Positions 1 through 47,379 of a stretch of DNA of 47,379 nt are shown here, in pieces (the stretch's first letter is position 1; each line of letters opens with the position of its first letter). Location of the stretch: positions 1 to 47,379 of IMG/VR virus record IMGVR_UViG_3300017969_003378; one strand, 5' to 3'. This DNA comes from a virus. Position numbers and translations under genes: made by a program. The notes under the pieces were generated by a model. The model did not search any database, was not told the DNA's origin, and saw nothing but the letters and a program-made list of their open reading frames with translations.

Positions 1-2
1 AA

Positions 3-182
3 AATAGAGTATACTACAAAGTAACAGTAACCAGAGGCTCGTGCGAAGCAACAGTTTTTTGGACAGAGTCCACTTACGAAAAATTAATGAAATCGCTTGA
101 CATTTTAGATAAAAATGCTAAACTAGATGCAATAGAGTTAGAAATGATATCAAAGAAAGAATATGACAATAGAACCGATTAA
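3..182 (+). CDS. Partial unknown protein, C-terminal end
   Basis: An open frame enters from the left edge and stops at 180-182, giving about 59 residues ending in KKEYDNRTD. The visible part is charged and mixed alpha/beta in appearance, with no motif I recognise. It overlaps the start of the next gene by 20 bases, the tight packing usual in phage genomes. The start lies outside the window, so neither length nor family can be judged. Confidence 0.5.
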   Translation, partial: NRVYYKVTVTRGSCEATVFWTESTYEKLMKSLDILDKNAKLDAIELEMISKKEYDNRTD

Positions 183-480
183 AGAAAAACTAGACGATAA
201 AATCAAAGCACTTAATTCAAGTCGTGTTTACAAAAAAGTCACACCAAGAGGTGATTTGTCTTGGTATGTCAAGTGGATAGCAAGTGCATTTATTCTTATT
301 GCAGTTGCGGCCAGATCAGCAGGAACACTGCCTGTGATTGATTTATGGATGAGTTTGTTTGGAACTTTGGGTTGGTTTTGTGTTGGTATGATGTGGCATG
401 ACAGAGCTTTGACTATGTTAAATGGAACCTTAGCAACACTGTTGTTAGTTGGACTGTTTAAGTATTATTTTGCTGTATAG
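163..480 (+). CDS. Small membrane protein of unknown function
   Basis: A 105-residue protein. The first ~35 residues are charged and look cytoplasmic; two or three hydrophobic segments follow (roughly residues 36-50, 55-77 and 83-103), separated by a short polar stretch around MMWHDRA. There is no signal-peptide cleavage site and no enzyme motif. The start overlaps the end of the upstream partial gene by 20 bases, and the last 23 bases overlap the convergent SDR-like gene. It is probably an inner-membrane phage protein; its role cannot be read from the sequence. Confidence 0.6.
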   Translation: MTIEPIKEKLDDKIKALNSSRVYKKVTPRGDLSWYVKWIASAFILIAVAARSAGTLPVIDLWMSLFGTLGWFCVGMMWHDRALTMLNGTLATLLLVGLFKYYFAV

Positions 481-1045
481 GATCAATTCTGTATTCACTG
501 ATCAAGCAATTAGTATCTTGCAGTAACATTTGTTTTATCACATCACAAACTACATCTAAACTCATTAGTGTTCTGTCTGGGTGTTTTTCGCTAACCTGTT
601 TGGTTTGCAAACTACCAAACGATAGATATGTTACTTTAATAGGATGATTTTCCCAAATACTTCTCTGTGATAATGAAAGCGAATATTCTCTTAATGCTTT
701 TTTCTCTGTAGGATAAACCCAGCTAGTTGCTTTGTTATTTCTATCAGCAGTTGATCCTATATTAATTATTCTACCAAATTTTTCTATACTGTCCCAATAT
801 TCATATACATCTTTTAACAAGTTAACTTGATGAAAATGATAAAGAGCAGAATTATTAATAAACACATCATAGTTGCTAATATGCTGTGCAAATTCCCTAC
901 GTTTACTAGCAGTATCTAATCCCCATCCATTTTCTCGAGAAAAGAAATCTGTTTTATATAAATCTTCAGTATATGAATTAGTAGTTGTTTGATGCCAGGC
1001 TTGGGCTATACCGTAATTTGGATTTCCTGTAAATGCAATTTTCAT
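458..1045 (-). CDS. Short-chain dehydrogenase/reductase-like protein
   Basis: A 195-residue protein with the layout of a classical SDR. It has an N-terminal Rossmann start (MKIAFTGNPNYGIAQA, residues 1-16, a variant of TGxxxGIG), a VFINNSA strand/turn at 61-67 corresponding to the NNAG motif, a catalytic-type serine at GSTAD (98), and YPTEK (Y111, K115) matching YxxxK. It is shorter than the usual ~250 residues, so the C-terminal substrate-binding part is reduced. The start overlaps the stop of the nucleotidyltransferase gene by 4 bases (translational coupling), making it the last gene of a small minus-strand operon. NAD(P)-dependent oxidoreduction of a sugar or nucleotide-sugar is a reasonable guess given its neighbours, but no substrate is visible. 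Confidence 0.7.
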   Translation of the reverse strand: MKIAFTGNPNYGIAQAWHQTTTNSYTEDLYKTDFFSRENGWGLDTASKRREFAQHISNYDVFINNSALYHFHQVNLLKDVYEYWDSIEKFGRIINIGSTADRNNKATSWVYPTEKKALREYSLSLSQRSIWENHPIKVTYLSFGSLQTKQVSEKHPDRTLMSLDVVCDVIKQMLLQDTNCLISEYRIDPIQQNNT

Positions 1046-1458
1046 TCTTTTAATTGTCCAATAAATCTCATTTGTTTTCTAATTTTTGTTGCACTGATGT
1101 TGTGTATTTCTTCTCCTAGATCATGTTGTGTAAATGTGTAACCTACTCCACGACCGTAACTGATATCTACAATGTTTGGTACTTCCATGACAATATATTT
1201 TTCACCATAGGCATACCCTGCCTTATATAATCCTTCTTTTATATTTTTCTTTACTTCATTTACATCAAATGGATTATCTGTTTGTGCTACTGTTCTACCT
1301 GCACCAGCATCTTCACTTATAATACCACTAACATCTCGAATCATAATACACACTTGGCCTGTTTCTGCTAATGCTTTTTTAAATAGAGCTGTGTGGCCAT
1401 CGTGCCATGGTTGCCATCTACCTAGCATTTGTGTTGTTGGTTTTTTAGGATCAAACAT
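1042..1458 (-). CDS. HxGH-type nucleotidyltransferase (adenylyl/cytidylyltransferase-like)
   Basis: A 138-residue protein with the two signatures of the nucleotidyltransferase alpha/beta phosphodiesterase superfamily: GRWQPWHDGH at residues 13-22 (HDGH is the HxGH motif that binds nucleotide phosphates) and ISATKIR at 121-127 (the ISxTxIR motif near the C-terminus). The length fits small cytidylyl- or adenylyltransferases such as TagD, CoaD or the NMN adenylyltransferase domain. It overlaps the upstream kinase gene by 8 bases and the downstream SDR gene by 4, so the three are probably co-translated. It should transfer AMP or CMP from the NTP to a phosphorylated substrate; that substrate is unknown. 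A reduced ATP-sulfurylase-like role, suggested by the APS-kinase-like neighbour, is possible but unsupported given the short length. Confidence 0.8.
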   Translation of the reverse strand: MFDPKKPTTQMLGRWQPWHDGHTALFKKALAETGQVCIMIRDVSGIISEDAGAGRTVAQTDNPFDVNEVKKNIKEGLYKAGYAYGEKYIVMEVPNIVDISYGRGVGYTFTQHDLGEEIHNISATKIRKQMRFIGQLKE

Positions 1459-1882
1459 TACTTCTCTCCATATATGTTGATACTACTTTAACTAGTTCTT
1501 CGTGTGTGTTGCTAAACCATGCAGACACATGATAATCATATTCATCTTTTTCTAATGGTTCAAACATATGATTTGTATCTTCATATTTTCCTAATTTTAT
1601 TGTATCCATCCAAACTGTAAAATCAGCATCAAAAAATTCTCTAGTAGCCCGCGTAGGACATATAAAATCTGCAACTGCAATCTTACCTGCTTTAACAATA
1701 CCGTCTGATAAGAACTTCATTCTCATTGCTTGGCGCATACGACCATCAAGAGTAAAATCCCAATCATTATATTCTTTTCTTATTTCATCTGCATTTAAAA
1801 ATACGCCGCCGATTAATTCTGCAAACGGTTTTCCTAACGTTGTTTTACCTGCACCGGGCAGTCCACATATTAATATCTTCAT
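1451..1882 (-). CDS. APS-kinase-like P-loop kinase
   Basis: A 143-residue P-loop kinase. Walker A is GLPGAGKTT (residues 7-15). NADEIR at 30-35 matches the DGDxxR region of adenylylsulfate kinase, and ADFICPTRATRE at 71-82 matches the conserved FISPxRxxRE strand/loop of CysC. It is shorter than typical CysC (~200 residues), and the C-terminal half, where APS contacts would lie, is divergent (WMDTIKLGKYEDTNHMFEP). The family reaction is phosphorylation of adenylylsulfate to PAPS; here the substrate may have changed. It is coupled by overlap to the nucleotidyltransferase downstream, which suggests sequential activation of one metabolite. Confidence 0.75.
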   Translation of the reverse strand: MKILICGLPGAGKTTLGKPFAELIGGVFLNADEIRKEYNDWDFTLDGRMRQAMRMKFLSDGIVKAGKIAVADFICPTRATREFFDADFTVWMDTIKLGKYEDTNHMFEPLEKDEYDYHVSAWFSNTHEELVKVVSTYMERSNV

Positions 1883-2016
1883 TTATATTTTTCTTTCAAA
1901 TCGGTTATACGTAATTTTAGTTCAATTAATTTTGGAGATAAGTCTCTTTGTAGGCTGGCGATAAATTCAGCATAAGCCTTGTGCAATCTCAATCTTATTT
2001 GAGATGCTCTATTCAT
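1879..2016 (-). CDS. Small unknown protein (45 residues)
   Basis: A short open frame sits exactly between two real genes: its ATG (2016) directly follows the deformylase stop (TAAATG) and its TGA overlaps the kinase ATG (ATGA). The product begins MNRASQIRLRLHKAYAEF and ends ITDLKEKYK. It is basic, probably helical, possibly a short coiled coil, with no recognisable domain. The perfect fit between neighbours, rather than any homology, is the reason to call it a gene. Confidence 0.55.
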   Translation of the reverse strand: MNRASQIRLRLHKAYAEFIASLQRDLSPKLIELKLRITDLKEKYK

Positions 2017-2532
2017 TTACTTTTTATTCTGTTGTTGTGCTTTTAAAACTTTTTTAAAAAGTTTGTCTTGCTTTTTCTTAGCCATGTCTAGTCTTAATTT
2101 GCTAACTCTATTTATAAAATTAACACCGTATAAATGATCAAACTCGTGTTGGAAAACTCTTGCGTCCCAGTCTGTGAATTCTAAATTTTGTTTATCGCCC
2201 TTGATATCATAAAACTCAACTGCAATAGATTGAGCTCTTTTGACTTTTAAAAACAATCCAGGAAAACTCAAACAACCTTCTTCGCCTTCAATAACTTCTT
2301 TGCCAGCGGCAATTACTGTAGGATTAATTATAGAAAACTTTTCACCAAATTTGTTAGTCATAACAAATATTTGTGCGTCTAAGCCAACTTGATTTGCTGA
2401 CAATCCAACGCCATTTGATATATTCATCAACGTAATCATTTGATTTTCAATTATTTTAGCATCATGCTCTTCGAAGTCAAATGGTTTTACTTCAGTAGTA
2501 AGCCATTTATCAGGATAAAATATTAATTTCAT
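2017..2532 (-). CDS. def: Peptide deformylase
   Basis: A 171-residue protein with all three deformylase motifs: GVGLSANQ (41-48, motif GxGLAAxQ), EGCLS (85-89, metal-binding C87) and QHEFDH (128-133; H129 and H133 bind the metal, E130 is catalytic). It removes the formyl group from N-terminal formyl-methionine of new proteins in the cytoplasm. Phage-borne deformylases are known from marine T4-like phages and may speed maturation of phage or host proteins during infection. The C-terminus (KLFKKVLKAQQQNKK) is a lysine-rich tail. It heads the small operon with the kinase, nucleotidyltransferase and SDR genes. Confidence 0.95.
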   Translation of the reverse strand: MKLIFYPDKWLTTEVKPFDFEEHDAKIIENQMITLMNISNGVGLSANQVGLDAQIFVMTNKFGEKFSIINPTVIAAGKEVIEGEEGCLSFPGLFLKVKRAQSIAVEFYDIKGDKQNLEFTDWDARVFQHEFDHLYGVNFINRVSKLRLDMAKKKQDKLFKKVLKAQQQNKK

Positions 2533-2537
2533 AATTT

Positions 2538-2648
2538 CTACTTATATATAAAAGGGTCTCGTTTTTTTAATTCTTTAATCTTTTTCTTGTATGCTCTATG
2601 TATTTTATACTCGATCCAAAGATTTCGCAACCAATTAATTAACTTCAT
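2538..2648 (-). CDS. Small basic unknown protein (36 residues)
   Basis: I place the start at 2648 because AAGGAAG lies just upstream on the minus strand; a longer frame reaching 2738 would run back through the palindromic promoter-like region and overlap the divergent gene. The product begins MKLINWLRNLWIEYKIH and is followed by a lysine-rich stretch (KKKIKELKKRD): an amphipathic, strongly basic peptide with aromatic residues near the N-terminus. It could bind membrane or nucleic acid. No family is recognised. Confidence 0.5.
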   Translation of the reverse strand: MKLINWLRNLWIEYKIHRAYKKKIKELKKRDPFIYK

Positions 2649-2678
2649 TTGTTCTTCCTTTTTAGCGTTTGCTATCAT

Positions 2679-2700
2679 AATATTTATCATGATAAATATT
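2679..2700. promoter_or_regulatory. 22-bp perfect palindrome, probable divergent late promoters
   Basis: The 22 bases AATATTTATCATGATAAATATT read the same on both strands. Each half contains GATAAATA, one mismatch from the T4 late promoter element TATAAATA. One copy points left (32 bases before the start at 2648) and one points right (26 bases before the start at 2725). A T-run follows on the plus strand. It lies in the only divergent gap between the deformylase operon and the first radical-SAM gene. It could also be an operator bound by a dimeric regulator. Confidence 0.55.
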
Positions 2701-2724
2701 TTTTTTGAATAAAGGAAAACTGTA

Positions 2725-3918
2725 ATGTCTAACAACACTTACTGTGCGGCACTGTGGCATAGTATATTTTATAAAGAGTTACCAACTGTTACTACTAGGC
2801 CGTGTTGTGTATTTCAAGAAGTTGTTAGTAAAAGTTCAAAAGTTGAAGATTATATCAATAATGAAAATCTTGCCAAGTATCGCCAACAAAGTTTAAACGG
2901 TGAATGGCCTGACCCGTGTATTCGATGTAAAACTAAAGAAGATTTAGGATTATCAAGTGACCGTCTACAAGAGAATCAAAAACATGGAGTAGAATCAGTT
3001 GACGATTTAATTAACGCAAAACCAGTAATACGTTCAATTGAATACCGGCCTGGTAATATGTGTAATTTAAAATGTCGAATGTGTATGCCTAGTGATAGTT
3101 ATCTAATACAAAAAGAGATACAACAATATCCAGAAATTCTTAAAGACAAATATCGTCATGATCATTATAATGAAGAACTACATGAATTTTATCGGTCGTA
3201 TGATCCAAATGAAGTAGAATTAAATTACAATCTTTTATCAGAAGACTTGATAAAAAATATACACGAACTAAAAGTTATTGGTGGTGAGCCAAGCATAGAT
3301 AAAAATATACACAGTGTATTAGAATGGATAATTGAAAAAAATTATTCAAAAAATATAAAACTAAAGTACACAACAAATGTAACTAATGCAAATAAAAAAT
3401 GGTTAGATTACCATCATCATTTTAAAAGCAATCGTATTACTTTTAGTTTAGATGCTACGGGTAAAACATACGAATACATAAGAACACCAGCGAAGTGGAA
3501 AGCAATAAAACAAAATTTAGCTATCTATAAAAATGAATTTCCTGATGCAATGACTAGTATTAATATGGTGTTTAGTTTATTCAATTGTTTTACTGTTGAT
3601 GACTGGTATAATGAATTATTAAATGAATGTTTTCATGATGATCCAATGATAAACATAAATCATACTAGTCAGCCGTATCTAAGACCATCAACTTTACCAG
3701 AAAAATACAAAGACTATATTGCTAATAAACTAGATAGATTATCAGATAGTCTTCTTAAAACATCAATGCAACGATTACTGTATATTGATCAACCAAAAAA
3801 TAATAGTGCTAACTTAATAGAATTTAAAAAATTTGCACTTGGTTTAGATAAAATAAGAGGAACAGATATAACAAGTTTAGATCAATCTTATGAATCGTTA
3901 TTATCTGATATAGGTTAA
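2725..3918 (+). CDS. Radical-SAM protein with N-terminal twitch-type cysteine region
   Basis: A 397-residue protein. The N-terminal region carries extra cysteines (C7, CC at 27-28, C65 and C68 in PCIRC) as in twitch-domain radical-SAM proteins, which hold an auxiliary iron-sulphur cluster. The radical-SAM core follows with CNLKCRMC (C113, C117, C120), the three ligands of the SAM-cleaving 4Fe-4S cluster, then VIGGEPSI (the GGEP SAM-binding motif) and FSLDATG. It should cleave SAM reductively to start radical chemistry on an unknown substrate. It is the only plus-strand member of the family here, preceded by AAAGGA and the divergent palindrome. Its stop overlaps the stop of the convergent SPASM-type gene by 4 bases. 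Confidence 0.85.
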   Translation: MSNNTYCAALWHSIFYKELPTVTTRPCCVFQEVVSKSSKVEDYINNENLAKYRQQSLNGEWPDPCIRCKTKEDLGLSSDRLQENQKHGVESVDDLINAKPVIRSIEYRPGNMCNLKCRMCMPSDSYLIQKEIQQYPEILKDKYRHDHYNEELHEFYRSYDPNEVELNYNLLSEDLIKNIHELKVIGGEPSIDKNIHSVLEWIIEKNYSKNIKLKYTTNVTNANKKWLDYHHHFKSNRITFSLDATGKTYEYIRTPAKWKAIKQNLAIYKNEFPDAMTSINMVFSLFNCFTVDDWYNELLNECFHDDPMININHTSQPYLRPSTLPEKYKDYIANKLDRLSDSLLKTSMQRLLYIDQPKNNSANLIEFKKFALGLDKIRGTDITSLDQSYESLLSDIG

Positions 3919-4997
3919 TTTTCTAAAACTTCCATTTTGGTTTTACGATAATTATAAGACCCACATATATTAAAACATTCTTGACATCGAGGTTTATTTC
4001 CACTCCAACCTTCGGGTAAGTAATTGATAAAATATTCTGAATTTAAAATTTGTTGTATTGATAATTTATTTAAATCATTAAACTCTTGTCCGTATATTGA
4101 TGTTACATTATTCCAATAATATTTAAAATCATTATCATAGATTCTAACACCATCAAAATAACAGCAAGGCCATAATTTAAAATCATGACTAATATATAAG
4201 TATCCTTGTTCAATACTTTTACAATTAATGATTGTCTTGTCAGCTACTCTTTGTTCTTTGTTAGAAACTTCAGCTAAACTACTTGGTTCTAATAAAAAAC
4301 CTGACTTTGTAACATAATGAACTACTGAATTAATCTTATTAGAGTACGCATCTGATTCTACAAATTGTTTTCCTCCATTAGGAAAACGATTGGTATGAAG
4401 AATTCTAAATTTTTTAAAATTCATTTCTTTTGATAATTTTTTAGCGGTATCTATCTGGTGCTCATTGTGTTTGAATACAATAAATTTCCAACTAGCATAA
4501 CCACCAGCATTAATGAAATTACGAGCATTATCCATAATTTTTTCATAACTAGTATTAATTCTATATAAACTGTTAGTATCTGACAAGCCATCTATACTAA
4601 ACTTTACTTCTAGTTTGTTATCATGCAATTGACTCAAAACACCAAGCTCTTTCCAAAAATCAACAGATTTGATTCCTCCATTGGTGTCAACAGTTATTTT
4701 TTTATAAAAGCTAACTGCATATTTTAAAATGTCTAGTATACTTGGACAAGCAATTGGGTCACCATATACTCCTCCTAATGTTAATTCAATATTGTTAGTT
4801 AAACTTCCTAACTCATCTGTAACTTTTTTAAAATTTTCATAGGTCATTGACCCTAGTGGTAATTCATTTCGAACAGTGCTAGTACCATACACATGGCGAC
4901 TGCATAATGGACATCCAGCATTGCAAAGAGAAGTTAATCCTATCTCAAGTCTTCTAATATCAGAAACAGATATGAATTTATTGGGGTTTTGTTGCAT
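3915..4997 (-). CDS. SPASM-type radical-SAM protein
   Basis: A 360-residue protein with a different architecture from the other five. The radical-SAM cluster motif is close to the N-terminus (CNAGCPLC; C25, C29, C32), LGGVYGDP replaces the usual GGEP, and the C-terminal third is cysteine-rich (an INCKSIE region, LWPCC, then CQECFNIC), typical of SPASM domains that bind auxiliary 4Fe-4S clusters. SPASM proteins often modify peptides or act as dehydrogenases; no precursor peptide with a clear leader/core layout is adjacent. The start overlaps the end of the small CxxC gene by 20 bases, so the pair is probably co-translated. The substrate is unknown. Confidence 0.85.
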   Translation of the reverse strand: MQQNPNKFISVSDIRRLEIGLTSLCNAGCPLCSRHVYGTSTVRNELPLGSMTYENFKKVTDELGSLTNNIELTLGGVYGDPIACPSILDILKYAVSFYKKITVDTNGGIKSVDFWKELGVLSQLHDNKLEVKFSIDGLSDTNSLYRINTSYEKIMDNARNFINAGGYASWKFIVFKHNEHQIDTAKKLSKEMNFKKFRILHTNRFPNGGKQFVESDAYSNKINSVVHYVTKSGFLLEPSSLAEVSNKEQRVADKTIINCKSIEQGYLYISHDFKLWPCCYFDGVRIYDNDFKYYWNNVTSIYGQEFNDLNKLSIQQILNSEYFINYLPEGWSGNKPRCQECFNICGSYNYRKTKMEVLEN

Positions 4998-5175
4998 ACA
5001 CTTTATCTACTTTCATTTTTCGGTAGTATGTACACACTTGAACCATAACTGGTTTATTATCACCATCGATCATTTGTTCATATAAAGGATCAGAATGTGC
5101 TGGTCTTCCGCAGTTAGCACAATAATCATTTGATTTAGTTATTGTTTGATTTAGATTTATTTCTGCTGACTTCAT
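4978..5175 (-). CDS. Small CxxC protein, degenerate zinc-ribbon-like
   Basis: A 65-residue protein with YCANCGRPAH at residues 18-27 and a second half-site VCTYYRK around 47-53, where the fourth cysteine of a zinc ribbon (CxxC...CxxC) would be tyrosine. The start has a good Shine-Dalgarno (AAGGAG). It is sandwiched between two radical-SAM genes, overlapping both. It may bind metal with three cysteines plus a histidine, act as a partner protein, or be a modified peptide substrate. The last is weak because it lacks a recognisable leader/core structure. Confidence 0.6.
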   Translation of the reverse strand: MKSAEINLNQTITKSNDYCANCGRPAHSDPLYEQMIDGDNKPVMVQVCTYYRKMKVDKVYATKPQ

Positions 5176-6353
5176 ATAAGAACTCCTTGAAATAATTTAT
5201 TCATTTCTGGAAAAACTGCATTAAATTTTTCATGCCGTACAATGTCAGTTCTTTCAATTTCTTTTAGTAATTTATTATAATGTTTTGGTTCTGCTTGTTG
5301 CATCATAAAATTAATTATTTGTGTAAAATCATAATCGTTGTGGTCAATGAGTTTATCCTTGATTTCAAGTTTTTGTGTGTATGGCAAACAAGTTATATTG
5401 TAATGTTTTGGTTCATGTAAACTGTTTAGGTACACACTGTAATCTATAGTTTTTGCCCAATCTAAAAACTCTGGCAAATAAAAAATATTAAACACATTAA
5501 CAGTATGACAGATACTTAAAGTCAGCTTATCAGATCTATGTTCTTTAAAGATTAACATGTTTTGTACCACGTCATTCCATTTAGCAGGGTGTCGTTGATA
5601 TTCAAAATGTTTACCAATGCCATCAATACTAAAATGTACATCAACAGATTTAAAATATGGCCAAATATTTTGTAAAGCATTCATTGGTAATTGTGTACCG
5701 TTTGTGTTGTAATGTAATGTAATTTTATGTGCTAGGTTTTGTTTTTTAATTTTTTCTAATAGATCAAAATGTTCTTGAATCATAAAAGGTTCACCGCCGG
5801 TAAAATCTAAATGTTCAATATGTGGAAGTATTTGTTCAATGTTTTCCCAAAACAATTTTGATTTTTCGGGCCAATCAAGTCTCTCGTATTCTTGTACAAT
5901 TCCATCTAACAAATCAAATCTTTTTCTTTCAGCTATCCACTTTGAGCTGTATTGTGGCGAGCATATTCTACATTTGAGATTACATATATTTCCTAATTTT
6001 AAATCAAGGTATTTTGGTTTACTTTCATCATTAAAAATAACTTTATCATTGATATGATGTTGGTACTTTTTATTATCTCTAATTCGTTTAGAATCTTTTC
6101 CTGATATTTCTTCCATCCAGCATCTATGGCATCCACGTGGCTGTGTCCCGGATAAAAAACGCTTTCTTACTTCGTTTAATTCATCACTGTTCCATATATC
6201 ATCTATGCTATCTTTTTGTATTAAATACTCTTGACCATTTGACTTTTTTAGTGTATCTTTATACATACAACATGGTTTAACAGTTCCATTGGGTTGCACT
6301 TCCAAGGCTGTCCATGGAAGTATACAAAAATTATTAGGAAATTTATTATTCAT
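5172..6353 (-). CDS. Twitch-domain radical-SAM protein
   Basis: A 393-residue protein from the chosen start at 6353, nine residues before the conserved opening FCILPWTALEV; a longer frame to 6401 would overlap the divergent gene deeply. The N-terminal twitch-like region has C10, CC at 28-29 and GCHRC (C75, C78). The core has CNLKCRIC (C124, C128, C131), FTGGEPFM for SAM binding, NTNGT, and FSIDGIG. It belongs to the same subfamily as the protein at 7161-8381 (both open FC-IPWT and have PCC/TCC). It is probably an auxiliary-cluster radical-SAM enzyme of unknown substrate. Its ATG shares two bases with the ATG of the opposite-strand SGNH gene. Confidence 0.85.
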   Translation of the reverse strand: MNNKFPNNFCILPWTALEVQPNGTVKPCCMYKDTLKKSNGQEYLIQKDSIDDIWNSDELNEVRKRFLSGTQPRGCHRCWMEEISGKDSKRIRDNKKYQHHINDKVIFNDESKPKYLDLKLGNICNLKCRICSPQYSSKWIAERKRFDLLDGIVQEYERLDWPEKSKLFWENIEQILPHIEHLDFTGGEPFMIQEHFDLLEKIKKQNLAHKITLHYNTNGTQLPMNALQNIWPYFKSVDVHFSIDGIGKHFEYQRHPAKWNDVVQNMLIFKEHRSDKLTLSICHTVNVFNIFYLPEFLDWAKTIDYSVYLNSLHEPKHYNITCLPYTQKLEIKDKLIDHNDYDFTQIINFMMQQAEPKHYNKLLKEIERTDIVRHEKFNAVFPEMNKLFQGVLI

Positions 6354-7092
6354 GTTTACTATCTCTTGTATCGGTTGTAGTTGGACCCAAGGTCTCGACA
6401 TACCTTATACTAATACTTATCCTTATATATTACATGAAGTATTAAACAATAGCAATACTAAAAATAAAATGATCAATGCTGGAAGAAGCGGATCTAGTTG
6501 GATTAATTATCCGCAAACACTACAGTATATACATAAGAAATACAATCCTGATGTTTATGTAATACAACACACAACACCTGATAGAGGAATGTTATTATTC
6601 TCAGCAAACAAAGAAAAATATCAGCAAATTACTAGAGATCATGATGTTTATGACAATTATATACAATTATGGGATAACACACAAAGCTACTATCATTTAA
6701 CTGTGGGCATGGCAGAACAGTTTTTACAGAATCCAAAATCTGCACTAGTAGATCATATGTTAAATGAAATACAAAGAAAAAGTTCGTTGTTGCCTGGAAA
6801 TATAATAGAACGTGTCAAGTATTGGTACGAACACGAAAGGCATCATCCATTGACTTTTGATAAATTTGAAGAAACAGTTGATTACTGTGATATGTATGTA
6901 AGAAGATTAGGAAAAAAGATTATTCATGTGTTTTGGTTAGATGATAGTTTTGTTGTTGATGTTCCGACCAATCAAATTATTGTGCAACGACAGTTAAAAG
7001 ACTTTGATAAACTTGTTGTTGATGATGGATATCATTTTGATATCAATGGAAATACGAAAGTTGCTGAACTAATAAAAACCTTAATATTTTAA
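6352..7092 (+). CDS. SGNH/GDSL-like hydrolase family protein
   Basis: A 246-residue protein from ATG 6352. It opens with ISCIGCSWTQ (G8, C9, S10), matching block I of SGNH hydrolases with the nucleophile serine, and ends with DDGYHFDINGNTKVAELI, matching the DxxH block where H228 would be the catalytic histidine. SGNH proteins are esterases, lipases or O-acetyl transferases/esterases acting on sugars. There is no signal peptide. It is the only plus-strand copy; three relatives lie on the minus strand at 10859-16075. The start codon overlaps that of the divergent radical-SAM gene, and a large inverted repeat straddles its stop codon. Confidence 0.65.
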   Translation: MFTISCIGCSWTQGLDIPYTNTYPYILHEVLNNSNTKNKMINAGRSGSSWINYPQTLQYIHKKYNPDVYVIQHTTPDRGMLLFSANKEKYQQITRDHDVYDNYIQLWDNTQSYYHLTVGMAEQFLQNPKSALVDHMLNEIQRKSSLLPGNIIERVKYWYEHERHHPLTFDKFEETVDYCDMYVRRLGKKIIHVFWLDDSFVVDVPTNQIIVQRQLKDFDKLVVDDGYHFDINGNTKVAELIKTLIF

Positions 7093-7144
7093 GGGTACTA
7101 ACACCCCACCCGGTTGCTTTAACCCCACTGTACGACCCTTAAAA
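7087..7144. repeat. Inverted repeat with 10-bp perfect arms between convergent genes
   Basis: TTTTAAGGGT (7087-7096) and ACCCTTAAAA (7135-7144) form a perfect 10-bp stem around a 38-base C-rich loop that itself holds GGTT-GCTTT-AACC. It lies between a plus-strand gene ending at 7092 and a minus-strand gene ending at 7161, the expected site of a two-way terminator. The U-runs are on the 5' rather than the 3' side of the stem, so it is not a standard intrinsic terminator; it may stabilise RNA ends. Confidence 0.4.
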
Positions 7145-7160
7145 TGCGTCGAATTTTGTG

Positions 7161-8381
7161 TTATTTTATAAAATCTGGTAGTTTATGTAGTTCTGGGAAT
7201 ATATCTCGCCAATTTTCTTTTCTAAGACTATCTAGGCGTTCTGTACTGCTTACCCATTCTTTTATTTTGTGTGTATAGTCTGCTTCGTCTAAAAATTTAA
7301 TAAGAGCATCATATCTTTTACTTTTATTTTTTGTATTTGTATCCATCCACTCTTGTGCTTTACGATATTTTTCTCTTAGGTCATCTTTCATTACTTCAGG
7401 TAGTATTTGTATTCTCAAATAGTTTGGAGTCAGTAATGGATTAATTAAACTGCCTTCATTTTGTATCCATCCACGCTTGTACCAATCAATATGAAAATCA
7501 GGAACATGAAAACTATTGAATACATCTAGACATGTTGCTAAAAAGAAATAAGCTCTAGGACAAATGTCAAACATTCTTTTTCTATTTGCTTCCACTTGTT
7601 CCCATGATTGTCCTTTACGTAAAAATTCGCCACGCTCGTGGCTGGCATCTAAACTAGCACCAATTTCAACATTTTCAAATTTATCCCATTCACGCATAAC
7701 GTCAACATCTTTATATGTCATTTGACTAAAGTTTGTATTATACTTTAATTTGACATGAAACATTTTCTTTTCCACAAGACGTTTTAGAATTCTATAATGT
7801 TCTTCCATGATAAGTGGTTCACCGCCTGCAAAGTATATTTCTTCCAAACCATCCATATATGGTTCAACTTTTTCCCAAAATGTTTTTTCATCTTTGTAAG
7901 GTCTAATAATTTTTGGCTGTTCTGGTTTACCCCAAACTGCTGAATGATCTTCATACCAACTAGATGACAAATCAGGGCCACATGTTCTGCATTTAAAATT
8001 ACAGATGTTTGAAAATCTAAAATCAATATAAGGCAAATTAACTTTGTCTACACTACCATCTTGTTTAGTTGATTCAACAACATCCCAGTGATTTGCTAGA
8101 TGCTTGTTTGCCCATTGTCTGGTGGTAGAAATATTGTTTCTTTCCATTTCCATACATCTAGTACATATTTTACTTGATTTGCCTGCTAGTAAATCTTTAC
8201 GTAACTGTTTTTGTTGATCACTGTTCCATGCTTGTTCTAACGTTGTTTCTTTGAGATTACCCATAGGCATGTTACTAGGACTCATACAGCAAGTTAATAT
8301 TCTTCCATCGGGCCACGTGTGTAAATGTGTCCATGGGATCATACAAAATGTTTTTGATTCAAGTGCTTGTTTTTTATTCAT
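7161..8381 (-). CDS. Twitch-domain radical-SAM protein
   Basis: A 406-residue protein from ATG 8381, twelve residues before the conserved FCMIPWTHLH opening. The twitch-like region has C13, CC at 31-32 and ICTRC (C73, C76). The core has CNFKCRTC (C127, C131, C134), FAGGEPLI and NTNFS. It ends with a helical, charged C-terminus (LHKLPDFIK). The start overlaps the stop of the glycosyltransferase-like gene upstream by 8 bases, so it is the last gene of the long minus-strand run on this side of the convergent gap. Radical-SAM chemistry is expected; the substrate is unknown. Confidence 0.85.
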   Translation of the reverse strand: MNKKQALESKTFCMIPWTHLHTWPDGRILTCCMSPSNMPMGNLKETTLEQAWNSDQQKQLRKDLLAGKSSKICTRCMEMERNNISTTRQWANKHLANHWDVVESTKQDGSVDKVNLPYIDFRFSNICNFKCRTCGPDLSSSWYEDHSAVWGKPEQPKIIRPYKDEKTFWEKVEPYMDGLEEIYFAGGEPLIMEEHYRILKRLVEKKMFHVKLKYNTNFSQMTYKDVDVMREWDKFENVEIGASLDASHERGEFLRKGQSWEQVEANRKRMFDICPRAYFFLATCLDVFNSFHVPDFHIDWYKRGWIQNEGSLINPLLTPNYLRIQILPEVMKDDLREKYRKAQEWMDTNTKNKSKRYDALIKFLDEADYTHKIKEWVSSTERLDSLRKENWRDIFPELHKLPDFIK

Positions 8382-9396
8382 TAATTTTATCAGTCCACTG
8401 TGGAACATTGATAGTTCTTGCAAGTGTTGAATTTTTATTTAATGCTAATGATATATCTGGTCTTTCATAAAACATCTCCCAATCTTCAACAGTCATATTC
8501 ATAAGAGTTTCTAAATCTTTTAGTAGTCCTATCCATCTTTCGTTATAAGATAAATTATCCCATTCGCTATAATTTAAACCTAGTTCTTCCTCAAACAATT
8601 CAAATCCTAATTCTTTGAGATATGTAATCATTCCCCTAGGACCATGTGGTAAGAAAACTTTATGATAGAAAAGTGGCTTCCATGTTTTTTCAGTAATAAA
8701 CAAACTAGTATCACTAACAATACTTTCATTGACTATTTCAAACCCTGCATAATGATATTGGCTTGGTAATACATCTTGGTTGTGTGCTTGATCAATTGAG
8801 TTATTATCAAAATCAATTAACATTTCTTTGCCTTTAAATATCATATCTTTATAAAAATTGCTTGGTAAAACTCCATATCTGTTTAGCCAAGATATGTAAC
8901 CAAACCGGTCTTGATTGCTAGAAATAAGCTGATTTACCATTTTTGCACGATGTGGTTTTGCCGCGGCATTTAAACAAATAAATCTTGATAATATATTATG
9001 ATGTAATTTTGGTTGTTTTATATTTTTGTTGTTAGCATATAGTTGTGTTCTTTTTAACAATGCTAACGGGTGTGAAATAGGTACAACAGGAGGGGTTGAA
9101 GCACCGACTCCTTTAAACCAATCATTAAGATTTTTTTCTAAGTTCACGTCTGACATAACAAGAAATATTTGTTCTTTTGGCCAATTCTTAATAACTTCGT
9201 GTATAGTTGTTAAAAAATAATCTTTCTGATTAAAATGTATTTCACCTTCTAGTGTTCTCATTAACACTATATTATACTTGTCTTTTTTATCTTGATTTTC
9301 GTTGATCCACTTTCCTGCTGATCTCACAAGGCCTTCAACAGTGCTTTTGTTATGATCCATGCTATCAAGATCAAATAATTTAATTTCCTTTTTCAT
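8374..9396 (-). CDS. Divergent glycosyltransferase-like protein (GT-B/fucosyltransferase-exostosin type), copy 1
   Basis: A 340-residue member of a five-copy family in this window. Two shared signatures are visible: CLNAAAKPHR (141-150), and IVNES (221-225) followed by FITEKTWKP (233-241) and LKELGFELF. The TEK segment followed by a hydrophobic run resembles the donor-binding end of GT10 fucosyltransferases and GT47 exostosin proteins, which bind a nucleotide sugar. This assignment is by motif resemblance only. It lies between the DUF1289 gene (17-base overlap) and a radical-SAM gene. Unlike the other copies it lacks the HPF segment (here KVFLPHG). Confidence 0.55.
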   Translation of the reverse strand: MKKEIKLFDLDSMDHNKSTVEGLVRSAGKWINENQDKKDKYNIVLMRTLEGEIHFNQKDYFLTTIHEVIKNWPKEQIFLVMSDVNLEKNLNDWFKGVGASTPPVVPISHPLALLKRTQLYANNKNIKQPKLHHNILSRFICLNAAAKPHRAKMVNQLISSNQDRFGYISWLNRYGVLPSNFYKDMIFKGKEMLIDFDNNSIDQAHNQDVLPSQYHYAGFEIVNESIVSDTSLFITEKTWKPLFYHKVFLPHGPRGMITYLKELGFELFEEELGLNYSEWDNLSYNERWIGLLKDLETLMNMTVEDWEMFYERPDISLALNKNSTLARTINVPQWTDKINE

Positions 9397-9568
9397 TGTT
9401 TTGTTCCTTGCTGTTATTTAACCTATTAATTATTTGCTGTGCTTGTTTATTAGTTAGTGTAGCCCAGCTTGTAATTTCTTCTATAGTTCTTCCACAACCT
9501 ATGCATACATTATTACTATCTAGTGTACATGTGTTATTACACGGGGATTTTACTGTATGTCTAGCCAT
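9380..9568 (-). CDS. DUF1289 family cysteine protein
   Basis: A 62-residue protein with the DUF1289 pattern: SPCNNTCTLD (C10, C14), VCIGCGRT (C22, C25), then EITSWATLTNKQAQQIINRL, matching the EIxxW...R.RL end of the family. The four cysteines probably bind zinc or an iron-sulphur centre. DUF1289 proteins are mainly proteobacterial and of unknown function, so a phage copy suggests acquisition from a host. It overlaps glycosyltransferase-like genes on both sides (19 bases upstream, 17 bases downstream) and shares the transcription unit with radical-SAM genes. Confidence 0.8.
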   Translation of the reverse strand: MARHTVKSPCNNTCTLDSNNVCIGCGRTIEEITSWATLTNKQAQQIINRLNNSKEQNNEKGN

Positions 9569-10869
9569 TCAAATAATTTATTAAAATATTCCTCTTTGTT
9601 TAAGTTAAGAAAATGATTTCGATTATGCAATAAACGATCAAATATTTTCCAATAATCTTTATGTACAACTTCAATTGGCCATGCACATGTTTGTTTAACT
9701 TGTTTTAATACGTTATCAATTCTATCTCTTGAGTTTTCCATGGCGTCATATGACTCATCAAAAAATCCATTAAATGTTTGATATCCTGTGTCTTTTAGAT
9801 ATTCTAATGTACCCCGAGAGCCTGCAACTAAAAAAGGATGTAATTGTAATATTGGTTGGTATACTTTTTCAGTAATAAACAGCGGGTCGTTTGGAAAGCT
9901 ATCACAGACAGTTTCATTAATTAAACTAAAGTAAGTATCATAGTAATGCTTGGCGTCCATTCTTCTTTGATTTAAATCTATATTAATAGAGTCTGCATCT
10001 TCATCTAAAACAATTGGTGTTTTTTCAAGAAATAGTTCCATGTCTGTTTTGATTTCATTTATATTTTCGTTGTTTGTAAAATCTCTAATATTATGAGGTA
10101 CTCCTGGTGTGAAGTATCTATTTAAAAAACTAGTATATCCGTGGTTGTTTAATCCGTGTTTATAAATTTGACTCATTATATAAATTCTATGAGGCCTTGG
10201 ATTAGCATTTCTACAAACAAATCTTTTTGGTCTTATTCTGTCTTTATCTAATAAATCTTCATGTACTAGTTCAGCCGAAACGTCAATTTCGGTCATTCTG
10301 TTTCTACTAAAATACATTCTATTAGTTTCTAGCCAGTAGTTTAATTCAAAAATGTTTAACCCAAATGTTTTTATTTTTGATTGTATATTTTTTAATTTGC
10401 AGTAGTCTTTGAAATTTTGTTCAATTCTTAAATCACCAAATACTAGATGAACTTTTTCTTCCGGAATATTTTTATCTGCTAAAGTATACATAATATCATC
10501 AATAAACCGTGGCATTGATAGATTGAAGCCTTCGCTCGGAAACCATAATAATATGTTTACGTTTTTATTAAACTTTATAGTATTTAATACATCCTCGTCA
10601 ATATAATGAAATACATTTTCATAAAAGAAACTTAAATCAATCCATTCTGGTTGAATATGATACCAAAACTTTTCTTTGTGATGTAATGCTTGATCTGGTT
10701 TGCATTTATTGTATGTTATTCCAGCATAATCTAACAATTCCTCAAGATATTGATATTTTACATTGCCGTAATTTTTAAAATGTTCTTTGTTACGTTTCCA
10801 AAAAGGTATACTGTTTGGTAATGCACCAAGTTCTTTGTCCCAGGTTTGATATATTAAATTAAGATGCAT
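9550..10869 (-). CDS. Divergent glycosyltransferase-like protein, copy 2
   Basis: A 439-residue protein, the longest of the five-copy family. The shared signatures are FVCRNANPRPHR (217-228), SLINET (315-320), FITEKVYQPI (331-340), HPFLVAGS and DESYD (371-375). The N-terminal half holds an alternating strand/helix region (NILLWFPSE, VHLVFGDL) consistent with one Rossmann-like domain of a GT-B fold. It should transfer a sugar in the cytoplasm, but donor and acceptor cannot be assigned. It starts within the end of the upstream SGNH gene (11-base overlap), forming an SGNH-then-GT pair. Confidence 0.55.
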   Translation of the reverse strand: MHLNLIYQTWDKELGALPNSIPFWKRNKEHFKNYGNVKYQYLEELLDYAGITYNKCKPDQALHHKEKFWYHIQPEWIDLSFFYENVFHYIDEDVLNTIKFNKNVNILLWFPSEGFNLSMPRFIDDIMYTLADKNIPEEKVHLVFGDLRIEQNFKDYCKLKNIQSKIKTFGLNIFELNYWLETNRMYFSRNRMTEIDVSAELVHEDLLDKDRIRPKRFVCRNANPRPHRIYIMSQIYKHGLNNHGYTSFLNRYFTPGVPHNIRDFTNNENINEIKTDMELFLEKTPIVLDEDADSINIDLNQRRMDAKHYYDTYFSLINETVCDSFPNDPLFITEKVYQPILQLHPFLVAGSRGTLEYLKDTGYQTFNGFFDESYDAMENSRDRIDNVLKQVKQTCAWPIEVVHKDYWKIFDRLLHNRNHFLNLNKEEYFNKLFEWLDIQ

Positions 10870-11605
10870 TGTTAATCCATTTTTTAACTAGTTGTTCTGC
10901 AAATGCTTGATGGCATTCTGTTGATGGATGTCCTACCATAGTTTTTTTACCATTTAGTATAGCCCAGCCTTGTGGTGGATTGTTTATGTGATCCTCGTGC
11001 AACGCACCTGTATATCCATTGTCAATACCCCATTCACTTAATCCTCCGGTTGCTCCATGGAACCAAACGTGATTCCAATCTATACTACTATACCAAAAAC
11101 TAAGTTCTTTATTTCTAAATATAATTTCTTTTCGTTCTGGACTTAATTCAGATTGCCAAAAAAATGTTTTATGAGTTACGTTTTGTTGATAACATTGTGT
11201 TTGGAAATTTCTTATAGCAGACAACGTTCTTAATATTTGATGTGTTTCGTTATAACAATACTTCATATAATTTGTAATAGGTTTAGAAATACGTGAGTCT
11301 ATATCTCTGGCCCATTCTATATCTCCTGTACTTTTTAACCAAGTATAATTTTCATTTTTTATAACAGCATCACTATCAAAATCTATAAGCTCATCGCTAA
11401 TCAATTCGTAACGATCAATACCTGATATTTGTAGTATAGCATAGTCAGGATTGTGTTCGTACACTGCACGTGATATATTCCTAATATTCATTTCATTGCC
11501 ACCGCCACCTTCTGCAACATTAATTAAGTCATACTGGTCTTTGAGATAGTTTGCCCAACTATCTGGGGCGTGTGTAAAACTACAACCTGATGTTACAATT
11601 TTCAT
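10859..11605 (-). CDS. SGNH/GDSL-like hydrolase family protein
   Basis: A 248-residue protein. Block I is TSGCSFTH (S9 nucleophile); EGGGGNEMNIRNI around 33-45 could supply the block II glycine and block III asparagine; GHPSTECHQAFAEQLV near the C-terminus (H226 or H232) resembles the catalytic His block. There is no signal peptide or membrane segment. Relatives are at 6352, 13410 and 15326. It overlaps the upstream GT-like gene by 4 bases and the downstream one by 11. Esterase or O-acyl transfer on a carbohydrate is the usual chemistry of the fold; here it is inferred. Confidence 0.65.
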   Translation of the reverse strand: MKIVTSGCSFTHAPDSWANYLKDQYDLINVAEGGGGNEMNIRNISRAVYEHNPDYAILQISGIDRYELISDELIDFDSDAVIKNENYTWLKSTGDIEWARDIDSRISKPITNYMKYCYNETHQILRTLSAIRNFQTQCYQQNVTHKTFFWQSELSPERKEIIFRNKELSFWYSSIDWNHVWFHGATGGLSEWGIDNGYTGALHEDHINNPPQGWAILNGKKTMVGHPSTECHQAFAEQLVKKWINNAS

Positions 11606-12525
11606 AATGCTTGATAAATTTCCTTTAATGTGTTTTGTGAATTCTTTATTAGTACTGCTTTATTATACTGTACAATGCTTTCAAAATCAACATAAGATTT
11701 CATTAATGCAGTTTGCAAAGAGTATATAATCATATCCAATCTACTTTCGTGATCAACCATGGTATCATAGGTTTCGTCTATTACATGACCAAATGTTTTA
11801 TAACCTCTTTGCTTTAAATTATCTAAGAAATACGGAGTACTTGCCACAATAAAAGGGTGGCAATTTGCAATAGCTCTATAGGTTTTTTCGGTTGGATGAA
11901 ATTCTTGATTGTGTTCAAAATGTGTTTCTGCAATTAAACTAAAATTGGTTTTTTGATACAATGATACGTCATATGGATATCCAAGATAATGATCACTATC
12001 TCTTTGTATATTATCTGGACTTTCTTCTATGTCAAACAGCGTACAAACACCATTATCATATAGGTTACTGCTAATTAGAGCGTCATACAGCGGCTTTCTA
12101 TTCATCTTGCCAGCTTTACCTCCTAAAAATAAAAACCGTGTAATACCGCTGTTAGTAACAGCAATATCACATTCTTTTCTTACAAATAATCTATGATATG
12201 CATCAAGTTCAAATTGATCTACAATAATATTTTTACCATGGTTAATAAACTTATTAAAACTACTTAAACTAAAAATTGTTATATCCTGTGTTGGAGATAA
12301 ACTGTTAAACTGTGTTACTAAATGTTCATCGTGTAAATATGGATGTTCTCTAACATAACTATAGATAATTGGTTTTTGAATATCTTTAAAAACTGGTTTG
12401 TTTTCACTAGATGCAATTTCTACATAGTCTGCTTGATTTAAATCATTAACATACTCAACATCAATAAATCTAGTTATTGATTCTAAACTATACCAATATT
12501 CTGGATGCCTATATATCTTTAACAT
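11602..12525 (-). CDS. Divergent glycosyltransferase-like protein, copy 3
   Basis: A 307-residue family member. Signatures: FLFLGGKAGKMNRKPL (131-146), GYPYDVSLYQ (182-191), SLIAETH (196-202), PTEKTYRAI (211-219), HPFIVAS and DETYD. It shares the GYPYDV-L motif only with the copy at 14152-15333, so those two are closest relatives. FLFLGGK followed by a basic residue resembles the phosphate-binding start of the C-terminal domain in exostosin-like GT-B enzymes. It is coupled to the next genes by short overlaps. Sugar donor and acceptor are unknown. Confidence 0.55.
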   Translation of the reverse strand: MLKIYRHPEYWYSLESITRFIDVEYVNDLNQADYVEIASSENKPVFKDIQKPIIYSYVREHPYLHDEHLVTQFNSLSPTQDITIFSLSSFNKFINHGKNIIVDQFELDAYHRLFVRKECDIAVTNSGITRFLFLGGKAGKMNRKPLYDALISSNLYDNGVCTLFDIEESPDNIQRDSDHYLGYPYDVSLYQKTNFSLIAETHFEHNQEFHPTEKTYRAIANCHPFIVASTPYFLDNLKQRGYKTFGHVIDETYDTMVDHESRLDMIIYSLQTALMKSYVDFESIVQYNKAVLIKNSQNTLKEIYQAL

Positions 12526-13423
12526 TTAATTCTTTTTTTATTTTTTCGAGATCAAGATTCATTGCAAGGTTTCTATTCCATGCTAGTTTATCAGTTACTG
12601 AATAAAATTGTTTTCTAATATCTTCAATATCTTTTTTACAAAACTTTTCAAGCTCTACTAGTGTATCGTTACTATAATCAAAAAATTCTTCGTATAATTT
12701 AAATCCTAATTCTGTCAAATGCTTATAATATTTTTCTTTATCTCCTACTCCGTAATATAAAAATAATTGATAGTTTAATATTGGTTTCCATGTTTTTTCA
12801 GTAAAGAAAACATGTTCATCTTCGTGTGTTTCATTGATAATATTTAGATAACTATTTTTATAAATCTCAACCGGAATTGATTTGTCATCATTGTTTAGTT
12901 CTTCTGCAGATTTATCTAAGTAATAATTTGTATAGTCTGTTTGTGTGTTATAACCATGATCATAATTACCTACCAGACTTACATAGTTATTTTTAATTAG
13001 ATTGTTTTGTTCACAAAACCTAACAAACTTAATTCTTTTGTGTTTAATTGCACCATTAAGACTACAAAAATGTTTTTTTCTAAAAAAGTAAAGTTTATCA
13101 AGACACACATTTTTTCTCTGTATATCTAAAAAATGATAAGGATAATATTTAATATTATTACAAAAAGGTAATACTTTTAAGTCAAGATTAGCACTTATAT
13201 ATGTTATTCTATCTTTGTCGTAGTCAGACAACAGTTGTTCAATTTTATGCATAACCGGAGTGCCATCTGACATTTCGGGGCCAGGATAATCAGCTTCATA
13301 CGGTTCATATATTATTATATCTTGATCTTCTTTTGATAATCCTGGTAGTGGATTATTACAAAATAATTCTGGTCTATTGTTGCTAGGTGTAGCATGATAA
13401 AAAGGGTAATTAAATATCTTCAT
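12509..13423 (-). CDS. Divergent glycosyltransferase-like protein, copy 4
   Basis: A 304-residue family member. Signatures: CSLNGAIKHKR (120-130), IINETHEDEH (195-204), FFTEKTWKPIL (206-216), LTELGFKLYEE. TEKTWKP is identical to the segment in copy 1 (8374-9396), suggesting those two form a pair distinct from copies 3 and 5. The HPF segment is replaced by QLFLYYG. It follows an SGNH gene with a 14-base overlap. Glycosyl transfer is inferred from motif resemblance only. Confidence 0.55.
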   Translation of the reverse strand: MKIFNYPFYHATPSNNRPELFCNNPLPGLSKEDQDIIIYEPYEADYPGPEMSDGTPVMHKIEQLLSDYDKDRITYISANLDLKVLPFCNNIKYYPYHFLDIQRKNVCLDKLYFFRKKHFCSLNGAIKHKRIKFVRFCEQNNLIKNNYVSLVGNYDHGYNTQTDYTNYYLDKSAEELNNDDKSIPVEIYKNSYLNIINETHEDEHVFFTEKTWKPILNYQLFLYYGVGDKEKYYKHLTELGFKLYEEFFDYSNDTLVELEKFCKKDIEDIRKQFYSVTDKLAWNRNLAMNLDLEKIKKELNVKDI

Positions 13424-14159
13424 CTTGTTTTATCCATGGTTCTATTATTGATATAGCAAATAAATATTGAAATTCTGTTGCAGGGTGCCCGCCCGGCATT
13501 TGATCATCACCTTTGTCTTGACACCATTCTTTTAACCCACCTTTGCCTTTAAAAGTCCACCACAATTCTTTATCAATTAGTGGTTCAAGATGTTTTGTCA
13601 TTTGGTAATCAGTATGAAACAAATCATGATCCCATGCTTTAAAGTTTAATAACTCAATGCCGCGATTAGCACAAAATTCTTGTACTAATAAAATAGATTC
13701 AAATGTTTTCATCATTTGATTTTCTCTAGTATGATAGTTTTTAATATATTCTTTTACTAGCTGGTTTACAATATCACTACTAGTGTTCCATGTGTCATAT
13801 CCACCACCTGGTTTAATAAAACTACCATGAGTACTACAATGCCATTCTCCTGTTAATATTTGATTTGTAAATCCAGCATGATCCTTCATTTTATTATAGA
13901 TATCCATATATAATGGATGTTCTTGATTGACATACAAACTGAATCTATTTGGATCACTCCAGCCAATAGCAACATGTGTTGCTTCAACTTTTTGTAAACC
14001 TGCAATAATATTTCTAGCAATTAGTTCGTTGTCGCTAGCCATTTCAGCAACGATATGTGTTTCTGCTATCCATTCTTTTATATGATTAGGCCAAGCAAGA
14101 TTTGTTTCTGTTAAATGTGCTGTAAAACTATCTCCGCCTGCTACTAAAATATTAGTCAT
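13410..14159 (-). CDS. SGNH/GDSL-like hydrolase family protein
   Basis: A 249-residue protein with the clearest GDS signature of the four: VAGGDSFTAH (D10, S11). SDNELIARNII supplies a possible block III asparagine, and GGHPATEFQYLFA (H225) gives the C-terminal histidine block. It lacks a signal peptide, so it acts in the cytoplasm or on the virion. It resembles the copy at 15326 (both have an HPLYxD segment in the middle). It overlaps glycosyltransferase-like genes on both sides by 8 and 14 bases. Confidence 0.7.
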   Translation of the reverse strand: MTNILVAGGDSFTAHLTETNLAWPNHIKEWIAETHIVAEMASDNELIARNIIAGLQKVEATHVAIGWSDPNRFSLYVNQEHPLYMDIYNKMKDHAGFTNQILTGEWHCSTHGSFIKPGGGYDTWNTSSDIVNQLVKEYIKNYHTRENQMMKTFESILLVQEFCANRGIELLNFKAWDHDLFHTDYQMTKHLEPLIDKELWWTFKGKGGLKEWCQDKGDDQMPGGHPATEFQYLFAISIIEPWIKQDEDI

Positions 14160-15333
14160 TTAACATAATATCCTTAATTGCTTTTCTTACTGTTCGTGCT
14201 CTGCTAAACAGTACTTTTTGATTGTTGTTTGCTATGTTTAATGCCTGTACCGACACACCTGTTTTACAGATATTTTCTACGGTATCTATTGCTTTTACCA
14301 TTCGTAATTCAGCATCTAATTCTTTATCATACGATTCATCAAACCATGGATTAAACGTCTGATATCCATAGTCACGTAACTGTCCAAGATAGTTAGGTGT
14401 TGATAGAACAACAAACGGATGGCCATTGCCAATTGCTTTAACTAACTTTTCACTTAAGAAAAATTGATTGTTACAACTTGAATGTCCTGAATGTGTTTCA
14501 CTAACTAAACTCATAAATGTTTGTTTGAATAAATTAACATCATAAGGATATCCGCTATGATGTTTCCCATAAAGACTATTGCTTTTGGTTTCATCAATGT
14601 TTTCCCAACTGTGCGGCCACCACCGCCAAAATCTTAACCAGTCGTGTTCATTAATAATATCTTTGACTAACTCATAGTACTTGTCAGCATTAAAAAGTCT
14701 TAAATCTTCTTGTGTTCTATATAAATTAATTAAACCGTGATCAATTAATTTTTTATTCCATAAATGCACTACATGACGTAATCTCATAAACTTATGAGGT
14801 TTTCCATTCATATCTAAAAAAGTTCTACTTGGGTTAGTTAATTGATGAGCTTGTACACAATCAATTTCTTTTTGTTCAACTCTGTGTACAAAATCTAATT
14901 CAAAGTATGGAACATTTACTGCTGACACATTTGCTTCGGTGATGTTTGTTAAATGGTCGCATGGATTACCATAAAAATAAAATATTTGATTTGGATTAAT
15001 ACCATGTTTTTTAACAGCTTCCAGTCCAATTTTGCTTTGCATTTGTACCCATGAATCGTGTTCAAATGGAAATTCTCTCATATAGCATATAGCAAGTTTA
15101 GCCTGACCTAACTTTAAATAAGGAAGCATATTTGCAGTTATATTGCCATCTGCTGTGTGTTCCCAAAAGTTTTGTACATTGGTGCCATATGTTGCTATTT
15201 CGTACCAAAACTTATCACCGCCGAGTGGTGGCTCGGTTAACAAATATTCAACATCATCTTTTAAAAAACGAGACACTGTTTCCATTGGCTCGTACTGCCC
15301 TACGTAAATTTTTTTAATTTTTATTTTACTCAT
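14152..15333 (-). CDS. Divergent glycosyltransferase-like protein, copy 5
   Basis: A 393-residue family member. Signatures: TFLDMNGKPHKFMR (171-184), GYPYDVNLFK (261-270), SLVSETHSGH (275-284), FFLSEKLVKAI (291-301; SEK instead of TEK), HPFVVLSTP, DESYD. The N-terminal ~150 residues form their own strand-rich domain, with AICYMREFPFE resembling YSYVREHPY of copy 3. It follows an SGNH gene with an 8-base overlap. Nucleotide-sugar glycosyl transfer is inferred from the GT10/GT47-like C-terminal pattern. Confidence 0.55.
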   Translation of the reverse strand: MSKIKIKKIYVGQYEPMETVSRFLKDDVEYLLTEPPLGGDKFWYEIATYGTNVQNFWEHTADGNITANMLPYLKLGQAKLAICYMREFPFEHDSWVQMQSKIGLEAVKKHGINPNQIFYFYGNPCDHLTNITEANVSAVNVPYFELDFVHRVEQKEIDCVQAHQLTNPSRTFLDMNGKPHKFMRLRHVVHLWNKKLIDHGLINLYRTQEDLRLFNADKYYELVKDIINEHDWLRFWRWWPHSWENIDETKSNSLYGKHHSGYPYDVNLFKQTFMSLVSETHSGHSSCNNQFFLSEKLVKAIGNGHPFVVLSTPNYLGQLRDYGYQTFNPWFDESYDKELDAELRMVKAIDTVENICKTGVSVQALNIANNNQKVLFSRARTVRKAIKDIMLND

Positions 15334-16075
15334 TTAGTAATCCAACTCTATCAATTGCTGGTATAATAATGTTTTCAGCATATTTGTTATGTTGATCTGG
15401 TGTTGGATGATATCCTTTATCCAAATCTTGTTGTAACAAATTGGTATTCTCAACACACCAATCTCCTAAGTTAGGTAACCAGTTGTTTAAATTAATTTTG
15501 TTATACAATGTTTTACTATATTTTTCTAATCTATAATTGTCTAATTCTTTTTTCCACCAAAACATTAGGTATTTGATATTTTTTGCTTCGCAGTAATACT
15601 GTACTCTTAATATATTTTCAAAAGTTTCAACTAGTGCTTGTTCGTGTGAATAAAAATATTTTGCATATGGTTTTACAAATTGATCATGAATTAAACTTGA
15701 AGATCCAGAATGTGCTATGTTGTTCCCTCCAGTTTTAATCCAAAAATTTTCATTTGCAACTGCTTCTGTTTCTGGTGCATGATAATCTCCTGCCCAGTCT
15801 GGCCAATGTCCTTGTGATGCTTTAAAATCATTATACAACGGATGACTATTATCTATGTAATAACTTTGTCTGTGTATACCAGACCATTGACAAATTAATG
15901 CAACGTTATTGTGTTTGTCAAGCTCGTGTATAACTGATCTTGCAATGTAACTATTACTAGCGGCACAGGAACCAACATTTATAGTTGCATTGTGTTTGTC
16001 TTTTATAGAACCCGCCCATGTAAATTCGTTGTTGTATGTAAAAGAACAACCACCTACTACTAACTTTTTCATCAT
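15326..16075 (-). CDS. SGNH/GDSL-like hydrolase family protein
   Basis: A 249-residue protein. Block I is VVGGCSFTYN (S11); GSCAASNSYIARSVI supplies the glycine/asparagine region; YHPTPDQHNKYAENII near the end (H223 or H229) is the histidine block. The alternative start one codon later (16072) is equally possible, since the frame begins MMKKL. It overlaps the upstream radical-SAM gene by 4 bases and the downstream GT-like gene by 8. It is one of four SGNH copies in the accessory block, probably a carbohydrate O-acyl esterase or transferase. Confidence 0.7.
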   Translation of the reverse strand: MMKKLVVGGCSFTYNNEFTWAGSIKDKHNATINVGSCAASNSYIARSVIHELDKHNNVALICQWSGIHRQSYYIDNSHPLYNDFKASQGHWPDWAGDYHAPETEAVANENFWIKTGGNNIAHSGSSSLIHDQFVKPYAKYFYSHEQALVETFENILRVQYYCEAKNIKYLMFWWKKELDNYRLEKYSKTLYNKINLNNWLPNLGDWCVENTNLLQQDLDKGYHPTPDQHNKYAENIIIPAIDRVGLLNE

Positions 16076-17592
16076 TCTTTATACTCGTTACTACCTGGGT
16101 TTGCACCTTGTGGTTTCAATACCCAACCTTCTTCTTTTGCTCTCTGTTCTAGCTCTTGTTTGTGTAATGAACCTTTTGTTGCATCACCATCATATAATTT
16201 AACTGCTTCTGTTTGAGTTTCAGGTATACCAACAAACCATTTTTGTAATTCTGCGTGTTTAAACGTTTCTAAAAAGTTTTTGTTTCTTCGTTGATCATAC
16301 TGTGAATAAAATGTTTTAAAATCTCTATGTCTCGATATTTCGCTTGATGTATATTCATGACCTGTCTTTACAACTCTTGTGTATTTGATTAATCTATTAA
16401 TCCCATCAATTTCCATATCGTGTATTAGTGGATTACTTTTATTTTTTTCTACCCATTGCTCTAGTGCATCTGCACGTTCATTTCTTATGTGTTCTGGTAA
16501 AGTAACAATGCTTTGAAAACTTGGAAATCTTAATATATTAAAACTCATTGTAGGAAAGTGTTTACCGTACTGTTCTTTGAGTTTAATCATTTCGTCCATA
16601 AACTCTGTCATTGAAAATAAAGCCACCGCCGGAATAGTCATCATCATATGAAACTCACGCACATTACCTTCTTGTAAAAACATATGAATATTCTTTAACC
16701 ATGTATTCCAATTCATACCATCTCTAATATACTCGGCATGTGGACCAAAACTCTCATTTGATGTATATAGATCAAACTGTTTAAAACTGTGAGTAGCATC
16801 AACTAATTTTTTCATTAGCTCTGGCTTTGCACCTAAATTTGAATTTACACTAAATCTAACATTACATTCTGGGTTGCCTTTCCACCAATCAATTAAACGC
16901 CAAAAATCTTGGCTCATTGTGGCTTCGCCGCCAGTAACTCTAAGTTCTTCTAGTGTGTCTTTGAGTTCCATATCCCACCATTTAAAAAAAGCATCTATGT
17001 ACGGATTGCCTTCATTTTTCTTTCCATACTTCATAGCCCACGAACCATCTTGTTGAAAAGCTCTTGCACCATCGCTTACTAGATTTTGATATGCACCATT
17101 CTTTTTAATATCATTTTGCCACTGTGTAGAGAAACTGGCATTGCAATAACTACAAGCAAAATTACAATTGGCATCAAAAGCAATTTCTAATGTTTTTAAT
17201 GGAACATCGTCTTTGTAGCCAAATTTAGTTTTAGCTAATTGTAATTCTTCCTCGGTGTATATAACACTTTTATAAGTTCTATCAGAAACATATTCTTTAC
17301 CTAGGTCTTCAACTTTCCAACAATACTCACACTCTTTAGGTCTTTCGCCATCTAACATTTGTTTACGCACCATTTTTTTATAACTGGTGTTGTGAATTGC
17401 TTTTGGATTAGCCAATACTTCTTCTACAGGTATTTTGTGTGCAGGTGGGTGATGACAACTTGCAGTTGATCCTGAGTTTAACCATATAGTGGCGTTGTAC
17501 CATTTAGCACCACAAAAACTTGGAGATATTTTATCTATAGTTCTATCGCGCCATTGCTGATAAGATTCGTTTTTCTTTTTGCTTATTCCCAT
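16072..17592 (-). CDS. Twitch-domain radical-SAM protein, SCHH subfamily
   Basis: A 506-residue protein, the longest radical-SAM member here. The N-terminal region has SPSFCGAKWY (C27), SCHHPP (C46) instead of the CC pair of the other subfamily, and ECEYC (C88, C91). The core has CNFACSYC (C143, C147, C150), VTGGEATM and SVNSN. After the core comes an extended C-terminus with a YDQRRNKNFLETF segment and a lysine/glutamate-rich tail. It is a close relative of the protein at 20520-21914. The radical reaction and substrate are unknown. Confidence 0.85.
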   Translation of the reverse strand: MGISKKKNESYQQWRDRTIDKISPSFCGAKWYNATIWLNSGSTASCHHPPAHKIPVEEVLANPKAIHNTSYKKMVRKQMLDGERPKECEYCWKVEDLGKEYVSDRTYKSVIYTEEELQLAKTKFGYKDDVPLKTLEIAFDANCNFACSYCNASFSTQWQNDIKKNGAYQNLVSDGARAFQQDGSWAMKYGKKNEGNPYIDAFFKWWDMELKDTLEELRVTGGEATMSQDFWRLIDWWKGNPECNVRFSVNSNLGAKPELMKKLVDATHSFKQFDLYTSNESFGPHAEYIRDGMNWNTWLKNIHMFLQEGNVREFHMMMTIPAVALFSMTEFMDEMIKLKEQYGKHFPTMSFNILRFPSFQSIVTLPEHIRNERADALEQWVEKNKSNPLIHDMEIDGINRLIKYTRVVKTGHEYTSSEISRHRDFKTFYSQYDQRRNKNFLETFKHAELQKWFVGIPETQTEAVKLYDGDATKGSLHKQELEQRAKEEGWVLKPQGANPGSNEYKE

Positions 17593-17609
17593 TACTTTAG
17601 TTACTGCCT

Positions 17610-17801
17610 TTAATTATTTGTTTTATTTTTTGTAACTTTTTCAACTAATTTAAAATTTAATAATTTCCTTTTACCAGCACCGGTCACAACAACTGGCTGG
17701 CCATCTTCTATTGCAATTTCTTTAATAGTCTTTACACTATTACGGAATTTACCAACTGCTATCTTATCCCCAACACTAATAGTTACTTTGTAGTTTTTCA
17801 T
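17610..17801 (-). CDS. Small unknown beta-rich protein (63 residues)
   Basis: The product is MKNYKVTISVGDKIAVGKF followed by alternating short strands and a GAGKRKLL segment, ending in a lysine/asparagine-rich tail. The pattern suggests a small SH3-like or OB-like barrel, but I recognise no family. The start has a strong Shine-Dalgarno (AAGGAGACAA before ATG). It lies between the lectin-like gene and a radical-SAM gene with gaps of only 8 and 17 bases, so it is part of the same transcription unit. Confidence 0.6.
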   Translation of the reverse strand: MKNYKVTISVGDKIAVGKFRNSVKTIKEIAIEDGQPVVVTGAGKRKLLNFKLVEKVTKNKTNN

Positions 17802-17809
17802 TTGTCTCC

Positions 17810-18667
17810 TTATGGTGCTGAATTCTTGTATGGGTGGCTGACGGGTAGACTGCTAGTAAGTCCCCACTTATGGGCCAAGTAGCCTTCTGCTTTTTCTAAC
17901 TCTGATATGTCAGTGCCGCCTGTGCCTGGAATGTTTGCCACAGCAAAGAACTCTGCTAGTTTGCCATCTAGTTCTTGTGATGATCTGTTTCTCATCAAAC
18001 GTAACTCTTGGTTTGTTGATATTGAGTTAGTATAATCATTTACTGGCGTAAATGCATTTGATCCATCTACCCTAACACCAATCTGATTGCCTGTCTTGTT
18101 AAAGAAACAAGCAACTACATGATACGTGTTTTGTGTTAAACTTTTTGAATTCCATAGTTGTAAGTTACCAATTGTGTTACTAGTTCTATTAGAACTCAAC
18201 CCATCCATATCTAATTCACCTGGCCAAGTGTTGTTACTGGCACCTGAACTTATAGCATAATCTCTTTTTGGTGATTGGTTTGTTTCATAACTCCACAAAC
18301 TATCCTGTGTGCTGTCTGTAACTTCAAATCTAAACACTCCAATAGCCCAGTGATTGCCACTTGATACTTGTGCTAGATAATTTGTACTTTGTAGATAGTC
18401 ACCATTGCCATCAAAGTCAAAAACATTCAAACCGTTTTGTGTACTGCTGTTAGTTATAGGATTACCACCCACTGTCATTGTGTATGTGCCTGCCTTATCG
18501 GTGACTGACAGTAATGATGTCCCACTTCTTGTGTAATTAGAACTGTCACTAGCATCTATCCAAGCAACTGCTGTTATGGATGTGCTTGGATCCCAACTGG
18601 AATCTGTGGTGCTGATCAATTTAGCACCGCCGCTTACAATTACTCCTTTTGCTGTAAGATTTACCAT
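17810..18667 (-). CDS. LamG/concanavalin-like lectin domain protein
   Basis: A 285-residue beta-rich protein. AVAWIDASDSSNYT near residue 33 and the C-terminal ELEKAEGYLAHKWGL followed by LPVSHPY are the opening and closing signatures of LamG-type jelly-roll domains in marine bacterial and phage surface proteins. The domain binds carbohydrate or protein. It contains serine/threonine/asparagine-rich loops and no signal peptide, as expected for a virion component. The start overlaps the protease stop by one base, which suggests the two are produced together, perhaps as an adhesin and its processing or host-surface protease. Confidence 0.75.
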   Translation of the reverse strand: MVNLTAKGVIVSGGAKLISTTDSSWDPSTSITAVAWIDASDSSNYTRSGTSLLSVTDKAGTYTMTVGGNPITNSSTQNGLNVFDFDGNGDYLQSTNYLAQVSSGNHWAIGVFRFEVTDSTQDSLWSYETNQSPKRDYAISSGASNNTWPGELDMDGLSSNRTSNTIGNLQLWNSKSLTQNTYHVVACFFNKTGNQIGVRVDGSNAFTPVNDYTNSISTNQELRLMRNRSSQELDGKLAEFFAVANIPGTGGTDISELEKAEGYLAHKWGLTSSLPVSHPYKNSAP

Positions 18668-20520
18668 TAGCTAAATTTTACTCCTCTTACTCTAATACTA
18701 CCAACTTTTACTTGCGATGAAGTATCATTAATAGTTAAACTAAAACTACGATCTTCGGTGGCAAAATCATTAGTAGCTCTAACTGTAAAATTATATGTTT
18801 TCCCACCGTGAGAAGGTGAAGGTGTTCCTGACAGTGTACCGTTGTTGTCAAAAGTAAAATTTGGTGGAATAGATCCACTATGAATTGAATGTGTAACTGT
18901 ATGTAATGATTCATTGGCCGCATTTGTAAATGCTGACGAAAGATCAAAACTAGCAGTATTGTTTTCATTTACACTACCTATTGATCCTGCGTTTGCTGTC
19001 CATGTTTTTGTGTAATCTTGATAAGGTTGATATGCTCTGTGTAAATTTGTTAATCCAGGAGAATTATACCAATCATTTATGTCATCTCGCTTGTTTGCTT
19101 GAAGAAAATTTTGTATAGATTGTTGATTTGCTGATGTTGTTACAGCACCAAAATTTGTTGAATTTGTATCTAAGTAACAAGCGGCCAATCCTGCCACCTG
19201 GGGTGCCGCCATTGATGTGCCACTTAATTTATTATAATAATAACCAGTTGATCCCAATTGCACTGCTGAGCCTTTGTTGATATATGAACTCATTATGCGA
19301 TATCCAGGAGCCCAAATTATATTTGGTGTTCCATAATTTGAAAAAGATGCTTTACTTTTAAAAGCAGTACAGGCCTGTACACTAATATCATATCTTGTTG
19401 ACGTTGCTGAATCTAACCAAGCATTTCCTGGCGATTTACCATTGTTAGTTGCTTGAAAATAAATTGTGTTTCCATAACTTCCATTTGGCGGAGCTCCGGA
19501 AATTCCAGATTTGGTGTTAGTAAGACCAAATGATTTCTCAAGGCTACTAATGTCGCGTTGATAAATTTTTTCATTAGTACCGTATCCCATATCATTGCCA
19601 GAATCAAAGAAATACCAATAACCGTCATTCCATCCAGATTCGGTTGTAGCATAAATTTGTTCGTTATCATTGCCTGCTGAACACACAACCACTATACCAG
19701 CATTAACCATATTTTTAACCAAAGTATCATATGTACTCGATCTTGTCATGTGCCATTCAGCATTATCTGAATCCCAATCACTTGTTGAGAAAAAATAATC
19801 TGGATGATTTGGAGGATAATAAGTTGAAACTCCCCAGCTCATATTAACTACAGTTGGTCTGTTGTTAGATTTTGCATTATGCCATGCAGTTATATAACCC
19901 ATTGAACTTGGACTATATCCATGTGTGTATCCACTAAGGTTAGTTGTAAAAGAATATATCTGTGCATCTCTGGCCCACCCTTGCGTCCTGCCAGCGGCAA
20001 TGCCGGCGCAGTGGGTTCCGTGACCATCTGGGTCAGTATAAAAACTTGAACCTTGAGAACCTCCCCAGTTGATTTGATTTATTCTTGATGTTGTATTTGA
20101 AGATAAATCATTAAACTCAGGATGCCCCACAACAATACCTGTATCCATAATTACTACATCAACATTTGCTCCTGTATGAGTGTAAGTGAATGTTGTTGAC
20201 AGTGTTGTACTGTCTTGAGTCATTGACGCAAGTCCCCAATTATGATACGATGAATTTACTGTTGTAGTTAAATTTGGATTTATAGTAGCTGAAGCATCAG
20301 CTTCGAATCGTATTTTGTTTTCATAATCTTCACTATTTGCACCTGCTACTTTTTCAGAGTTTAACCATTTGTCAAATTGATTTCTATCAATCATTTCAAC
20401 TCTAATTACGTCTGGGACAGTATCATCAATAATAGTAACACCGTCTGCTATTAATTCAGAAATTAATTGTTCTTTTGTAATAACGCTATTATTTGGTATT
20501 AGCAATGCTTTTATTGTCAT
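18667..20520 (-). CDS. Subtilisin-type (S8) serine protease with C-terminal Ig-like domain
   Basis: A 617-residue protein. An N-terminal ~75-residue region may be an I9-like pro-domain. The subtilase domain has the full triad: D126 in VVIMDTGIV, H167 in DGHGTHCAG, S436 in SGTSMAAPQVAG, with the oxyanion asparagine N284 in SAGND. The C-terminal ~115 residues include IPPNFTFDNNGTLSGTP, typical of putative-Ig (He_PIG) domains that bind extracellular partners. There is no signal peptide, so release would be by lysis or virion assembly. It sits between a lectin-like gene and a radical-SAM gene. Likely roles are processing of virion proteins or degrading host surface proteins; this is inference. 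Confidence 0.9.
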   Translation of the reverse strand: MTIKALLIPNNSVITKEQLISELIADGVTIIDDTVPDVIRVEMIDRNQFDKWLNSEKVAGANSEDYENKIRFEADASATINPNLTTTVNSSYHNWGLASMTQDSTTLSTTFTYTHTGANVDVVIMDTGIVVGHPEFNDLSSNTTSRINQINWGGSQGSSFYTDPDGHGTHCAGIAAGRTQGWARDAQIYSFTTNLSGYTHGYSPSSMGYITAWHNAKSNNRPTVVNMSWGVSTYYPPNHPDYFFSTSDWDSDNAEWHMTRSSTYDTLVKNMVNAGIVVVCSAGNDNEQIYATTESGWNDGYWYFFDSGNDMGYGTNEKIYQRDISSLEKSFGLTNTKSGISGAPPNGSYGNTIYFQATNNGKSPGNAWLDSATSTRYDISVQACTAFKSKASFSNYGTPNIIWAPGYRIMSSYINKGSAVQLGSTGYYYNKLSGTSMAAPQVAGLAACYLDTNSTNFGAVTTSANQQSIQNFLQANKRDDINDWYNSPGLTNLHRAYQPYQDYTKTWTANAGSIGSVNENNTASFDLSSAFTNAANESLHTVTHSIHSGSIPPNFTFDNNGTLSGTPSPSHGGKTYNFTVRATNDFATEDRSFSLTINDTSSQVKVGSIRVRGVKFS

Positions 20521-21914
20521 TATACTATGTCCTTTTGCGTATGATAAAATTCTGTTAGTTCAGGAAAAGTCTTACAAAAGTTTTTTCCTCGTCTACGATC
20601 ATACTCGTCAACAAACGTAATAAAATCTTTTCTTACTTGTTGTATATTTAACCTTTCTCCTGGGTTGGGTCCTGCGGCCACAAATTCTTGAAATCTTTTG
20701 AGTTTTGCTATTTCAAAGTCAAAAAATCCTTTGTATGCATTGTCGTGTGTTTCAGCATTGGCATTCATAACATCTAGTGCTTTATCAAGCATATTAGCAT
20801 AGTTTGTAGGGCCTACAACACCACTCAAATAACTTGGATGTCTTAATATAGCAGTATCAATTGTAATAGGCACACGTCTGTGTTCACTGTAAAATTGTGT
20901 TTTTAATGGTGCTATTAACTCTAATAATCGATGCAAATTTGGTAAACTTAATAACCCGGTTGTACACATAATTGTGACTTTAGTTAAAGGTAATTCTTCA
21001 AGCACTCTACAAATATTATCATACCATTGATTAAAATTTAATCCGTCTCTGATATATTCTGCTTGAGAACCATATGTGTCGACACTGGTATATAATCTAG
21101 TCAATCCAATTTTTTCATCAAGCGTAATTCTTTTCATTTTATCAATATATTGATCAAATAATTTATTTGGTACACAGCCATTTGAATTTATTGCAAGTTC
21201 AAGTTCTGGATTAGGATTATCATTTATATAATCTAAGACACGAAATGTATCTTTGCTCATTAATGGTTCGCCTCCGGTTATTCTAAATACTTTTAAAGTT
21301 TTATATAACTCTGGCCACCATTTCCAAAATGCTTCTACGTAAGGATTATGTTCTCTGTTTGGTATTGGCATTTTGTTTTGTTGTTTAAGCCAATCTAAAT
21401 TATTAAATTGATCACTGGTTGGATAAGCACCTTTTGATTCTATTTCTTCCATCCAGGCACTGCTGTACGCAGGACTACAATAACTGCATTTAAAATTACA
21501 AACATGAGAAAAACTGACTTCTAAATATGTTGGATTAACATTTTCATCTCCAGACATATTTGCTGTAGATTGTAAATGAGGAATAGCCCATGGCTCATGT
21601 GATTTACTGCTACGATCACTATAATGTTGATCACCTAAATCTTCTACGTTCCAACAGTATTGACATTCTTTTGGTCTTTCACCATTCAACATTAATTTAC
21701 GTTGAGATTTTTTATATTCTGTGTTGTGTAATGCAGATGGATTTGATTTTAGTTCTTGTAAAGGAACTTGGTGTGTTCTTGGGTGATGGCAACTATGAGT
21801 ATGTCCATACTGAAGGTGTAAAGTACTTTGATACCATTTTGCTAAACAAAAACTAGGAGATATTTTATTGAGTTTATCTCTGGTTTGTTTGATTTTAATA
21901 ACTTCATCGGTCAT
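20520..21914 (-). CDS. Twitch-domain radical-SAM protein, SCHH subfamily
   Basis: A 464-residue paralogue of the protein at 16072-17592: SPSFCLAKWY (C23), SCHHPR (C42), ECQYC (C84, C87), then CNFKCSYC (C139, C143, C146), ITGGEPLM and INSNGC. The C-terminal EYDRRRGKNFCKTF matches its paralogue's DQRRNKNFLETF. It should hold the SAM-cleaving cluster plus an auxiliary cluster near the N-terminus. It overlaps rpiB by 4 bases upstream and meets the protease gene by one base downstream. The substrate is unknown. Confidence 0.85.
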   Translation of the reverse strand: MTDEVIKIKQTRDKLNKISPSFCLAKWYQSTLHLQYGHTHSCHHPRTHQVPLQELKSNPSALHNTEYKKSQRKLMLNGERPKECQYCWNVEDLGDQHYSDRSSKSHEPWAIPHLQSTANMSGDENVNPTYLEVSFSHVCNFKCSYCSPAYSSAWMEEIESKGAYPTSDQFNNLDWLKQQNKMPIPNREHNPYVEAFWKWWPELYKTLKVFRITGGEPLMSKDTFRVLDYINDNPNPELELAINSNGCVPNKLFDQYIDKMKRITLDEKIGLTRLYTSVDTYGSQAEYIRDGLNFNQWYDNICRVLEELPLTKVTIMCTTGLLSLPNLHRLLELIAPLKTQFYSEHRRVPITIDTAILRHPSYLSGVVGPTNYANMLDKALDVMNANAETHDNAYKGFFDFEIAKLKRFQEFVAAGPNPGERLNIQQVRKDFITFVDEYDRRRGKNFCKTFPELTEFYHTQKDIV

Positions 21915-22369
21915 ATTTTTTTAAGTCGAGTTAAGTGTCTACCACCCTCAAACTGTGTATTAAAAAATGTTTGTACCATTTTCCATACATCTTTTTGTTT
22001 TACATAATCAGCACCTAAACATAAACAATTAATATTGTTGTGTTTACGAGCCATTTCTACATCTTTTACAGTTCTACAGTTTGCGGCTCTAACATGTTTA
22101 TGCCTGTTTGCCGCCATTGTTACTCCATGTCCACTACCACAAATTAAAATACCATGTGATTGAAATTCTAAGTAATTGGCTACTTCATGCACAATGTCTG
22201 GATAATCCACAGACTTTTCGTTATAAGCACCCACATCTTCTATTACACTGATATTAAATTTAGTAGGCTCTTCGTCTGTGTTTGGGACCAAATAATCATA
22301 TATATAATTTTTTAATTTGACTCCTCTGTGATCACTGCCTAATGCTACTGAGTTAGTTTCAATGGTCAT
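21911..22369 (-). CDS. rpiB: Ribose-5-phosphate isomerase B (RpiB/LacAB family)
   Basis: A 152-residue protein with the RpiB pattern: ALGSDHRGVKLK (D13, H14 for ring opening), SVDYPDIV, ICGSGHGVTMAANRH with catalytic-base C77, RKHNN (H110), and FEGGRHLTRL at the end (R144, R148 for phosphate binding). It interconverts ribose-5-phosphate and ribulose-5-phosphate; relatives act on allose- or galactose-phosphates. The usual GIG after the cysteine is GHG here. In this operon it may feed pentose phosphates to nucleotide synthesis or supply an unusual sugar for the glycosyltransferases. Confidence 0.9.
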   Translation of the reverse strand: MTIETNSVALGSDHRGVKLKNYIYDYLVPNTDEEPTKFNISVIEDVGAYNEKSVDYPDIVHEVANYLEFQSHGILICGSGHGVTMAANRHKHVRAANCRTVKDVEMARKHNNINCLCLGADYVKQKDVWKMVQTFFNTQFEGGRHLTRLKKI

Positions 22370-23370
22370 ATTGTTTTATACATTATCCTTCCTTCAGAAT
22401 CTTTTTCAGTAACTAGATTGCCCATTCTAGGAGGGTTCCAATAAACCTTTTTAAAGAAACGAGAAGCTGTTGCATCCATTTCTGCTACATCAATATTAAG
22501 TTTTTTCTTGAGTGATTGACCTAAATCCATTGATGCTGTTTTAAGTTTATCCCAATCCCAGTTGTATTTCATTTTAGGGCAAAAATCTGTATTACCAACA
22601 AACTTTGGCATTACTTCGTTTTCAAAATATTCTGTATGCCATTTAAAATCTCTAACATTTACAAAATCAAAATTTGGATCTAAGTTAGTTAAGTAACAAC
22701 CTAGTCTTGCTCCATATATTGCCCAAAGGCCATTTTTAACATCTTCGCCAATATTCATCCATGTTAATAATCGATGAAAATTTTTATTGTGTAAACTTTT
22801 TTCAAAATTATCTGGATCAACCTTGAATCCTCTGTCTAATGACATCTTAACACCTTCTCTAAATCCCGCCCTATAGGCCTGATAAGGTGTATCGTTGTTA
22901 ACAACTAAACTGTAAGCATCATTCATTTGTATATAATTTAAGTCCCAACAAAAGTCAACTTGAGAGCCTTCCTCTTCTGCAATCTCGTGGGTTTTCATAT
23001 CTAACACATACTGTGATGGCCAACATTTGATACCACCGTTGCCATACACTAATCCATTGATTGAATTTTTACCACACCAACTAATTACTGAATTATCTAA
23101 GTTAACATCAGCTTCGTCAAAATTAATAACTTGATCAAAGAATGCTGGATCAACAATATTATCACCATCGACACTAATAAATCTATCTGTGTCTGATGCT
23201 TTAGCACATGCCTTGTGTGCGGCGTCTGAACCATATACACCGTGTGTCCTTTTTGCCCATGGACATTTTGATTTTAAATCAGCCCAGTTTTCTTCCATGT
23301 TTGGTTCATCAAAACTAATATAAAAGATATCAATATCTGTTACGTCAACTATATTACTCATATTATTCAT
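22366..23370 (-). CDS. GT-A-type glycosyltransferase-like protein
   Basis: A 334-residue protein. IDIFYISFDEPNMEENW at residues 13-29 is a first strand followed by a donor-binding-like loop; GSDAAHKACA and RFISVDGDNIVD (D68-G-D70) give a DxD motif as used by GT-A enzymes to hold metal and nucleotide sugar. The rest (YRAGFREGVKMSLDRGF, YGARLGCYL) is conserved-looking but unassigned. The start could also be the Met three codons in; GAGG lies just upstream. It overlaps rpiB by 4 bases. Donor and acceptor are unknown. Confidence 0.65.
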   Translation of the reverse strand: MNNMSNIVDVTDIDIFYISFDEPNMEENWADLKSKCPWAKRTHGVYGSDAAHKACAKASDTDRFISVDGDNIVDPAFFDQVINFDEADVNLDNSVISWCGKNSINGLVYGNGGIKCWPSQYVLDMKTHEIAEEEGSQVDFCWDLNYIQMNDAYSLVVNNDTPYQAYRAGFREGVKMSLDRGFKVDPDNFEKSLHNKNFHRLLTWMNIGEDVKNGLWAIYGARLGCYLTNLDPNFDFVNVRDFKWHTEYFENEVMPKFVGNTDFCPKMKYNWDWDKLKTASMDLGQSLKKKLNIDVAEMDATASRFFKKVYWNPPRMGNLVTEKDSEGRIMYKTI

Positions 23371-23953
23371 TTACCTCAACATATTTGTAATCATTATACA
23401 CTCTTCTAGTAAAAATGCAATGATTGTCATATTTTTCTGTTTCATATTTTACAGTTAATTTTTCATTTTTTAGTAACTGTACTAGTGGAATCATAGTGTA
23501 AGTTATTCTATTATGTGGATCATCATTGTAACACAACAAGAATTCTAACACTGCTGTTCCTTGTATATTTAAGTTCTCTAAATGAGCATCTGAATTAATT
23601 CCGTGTTTTTCTAAAAGATATTCTCGAAATTTTTGATTTAGATATATAACAAGGTTTTGTGTTTTTTTATGATTCTCAACAATTAACTCAGGACTATTAG
23701 ATGATGATTGTATTTTAAACAGTCTTTCATCAATTGAATTTACTAACATATTAATAGTTTTTTTAGCCAGATAAAATTTACCATCAGCTGTTCTATCAAT
23801 AAAAAAATTCACAGAATTTAACTTACCATTAATAAAATCTTCAACTTCACTGTAAGGTACATCAATAAAATTTTCTGAAATTGAAGGTCTGTTTCTCATG
23901 ATACCTTTAATTTCTCTAGTTTCTAAATCAAATACAATATATCTAGATTCCAA
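23363..23953 (-). CDS. Unknown protein, probable TTG start
   Basis: A 196-residue protein opening with ESRYIVFDLETREIKGIM. The frame has no ATG before residue 19, but the TTG at 23953 is preceded by GGAG at a spacing of 7, so TTG initiation is likely. No domain is recognised: mixed alpha/beta with a central helical part. It lies between two glycosyltransferase-like genes with short overlaps (11 bases upstream, 8 downstream), so it may be an accessory protein of the same pathway. Confidence 0.65.
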   Translation of the reverse strand: MESRYIVFDLETREIKGIMRNRPSISENFIDVPYSEVEDFINGKLNSVNFFIDRTADGKFYLAKKTINMLVNSIDERLFKIQSSSNSPELIVENHKKTQNLVIYLNQKFREYLLEKHGINSDAHLENLNIQGTAVLEFLLCYNDDPHNRITYTMIPLVQLLKNEKLTVKYETEKYDNHCIFTRRVYNDYKYVEVNE

Positions 23954-24794
23954 GTTTTTTCTCCAATTTTACAATCATATTATCAGTTAAAAAGTCTTTG
24001 GTGTGATAATGAAATGGTAGTGTTTGTTTAAAATTACCTACAGTTAATTCGCAGTTATCATTGAAGTAAACACCAATATGTTTGTTCCAGTTTTCAGAAT
24101 AACTTGCAGTCCAGTTTTGAACATTTGTTTTCATGTGTACAAATGTTGGATGGTTTAAGTTTTTCATAATCACTTCATTTTCAATTCCTAAAATTTTAAT
24201 GGCCATTGCATAGATAACATCAGCACTGATCCAATTCTGTCTAGGCGGATTTAAAAAGTCTTCTTTGAAAATATTATAATTTCTAAATATATATTCAACT
24301 AGTTTAAAAAATTCTTGGGTTACTTTGTTATTCTTGTTAAAATGAAAAAATGCTGTATATACATTTGGTAAATTGTTTGTTAAAAAAGTTTTACGATAGT
24401 GTGTGTCATTTATTTTGTCGCCACGATATGTAAAAACTTCTGAAGTTGTTGTCATAGCTCTGTCAGAAAAACTGTTCCACCAATGGCCAACATCACTAGT
24501 AAACAACATATCTGCATCAAGTATAACAGTATCATCATATGGAGTCATGTGATAATATTTCCATTTATTGTGTACTTTCCAAGTTTCAAGTTCTGCATCA
24601 TCATTGAATGGAATTTCAATAATGTTATCAAACATTAATTTATATTTGTCTGAAATAACTGTATTCTTATCTACAGCAATTGATAGTTTTCTAACACCTT
24701 TTTGTGTAGAAGCAATACTCATTGCAAGAGCATAAGCCATTCTAACATAATCATGCTGACCGTTTTGTACAATAGCAAAATAACCTTTAGACAT
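23943..24794 (-). CDS. GT8-like GT-A glycosyltransferase
   Basis: A 283-residue protein from ATG 24794, chosen because GAGG lies 6 bases upstream and the conserved opening KGYFAIVQNG follows at once. VILDADMLFTSDV contains DAD (93-95), the metal-binding DxD of GT8-type enzymes, and NVYTAFFHFNK matches the region after it that contacts the acceptor side. It is a paralogue of the protein at 24787-25671 (same opening, same YxxSPYDxTxxxDxD-type segment, here MTPYDDTVILDAD). Sugar transfer in the cytoplasm is expected; the acceptor is unknown. Confidence 0.75.
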   Translation of the reverse strand: MSKGYFAIVQNGQHDYVRMAYALAMSIASTQKGVRKLSIAVDKNTVISDKYKLMFDNIIEIPFNDDAELETWKVHNKWKYYHMTPYDDTVILDADMLFTSDVGHWWNSFSDRAMTTTSEVFTYRGDKINDTHYRKTFLTNNLPNVYTAFFHFNKNNKVTQEFFKLVEYIFRNYNIFKEDFLNPPRQNWISADVIYAMAIKILGIENEVIMKNLNHPTFVHMKTNVQNWTASYSENWNKHIGVYFNDNCELTVGNFKQTLPFHYHTKDFLTDNMIVKLEKKLGI

Positions 24795-25671
24795 TGTGTA
24801 CCTCAATAATTTTATCTGCTAGCCTGTTTAATGCAAACTTATTCATAACATGTACATTTGTATTCTTAGTTTTACATGCTAGATACTTACCAGGTTGATT
24901 TTGTTTATCTAATAAAAATAAAAAACTATTTTTATCAGGCACATCAACAAAGTCATCAATACCGTGTATATGTTGTAAAAAAGGTAACGGAAGACTTGGT
25001 ATAAAGTTAGTACTAGTCATACCATTGAACATGTGTACTGCAATACTAAATGCAAAATCATTTCTATATGTTTGCGAGTTAATATTGTACAGTAATTTAT
25101 AATAGTTCCAGTTTAATTTGATATCTTTAACTATATTAAAAAACAATTCAGTCTCTTTGTTTTTTCTAAAAAAGAAAGCAGTAGCCCAATAAAACTTAGG
25201 ACCTTGATCGGAAATATATTCAAATTCATTAAAATCTCTTTCTGAATATAAATCTTTTGATTGTGAATTTATTTGCAAGTTATAATTTAAATCCCAACAT
25301 TGATCTAATAAATTATTACAAATAAGATAATCAACATCTATAACTAATGTTTCATCATAAGGTGATAATTGATAACATTCATCTCTGTTGATATTATAAA
25401 ATGTTTCGTTAACTTTAGTATAACGAGTATCATAAAATCTTTTTGGATTGTTTAGTTGTCGTCTTTTTGTAACTACAATATTATCAATATACTTAGATAC
25501 TGTTTCATCATTGTATGATTTTTGTAGCCATTCTTTTGTACCAATGTCTGTGATTAAAGTAATATGATTATTTTTCATATTATTTTTTATTAGACATGCG
25601 TTTGCAAGTGCAATTTTGCCATAATCTATTTGTCTATTGTTGTGTGCAAATAACAATATACCACGCGACAT
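24787..25671 (-). CDS. GT8-like GT-A glycosyltransferase
   Basis: A 294-residue protein from ATG 25671, which follows the upstream stop by one base (TAAAATG). It opens GILLFAHNNRQIDYGKIALA, then LSPYDETLVIDVDYLI with DVD (112-114) as the DxD motif, and FYWATAFFFRK matching the post-DxD segment of its paralogue. The first residues of both copies (KGYFAIVQNG, RGILLFAHNN) show a common ancestry. Part of a group of three GT-A genes at the promoter-proximal end of the accessory operon. Confidence 0.75.
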   Translation of the reverse strand: MSRGILLFAHNNRQIDYGKIALANACLIKNNMKNNHITLITDIGTKEWLQKSYNDETVSKYIDNIVVTKRRQLNNPKRFYDTRYTKVNETFYNINRDECYQLSPYDETLVIDVDYLICNNLLDQCWDLNYNLQINSQSKDLYSERDFNEFEYISDQGPKFYWATAFFFRKNKETELFFNIVKDIKLNWNYYKLLYNINSQTYRNDFAFSIAVHMFNGMTSTNFIPSLPLPFLQHIHGIDDFVDVPDKNSFLFLLDKQNQPGKYLACKTKNTNVHVMNKFALNRLADKIIEVHNV

Positions 25672-25672
25672 T

Positions 25673-26020
25673 TTATTCCACCAGTGCTTTAACTTTTCTT
25701 TTTGTTGACAGTTCTTGATAACTTCTAAAATATTCATTCACTGATTCAAAATACCTTGATTGAATTTTTGTTTGAAAATCTTTCAAATCTGTAATTTCAA
25801 TTGGTGTTTTATTTGAATCTAATATACACATAGAATCTTTACTGTCTGAAACATATGAATTAACAAAACCAATTAATGATTCTGTAATATAAAACATACC
25901 TCCGTTGTAAGCAAAGTTTAGTTGTGCTTCACACTGATCTTGTAGTTTTGCTTTTTGGTTTGCCAGTGTTTGCCTATAGTTGGCAAATTCTAATGCGTTT
26001 TCTAGTCTTTCGTTGCTCAT
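25673..26020 (-). CDS. Unknown protein, first gene of the accessory operon
   Basis: A 115-residue protein from ATG 26020, chosen because GGAGG stands 8 bases upstream, inside the 3' arm of the terminator hairpin. It is mostly helical and charged (ERLENALEFANYRQTLANQ, then a strand region GGMFYITESLIGFV) and has no known domain. Its RNA leader from the 26045-26073 promoter would be only about 18 bases. As the first gene after a consensus promoter it is probably made early. Confidence 0.65.
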   Translation of the reverse strand: MSNERLENALEFANYRQTLANQKAKLQDQCEAQLNFAYNGGMFYITESLIGFVNSYVSDSKDSMCILDSNKTPIEITDLKDFQTKIQSRYFESVNEYFRSYQELSTKRKVKALVE

Positions 26021-26063
26021 AAAAAAGCCCTCCAATTATATTAAATTATAACTGAAGGGCTTT
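26021..26063 (-). terminator. Intrinsic terminator of the tail-fibre operon
   Basis: On the minus strand AAAGCCCT (26063-26056) pairs with AGGGCTTT (26031-26024), with a 24-base AT-rich loop and six T residues ending directly before the ATG at 26020. It lies 20 bases past the stop at 26083. The 3' arm contains GGAGG, the ribosome site of the next gene, so RNA reading in from the tail genes would both terminate and hide that site. Confidence 0.75.
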
Positions 26064-26073
26064 AAAATGTCAA
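26045..26073 (-). promoter_or_regulatory. Consensus sigma-70-type promoter embedded in the terminator
   Basis: TTGACA (26073-26068), a 17-base spacer and TATAAT (26050-26045) match the bacterial housekeeping promoter at every consensus position. The spacer contains the 5' arm of the terminator hairpin and the TATAAT lies in its loop. Transcription should begin near 26038, after the 5' arm, so this RNA cannot form the hairpin. It faces the genes from 26020 leftward. Confidence 0.85.
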
Positions 26074-26082
26074 CAACTAATA

Positions 26083-27000
26083 TTATAATGTTGTAGTATT
26101 TGCAAAAGTTGGACTTGCAACTTGTACGTATGAAGCATTGTCCGCCTTTGTAAATGTAATAGTTGAACTTACAGTTCCATCTACAGAGTCAGTGCCTGTC
26201 CAGCCTGTACCTTCATTTGGTGCAGTACCTAGACCGCCACCTGTGTATGTACCAGTTTCTGCCGCGTGGTCGTCGTTAAATTGAATTGTAACTGTTACCA
26301 CACCTGAACCATTTGATTTAGCCAAGATAAGTAGATCATTTAACGCATAATCGCCTGATCCAACATCGCTTGAACAAATAGTTTGATCTGTTGATGTTAA
26401 ATCATGGAATCCAACACTAGTACCACCTACTGTGGCAGTTGTATCAGTAGCACCCAATGACACAGTACCTACTCCTGAAAGTAAGTTAGTCCATGAAGTG
26501 TTTTGATCTGTTGATGATCCGCCTGATCTTGAAAATGCCATAGTAATTGCTCCACCTGAGTTGAAGAAATGTCTAGCCGCATTCTCTGATGCAAACGTTA
26601 CAGTGAAAGCGTGAATTATTTGACCAGTCCATGCAGTTGTTCTTGTTGAAGAAGTTCCTGTAATGCCTGTTGATAAGTTTCCGCCTGCCGCTGTTAATCT
26701 GTTAGTTGAAATTGTTGTAATATCAGTAGCCAGGTTTGAAAGTGGTAATATATTACCGCCTGTGCTTACTGTGTTTGATGCATTGGTAATAGTTGATCCT
26801 TGGTGATTAGCCGCTTTCTGTAAACCAGAAAGTAATGAATTCCATTGTGCCGCAGATATTGTTGCTCCTTGCGCCACAGTTGAAATTTCAGTTAAGCCAT
26901 AACCAGAGTCTCCGCTACCAGTACCGATGACCGTATTAATATCGCCAATGAATGTATTATAATCATTAGCAGTAATTGTATCACCTTGTTGATAAGCCAT
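26083..27000 (-). CDS. Tail-fibre-like structural protein
   Basis: A 305-residue protein opening AYQQGDTITANDYNTFI and later ISAAQWNSLLSGLQKAANHQG, an N-terminal pattern common in structural proteins of marine T4-like phages, probably a virion attachment region. The rest is threonine/serine/glycine-rich beta sequence ending in a hydrophobic strand (YVQVASPTFANTTTL). Probably part of the distal tail or fibre. It is the last gene of the tail operon before the terminator. Confidence 0.7.
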   Translation of the reverse strand: MAYQQGDTITANDYNTFIGDINTVIGTGSGDSGYGLTEISTVAQGATISAAQWNSLLSGLQKAANHQGSTITNASNTVSTGGNILPLSNLATDITTISTNRLTAAGGNLSTGITGTSSTRTTAWTGQIIHAFTVTFASENAARHFFNSGGAITMAFSRSGGSSTDQNTSWTNLLSGVGTVSLGATDTTATVGGTSVGFHDLTSTDQTICSSDVGSGDYALNDLLILAKSNGSGVVTVTIQFNDDHAAETGTYTGGGLGTAPNEGTGWTGTDSVDGTVSSTITFTKADNASYVQVASPTFANTTTL

Positions 27001-27001
27001 T

Positions 27002-28303
27002 TTATTTTACTCCTATTGCAATAGTTATTTTTTCGACCTCGTCTGAAGTTTTGTCAGTTAGTGATCTACCAATGATAGATTTCCAACTGTCTGTGTGGCT
27101 GGCCGCAACAGCAACTCCTGGAATGTCACTGCTTACCAACCTCTCACCTTTTGCTACCGGTCCTTTGACTAAACAAGGAACCCTCCCGGAAAATGCAACA
27201 AAAGGATATTCTGCATCATCTTGTTCAACATCATTCATTCTAAATGCTGGTGAAGTTGAGATGACTCCGAATACGTTTTCATCAGCTCTTTCGGCTGTGC
27301 GAGTAATTTCCTCAGCACCTCCTAGAGCAACAACCATACCTGGTTCCATTGGTACATCAGCATGATATCTTTCCGCAATATCACCATATTGTGCTGATGT
27401 AGATACACCGTATATAGTTGCGTATCTATTTGTTGTTGAACCTAAGTTTACAGTGTTGTTAGCTGATGGTCTAATATCGCCAACATGCTCTTGAGCTGTA
27501 GATTTTGTTAAAATTAAAATTGAATCACTGTCATATGCTACTGATGAATTTGATGCATCTTGAACACTTAATGCTTCATCGGCCAACGGCGCTGTTGCCG
27601 CCGGATCTAAAAACCCGTCTCTGATGTTCAAACCAGCTTGTAAAGAATTTGATCCTGCACCTGCTGTTGTTACAGAGAAGTTGTTATAGATATCATATGC
27701 TAGTGTTGATGAGTTAGCAATGCCATCTGTTTGATTACTAATATCAAACGATGCTGGAGAAAATAGTGCTACTACTTCTTCATTACCTGAACCGTCTGTT
27801 GCTACGATAGCCGTTAAATCAACTTCAGCATTTGAATTTGATGTAAAGCCATTTTGTCTAGCTGTTGTGGCCCATGTGTTATTGCCAACTTTTACTGTTA
27901 CTGCGGTACTTCTTGTTTTTGACGACGCCATTGCTGTCGCTACAAAAGAACTACCATCATAAACTTTGAATACACCATCGCCGGATGTGTCTAACCACAT
28001 TGTACCTGCTGTTGGTGATGATGGTGCAGATGTACCTACTGTTACTTGTAGTCTCTGCCAATTTGTATCGTATACTTTTAGAATATTTTCTGTAGTGTCA
28101 TACCATAACTGGCCTTCCAAGGGTGAGCTTGGATTGGTAGTGTTGGCTTGATTTTCCAACATTTTGACCAAGTCTTCAGCAATTAATTCACCGTATCCTG
28201 TGTAGTTTTTACCAATTAGGGTAATGCCACCAACAACCTGGGTTGTACCAGGGGTAACTGTTGTTACTACAGAACCTCTACTGTTATTAATTGTGTATGA
28301 CAT
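27002..28303 (-). CDS. Tail-fibre protein with Peptidase_G2-like C-terminal region
   Basis: A 433-residue protein. The N-terminal part has PLEGQLWYDTTENILKVYD and TAGTMWLDTSGDGVFKVYDG, the repeated bead-like units of phage fibres. The C-terminal part has QYGDIAERYHADVPMEPGMV then GVISTSPAFRMN, resembling the self-cleaving Peptidase_G2/chaperone ends of fibre proteins. TAGGAG stands upstream of the ATG, and an ATAAATA late-promoter motif lies 18 bases before the start. Expected to trimerise and form part of the host-contact apparatus. Confidence 0.75.
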   Translation of the reverse strand: MSYTINNSRGSVVTTVTPGTTQVVGGITLIGKNYTGYGELIAEDLVKMLENQANTTNPSSPLEGQLWYDTTENILKVYDTNWQRLQVTVGTSAPSSPTAGTMWLDTSGDGVFKVYDGSSFVATAMASSKTRSTAVTVKVGNNTWATTARQNGFTSNSNAEVDLTAIVATDGSGNEEVVALFSPASFDISNQTDGIANSSTLAYDIYNNFSVTTAGAGSNSLQAGLNIRDGFLDPAATAPLADEALSVQDASNSSVAYDSDSILILTKSTAQEHVGDIRPSANNTVNLGSTTNRYATIYGVSTSAQYGDIAERYHADVPMEPGMVVALGGAEEITRTAERADENVFGVISTSPAFRMNDVEQDDAEYPFVAFSGRVPCLVKGPVAKGERLVSSDIPGVAVAASHTDSWKSIIGRSLTDKTSDEVEKITIAIGVK

Positions 28304-28321
28304 TATATATTGCTCCTAACG

Positions 28322-28328
28322 TATTTAT
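28322..28328 (-). promoter_or_regulatory. Probable T4-type late promoter element
   Basis: ATAAATA on the minus strand (AAATAAATAC in context), 18 bases before the start at 28303, followed by TAGGAG. It matches seven of eight bases of the T4 late consensus TATAAATA read by the gp55 sigma factor. A similar element at the same distance precedes the gp25 gene. Confidence 0.5.
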
Positions 28329-28333
28329 TTTCA

Positions 28334-28978
28334 TTACTGCATTTGCACTCTAACTGTGTAAATAATCTCAATTTGTCTATTTGTACTCTTTTGTACTGGG
28401 TGGAAAATAACATGTGACAGCATTAAACTCTGATCAATGTCAATTGTACCACTAGCAGTATTTTGATAGTACGCAAACAAACCAAGCTCATCAAACACAT
28501 AACTGGTATCAGTTATTGCATTATCAGTTGCATCTTGACCTGTGGGTTCTCCAAAGTCAAGTAAACATTTTACTTTTAAATCAGTATAAGCACCAGTTGA
28601 TGCTATTACTTCAATATTGTTGCTTGGGTCACCGCTCTGTACTGACGTTGTAGCTGATGGTTTTGCTACAACCTTTTGATATGTTCGGTTGTATAAATCA
28701 GCAGAATTGTCTTTTGTAGAGCCAGTGTTGGTGCTTTTATACTTAATAGCACCAGTAGATAGCACATCAGAACCACCATTACCAAATCCCATATGATATA
28801 TACCTGAGTCATTTAGTGTATGATGTGACAAGGCCGCCGCAATAACAAATGCCATGTTTCCATGGTGAATTGCGTTTTTCTTGTCCACAAGCACTTCTCC
28901 AGTTTGTTTGTCTGTGATTAACACATGACCTTGAACTTTTACTGTGCCTGTTTCATTTGGTTTTTCTGTGTTTTGCAT
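28334..28978 (-). CDS. Virion structural protein, tail-associated
   Basis: A 214-residue protein from ATG 28978. TGTVKVQGHVLITDKQTGEV is followed by KKNAIHHGNMAFVIAAALSH and a C-terminal beta part ending QIEIIYTVRVQMQ; this layout is seen in small tail proteins of marine myoviruses. A frame extension to a TTG at 29014 exists but would run through the promoter, so the ATG is preferred. The predicted start of transcription from the overlapping sigma-70-type promoter falls on or next to the ATG, giving a leaderless or nearly leaderless message. Confidence 0.65.
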   Translation of the reverse strand: MQNTEKPNETGTVKVQGHVLITDKQTGEVLVDKKNAIHHGNMAFVIAAALSHHTLNDSGIYHMGFGNGGSDVLSTGAIKYKSTNTGSTKDNSADLYNRTYQKVVAKPSATTSVQSGDPSNNIEVIASTGAYTDLKVKCLLDFGEPTGQDATDNAITDTSYVFDELGLFAYYQNTASGTIDIDQSLMLSHVIFHPVQKSTNRQIEIIYTVRVQMQ

Positions 28979-28984
28979 ATCTTT

Positions 28985-29014
28985 ATTATACCCTATAATT
29001 CTATTTATTGTCAA
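28985..29014 (-). promoter_or_regulatory. Consensus sigma-70-type promoter with nested late element
   Basis: TTGACA (29014-29009), an 18-base spacer, then TATAAT (28990-28985). The spacer begins with ATAAATA (29008-29002), a late-promoter core. The site could therefore serve both host-type RNA polymerase early and the phage late sigma factor later, with different start points. Confidence 0.7.
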
Positions 29015-29067
29015 GATTAAAACTATATTTAACCTTAATTAATTTACTTTTACTAGTTTTCATTGAT

Positions 29068-30414
29068 TTAATAGAAATCATTCCATGTAGTACCATTATA
29101 TCCTTGGTGTTTATTAACTGTGGTGTTGTAAATCATCATTCCAGCAGTAGGTGAACTAATTGCATCACGCTGTGTTGTTGTCATACTTGCTAGTTGTACT
29201 GCACCAGTAAATGCTGTTAAACCGTCTGATTTTACTGTTAATACTTCGGTATATGTACCGGTATCAACCAAAGTTAAAATAAACTTACCAGTGTTGTCAG
29301 CACCATCTCTGGCAATACTGATTGAACCAATGTCTTCTTCTGCTGTGTCGTCTTTGATTTTGAATCCCAGTGAACCACCATAACCGTCTGTCATGTCTAT
29401 ACTTGACTGTGCTCTGATGTTCAATGTTCTTACTGTAGTTCCAGTTGATTCTTGATCTCTTGTGAATGTGGAAACTTGACTAGTTGAATCTGCATTGGCA
29501 TTGAAAGCCACAGCTTCTACGTTGCCTGCGTTTAGTATACTATATGCGTTTGCATCTAAGTTTGCAGTCATTGTTGTTGTGACATAATCACCAATGTCAG
29601 CAAAACTAGTTACAGATATATTTGCAAAGTCAAGATGTGTATTGCCAACTGCATCTATGGCAATATTTGATACTTCTATGTTTGCAACTCTGGCATCTAC
29701 TCTAGCATCTGTGTAGTATAAGTTTGTACCTTCTGTCAAATCAGTTGTTGTGTTTGCAGATAAATCTGTGGTATCTATGTCAGTTGATACTACCCAATTT
29801 GCACCATTGTATTTTAAAATTGAATTTGTTGTTACGCCGGTTGTGTCTACATCTGAAAGTTGATTTATTGTGTTTGCACTGATATCTGTAGTGTTTGTAT
29901 CAGCTGACAATTCAAATCTTAAATTTGCTGTTACATATTTTAAAATATCTCCATTGGATGGAGAAGTTGCAACTACATCTGATAAATCATTTATTGATGC
30001 TTGACTAATTCTGTTGTCAACTCTTGTATCTGTGTAGTATAAATTAGTTTCTTCTGGTATGTCTGCTGTTGACACTTGATTGGCACCTGTACCAAAATCA
30101 ATATGTGTATCATTGACAGCATTAGCACCAATATTTGAAACTGCAATATTGGCTACTCTTGAATCTACTCTGGCATCTGTGTAGTATAAGTTTGTGCCTT
30201 CTGTTAAATCAGTTGTTGTTTGATTTGCAAGAGTTATACCTTCAGCAGATGACAAATTCACTATAGAATTTGCTAATTCTAAAAAGTTTAAGTCTAATTG
30301 TTCGTGAGTCAACGGAGCATTTGTTACTTGACTAGAAGATATAGCAGTTATGCCATTAATCTGAGTGGTAACATTTGCCGATGTTGCTCTTAATTTAATA
30401 TTTCCTAGCGCCAT
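29068..30414 (-). CDS. Tail-fibre protein with internal repeats
   Basis: A 448-residue protein. The repeated unit TDLTEGTNLYYTDARVDSRV occurs at residues 67-89 and 222-246, and as a diverged copy at 119-136; the LKY-A-N...TDIS/LSANT segment also repeats. These are beta-strand/turn units of fibrous phage proteins. The C-terminal MTTTQRDAISSPTAGMMIYN followed by KHQGYNGTTWNDF is a widespread fibre ending. Probably a trimeric shaft. Confidence 0.75.
   Translation of the reverse strand: MALGNIKLRATSANVTTQINGITAISSSQVTNAPLTHEQLDLNFLELANSIVNLSSAEGITLANQTTTDLTEGTNLYYTDARVDSRVANIAVSNIGANAVNDTHIDFGTGANQVSTADIPEETNLYYTDTRVDNRISQASINDLSDVVATSPSNGDILKYVTANLRFELSADTNTTDISANTINQLSDVDTTGVTTNSILKYNGANWVVSTDIDTTDLSANTTTDLTEGTNLYYTDARVDARVANIEVSNIAIDAVGNTHLDFANISVTSFADIGDYVTTTMTANLDANAYSILNAGNVEAVAFNANADSTSQVSTFTRDQESTGTTVRTLNIRAQSSIDMTDGYGGSLGFKIKDDTAEEDIGSISIARDGADNTGKFILTLVDTGTYTEVLTVKSDGLTAFTGAVQLASMTTTQRDAISSPTAGMMIYNTTVNKHQGYNGTTWNDFY
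29677..30216 (-). repeat. Internal repeat region of the tail-fibre gene
   Basis: Three copies of a 54-75 base unit encoding the NLYYTDxRVDxR segment: 30148-30216, 30007-30060 (diverged) and 29677-29751. The outer two share long identical DNA tracts, so the repetition is recent enough to be seen at base level and could support recombination that changes fibre length. Confidence 0.7.
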
Positions 30415-30428
30415 AACAATATTTATTC

Positions 30429-33400
30429 CTATTCTTCACTAAAGTATCCTGTTAAACCAGATTGTGGTGTTGCATAGCCTGGTTTAACGTATGTTGTATT
30501 ATATAAGTTAAAGTTACTGATACTACCTGCTCTGATAAACACTGCTTGTTCTGATGGATCAAGTGTTGCTACATCCCATGGAGCGTCGTCATTATCCCAA
30601 GCAGTTGCGTCCCATGTTGCTTGTACTGTTTTATCAATTAATTTGGTCCCAACTGGATCAAATGCACTCCATCTTGCTGATGCTGATGCATTTGGTATAT
30701 TATGTTGTACACTAGCAGAACGTACAACATCAGTTGTTGTATGATTATATATTGGAGTACCAAGTACACCCCTTCTAATTCCTGTTAATGTATTTCCACT
30801 AATTCCTGTAAATTCGATCAGCTCTGCACCAATCCATATTCTGCTTGGATTGTTTTTATTAACTGCACCTGCTGGAACAACATCAATTGTGCCAATAGTT
30901 GTACTTGAATCATCTGGATCCGGAACAGACAATGTGTCCCAAAGCACAGAAGCATCTGCAACAGTTATCTCAGAAACGTTTGTATCAATATTTGCTGTCA
31001 ATGTGGTTTCTGCAATTTTTGGTAATCTTTGATAGCTTGTTCTACCATCATGACCATAAAAAATTCTAAATGTATATTGATCACCATAACCGTGACTTTC
31101 GGTAACGTTGCCATCGTTATCAATGTCATCAATATCTGTGGCCATCTGTTCGTAAGTTATAGCAGTGATACTTAATGTTTCTTTTACTTTTGTTGGTATC
31201 ATTTCTTGTGGATGATCTTCATGCTGTGGTCTAATAAAACCAGCACCATCAAAACTAATTGTAATCAAACTCCAATTACCATTATTATAATCTGTAGCAA
31301 AACTACTTGATGATGTATGATCTTTTGCTGTAAAGTAAACGTAATCTTCAATTAAATCCCATCTACTGTTTTGGAAAGTAGTTTCACTTGCAAGATTTTT
31401 GTGTGCAACATTACACTTATAAAGTCTATCATCATACACAACCAAATCGTCAACAGCATAAGTGTTTGACACACTCCAGTTTGCAAAATGTGATATGTCA
31501 TTGTATTGTACATAACTATTTGATGTAATAACACCTGAACTATTTGTATTAATTGTGGTTGTGTATGCTATACCAGATTGCCATAAATTTTTTCTTTGGA
31601 ATAATGATCTGTATATTGTTTGTTGTACATCTGAATCCCAACCAATGTCGTTGTCAAATCTGTGTTTGTCAATACCAACAGTATTTCCTTCTTCATTAAT
31701 TGTAAAAGGTGTACTGTCAAGGTCTAAGTCGTTAAATGGAGAAACAATATTATGTAATTGTTTCATAAATGCATCAACAGAATCAGGATTTGATGTAATT
31801 AACGAAGCCAACTGTTCTCCAAAATAATATTTTGCTATTCTGTCAATTGCTGATGCATCAGGTACAGTTGTTAAAGATGTTCTGGCTTTTAATGCTTCAA
31901 GTTGTTCAGCTGGTGTACCGGAACTTAATACTTCAATGTTTTTAGAAACTCTATCAAATACCAAATCGGTTTTCATATTAATTGAATATTCATCCATGTC
32001 AACATTAGCTTCTTCAATTGCTGTTGTTTTCTTAGATAAGAAGTTTAGCAGTTTACCATGATATGGTTTAACTTCATTGATATAACTTTCTACAAAATCA
32101 AAAGTATCTGGTTTATACGAAACTTTTTGTTGTAAACTGTTGTCATTTTGTAGAACATCAAAATAACTGGTTTTGATAATCCAATCAATGTTTGTTTGTT
32201 CAGTGAACACATAGTTAATACATTCAAACATTAATTCACTTAGTGATTGTTTATATGATCCAGGTAATATTGTATTATACAATGTGCTCATAATTTCTCT
32301 AATTTCTATTGCACTTGCTGTACTTGAATAGAAGTTTTGTTTTAATTCCATTGTGCTAGTTTGTGTAGCAACTCTTACAAGTTCATATGTAGCTGGATCT
32401 ATACCTTCATCATCTAAGTGGGTTGACTGTGAAGATGCAGAATAAATGTTACCGGTTGATGCACCTGTTGTGGCTGTTGATGCTTGTTCTGTTGTATCTG
32501 TTGCCACATCAATATTACCTGATAAAATACTTTCTCTGTTGCCGTAAATGTAAATGGCCCATTTAGAATTGTTATCAATGTTTACTTTAATAACTTCATT
32601 TTTTGATAAAACCGATTTGTCAATTTCAGATGCTGTGTCGACAATTCTATCGATAATTAAAGAACTGTTATAACCATCTAAATAAAAGTCAACTTTTTCA
32701 TACAGTGTATTAGTATTGATATTACTATCCCAATTTGGATATTCAAGATCAAGATTAATTTTTGATAAAATGTTATTAGCTTTGTATCTAAATATTCTTC
32801 TTGCTTCTTGAACATTTTTAAACCAACTTTGTCTTGGTCGAACCGTGTTACCATACTTCATATTTTCATGTAATGTAGTATCAGGAACAGCAAGACCGGA
32901 TGCATCTTGGCCTGATAATGAATCTGTAAATTTATTCCATACACTAGTAGGAACTAAAGCATTAGGATCGTTTTCTTTTATCAATAACCATTGTTTGTGT
33001 ATTGGCACATCAAGATCTTTGATTTTATAATTAACTCTTAAAACACTATTTTCGGTTGAAATAAACCTTGCAATGTTTGAAACTAATATGCTTGATGTTG
33101 ATACTGGTGCGTACCAACTTAATCCTTGAGAAGTAGGATTTTTTAGTAATCTTTGTACTGACAATGCTGAAATATTTCGTTGATGGTTCGCAGGAATTTC
33201 AGTTCTGGCTTTAACCCAGAAGTAATAAGTTGTATGCTCAATGCCTTGCTTGTCAGTTTCAGTTTCAACAACATAATCAGTTGTACTTTGAACTGTTCCG
33301 TCTAAACTCCAACTGCTTGGTGCTTTTGTACTGCTTACCCACTCATACACATCGATAGTTGATTCTGGAAATAACGAACCCCAGTGTCTTAGTCTATATT

Positions 33401-35018
33401 GTTGATCAAAGTTTTCATATTCAATGTATCTTACTGTTGATAAATCCCACCATAATTGTCCTACTTGATTTTCTCCCCATACATCTAAATCATTTGCTGT
33501 TTTAATAGAGTTGTTTGCTGTATTACTAAACACCGCAGGATTTGTTTTTCTTATATAAGATAATTCTCTCATTGCAACACCTGGGTAGATATTTTTAATT
33601 GGATCAAACACTTCTAAATCAACTTCGTTGTCACCTTCATAGTTGTTATAAATTCTCGATCTGTTTAACAGTGCTGAATTTACTTGAGTGTGTTGCATTC
33701 TTTTTGTAGTATTAAACAGTGTTTGGTTTGGTGTTGTTGCTGTATAGTCAACATCAGAATTAATAATCCAATAATTGCTACCAATTGTAATACTTGAGTC
33801 TACGTTGCTGTTACTTGCTAAAATGTCGTATGCTGTTTTTACAGAAGCATCTGTGGTCATAGTCATTGTATACCATTTGTTGTTGCCGCCATTGTCTAAG
33901 AAAATTTTGTCTCCATCAATAAACGTTACATCAGAACAAACATTTGATACAAAATCATTTACAGTTGCAGATAAACTAGAACCAACATTGCTTTGATCAA
34001 CTCCGTTGTTTCTTGATGCAAGTCTTACATCTTTCCATTTATATAAAGCATGTGTACCACCTGATAAATCATTTGCTGTTATAGTAGTAGCACTTCCATC
34101 AAGTTCTGAAATATTGTATAATGCTTTTTTGTAATTAACTGTAACTGTAGCATTACCTGTTGTTGCATTTGTGGCACTAAAGCTCAATCTTAATGTTGTG
34201 TTTGATCTATCAGTTATATTACTATTAAAAGAAGTTACTGTAGCATTTGCAGATAAACTTTGTGTTGAAATTAGTAAAGAAGTATTTGCAGTTGATCCTA
34301 AATTAATTGTAGGACCTGTGCCGTCAAATGCTTCATTAATTGTAACAACAACATTTGATACTGTATCACATTTTAATAAACTGTCAGCAAAATCAACGTT
34401 TGCATTTAATACTGTATCTTTGATTGCGATTTCAACATCTGCTTTTTCAGGAAATTGTAATCTATATCCAGAACCGCCGTCAGTTATATATGCTTTATCA
34501 ATTACACCGGAAGTCTGTTCAAGTATACCTTGTGCTGGTGTTGTACCTGAAACATGAATACTTGGACTTTGATATCCTGTGCCGCCATTGTTAATTTCTA
34601 AATCAAGTAATGCACCAAATGTTGAGTCGCCATAAGATGCCAAGCTTCTTGCTGTGATTGTGTTTGTTCCTGTTGATACTGCGCCAGATGTACCGCCTGT
34701 AAACACATCAGTTGCAACTGGTGTTGCAGTATGTCCGTTAATATGTAAAATTGTAGTTGTTCCGTCTGTGTACACATTTATAATAGTTGCAGAAACTCCA
34801 CTAACACTACCTGTGATTGTTTCTCCTTTTGTAAACGGTGTGGCTGAGCTAGATAAAGTTGTGTTAATTTGATACGTAGGATTATTACCTTTAAATCTAA
34901 TAACAGCACCTACTCCGGCAGAATCAACACCGGCTGTTTTAATTGATATATCACCAGGTTCGCCAAAGAAGTTTGCGCCACCTGATACAACGGCAATGTT
35001 TGTTATACCACCCGACAT
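30429..35018 (-). CDS. Giant tail/baseplate structural protein, downstream part
   Basis: A 1529-residue protein. It opens MSGGITNIAVVSGGANFFG and has further GGTGYQSP and GGSGYRLQFP units, a glycine-rich beta repeat common in phage tail proteins. The middle has SYIRKTNPAVF and QLWWDLSTVRYIEY; near the C-terminus RIWIGAELIEFTGISGNTLT and GIRRGVLGT is another phage tail module. It stands where T4 encodes gp7/gp8-type wedge proteins, but I see no direct match to T4 gp8. There is no Shine-Dalgarno before the ATG, and its first residues continue a repeat begun in the upstream gene. Confidence 0.7.
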   Translation of the reverse strand: MSGGITNIAVVSGGANFFGEPGDISIKTAGVDSAGVGAVIRFKGNNPTYQINTTLSSSATPFTKGETITGSVSGVSATIINVYTDGTTTILHINGHTATPVATDVFTGGTSGAVSTGTNTITARSLASYGDSTFGALLDLEINNGGTGYQSPSIHVSGTTPAQGILEQTSGVIDKAYITDGGSGYRLQFPEKADVEIAIKDTVLNANVDFADSLLKCDTVSNVVVTINEAFDGTGPTINLGSTANTSLLISTQSLSANATVTSFNSNITDRSNTTLRLSFSATNATTGNATVTVNYKKALYNISELDGSATTITANDLSGGTHALYKWKDVRLASRNNGVDQSNVGSSLSATVNDFVSNVCSDVTFIDGDKIFLDNGGNNKWYTMTMTTDASVKTAYDILASNSNVDSSITIGSNYWIINSDVDYTATTPNQTLFNTTKRMQHTQVNSALLNRSRIYNNYEGDNEVDLEVFDPIKNIYPGVAMRELSYIRKTNPAVFSNTANNSIKTANDLDVWGENQVGQLWWDLSTVRYIEYENFDQQYRLRHWGSLFPESTIDVYEWVSSTKAPSSWSLDGTVQSTTDYVVETETDKQGIEHTTYYFWVKARTEIPANHQRNISALSVQRLLKNPTSQGLSWYAPVSTSSILVSNIARFISTENSVLRVNYKIKDLDVPIHKQWLLIKENDPNALVPTSVWNKFTDSLSGQDASGLAVPDTTLHENMKYGNTVRPRQSWFKNVQEARRIFRYKANNILSKINLDLEYPNWDSNINTNTLYEKVDFYLDGYNSSLIIDRIVDTASEIDKSVLSKNEVIKVNIDNNSKWAIYIYGNRESILSGNIDVATDTTEQASTATTGASTGNIYSASSQSTHLDDEGIDPATYELVRVATQTSTMELKQNFYSSTASAIEIREIMSTLYNTILPGSYKQSLSELMFECINYVFTEQTNIDWIIKTSYFDVLQNDNSLQQKVSYKPDTFDFVESYINEVKPYHGKLLNFLSKKTTAIEEANVDMDEYSINMKTDLVFDRVSKNIEVLSSGTPAEQLEALKARTSLTTVPDASAIDRIAKYYFGEQLASLITSNPDSVDAFMKQLHNIVSPFNDLDLDSTPFTINEEGNTVGIDKHRFDNDIGWDSDVQQTIYRSLFQRKNLWQSGIAYTTTINTNSSGVITSNSYVQYNDISHFANWSVSNTYAVDDLVVYDDRLYKCNVAHKNLASETTFQNSRWDLIEDYVYFTAKDHTSSSSFATDYNNGNWSLITISFDGAGFIRPQHEDHPQEMIPTKVKETLSITAITYEQMATDIDDIDNDGNVTESHGYGDQYTFRIFYGHDGRTSYQRLPKIAETTLTANIDTNVSEITVADASVLWDTLSVPDPDDSSTTIGTIDVVPAGAVNKNNPSRIWIGAELIEFTGISGNTLTGIRRGVLGTPIYNHTTTDVVRSASVQHNIPNASASARWSAFDPVGTKLIDKTVQATWDATAWDNDDAPWDVATLDPSEQAVFIRAGSISNFNLYNTTYVKPGYATPQSGLTGYFSEE

Positions 35019-38000
35019 ATAATTGCAGTAACATTACCTGTTGCAGATGATCCACCTGATCCAGAAACTTCAACGCTGTCTCCAACTGAATATCCTGAGC
35101 CTGCTGTAGTTACTATCATTTCAAGTACTTGATCTGCAACATTGCCGGCAACAACATCTGCACCCGAACCACCAACATTTGCAAATTCAAATGTTTTTGA
35201 CACAGATTGATCTTGTAAATTTAGTGTCAGTGTTTTATCACCGTATGTATCAGCTGTGATACTCTGATCGGCTATATTTGATTTTTCTAAAATTAAATTT
35301 GTTGAATCACCGTGTATTGTTAATAATTTTGTTGGTTCTGATAATGTAACAGTAAACGGTTCTGTTGAAGTTACTGATTCAATGGCCTGTGAGACTTCTG
35401 TGAATCTATAAACATTCCACTCTGTTGAATTATCTTTTGCTACCCATACTAAATGTCCTTCGTTTATACTTCCTGATAAATGATTATTTTTATAATAACT
35501 GTCTAAGTCTGTTTTTGTAAACACTCTTGCATTAACATCTTTATAATGTACATACCCAGCAGTTGGCATTTCAAATGACTCTGGTCTTGTTGCAAAAAGT
35601 TCTTCAGAGTTTTTATTGCCATTTGGTTTTTTAACCCATCTTGTATTATCATCAACATCTATTGTAATAATGTTATCGGTCTTTATATCGGTTGTAACTA
35701 CATCATCTTTTTTAGGTAAGAATTGGATTATTTGCGGATTGGTTTTAATTTCTTCATCGCTGAGTTTTACTTCAATTGATTGATTAATATCGTTACCACC
35801 AAAGTCTGAAAGTTTAATAGCATAATATTCATAGATATTAATATCTTGATTGTCTAGAACTGTGTTGCTTCTTAACAATCTATCAATTGCATTTTTACTA
35901 CCTTTTTGTTTAACAAACCCTTGATAAAATCTAACTTGATTTTCATCAATGATTTCTAAGTTATCTAAGTGATCTCTAGACTGATAGCCAATTGTGTGTA
36001 ACCCAGCTTTATTAAGTTCATCATTGTTTGTAGTTGAATCAACATCAAGATATGTTTGAATATCTTTTGCTGATGTGTCAAAGTTACTGACAATACCGCT
36101 TGTAGTAATTAAATGACCGTTTGCTTCTAACTTACCAAGCCAGCCTGTTGATCTTAAAACTGTTTGTTTTAATCTTGGTTGTCTAATTGCAAGTACCGGT
36201 TCGTAAATTACATCTCCAAATGATGTAGTATTGTCAAAAACAGTAACATGTTCAATTTCTCTAGTAAACAAATTAACAAAGTAAATTGGATCATTGTTGT
36301 CTTCTGTAATAGTTACTTTTCTACCATCTCTAATCACTGTTGTAGTTGCGGCATCAATTGGCATACCCGATCTATTAAGAATAGCATAGCTATTACCGAT
36401 AATATCTTCAACATTAGCAACAATACCTTTTTTAGGTTCAAAAGAAACTTCAGATGCAAGAGGTGATAATGTTAGTACTGAGCCATCTGCCCATTCACCT
36501 AGACTCCAAAATAAAAATTCTTTTGCAGAGTATAGCCAGTCATATGTTTCTCTAATTCTGTTATTTTGTACATCAAATATCCAACCTTGATTTTCTAAGT
36601 ATCTTCCCCAGTTAATCATAAAATCAAATACTTCTTGTTCTGATGTAAACTCAGTTCCGTATTCAACTATTTTAATTGAATCGTTAACAACGTTTCTATA
36701 ATATGTAACTTTTTTTCCACCCTCTGTTGGCGCTTCTGCAACAGATTGATAATTGCTTGGTGTAAATTTATCACCGGTTGTATGATCTTTAACTGCTTTA
36801 TAAATTTGTCCTTCGTACTTGATATAATCTCCAGATGTTAAACTATTACCTGGTGTATATGCTGGAACATTAATTGGCTTTGCTCCAACTACAACTGGTG
36901 CTTTTAACCCATTTATATCACTTTCTGTTACATTAAAGTAGTTTGCACCTGCATCGTATCCATGCACTTTATAACCGTTGCTTGTTTTTTCAATGATAAC
37001 ACCAGAATATGCAGTTTTACCAACAGCTTCACTAGTGTGTACAAATGTTGTCACGTTGTTATCTGGTAAGAAAATACTTGAAGTTGACGATGTTGGTGAA
37101 TATGATTCTGCTTGTACTCTGTATGAATCAAAATCTATATAAGATGCTTGTTTAATACCCAACTGTGGATTTACATTTCTAATAATACCACCATATAAAT
37201 TTAAAACATTTTTAGTCTGTGATATTAATCTTTCAGAAACATATTGATTGTATCCGTAACCAACTACTACTTTGCTATCTGTAGATATTTCTCTATGAAC
37301 ATATACATTGTTGTTTAACCTTTTATTTGTTAATTTTGAAAATTTTTGTTTTTTGTTTATGTTAGCAAAATCGACATTTAGTGTGTCAAACATTGTTTCA
37401 CAAAATTCAGCTGGTTTGCTTACAAGCATCACATTCATCATAGCAAACGCATAAGAACTGTCAATAACAAAAGCCAATTCAGCTGGTGATAGATCTCCTA
37501 GCTTCCAGTCTTTTTTAGCTTCTGTTGAAACAGGATTAACCGAAATCAATCCAATATCCTTTGGACTTCTTAATTGTCCTTGCAAATCAACAGGAACATA
37601 ATTAGTAAACCCATCGTGTCTATAAACATTAGATTTATCAGCATACTCATTTTTTAAATTATTTCTTCGACTACCAAGTTTGATAATACCTTGTTCAATA
37701 TCATTAATTAAACTATTTCTTTTATCAACATCAGTCCATGAATATGTGTCATCCCACCAGTTTGGTTTAATGCTAAATCCTAACATTTCCCATGGGTGTG
37801 AATGTGGTCTGTGCGTACCGTAAAACTTTTTAAATATACCTCTCCAATGTCCCGGAGTAGGATCGTTTGAAATATTTTTTACAGAAGAATAATTCCATGT
37901 TTTCCAATCAGTTGAATCATACGTTTTGTTTAATCTCATTTCTACTTCATTTTTTACACCCCAATCATATGCATGTGATCGAATTGCTTGAACAAATTCT

Positions 38001-41000
38001 TCGTAATTGTAATCTTTTTTATTAAAATAATTTCCAAAGACATGATCGTAAGATAATAAAGGAACATAATCTGGATCAATAAATTTAACTTCAATGTCGT
38101 TATAAATTCTTTTTTCTAACTCTAATAGTGCTGTATCTTTAAAGTTGTTGTATTTTAAAGTCAACGAACCATCATGTCCTTGAATAAATGTTTGCGATCC
38201 TGCAGAATATGATGTATCAGATATTTCTTGTGGAATAAACACTTGACTTATTCCTAATTTTGATGGTGTTGCTGGAATCCACGCAGGTTGTTTTACATCA
38301 AAATAATCAACTTGAATTTTATCTCCTATAACAGGTTTATCAGCACCAATAAACACAATTTTTGTACCGGCGGAATTGTCTATAACATAATCAACGTTCA
38401 TTAATTGAATTACATTATTCTTGTAAACATATAAAGATTTAATGTCTTTATCAGTTACTGGATTATAACTAACATCTAACTCTAATCCAGGTGCACCTAC
38501 AAGATTTAAAATTTCTTGATAGTTCTGCGTTACAGTTGATGTATCATTGTTCCATGTTTTATTTGTAGAATCAATAGTAATTGTGGTACGTTTTCCTGTT
38601 TCGCCATATGACAGCATTAAACTATATGACCAATTGTTGATTAGTTTTTTATTGGTATTCATTTTCTTTAGTGTGGCATCAACAAGCTGTTTACCGGACC
38701 ATGTTCCAGTGTCGTTTTCTCTATCAACTGCTTCTAGTGTCTGAAGAAATTTATTTTTGAATCTTACATATTCGCTTTGTGCATATCTAACAGACTTGAC
38801 AATATTTCTGTCATCACTGTTAACATGGGTCATAAATTTTAGTAACGGTGCATTGTGTTGTAAAATTTCAGTAGATAAATTTAAATCTTTTCTAGTGTCT
38901 CGATATGTGTTATTACCTAGTGCAAGTCCTACAAGATTATGCTGATTTTGTATACCAGAAGCAAAATGATCTAAGAAATTACTATAACTGTAACTAACTA
39001 CATCTTTGTTTTGTGAGTTATTAGACAAGTTTTTTGGCACTTCGTGATAGGCTGATGTTAGTATTGTATCAACATCATTTGTATCATACTTTATTAAAAT
39101 ATGTTGATGATTTTCTAAATCACTATTAAATTTAATAAACTGCCCAAAATTAATTGTATAGTTTGATACCAGTTTGTTGTTAACATATACTTGCACGGAC
39201 TGATCACTTGCTACAATAGTATCAAGTTTAAAATTATTTTTGATAGAATATTCGTCAGTTTCAAATTCTTGAATTAATTTTTGTTTTGATTTTGTTTCAA
39301 CTGATCTCCATTCGTTAAAATAATTTGTTTCTGTTTTTTCAGCAACAGTAGAATAAGGATTATCTAATAAACTTATTTTTCCTCCCATGCCAGGATGTGT
39401 ATTACAGAAATAATATAATGTGTCAGGAGTTGATGCTGTAGGATTAATTTCGATGTATCTTTTTTTGGCTGTGTTAAAAGAACTAGATTTAAAAACCGTT
39501 TCTGTTACTTCAACATTATCAAGATAATATTTTACACCGGTATTATAAACTGTGCCCGAGTTGTGTACTCCGTCGTCTGTTAAACTTATCAATACAGGAT
39601 GATATGTTTTTGAAAACCCGTTTGAACTAAACGAACTGTCATTTAATAATAATTTATAAGAATTTCCTCTTTGTAAATTTAATGTTTGCTGTTTTATATT
39701 TTCTATATAAACTTTGTTAGCAGAAGATGTATAGTCTGGATTAATTACTAGATCATATTCAATTGTATCTTTTAAAATATTTTTATAATCAAATTGTTTA
39801 TAATACTTGAATCCATTTATACTAGAATCAGTGTTTAAAAAGTTTTCAAATTGGTAGTTACTAACCGAATTATATCCTACATAATAAGGTGCAAATCCTA
39901 ATACAGAATCAGTGGCGCCTGTGCCTATTTTATAGCCAAATATTTTATTACCAACAAAAGTTGATAATGGATATGTAATTGAATCGTCTAATGACTTGCC
40001 GTTACTATCATATAATGCAAACAATGGTGATTGATTTAAAGAAGTTTTCTGTTGTGATACTTGCCATGCATATCCTGTCCAGTAGTATTCTCTGCCGGCG
40101 TTCACTGCACCAAGTCTAATAGTCACTAAACTATAATCATCAATAGTAACGCCGGGTACTTTTGTAAGTGTTATAGATGAGCCTACTCCTGACACTTGCC
40201 ATATTGAACTTGAAACATCAAAGTCGGTACCGGAGATATCCCAACCAACGTCACCGCCTGTTAGTCCTGACGTTGTTGTAATGTCGCCATCATCTTCAAC
40301 TGGCGTTAAAGGATTATTATCACTGTCATGGTCCCATGGATAACTATCACCATCCCATGGTGTTAGTGTTGTTTCAAAGTTTGAATTAATAAACAATATT
40401 TTCATACCATCGCGTAATTCAATATCATCAATTCTATAACTTGCTTCTCCTGTTATATCATCAATTGTGTCTTCTATAGACAACACGTCAACTGTTTGTG
40501 TGTGTTTTTCTCCGTAGTTATAAAGTTTTATATCTTTTTTGAATTCGATAATAGGTCTTCTACCTTTTCTGCTAATATCTAATTGAAATATTGAAGGTTG
40601 AAATTCAGTTGTGCTATCCCAGTAACCATCGTCCCAACCACTGATAGAACTTGTAACACTATCAAAAGGATGATATACGGTTACTTCTTCTTGAAAGTTT
40701 TTATATGCTGTAATAACATCTTTGTGTACCCAACCGTTAGTTCGAGACCATGGATTTTTGTCAGTACAACCTCTTTCAATTGTAATATAGTCAGGATTTT
40801 GAATTGAAGGAACAGTATCCCATCTATTTGAATCAAATCCATCTGTTGTTGATGTTGTTCCTTGATCTTCAGCCGGATCCCATGGAAGAAACTCTTCATC
40901 TAAAAATAATTCAGTTTCGTCACTGGTTTCAACAAATTCAATACCATTTTTGCTATTAACACCTTCAACAAAATATCTTTTGTTTGCATAACTTGAATTT

Positions 41001-41728
41001 GAAAGATAGTTTGATGAAAACTCAATTAATAAACCTGATGTGAACGTAATTCCGTTTGGTGATGTATAAATTTTTAAACCAACGATATCATCTGGATCGA
41101 TTTTATGTAATACAGAAATGTTATCGCCTGCGGATAAAGTTGGACTACTTATAGTTAAATTTAATCCGGTTGATGTATACGTTGAAATCAGTGTTCCGTT
41201 AACTTTTACTTCATCGTTACTTGATATAGGATATTCTAATGTGAAATCTTGGCTGTTTGTTGCTGTAAATGTTTCAGTAGTTCCTGAAACAACAACACTC
41301 GGAACACCAGTATCTAAACTTGGATACCAATAATAGTTTTCGTAATTTAAAAATTTATCATAATCAATAGGTGGAGAATATGTATAATATTCTTGACCAA
41401 ACAATCTATTTTGATTATTAATTTTTCCATTTTCATTTACTATGTAATCAAGAGCTTCGTTAAAAAATATAGAATCTGACGTTAGTAGATTGTCAGGATT
41501 TTTTAATGTGGCTGTGGTTTCTAATTGATAATTCTTTCTTAAGCTGTTATCTTCGGGCTTGTAATTATCTTTGAAAGGATTATAATATGTGCCGTATTTT
41601 CTACCAATCCATTCAGTAACTTTTTCATTGTCGGCTTTTGAAAATGCTTGTTCTACTGTGCCATCAAAAAAGTTTTTCAGTTTTGGATTCTGTAAAAACT
41701 CTGGTAACTTTGAACTTACCTTAGCCAT
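35003..41728 (-). CDS. Giant baseplate protein with cupredoxin-like insert (gp7 position)
   Basis: A 2241-residue protein, about twice the length of T4 gp7 and in the same position after gp6. The N-terminus is KLPEFLQNPKLKNFF. Beta-sandwich modules recur (for example around 145-210). Residues ~655-790 look like an inserted cupredoxin domain with KTYHP (H710) and YYFCNTHPGMGG (C775, H778, M781). The C-terminus, TTAGSGYSVGDSVEVSG, is an incomplete glycine-rich beta repeat that appears to continue in the next gene in another frame. GGGAG precedes the ATG. Likely a baseplate wedge component; the gp7 assignment rests on position. Confidence 0.75.
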   Translation of the reverse strand: MAKVSSKLPEFLQNPKLKNFFDGTVEQAFSKADNEKVTEWIGRKYGTYYNPFKDNYKPEDNSLRKNYQLETTATLKNPDNLLTSDSIFFNEALDYIVNENGKINNQNRLFGQEYYTYSPPIDYDKFLNYENYYWYPSLDTGVPSVVVSGTTETFTATNSQDFTLEYPISSNDEVKVNGTLISTYTSTGLNLTISSPTLSAGDNISVLHKIDPDDIVGLKIYTSPNGITFTSGLLIEFSSNYLSNSSYANKRYFVEGVNSKNGIEFVETSDETELFLDEEFLPWDPAEDQGTTSTTDGFDSNRWDTVPSIQNPDYITIERGCTDKNPWSRTNGWVHKDVITAYKNFQEEVTVYHPFDSVTSSISGWDDGYWDSTTEFQPSIFQLDISRKGRRPIIEFKKDIKLYNYGEKHTQTVDVLSIEDTIDDITGEASYRIDDIELRDGMKILFINSNFETTLTPWDGDSYPWDHDSDNNPLTPVEDDGDITTTSGLTGGDVGWDISGTDFDVSSSIWQVSGVGSSITLTKVPGVTIDDYSLVTIRLGAVNAGREYYWTGYAWQVSQQKTSLNQSPLFALYDSNGKSLDDSITYPLSTFVGNKIFGYKIGTGATDSVLGFAPYYVGYNSVSNYQFENFLNTDSSINGFKYYKQFDYKNILKDTIEYDLVINPDYTSSANKVYIENIKQQTLNLQRGNSYKLLLNDSSFSSNGFSKTYHPVLISLTDDGVHNSGTVYNTGVKYYLDNVEVTETVFKSSSFNTAKKRYIEINPTASTPDTLYYFCNTHPGMGGKISLLDNPYSTVAEKTETNYFNEWRSVETKSKQKLIQEFETDEYSIKNNFKLDTIVASDQSVQVYVNNKLVSNYTINFGQFIKFNSDLENHQHILIKYDTNDVDTILTSAYHEVPKNLSNNSQNKDVVSYSYSNFLDHFASGIQNQHNLVGLALGNNTYRDTRKDLNLSTEILQHNAPLLKFMTHVNSDDRNIVKSVRYAQSEYVRFKNKFLQTLEAVDRENDTGTWSGKQLVDATLKKMNTNKKLINNWSYSLMLSYGETGKRTTITIDSTNKTWNNDTSTVTQNYQEILNLVGAPGLELDVSYNPVTDKDIKSLYVYKNNVIQLMNVDYVIDNSAGTKIVFIGADKPVIGDKIQVDYFDVKQPAWIPATPSKLGISQVFIPQEISDTSYSAGSQTFIQGHDGSLTLKYNNFKDTALLELEKRIYNDIEVKFIDPDYVPLLSYDHVFGNYFNKKDYNYEEFVQAIRSHAYDWGVKNEVEMRLNKTYDSTDWKTWNYSSVKNISNDPTPGHWRGIFKKFYGTHRPHSHPWEMLGFSIKPNWWDDTYSWTDVDKRNSLINDIEQGIIKLGSRRNNLKNEYADKSNVYRHDGFTNYVPVDLQGQLRSPKDIGLISVNPVSTEAKKDWKLGDLSPAELAFVIDSSYAFAMMNVMLVSKPAEFCETMFDTLNVDFANINKKQKFSKLTNKRLNNNVYVHREISTDSKVVVGYGYNQYVSERLISQTKNVLNLYGGIIRNVNPQLGIKQASYIDFDSYRVQAESYSPTSSTSSIFLPDNNVTTFVHTSEAVGKTAYSGVIIEKTSNGYKVHGYDAGANYFNVTESDINGLKAPVVVGAKPINVPAYTPGNSLTSGDYIKYEGQIYKAVKDHTTGDKFTPSNYQSVAEAPTEGGKKVTYYRNVVNDSIKIVEYGTEFTSEQEVFDFMINWGRYLENQGWIFDVQNNRIRETYDWLYSAKEFLFWSLGEWADGSVLTLSPLASEVSFEPKKGIVANVEDIIGNSYAILNRSGMPIDAATTTVIRDGRKVTITEDNNDPIYFVNLFTREIEHVTVFDNTTSFGDVIYEPVLAIRQPRLKQTVLRSTGWLGKLEANGHLITTSGIVSNFDTSAKDIQTYLDVDSTTNNDELNKAGLHTIGYQSRDHLDNLEIIDENQVRFYQGFVKQKGSKNAIDRLLRSNTVLDNQDINIYEYYAIKLSDFGGNDINQSIEVKLSDEEIKTNPQIIQFLPKKDDVVTTDIKTDNIITIDVDDNTRWVKKPNGNKNSEELFATRPESFEMPTAGYVHYKDVNARVFTKTDLDSYYKNNHLSGSINEGHLVWVAKDNSTEWNVYRFTEVSQAIESVTSTEPFTVTLSEPTKLLTIHGDSTNLILEKSNIADQSITADTYGDKTLTLNLQDQSVSKTFEFANVGGSGADVVAGNVADQVLEMIVTTAGSGYSVGDSVEVSGSGGSSATGNVTAIICRVV

Positions 41729-41731
41729 TTA

Positions 41732-44700
41732 TTAGTAACTCCCAGTGTCTGTCATTGAAGGGTTTAAATTGTTTCCAGTTAAACCTACTACAATTTCAAC
41801 ATCCTCAACAGATGCCGTTGAAAAGAAAAGTTCATTTGGTTCTGCTCTAATTTGAAAAAGATTACCAAATTTTGATTCACTGTCATTGGGCACAATTACA
41901 ACAGATGAAATTTGCGACGACAGTTGATTGTGAATGTACGCTGATAATTCTGTAAAAAAGAATGTGTCTCCAAAATCCCAGTTTGCAATATTAAAGTAAT
42001 CGTTGATTGCATTAACAACACCTGTTTTAATTTGATTATCTGTAAATGTTGCACCTGGTATTTTAACTACTCTAAATGTAGCTTGGTTAGCCACATTAGC
42101 AGTTTTACCAAACAACAATTTAAATTTAGCTGGAGAATAAACTATTTGATCTCCTATTGTTTTATATTTTTCAAGTTCTGCTAGTGATTCTTTTAACTCT
42201 GTTGCAGTTGGTTGAACAGGTAATTCTGCGGCAGTTTTATTTGCGGCAAACCAGTTCTGTATATTTGTATAATATGATGTTTGTAAAACAATCATTTCAA
42301 TAATGTTAGATACGCTAGGATCAACTCTTTGTGTTCTTGGTGCTGAATGCTTATACTGAAAATAGAACGGCTCTGATGTTGTTGCTGTTCTTCCAGTATA
42401 CGCTTTATAAATTGTATTACCAGAAACACCATATCTTTTTGTATATTGAGATGACGTTCCGTTGTTAAGTTTAGTATTATTCAAATAAAACTGTTGATCA
42501 GTTGTTAAAAATTCAAGACCCGATCCGGTTAATACATCAACTTGAGAGACCTCTTTGTTAATCTTGTAATATGTATAACCATTGTAATCGCTGTAACTAT
42601 TAAAGAATACAAAATTAGTATCGTTAATTAAAAGTTCATGACCAATTGGATTGTCTGGCATTCCGTCATCGTCTGAATCATAGTTTGCAATTTTAACTTT
42701 TTTAGTATCAACATATCCGTCTTGCTCAACAAATTCTTCGGACAATTCAAATGTTACCGGGTTTGTTAATTTTGTTGTACTTGCTGGGTTTGATAATACG
42801 TCTACATCTTTGTTTATATCAAGTATTTTGATTGTATCTTTGATTGCTTTTCCTGTTTGTGTACTAATATTTTTATATTTGTCTACATAGAAAAATCTAA
42901 CTTCGTTGTCACTTTCAAAAACATATTCTAGTCCTCTAACTGTAAAAACATATTTTGGTGAACTAGCAGTATCAGATGCAGGTATGTATGAAGCTCTTAT
43001 TAACCAAGAAGCATCTTCACCTAATGAACTGTATCCGCCGTGTGACTGATTATATTTTACTGTAAAATCTGCTGAGGTATCAACAAAGTCTTCACCAATT
43101 ACATACCATTTATTTGCTGTTGTTGATAAATCTCTGTAATGATATCCTATACCGAAATCTAATCCTGCTTCCATTTGTGCCTGTATTAATGCTTTTTCAT
43201 CAGTTGACAATGTTGTCCTAAAAGCTGGCAAGACTTTTCTAACTTTTAGGCCAGCTGTTATTTCTTGATCAAGTGTGATTGATCCTGTAGTTTCTGATGA
43301 TAAAATTGTACCATCATTAGTAACAGAAACAACAGTGGCCCATTTGATTGTAGTAGGGTTGGAATAACTGTCAACAAATTCTAACTTAGCACCAGGTCTA
43401 ATAAATGCAAGTTTTTCATTTGAACTGTATGGATTATTGAATACTGTAATTAATTGTGCTGAATTTGGTCTACCTGTTGCTAACACCGGGGCGTTACCAA
43501 TATAGAAAAATCCAACGTTGCTTGATCCTGAAACTGGATAAGGTTGCCACGCAACTTGGTTCACTGATACTTGATCCATTTCAAATTGATCTGAATCATG
43601 ATCAGTTTCAACTGCTTTTTTGTAAGTATCAAAATAAAAATTCTTTAACTGTGGTTTTTTTAATAAAGGTTCAAGCACACTATTAATAATGTAACTATAA
43701 CTAGAATTATCTGATATAATTCCAGTTATTTCTTCAGTAGCCAATGTAAAGTTTGGATTCTTATACAAGATTCCATCTTCGCCAAAAACATTTACATTTT
43801 TAACAGTACCAGTAGGGTCATTTGTATCAAGATATCTTGAATGACCTATGTGTGTTCTATTAATTGTTTTGATTTTTTGTATTGTTTGTGATTGTGTTAA
43901 TGGAAAAATTGCATAGTCTTCTGCATTTACCATACGATCTTGTGTATAGAATGCCACCGGTGCATTATTTTTAATATTTGCATTTGTTTCTGTATCAGAT
44001 GAATTGTTAACAGTATATGTTAATGTTAAACTTAGTGTAGCCTGATACTCTTGACCGTCTTTGTTAAGATAAGTCAATGTAACTTCTTTGTTTTGAATTC
44101 TGTTTGCTCTTAATACTTGGCCTTTGCCTTTGCTTCGTCTATACCAAACTCTAATATTTCCTTTGGGTGCATTACCAAAGTTGCCATCTGCAAACAATAC
44201 TTTTATTTTGTCGTTATTTTCAGACTGTACGTTAAAGATATTTCTTTCAGACAATGCAAGTGAATTGTAGATGGTGTTTTGCCCAAACAACGAAGGAACT
44301 TTTTTCCATTTTTCTATTGGGACACCGCCAGATGATACTTTCTGTACCCAAACATCTAAATCGTTAATGTTTGTTTTATCAACAGATAAAACTCTGTTTG
44401 GTATTGGGTCGTTATAATATTGGTCTTGGTATTCTAATTCACCTTCTTTAAAATAAACAAAAAACCCAGTGTCAACTGATCCAAAACCTTGGTTGTTGTT
44501 TCTATATATTATAGTAAATGCATCTGTTTGGTCTGGAGATCTTTCTTCTAAATAATTAGAAGTGTTAATTGATGATTTTACAATATCAATTTTAGTATTC
44601 ACTCCGTCGATGCTAACAGAAATAGGTTTAACAACACTGGTGTCTGTTTGTGAGTTAACATTATAAATTTCTGTCGGTACTCCACCAACAACTTTTTTTG

Positions 44701-45223
44701 ATGTTGGATTGCCAAACTGGTTTGTTGAATTAAACATTGAATTACAAATTGTTAACCACTGATCATACCAATCAGCATTTGTAGAATCGTTCCAAGATAT
44801 TGATGTGTTTGAAAGTTCATTACCATTAGAATCTTCTAATGGTTCACTAGTTAAAATTTTTGTAATTTTTAAAATACCTCTAGCAGGAACATTTCTTTTA
44901 GTTCTGTAATTAATTAGTTTTGCTAATCGAATAATCGAGTCTCTTCTTTCAGCAGTATCTAAAAAGTTTTCTCTTGAATTTAAATCTGTTCTAAATGCAA
45001 TACTTTGGCCTAGATATGCAACAAGATCAATAATAGCAATAAATTCACTGGATTGAATATAATCATTAAAATCTTCAGGATAGTTTACTGAGATGTAGTT
45101 GAGCATTGTTGATCTGATTGAATCATAATCATATGCTGTAAAGTTTGCTTGTGAAAATGTTCTGTAAACTGTTTTCCAGTCTTCTGCGGCAAATAAATTA
45201 TTCTGTCTTACTATTTGACTCAT
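41732..45223 (-). CDS. 6: Baseplate wedge subunit gp6
   Basis: A 1163-residue protein, much longer than T4 gp6 (660). The N-terminal ~115 residues carry the gp6 signature: DWKTVYRTFSQANFTAYDYD, IIDLVAYLGQSIAFRTDLNS and FLDTAERRDSIIRLAKLINY. The C-terminal region (AKFKLLFGKTANVAN, VNAINDYFNIANWDFGDTFF, AYIHNQLSSQISSVVIVPND) matches the baseplate J-like domain that joins wedges. gp6 dimers form the iris ring around the baseplate hub. It overlaps gp25 by one base, the conserved T4 order 25-6. Confidence 0.9.
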   Translation of the reverse strand: MSQIVRQNNLFAAEDWKTVYRTFSQANFTAYDYDSIRSTMLNYISVNYPEDFNDYIQSSEFIAIIDLVAYLGQSIAFRTDLNSRENFLDTAERRDSIIRLAKLINYRTKRNVPARGILKITKILTSEPLEDSNGNELSNTSISWNDSTNADWYDQWLTICNSMFNSTNQFGNPTSKKVVGGVPTEIYNVNSQTDTSVVKPISVSIDGVNTKIDIVKSSINTSNYLEERSPDQTDAFTIIYRNNNQGFGSVDTGFFVYFKEGELEYQDQYYNDPIPNRVLSVDKTNINDLDVWVQKVSSGGVPIEKWKKVPSLFGQNTIYNSLALSERNIFNVQSENNDKIKVLFADGNFGNAPKGNIRVWYRRSKGKGQVLRANRIQNKEVTLTYLNKDGQEYQATLSLTLTYTVNNSSDTETNANIKNNAPVAFYTQDRMVNAEDYAIFPLTQSQTIQKIKTINRTHIGHSRYLDTNDPTGTVKNVNVFGEDGILYKNPNFTLATEEITGIISDNSSYSYIINSVLEPLLKKPQLKNFYFDTYKKAVETDHDSDQFEMDQVSVNQVAWQPYPVSGSSNVGFFYIGNAPVLATGRPNSAQLITVFNNPYSSNEKLAFIRPGAKLEFVDSYSNPTTIKWATVVSVTNDGTILSSETTGSITLDQEITAGLKVRKVLPAFRTTLSTDEKALIQAQMEAGLDFGIGYHYRDLSTTANKWYVIGEDFVDTSADFTVKYNQSHGGYSSLGEDASWLIRASYIPASDTASSPKYVFTVRGLEYVFESDNEVRFFYVDKYKNISTQTGKAIKDTIKILDINKDVDVLSNPASTTKLTNPVTFELSEEFVEQDGYVDTKKVKIANYDSDDDGMPDNPIGHELLINDTNFVFFNSYSDYNGYTYYKINKEVSQVDVLTGSGLEFLTTDQQFYLNNTKLNNGTSSQYTKRYGVSGNTIYKAYTGRTATTSEPFYFQYKHSAPRTQRVDPSVSNIIEMIVLQTSYYTNIQNWFAANKTAAELPVQPTATELKESLAELEKYKTIGDQIVYSPAKFKLLFGKTANVANQATFRVVKIPGATFTDNQIKTGVVNAINDYFNIANWDFGDTFFFTELSAYIHNQLSSQISSVVIVPNDSESKFGNLFQIRAEPNELFFSTASVEDVEIVVGLTGNNLNPSMTDTGSY

Positions 45224-45648
45224 TATAATGTTTCTCTTTCAAAATCCAATTGCATTACTGCTTGTTTATTAAATGGTAAAACGTTAATACTGATATCAAT
45301 TCTTATACCGTTGCCCAACGAATCTAAACGAATGTCTATTAATTCACATCTTGGATCTTCATTTACAATTCTACTACAATCCTCAATTAAATCTTCTTCT
45401 GCACTTTCATCAAGTGGTTCATATAATAGATCCCACACAATTGAACCAAATTCAGGATTCATAACTCTTTCGCCTTTTCTGGTATAAAAGTGATTGATAA
45501 GATCTTGTTTTACTACATCAATATCATATAGCATATTACTCTTGTTTCCAGCACTCGTTGAAAACCCTTTATAGATCTGATTAAATCCTGAATCTTCACT
45601 ACTATTTGCAGTGGAATTAGTCATTTGTGTTGAACCCGAGTATGCCAT
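45223..45648 (-). CDS. 25: Baseplate wedge protein gp25
   Basis: A 141-residue protein. LINHFYTRKGERVMNPEFGS followed by IVWDLLYEPLDE is the hallmark of the gp25/W family, and the C-terminal INVLPFNKQAVMQLDFER is a strand pair typical of the fold. gp25 starts sheath polymerisation from the baseplate wedge. The N-terminal ~35 residues are a polar extension. AAGGATAAGGA lies before the ATG, and an ATAAATA late element 17 bases upstream. First gene of the baseplate operon. Confidence 0.95.
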   Translation of the reverse strand: MAYSGSTQMTNSTANSSEDSGFNQIYKGFSTSAGNKSNMLYDIDVVKQDLINHFYTRKGERVMNPEFGSIVWDLLYEPLDESAEEDLIEDCSRIVNEDPRCELIDIRLDSLGNGIRIDISINVLPFNKQAVMQLDFERETL

Positions 45649-45665
45649 TTCCTTATCCTTAATAA

Positions 45666-45672
45666 TATTTAT
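45666..45672 (-). promoter_or_regulatory. Probable late promoter for the baseplate operon
   Basis: ATAAATA on the minus strand, 17 bases before the gp25 ATG, with the ribosome site AAGGA between. It matches seven of eight bases of the T4 late element (AATAAATA). The 104-base gap 45649-45752 is divergent and holds this element and the plus-strand one at 45715. Confidence 0.5.
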
Positions 45673-45714
45673 TGCTTTGATTAACTGCTAACTTAATTAT
45701 GCTTGACATCTGCT

Positions 45715-45722
45715 TATAAATA
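45715..45722 (+). promoter_or_regulatory. Exact T4 late promoter element TATAAATA
   Basis: TATAAATA, a full match to the T4 late consensus, 30 bases before the ClpP-like gene. A TTGACA box (45703-45708) stands just before it, with a weak TACATA at 17 bases spacing, so an overlapping sigma-70-type promoter is possible but poor. Confidence 0.65.
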
Positions 45723-45752
45723 AGTTACATATTAACATATACTATTTAACCA

Positions 45753-46313
45753 ATGAAAAAATACGACCAATTTACTGCTGAAGATAGAGTTGACGTTTTG
45801 CTTAACAATGAAGATATACATTATCTGAATGGAGAATTAACTGAAGAAAATATTGGCAAAGCTATAAAATGGATTATTGCTTGTAACCTAAACAAGAAAC
45901 CTAAAAGAACTCTAAAATTATATGTGAACACCGTTGGTGGGGACTTATATGAAACTTTTGGATTAATTGATGTTATGCGTAATAGCTATCATCACATATC
46001 CACAATAGGAATTGGTGCTGTTATGAGTGCAGGTTTTTTAATTTTTGCTAGTGGAAAGCAAGGCGAAAGATACATTGGTAAAAATACTGGTATTATGAAT
46101 CATCAACATTCAGATGCAATGGAATCTAAAATGCATGATATGAGATCACAGATGAAAGAAAACGTGAACTGTGAACAACGATCAATGCAAATTCTAAGAG
46201 ATGCAACTGGATTTCCTCTATCAGAAGTACGTAAAAAGTTTAATAATCCTTCTGATCAATACTTTACGGCAAAACAACTGGTTGACTTAAAGATAGCAGA
46301 TCATATATTATAA
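45753..46313 (+). CDS. clpP: ClpP-like serine protease
   Basis: A 186-residue protein of the ClpP/crotonase fold. NTVGGDLYETF matches the NSPGG strand/turn. The nucleophile is S92 in IGAVMSAGFL, the histidine is H117 in IMNHQHS, exactly 25 residues later as in E. coli ClpP, and the aspartate is D168 in SDQYFTAKQLVDLKIAD, matching the RDRFLSAPEA region. All three catalytic residues are thus present. ClpP forms tetradecamer rings that degrade proteins delivered by an AAA+ partner; alternatively a ClpP-type enzyme may process capsid proteins. A late promoter upstream suggests late expression. Confidence 0.85.
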   Translation: MKKYDQFTAEDRVDVLLNNEDIHYLNGELTEENIGKAIKWIIACNLNKKPKRTLKLYVNTVGGDLYETFGLIDVMRNSYHHISTIGIGAVMSAGFLIFASGKQGERYIGKNTGIMNHQHSDAMESKMHDMRSQMKENVNCEQRSMQILRDATGFPLSEVRKKFNNPSDQYFTAKQLVDLKIADHIL

Positions 46314-46317
46314 CAAT

Positions 46318-46566
46318 ATGTCAGCAAATTTAAAAAACTTTGCCAATGGCAAAGAATGGTGGTATATGGAAAAAGAACAAGCTGTTCGTTTATTGGATGT
46401 CATTACAGATGTGTACAACAAAAAACTTTCAGACGAATTATGGTATGACGACCATGATGTTTCTTTAAAGATGTATGAAATCAAAGACGAAATCATGCGT
46501 TTTCCAGAACTCATATTTAAAAATGCTGGTATCAAAGTAGAAAAATCCAAAAAGTGGATAAAATAG
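46318..46566 (+). CDS. Unknown small acidic/basic helical protein
   Basis: An 82-residue protein opening SANLKNFANGKEWWYMEKEQ and containing YDDHDVSLKMYEIKDEIM. It is helical and strongly charged, with a tryptophan-rich N-terminus and no recognisable domain. It begins 4 bases after the ClpP-like stop, so the two are probably one unit. There is no strong Shine-Dalgarno, which suggests translational coupling to clpP. It might be an adaptor or partner of the protease, but only the position supports that. Confidence 0.6.
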   Translation: MSANLKNFANGKEWWYMEKEQAVRLLDVITDVYNKKLSDELWYDDHDVSLKMYEIKDEIMRFPELIFKNAGIKVEKSKKWIK

Positions 46567-46569
46567 TTG

Positions 46570-46598
46570 TTGACAAACAGCACATTCTAGTATAATAT
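46570..46598 (+). promoter_or_regulatory. Sigma-70-type promoter
   Basis: TTGACA at 46570-46575 is followed by TATAAT at 46591 (15-base spacer) or TAATAT at 46593 (17-base spacer). It begins within 4 bases of the preceding stop codon and drives the gene at 46647 with a leader of about 40 bases holding AAGGAG (46633-46638). Confidence 0.7.
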
Positions 46599-46646
46599 AT
46601 AGATATGTTTAACTTAATAAAAAACCTATTTGAAGGAGATACACAA

Positions 46647-46961
46647 ATGGCTAGAACTAAACAGTATGTAGTATACACTAGAGAATTTTCTAAAGGAAGA
46701 GTAACCAACAAAGTTGGCGTTTTCCTTGATGAGGCTAAAAATGCTCTAGATAACTCAGGTAACGTCAATGGTGGTGTTATCAAACATAAAAATTTGGCAA
46801 TGAAAAGATCAACACCAACAACTGATCTAGTGTCAAAAGGTTATGATTTCAATGTAAGAGTAATTGGTACTGGTAACTACGAAGTTGCTAAATCAATTAA
46901 AAACTCTGTAATTGACTTACTTGCTGATTCAGGTAAAACTGTAATCAATGCAAATGCATAA
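46647..46961 (+). CDS. Unknown small protein, probably early and well expressed
   Basis: A 104-residue protein from ATG 46647, chosen because AAGGAG stands 8 bases upstream; an in-frame ATG at 46605 has no ribosome site and coincides with the likely transcription start. The product opens ARTKQYVVYTREFSKGRVTN; it is basic at the N-terminus and mixed alpha/beta, with a KSIKNSVIDLLADSGKTV helix/strand end. I recognise no family. It has its own promoter and terminator, a single-gene unit. Confidence 0.7.
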   Translation: MARTKQYVVYTREFSKGRVTNKVGVFLDEAKNALDNSGNVNGGVIKHKNLAMKRSTPTTDLVSKGYDFNVRVIGTGNYEVAKSIKNSVIDLLADSGKTVINANA

Positions 46962-47018
46962 TAATAAAAAAGTTCAAATGTAATAGTTTATAACTATAAT
47001 AACAAATGACTAAAACTT

Positions 47019-47049
47019 GGGCGGTATTGCAAAATATCGCCCTTTTTTT
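47019..47049 (+). terminator. Intrinsic terminator with GNRA-type loop
   Basis: GGGCGGTATT (47019-47028) pairs with AATATCGCCC (47033-47042), ten pairs with one G-U, around the tetraloop GCAA, followed by seven T residues. It ends the transcript of the gene at 46647-46961. The rest of the 214-base gap 46962-47175 holds only the promoter described next. Confidence 0.9.
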
Positions 47050-47115
47050 ATGGAAAGTTAACATATTAGTTAACTCGATTATTCACAATTTTAAATATTA
47101 TGGTAAAATTTTTAT

Positions 47116-47145
47116 TTGACTTTGTACAAAGTTTTATAATAATAT
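47116..47145 (+). promoter_or_regulatory. Sigma-70-type promoter for the last gene
   Basis: TTGACT (47116-47121), an 18-base spacer, then TAATAT (47140-47145). A TATAAT-containing tract overlaps at shorter spacing. AGGAGG at 47162-47167, eight bases before the ATG at 47176, gives a very strong ribosome site. Confidence 0.6.
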
Positions 47146-47175
47146 ATTACAAACAAAAGTTAGGAGGTCCTTATT

Positions 47176-47379
47176 ATGGATATTATTAACAAAATAAAAA
47201 CATGGGCATCGGCACTAGCAGATGTGGGTGTTTCTTTAATAGCACTAGGTATTGTACTTGAAGTGTTATTCAGCGGCCAAGGTATTCCTTTTTGGCCAAA
47301 CATTTCTGTAATTGGAAATGTACAAGCAATTATATCAGGATTTAGTGATCAAGGATTACTAGGCTTGGTAGCTGTTTGG
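47176..47379 (+). CDS. Partial small membrane protein
   Basis: The first 68 residues of a protein cut by the right edge. MDIINKIKTWASALADVGVS is followed by hydrophobic LIALGIVLEVLF, a polar loop with GQGIPFWPN, then another hydrophobic stretch near the edge (GLLGLVAVW), so at least two membrane segments are likely. No family is recognised. The near-perfect Shine-Dalgarno AGGAGG and a private promoter suggest strong expression. Confidence 0.7.
   Translation, partial: MDIINKIKTWASALADVGVSLIALGIVLEVLFSGQGIPFWPNISVIGNVQAIISGFSDQGLLGLVAVW

Follow-up and report, generated by a model that had tools for sequence, protein, structure and literature searches.

Gene content of the SGNH/glycosyltransferase block

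The window analysed here (the whole stretch of virus DNA, 47,379 nt in length) carries between positions 9550 and 16075 seven overlapping genes, all on the minus strand, encoding SGNH hydrolase-like and glycosyltransferase-like (GT) proteins in the order SGNH-GT-SGNH-GT-GT-SGNH-GT. ORF coordinates thus confirm the strand, order and junction overlaps (4–17 b) given in an earlier, sequence-only reading of this DNA. The extent given there holds for the core genes and is slightly short, since the conserved block also takes in a fifth GT gene, a fourth SGNH gene and the radical SAM genes on both flanks.

The head of the block is a radical SAM gene (16072–17592, minus strand; PF04055, 2.1e-6, just below the cut-off; phrog_14086, 1.6e-6), a paralogue of the ORF at 20520–21914, with which it shares 38% identity. 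It overlaps by 4 b (16072/16075) the first SGNH gene (15326–16075, minus; motif GCSFT, Ser11 and His223), which matches PF19547 (DUF6071) with an E-value of 2.2e-7. The genes that follow on the same strand are a GT gene with the motifs GYPYDV and SEK (14152–15333; 8 b overlap, 15326/15333), the second SGNH gene with GDSFT (13410–14159; 8 b, 14152/14159), a GT gene with TEKTWKP (12509–13423; 14 b, 13410/13423), a further GT gene (11602–12525; 17 b, 12509/12525), the third SGNH gene with GCSFT (10859–11605; 4 b, 11602/11605) and the most widely retained GT copy (9550–10869; 11 b, 10859/10869). A small DUF1289 protein gene, absent from the list of the earlier reading (9380–9568, minus; PF06945, 4.5e-17), separates the latter from the fifth GT gene, also with TEKTWKP (8374–9396, minus). 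The block ends with a SPASM radical SAM gene in conserved position (7161–8423, minus; PF13186, 1.6e-11; PF04055, 3.2e-8) and, on the plus strand, the fourth SGNH gene (6352–7092, with an alternative TTG start at 6289; SGNH HMM, 5.6e-40), the position of which is likewise conserved in relatives. The next conserved neighbour is again a radical SAM gene (5172–6401, minus; phrog_14086, 2.6e-20), and the window contains six radical SAM ORFs in total.

Two other minus-strand genes encode an RpiB/LacAB sugar-phosphate isomerase (21911–22369; PF02502, 8.9e-44) and an APS-kinase-like small-molecule kinase (1451–1882; PF01583, 7.3e-7). RpiB was considered as a clue to the host and set aside, as its relatives occur in many phyla and none is close. 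Upstream of the block, on the same strand, lie tail-fibre and baseplate genes; the fibre ORFs are at 27002–28303, 29068–30414 and 30429–35018.

The GT and SGNH families

The E-values of matches among the GTs of the window (11602–14152, 4e-26; 9550–8374, 2e-20; 9550–14152, 1e-13; 9550–12509, 1e-11) and among the SGNH proteins (13410–15326, 8e-22; 10859–15326, 1e-13) show that the paralogy of the copies is not due to chance. When HMMs based on no sequences other than the window copies were run against the fetched loci, the first round recovered 237 GT and 127 SGNH ORFs. The catalytic residues are retained, at the sequence level, in every GT and SGNH copy of the window. The proteins of both families have no strongly hydrophobic N-terminus or segment (the highest 19-residue Kyte-Doolittle mean is about 1.0) and are therefore probably soluble.

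The AlphaFold model of GT 9550 (pLDDT 94.6) has a GT-B fold of two Rossmann-like domains, and its best PDB matches in Foldseek are SdgB (1.6e-5), trehalose-6-P synthase, TarM (1.4e-4) and SenB. The family call made from the letters is thereby upheld: the block GTs are GT-B glycosyltransferase-like in their modelled fold, with a predicted sugar-transfer activity. SdgB glycosylates proteins in the cytosol. Phage GT-B enzymes, e.g. T4 BGT, glycosylate DNA bases, and a DNA beta-glucosyltransferase in BFVD is a distant fold match (1.1e-4), which would suit GTs acting on modified bases of the phage DNA. We regard such DNA hypermodification as highly improbable, since protein- and teichoate-modifying GTs are the stronger fold matches, the window holds no recognised base-modifying enzyme and the neighbourhood is one of tail fibres; moreover, SGNH enzymes are not known to take part in DNA hypermodification.

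None of 78 GT family members matched a Pfam GT model; in particular, PF00852 was not reached at an E-value of 0.01 by any of the 78, nor at 0.1 by the members in G001, G002 and G007. Sequence-only PDB searches with the GT and SGNH profiles also gave no relevant match. The family has a C-terminal motif, N-E-T..TEK..PF, and its residues R228, E319, E334 and K335 are invariant or nearly so. In an hhalign comparison with 11 PF00852 proteins exactly this motif was aligned, in register, at a statistically weak P of 0.006 (0.0064), while the controls gave an irrelevant stretch for 11 PF00534 (GT4) proteins (P 0.055) and a P of 0.21 for the SGNH profile. The motif may thus be called GT10-like, through a statistically weak link. 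In two loci (L044 and L056) and in one BFVD protein, family members are fused to a UDP-Glc/GDP-Man dehydrogenase.

The model of SGNH 15326 (pLDDT 91.5) has an SGNH fold, with TesA (4.7e-4) and the O-acetyltransferase PatB (8.2e-4) among the top Foldseek matches. Ser11 (block I) and His223 (block V) are invariant in the family, and fold and residues bear out the SGNH assignment. The block III Asn (GxND, oxyanion hole) is absent from all window copies, which have W/I/H-S/T-x-x-x-R at the place assigned by eye to this block. PF19547 is matched by 9 of 47 family members.

Members of the GT family were found in more than 150 virus contigs, a single contig carrying as many as ten copies. A profile search detected the family in one of 399 Pseudomonadota genomes, on a 12 kb contig, and a pattern scan of genomes revealed no cellular relatives. 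As judged from these searches, the family has no Pfam or PHROG model and appears almost confined to viruses. DNA and tblastn searches against 50,697 phage records gave no match, and so no annotation could be drawn from cultured relatives.

Gene order, divergence and history of the copies

At least five further contigs from uncultured marine viruses have the same block arrangement. In four relatives (L004, L005, L011 and L012) RpiB is placed inside the block, between the orthologues of 9550 and 8374. Another lineage (L016, L017, L023 and L097) has the order SGNH-GT-GT-SGNH-SGNH-GT-GT, with a homologue of the 1451 kinase between the second and third SGNH genes in L016 and L017; it lacks GT 11602 and keeps SGNH 10859, and its block adjoins baseplate wedge and head protease genes. 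Mean identity between relatives is 51–74% for the GT and SGNH genes versus 77–87% for the radical SAMs at both block ends, and the nearest relative changes gene by gene across the GT/SGNH block. A part of this divergence is general, as the baseplate wedge protein also varies among the same relatives (62–82% identity).

In the trees, every GT and SGNH copy belongs to a separate clade of orthologues, and the phages represented are the same from clade to clade. Nearest relatives scattered over different organisms, the sign of independent acquisition, were not observed. This supports the view that the copies are ancient paralogues, inherited together and diversified before these phages split. The shared motifs noted earlier proved to mark true sisters: GYPYDV, in copies 3 and 5 counted by coordinate from 8374, unites the clades of GTs 11602 and 14152 (clade a; support 100/99), and TEKTWKP, in copies 1 and 4, those of 8374 and 12509 (96/88), the latter GT belonging with 9550 to clade b. 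The five GT clades may all go back to one ancestor in this lineage of phages, a topology that was not rejected (p-AU 0.31).

The sequence-only reading had gone further and proposed an old two-gene module, duplicated as an SGNH-GT unit and diversified, perhaps with a different sugar for each pair to add and edit. Its ancient paralogues stand; the GT+SGNH pair as the unit of duplication does not agree with the GT pairing and the gene order, and we consider it unlikely. The overlapping SGNH-GT junctions speak for it, as does the position of the sister GTs 14152 and 11602, each beside an SGNH gene. In AU tests no SGNH pairing was rejected (13410+10859 as sisters, p 0.29; 15326+10859, p 0.46), which leaves room for the duplication of one GT+SGNH pair. 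Several observations speak against the module. No SGNH pair corresponds to the GT sisters 12509 and 8374, and 8374 itself is without an SGNH partner; the L016 lineage has its different gene order and retains 10859 while lacking 11602; and a tree that joins GTs 14152 and 9550 in one clade is worse by 34.8 log-likelihood units (p-AU 0.08).

The association of the two families extends beyond this locus, to unrelated phages. Among distinct GT genes, 61 of 138 adjoin an SGNH gene on the same strand, and 56 of 67 such junctions overlap; 53 GT-SGNH adjacencies were observed versus 34.7 +/- 4.6 in shuffled loci. A Pfam scan of the neighbours of GT/SGNH genes identified radical SAM proteins in 25 of 111 non-redundant proteins (16 with SPASM), as well as epimerases and DegT aminotransferases. 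Peptides are frequent substrates of SPASM radical SAM enzymes; this would suit protein rather than glycan chemistry and counts against a glycan function. Given the six radical SAM ORFs present, the radical SAM/SPASM, GT and SGNH genes could even form a secondary-metabolite cluster, making a small molecule or a glycosylated peptide during infection, and clusters for sugar/amino-acid metabolites are present in jumbo cyanophages (PMC7824862). No precursor peptide was noticed, and the conserved linkage is with structural genes, which makes this an improbable explanation.

A putative glycan island beside tail fibres and its closest known systems

We think it probable that the locus is a variable island for cytosolic glycan assembly and acyl tailoring, and that it sits within the part of an uncultured marine jumbo myophage genome devoted to tail fibres and host recognition. 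This is supported by the folds, the intact catalytic residues, the conserved block, the recurrent association of GT, SGNH and radical SAM genes, the dehydrogenase fusion and the divergence faster than that of flanking genes. Such islands are recognised by GT paralogues and sugar enzymes that occur together in a hypervariable stretch next to tail genes (PMC7824862 and PMC7029224), and this combination is found here. As for the donor and acceptor sugars and the acyl chemistry, we infer that five cytosolic GT-B transferases of the undescribed, GT10-like phage family would each move one nucleotide-activated sugar, while three or four cytosolic SGNH enzymes encoded in the same overlapping genes would remove or transfer acyl (e.g. 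O-acetyl) groups on those sugars. The radical SAM/SPASM enzymes, RpiB and the kinase may provide the sugar or the acceptor or modify either of them, and the product would be a variable oligosaccharide.

Judged from gene position alone, the likelier acceptors, with close to an even chance, would be the tail-fibre or baseplate proteins of the virion itself. The second option, which we rate somewhat lower, is a glycan of the host surface; the infected cell would then have its capsule or LPS O-chain altered and superinfection by rival phages would be blocked. The same role has been proposed for clusters of paralogous GTs in jumbo phages (PMC7824862) and for the glycosyltransferases of the pelagimyophage host recognition cluster, also with radical SAM cassettes (PMC7029224); the nucleotide-sugar enzymes among the relatives' neighbouring genes point the same way. 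However, the GTs and SGNHs look soluble, neither a transporter nor a membrane step was noticed among the genes of the block, and the apparent late structural gene region favours action on virion parts. Nor were a flippase, polymerase or ligase noticed in the block, and the block is thus not evidence of a complete surface polysaccharide pathway. The glycan island might benefit the phage by helping it to evade or mimic host defences, by tuning of receptors or by blocking rival phages. More tentatively, it may be a dedicated, rapidly diversifying island for tail-fibre modification, in which GT10-like GTs, SGNH acyl enzymes and SPASM radical SAMs build strain-specific glycans and alleles are exchanged singly between phages, like those of O-antigen loci. 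With a phage-centred GT family that is recurrently tied to SGNH and radical SAM genes next to tail fibres, one can test directly whether large marine phages coat their own fibres or their hosts with sugars, and either outcome bears on phage-bacteria recognition and evasion in the ocean.

At the enzyme level, the island GTs are like CAZy GT10 (fucosyltransferase, PF00852) in the GT-B fold, with mango FUT13 (7yro) as a weak fold match, and may resemble it in the residue order R...G...E-N/T...TEK...P, but differ in their longer N-terminal half and in the failure of any member to reach the Pfam model. With the cytosolic enzymes SdgB and TarM they share the fold, at 8–12% identity over the alignment and a TM of 0.3–0.4, and a TEK-type motif is not established for these two. 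The SGNHs are like TesA/PatB and DUF6071 in fold, block I Ser and C-terminal His, and differ in having W-S-x-x-x-R in place of the block III Asn, with no signal peptide seen.

Profiles of both families, which matched nine of nine virus records, found nothing in six cultured phages (the pelagiphage HTVC008M, P-SSM2, S-SSM7, PA5oct, SCTP-2 and Phosso). The capsular polysaccharide modification clusters of jumbo phages combine paralogous GTs with epimerases, isomerases, kinases and HIGH nucleotidyltransferases; they share with this island the pairing of GT paralogues and sugar enzymes, whereas SGNH or radical SAM proteins are not mentioned for them (PMC7824862). The host recognition cluster of pelagimyophages is a hypervariable island of T4-like marine myophages with tail fibres, several glycosyltransferases, radical SAM cassettes and LPS-type sugar enzymes; in the available part of its description GT8 is the most represented family, and GT10-like GT-B enzymes interleaved with SGNHs do not appear (PMC7029224). 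Common to that cluster and the present island are tail fibres, several GTs, radical SAM genes and hypervariability, and we regard the island as a changed form of these known phage polysaccharide and host-recognition clusters.

Layout of the block and its source virus

The 47 kb virus record most likely represents a fragment of a marine jumbo myophage genome, since its baseplate wedge protein is ~40% identical to the counterparts from the PA5oct group and from Salicola phage SCTP-2, and the contigs that carry relatives of the block reach 242 kb and 328 kb in length. Between 45.6 kb and 7.2 kb almost every gene of the window lies on the minus strand; read towards lower coordinates, genes for the baseplate, large virion proteins and fibres come first, followed by glycosyltransferase-like (GT) and radical-SAM genes. 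An ORF check confirmed the seven genes described in the sequence-only reading (9550-16075, minus strand; overlaps of 4-17 bases), in the order SGNH-GT-SGNH-GT-GT-SGNH-GT. The block also includes a fifth GT gene (8374), radical-SAM genes at both ends and, on the opposite strand, a fourth SGNH gene (6352). A DUF1289 gene (9380-9568, minus strand; PF06945, 4.5e-17) separates the last two GTs.

Fold, motifs and distribution of the two families

The GTs of the window were not recognized by Pfam or PHROGs. The predicted model of GT 9550 (pLDDT 94.6) has a GT-B fold, and the folds nearest to it are SdgB, trehalose-6-phosphate synthase, TarM and SenB; the viral models most similar to it are of uncharacterised phage proteins and of one fusion with UDP-glucose/GDP-mannose dehydrogenase; the same fusion is also found in GT-family members of the viral loci L044 (where one GT is fused to a nucleotide-sugar dehydrogenase) and L056. 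R228, E319, E334, K335 and G362 are invariant or nearly so in the GT family, matching the order of the invariants in eleven GT10 (PF00852) proteins, and hhalign placed the motifs of the GT family and GT10 in register (P 0.006, compared with 0.055 for GT4 and 0.21 for an SGNH control). This likeness is a hint of kinship with GT10 and not membership, since no family member reached PF00852 in the Pfam search.

The predicted SGNH model (pLDDT 91.5) matches TesA and PatB. Ser11 and His223 are invariant in this family, whereas a W-S-x-x-x-R motif stands in place of the block III Asn usual in SGNH hydrolases. In all GT and SGNH copies of the window the catalytic residues are intact, and in none was a membrane segment found.

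One viral scan yielded 155 relatives, of which 80 were kept, and HMMs detected 163 GT proteins and 134 SGNH proteins within the fetched loci, counting unique ones only. The GT family is nearly absent from the cellular genomes searched, and both families are absent from six cultured phages. Of 138 distinct GT genes whose neighbours were visible, 61 adjoin a same-strand SGNH gene, mostly with overlapping ends. Among the loci fetched by the GT scan, 53 GT-SGNH adjacencies were observed (34.7 +/- 4.6 after shuffling); without multi-GT loci there were 27 (16.5 +/- 3.1). Two contigs (L044 and L076; records G007 and G008) carry eight and ten GT copies, and some single proteins there have two GT matches in tandem. 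Several of the virus contigs L108-L126 contain tandem runs of two or three SGNH genes, mostly without GT neighbours.

History and divergence of the copies

In the GT and SGNH trees, the window copies fall into separate clades, one for each copy and all with strong support, which they share with orthologues from the relative loci L004, L005, L011, L012 and L013; most of these clades also contain orthologues from L016 and L017, of a sister lineage. The gene content of the block is kept in those relatives and its order largely so (12509 and 13410 are swapped in L013). Separate orthologous clades and a conserved block show that the GT and SGNH copies are old and were inherited together. The GT tree shows the duplications 14152/11602 (100/99) and 12509/8374 (96/88). 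The SGNH pairs do not mirror these GT sister pairs: 8374 lacks an SGNH partner, and the order in the L016 lineage, where 11602 is missing, is S-G-G-S-S-G-G. As AU tests rejected none of the SGNH pairings, the earlier proposal of a duplicated and diversified two-gene module is regarded as unproven, not as disproved. A gene for a small-molecule kinase (L016, L017) or an RpiB gene (L004, L005, L011, L012) lies inside the block; in this window both are placed elsewhere, outside it.

Within the set formed by the window and the five relatives nearest to it, mean identity is 77-87% for the radical SAMs at both block ends and at 20520, 70% for that at 5172, and 51-74% for the GT and SGNH genes, for which the nearest relative differs gene by gene: L013, for example, is 76% identical to the window in SGNH 10859 but 45% in GT 12509. 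The baseplate wedge protein is intermediate (62-82% to the window). The L013 orthologue of 12509 grouped with the L016 lineage in a quick tree, a placement unsupported in the careful tree. The pattern would fit diversifying evolution in which alleles are exchanged, of the kind seen at surface-glycan loci.

Accessory genes and possible role of the island

In other phages, radical-SAM genes stand beside GT-family genes more often than any other kind of gene (25 of 111 non-redundant GT neighbours, closest relatives left out; SPASM in 16 of the 111), and the same set includes epimerases, DegT aminotransferases and one carbamoyltransferase. The window itself holds six radical-SAM ORFs within 47 kb (2725-3918, plus strand; 3915-4997, 5172-6401, 7161-8423, 16072-17592 and 20520-21914, minus strand), several of which have SPASM and are clear paralogues of one another (38% identity between 16072 and 20520; E 2e-48 between 5172 and 7161). 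Between those at 16072 and 20520 lie a subtilisin-like protease gene (PF00082, 2.2e-27) and a second ORF without a Pfam match (17810-20520, minus strand). Among the relatives examined, only L013 and L090 have this pair at that site; as the others carry different genes there, the site appears to be a variable cargo slot. At 458-1882 (minus strand), three adjacent genes (SDR-like, cytidylyltransferase-like and APS-kinase-like) possibly provide a nucleotide-activation step for the island; a homologue of the APS-kinase-like gene is located inside the GT/SGNH block of L016 and L017. Upstream of the block, three transferase-like ORFs (22366, 23943 and 24787; 22366-25737, minus strand) have no Pfam identity; in L006, a homologue of 22366 is contained in a protein of 528 aa.

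The simplest reading of the island is cytosolic glycan building and acyl editing for host recognition. The location next to fibre and baseplate genes, the probable solubility of the products and the fold likeness to protein-modifying GTs speak for virion proteins as the acceptor; the literature on marine and jumbo phages points instead to a change of the host O-chain, and either may be the acceptor. In the literature searched, no description was found of this GT family, its coupling to SGNH or the deep conservation of the block. Islands that combine paralogous GTs, sugar enzymes and radical-SAM cassettes are already known from phages (PMC7029224, PMC7824862).
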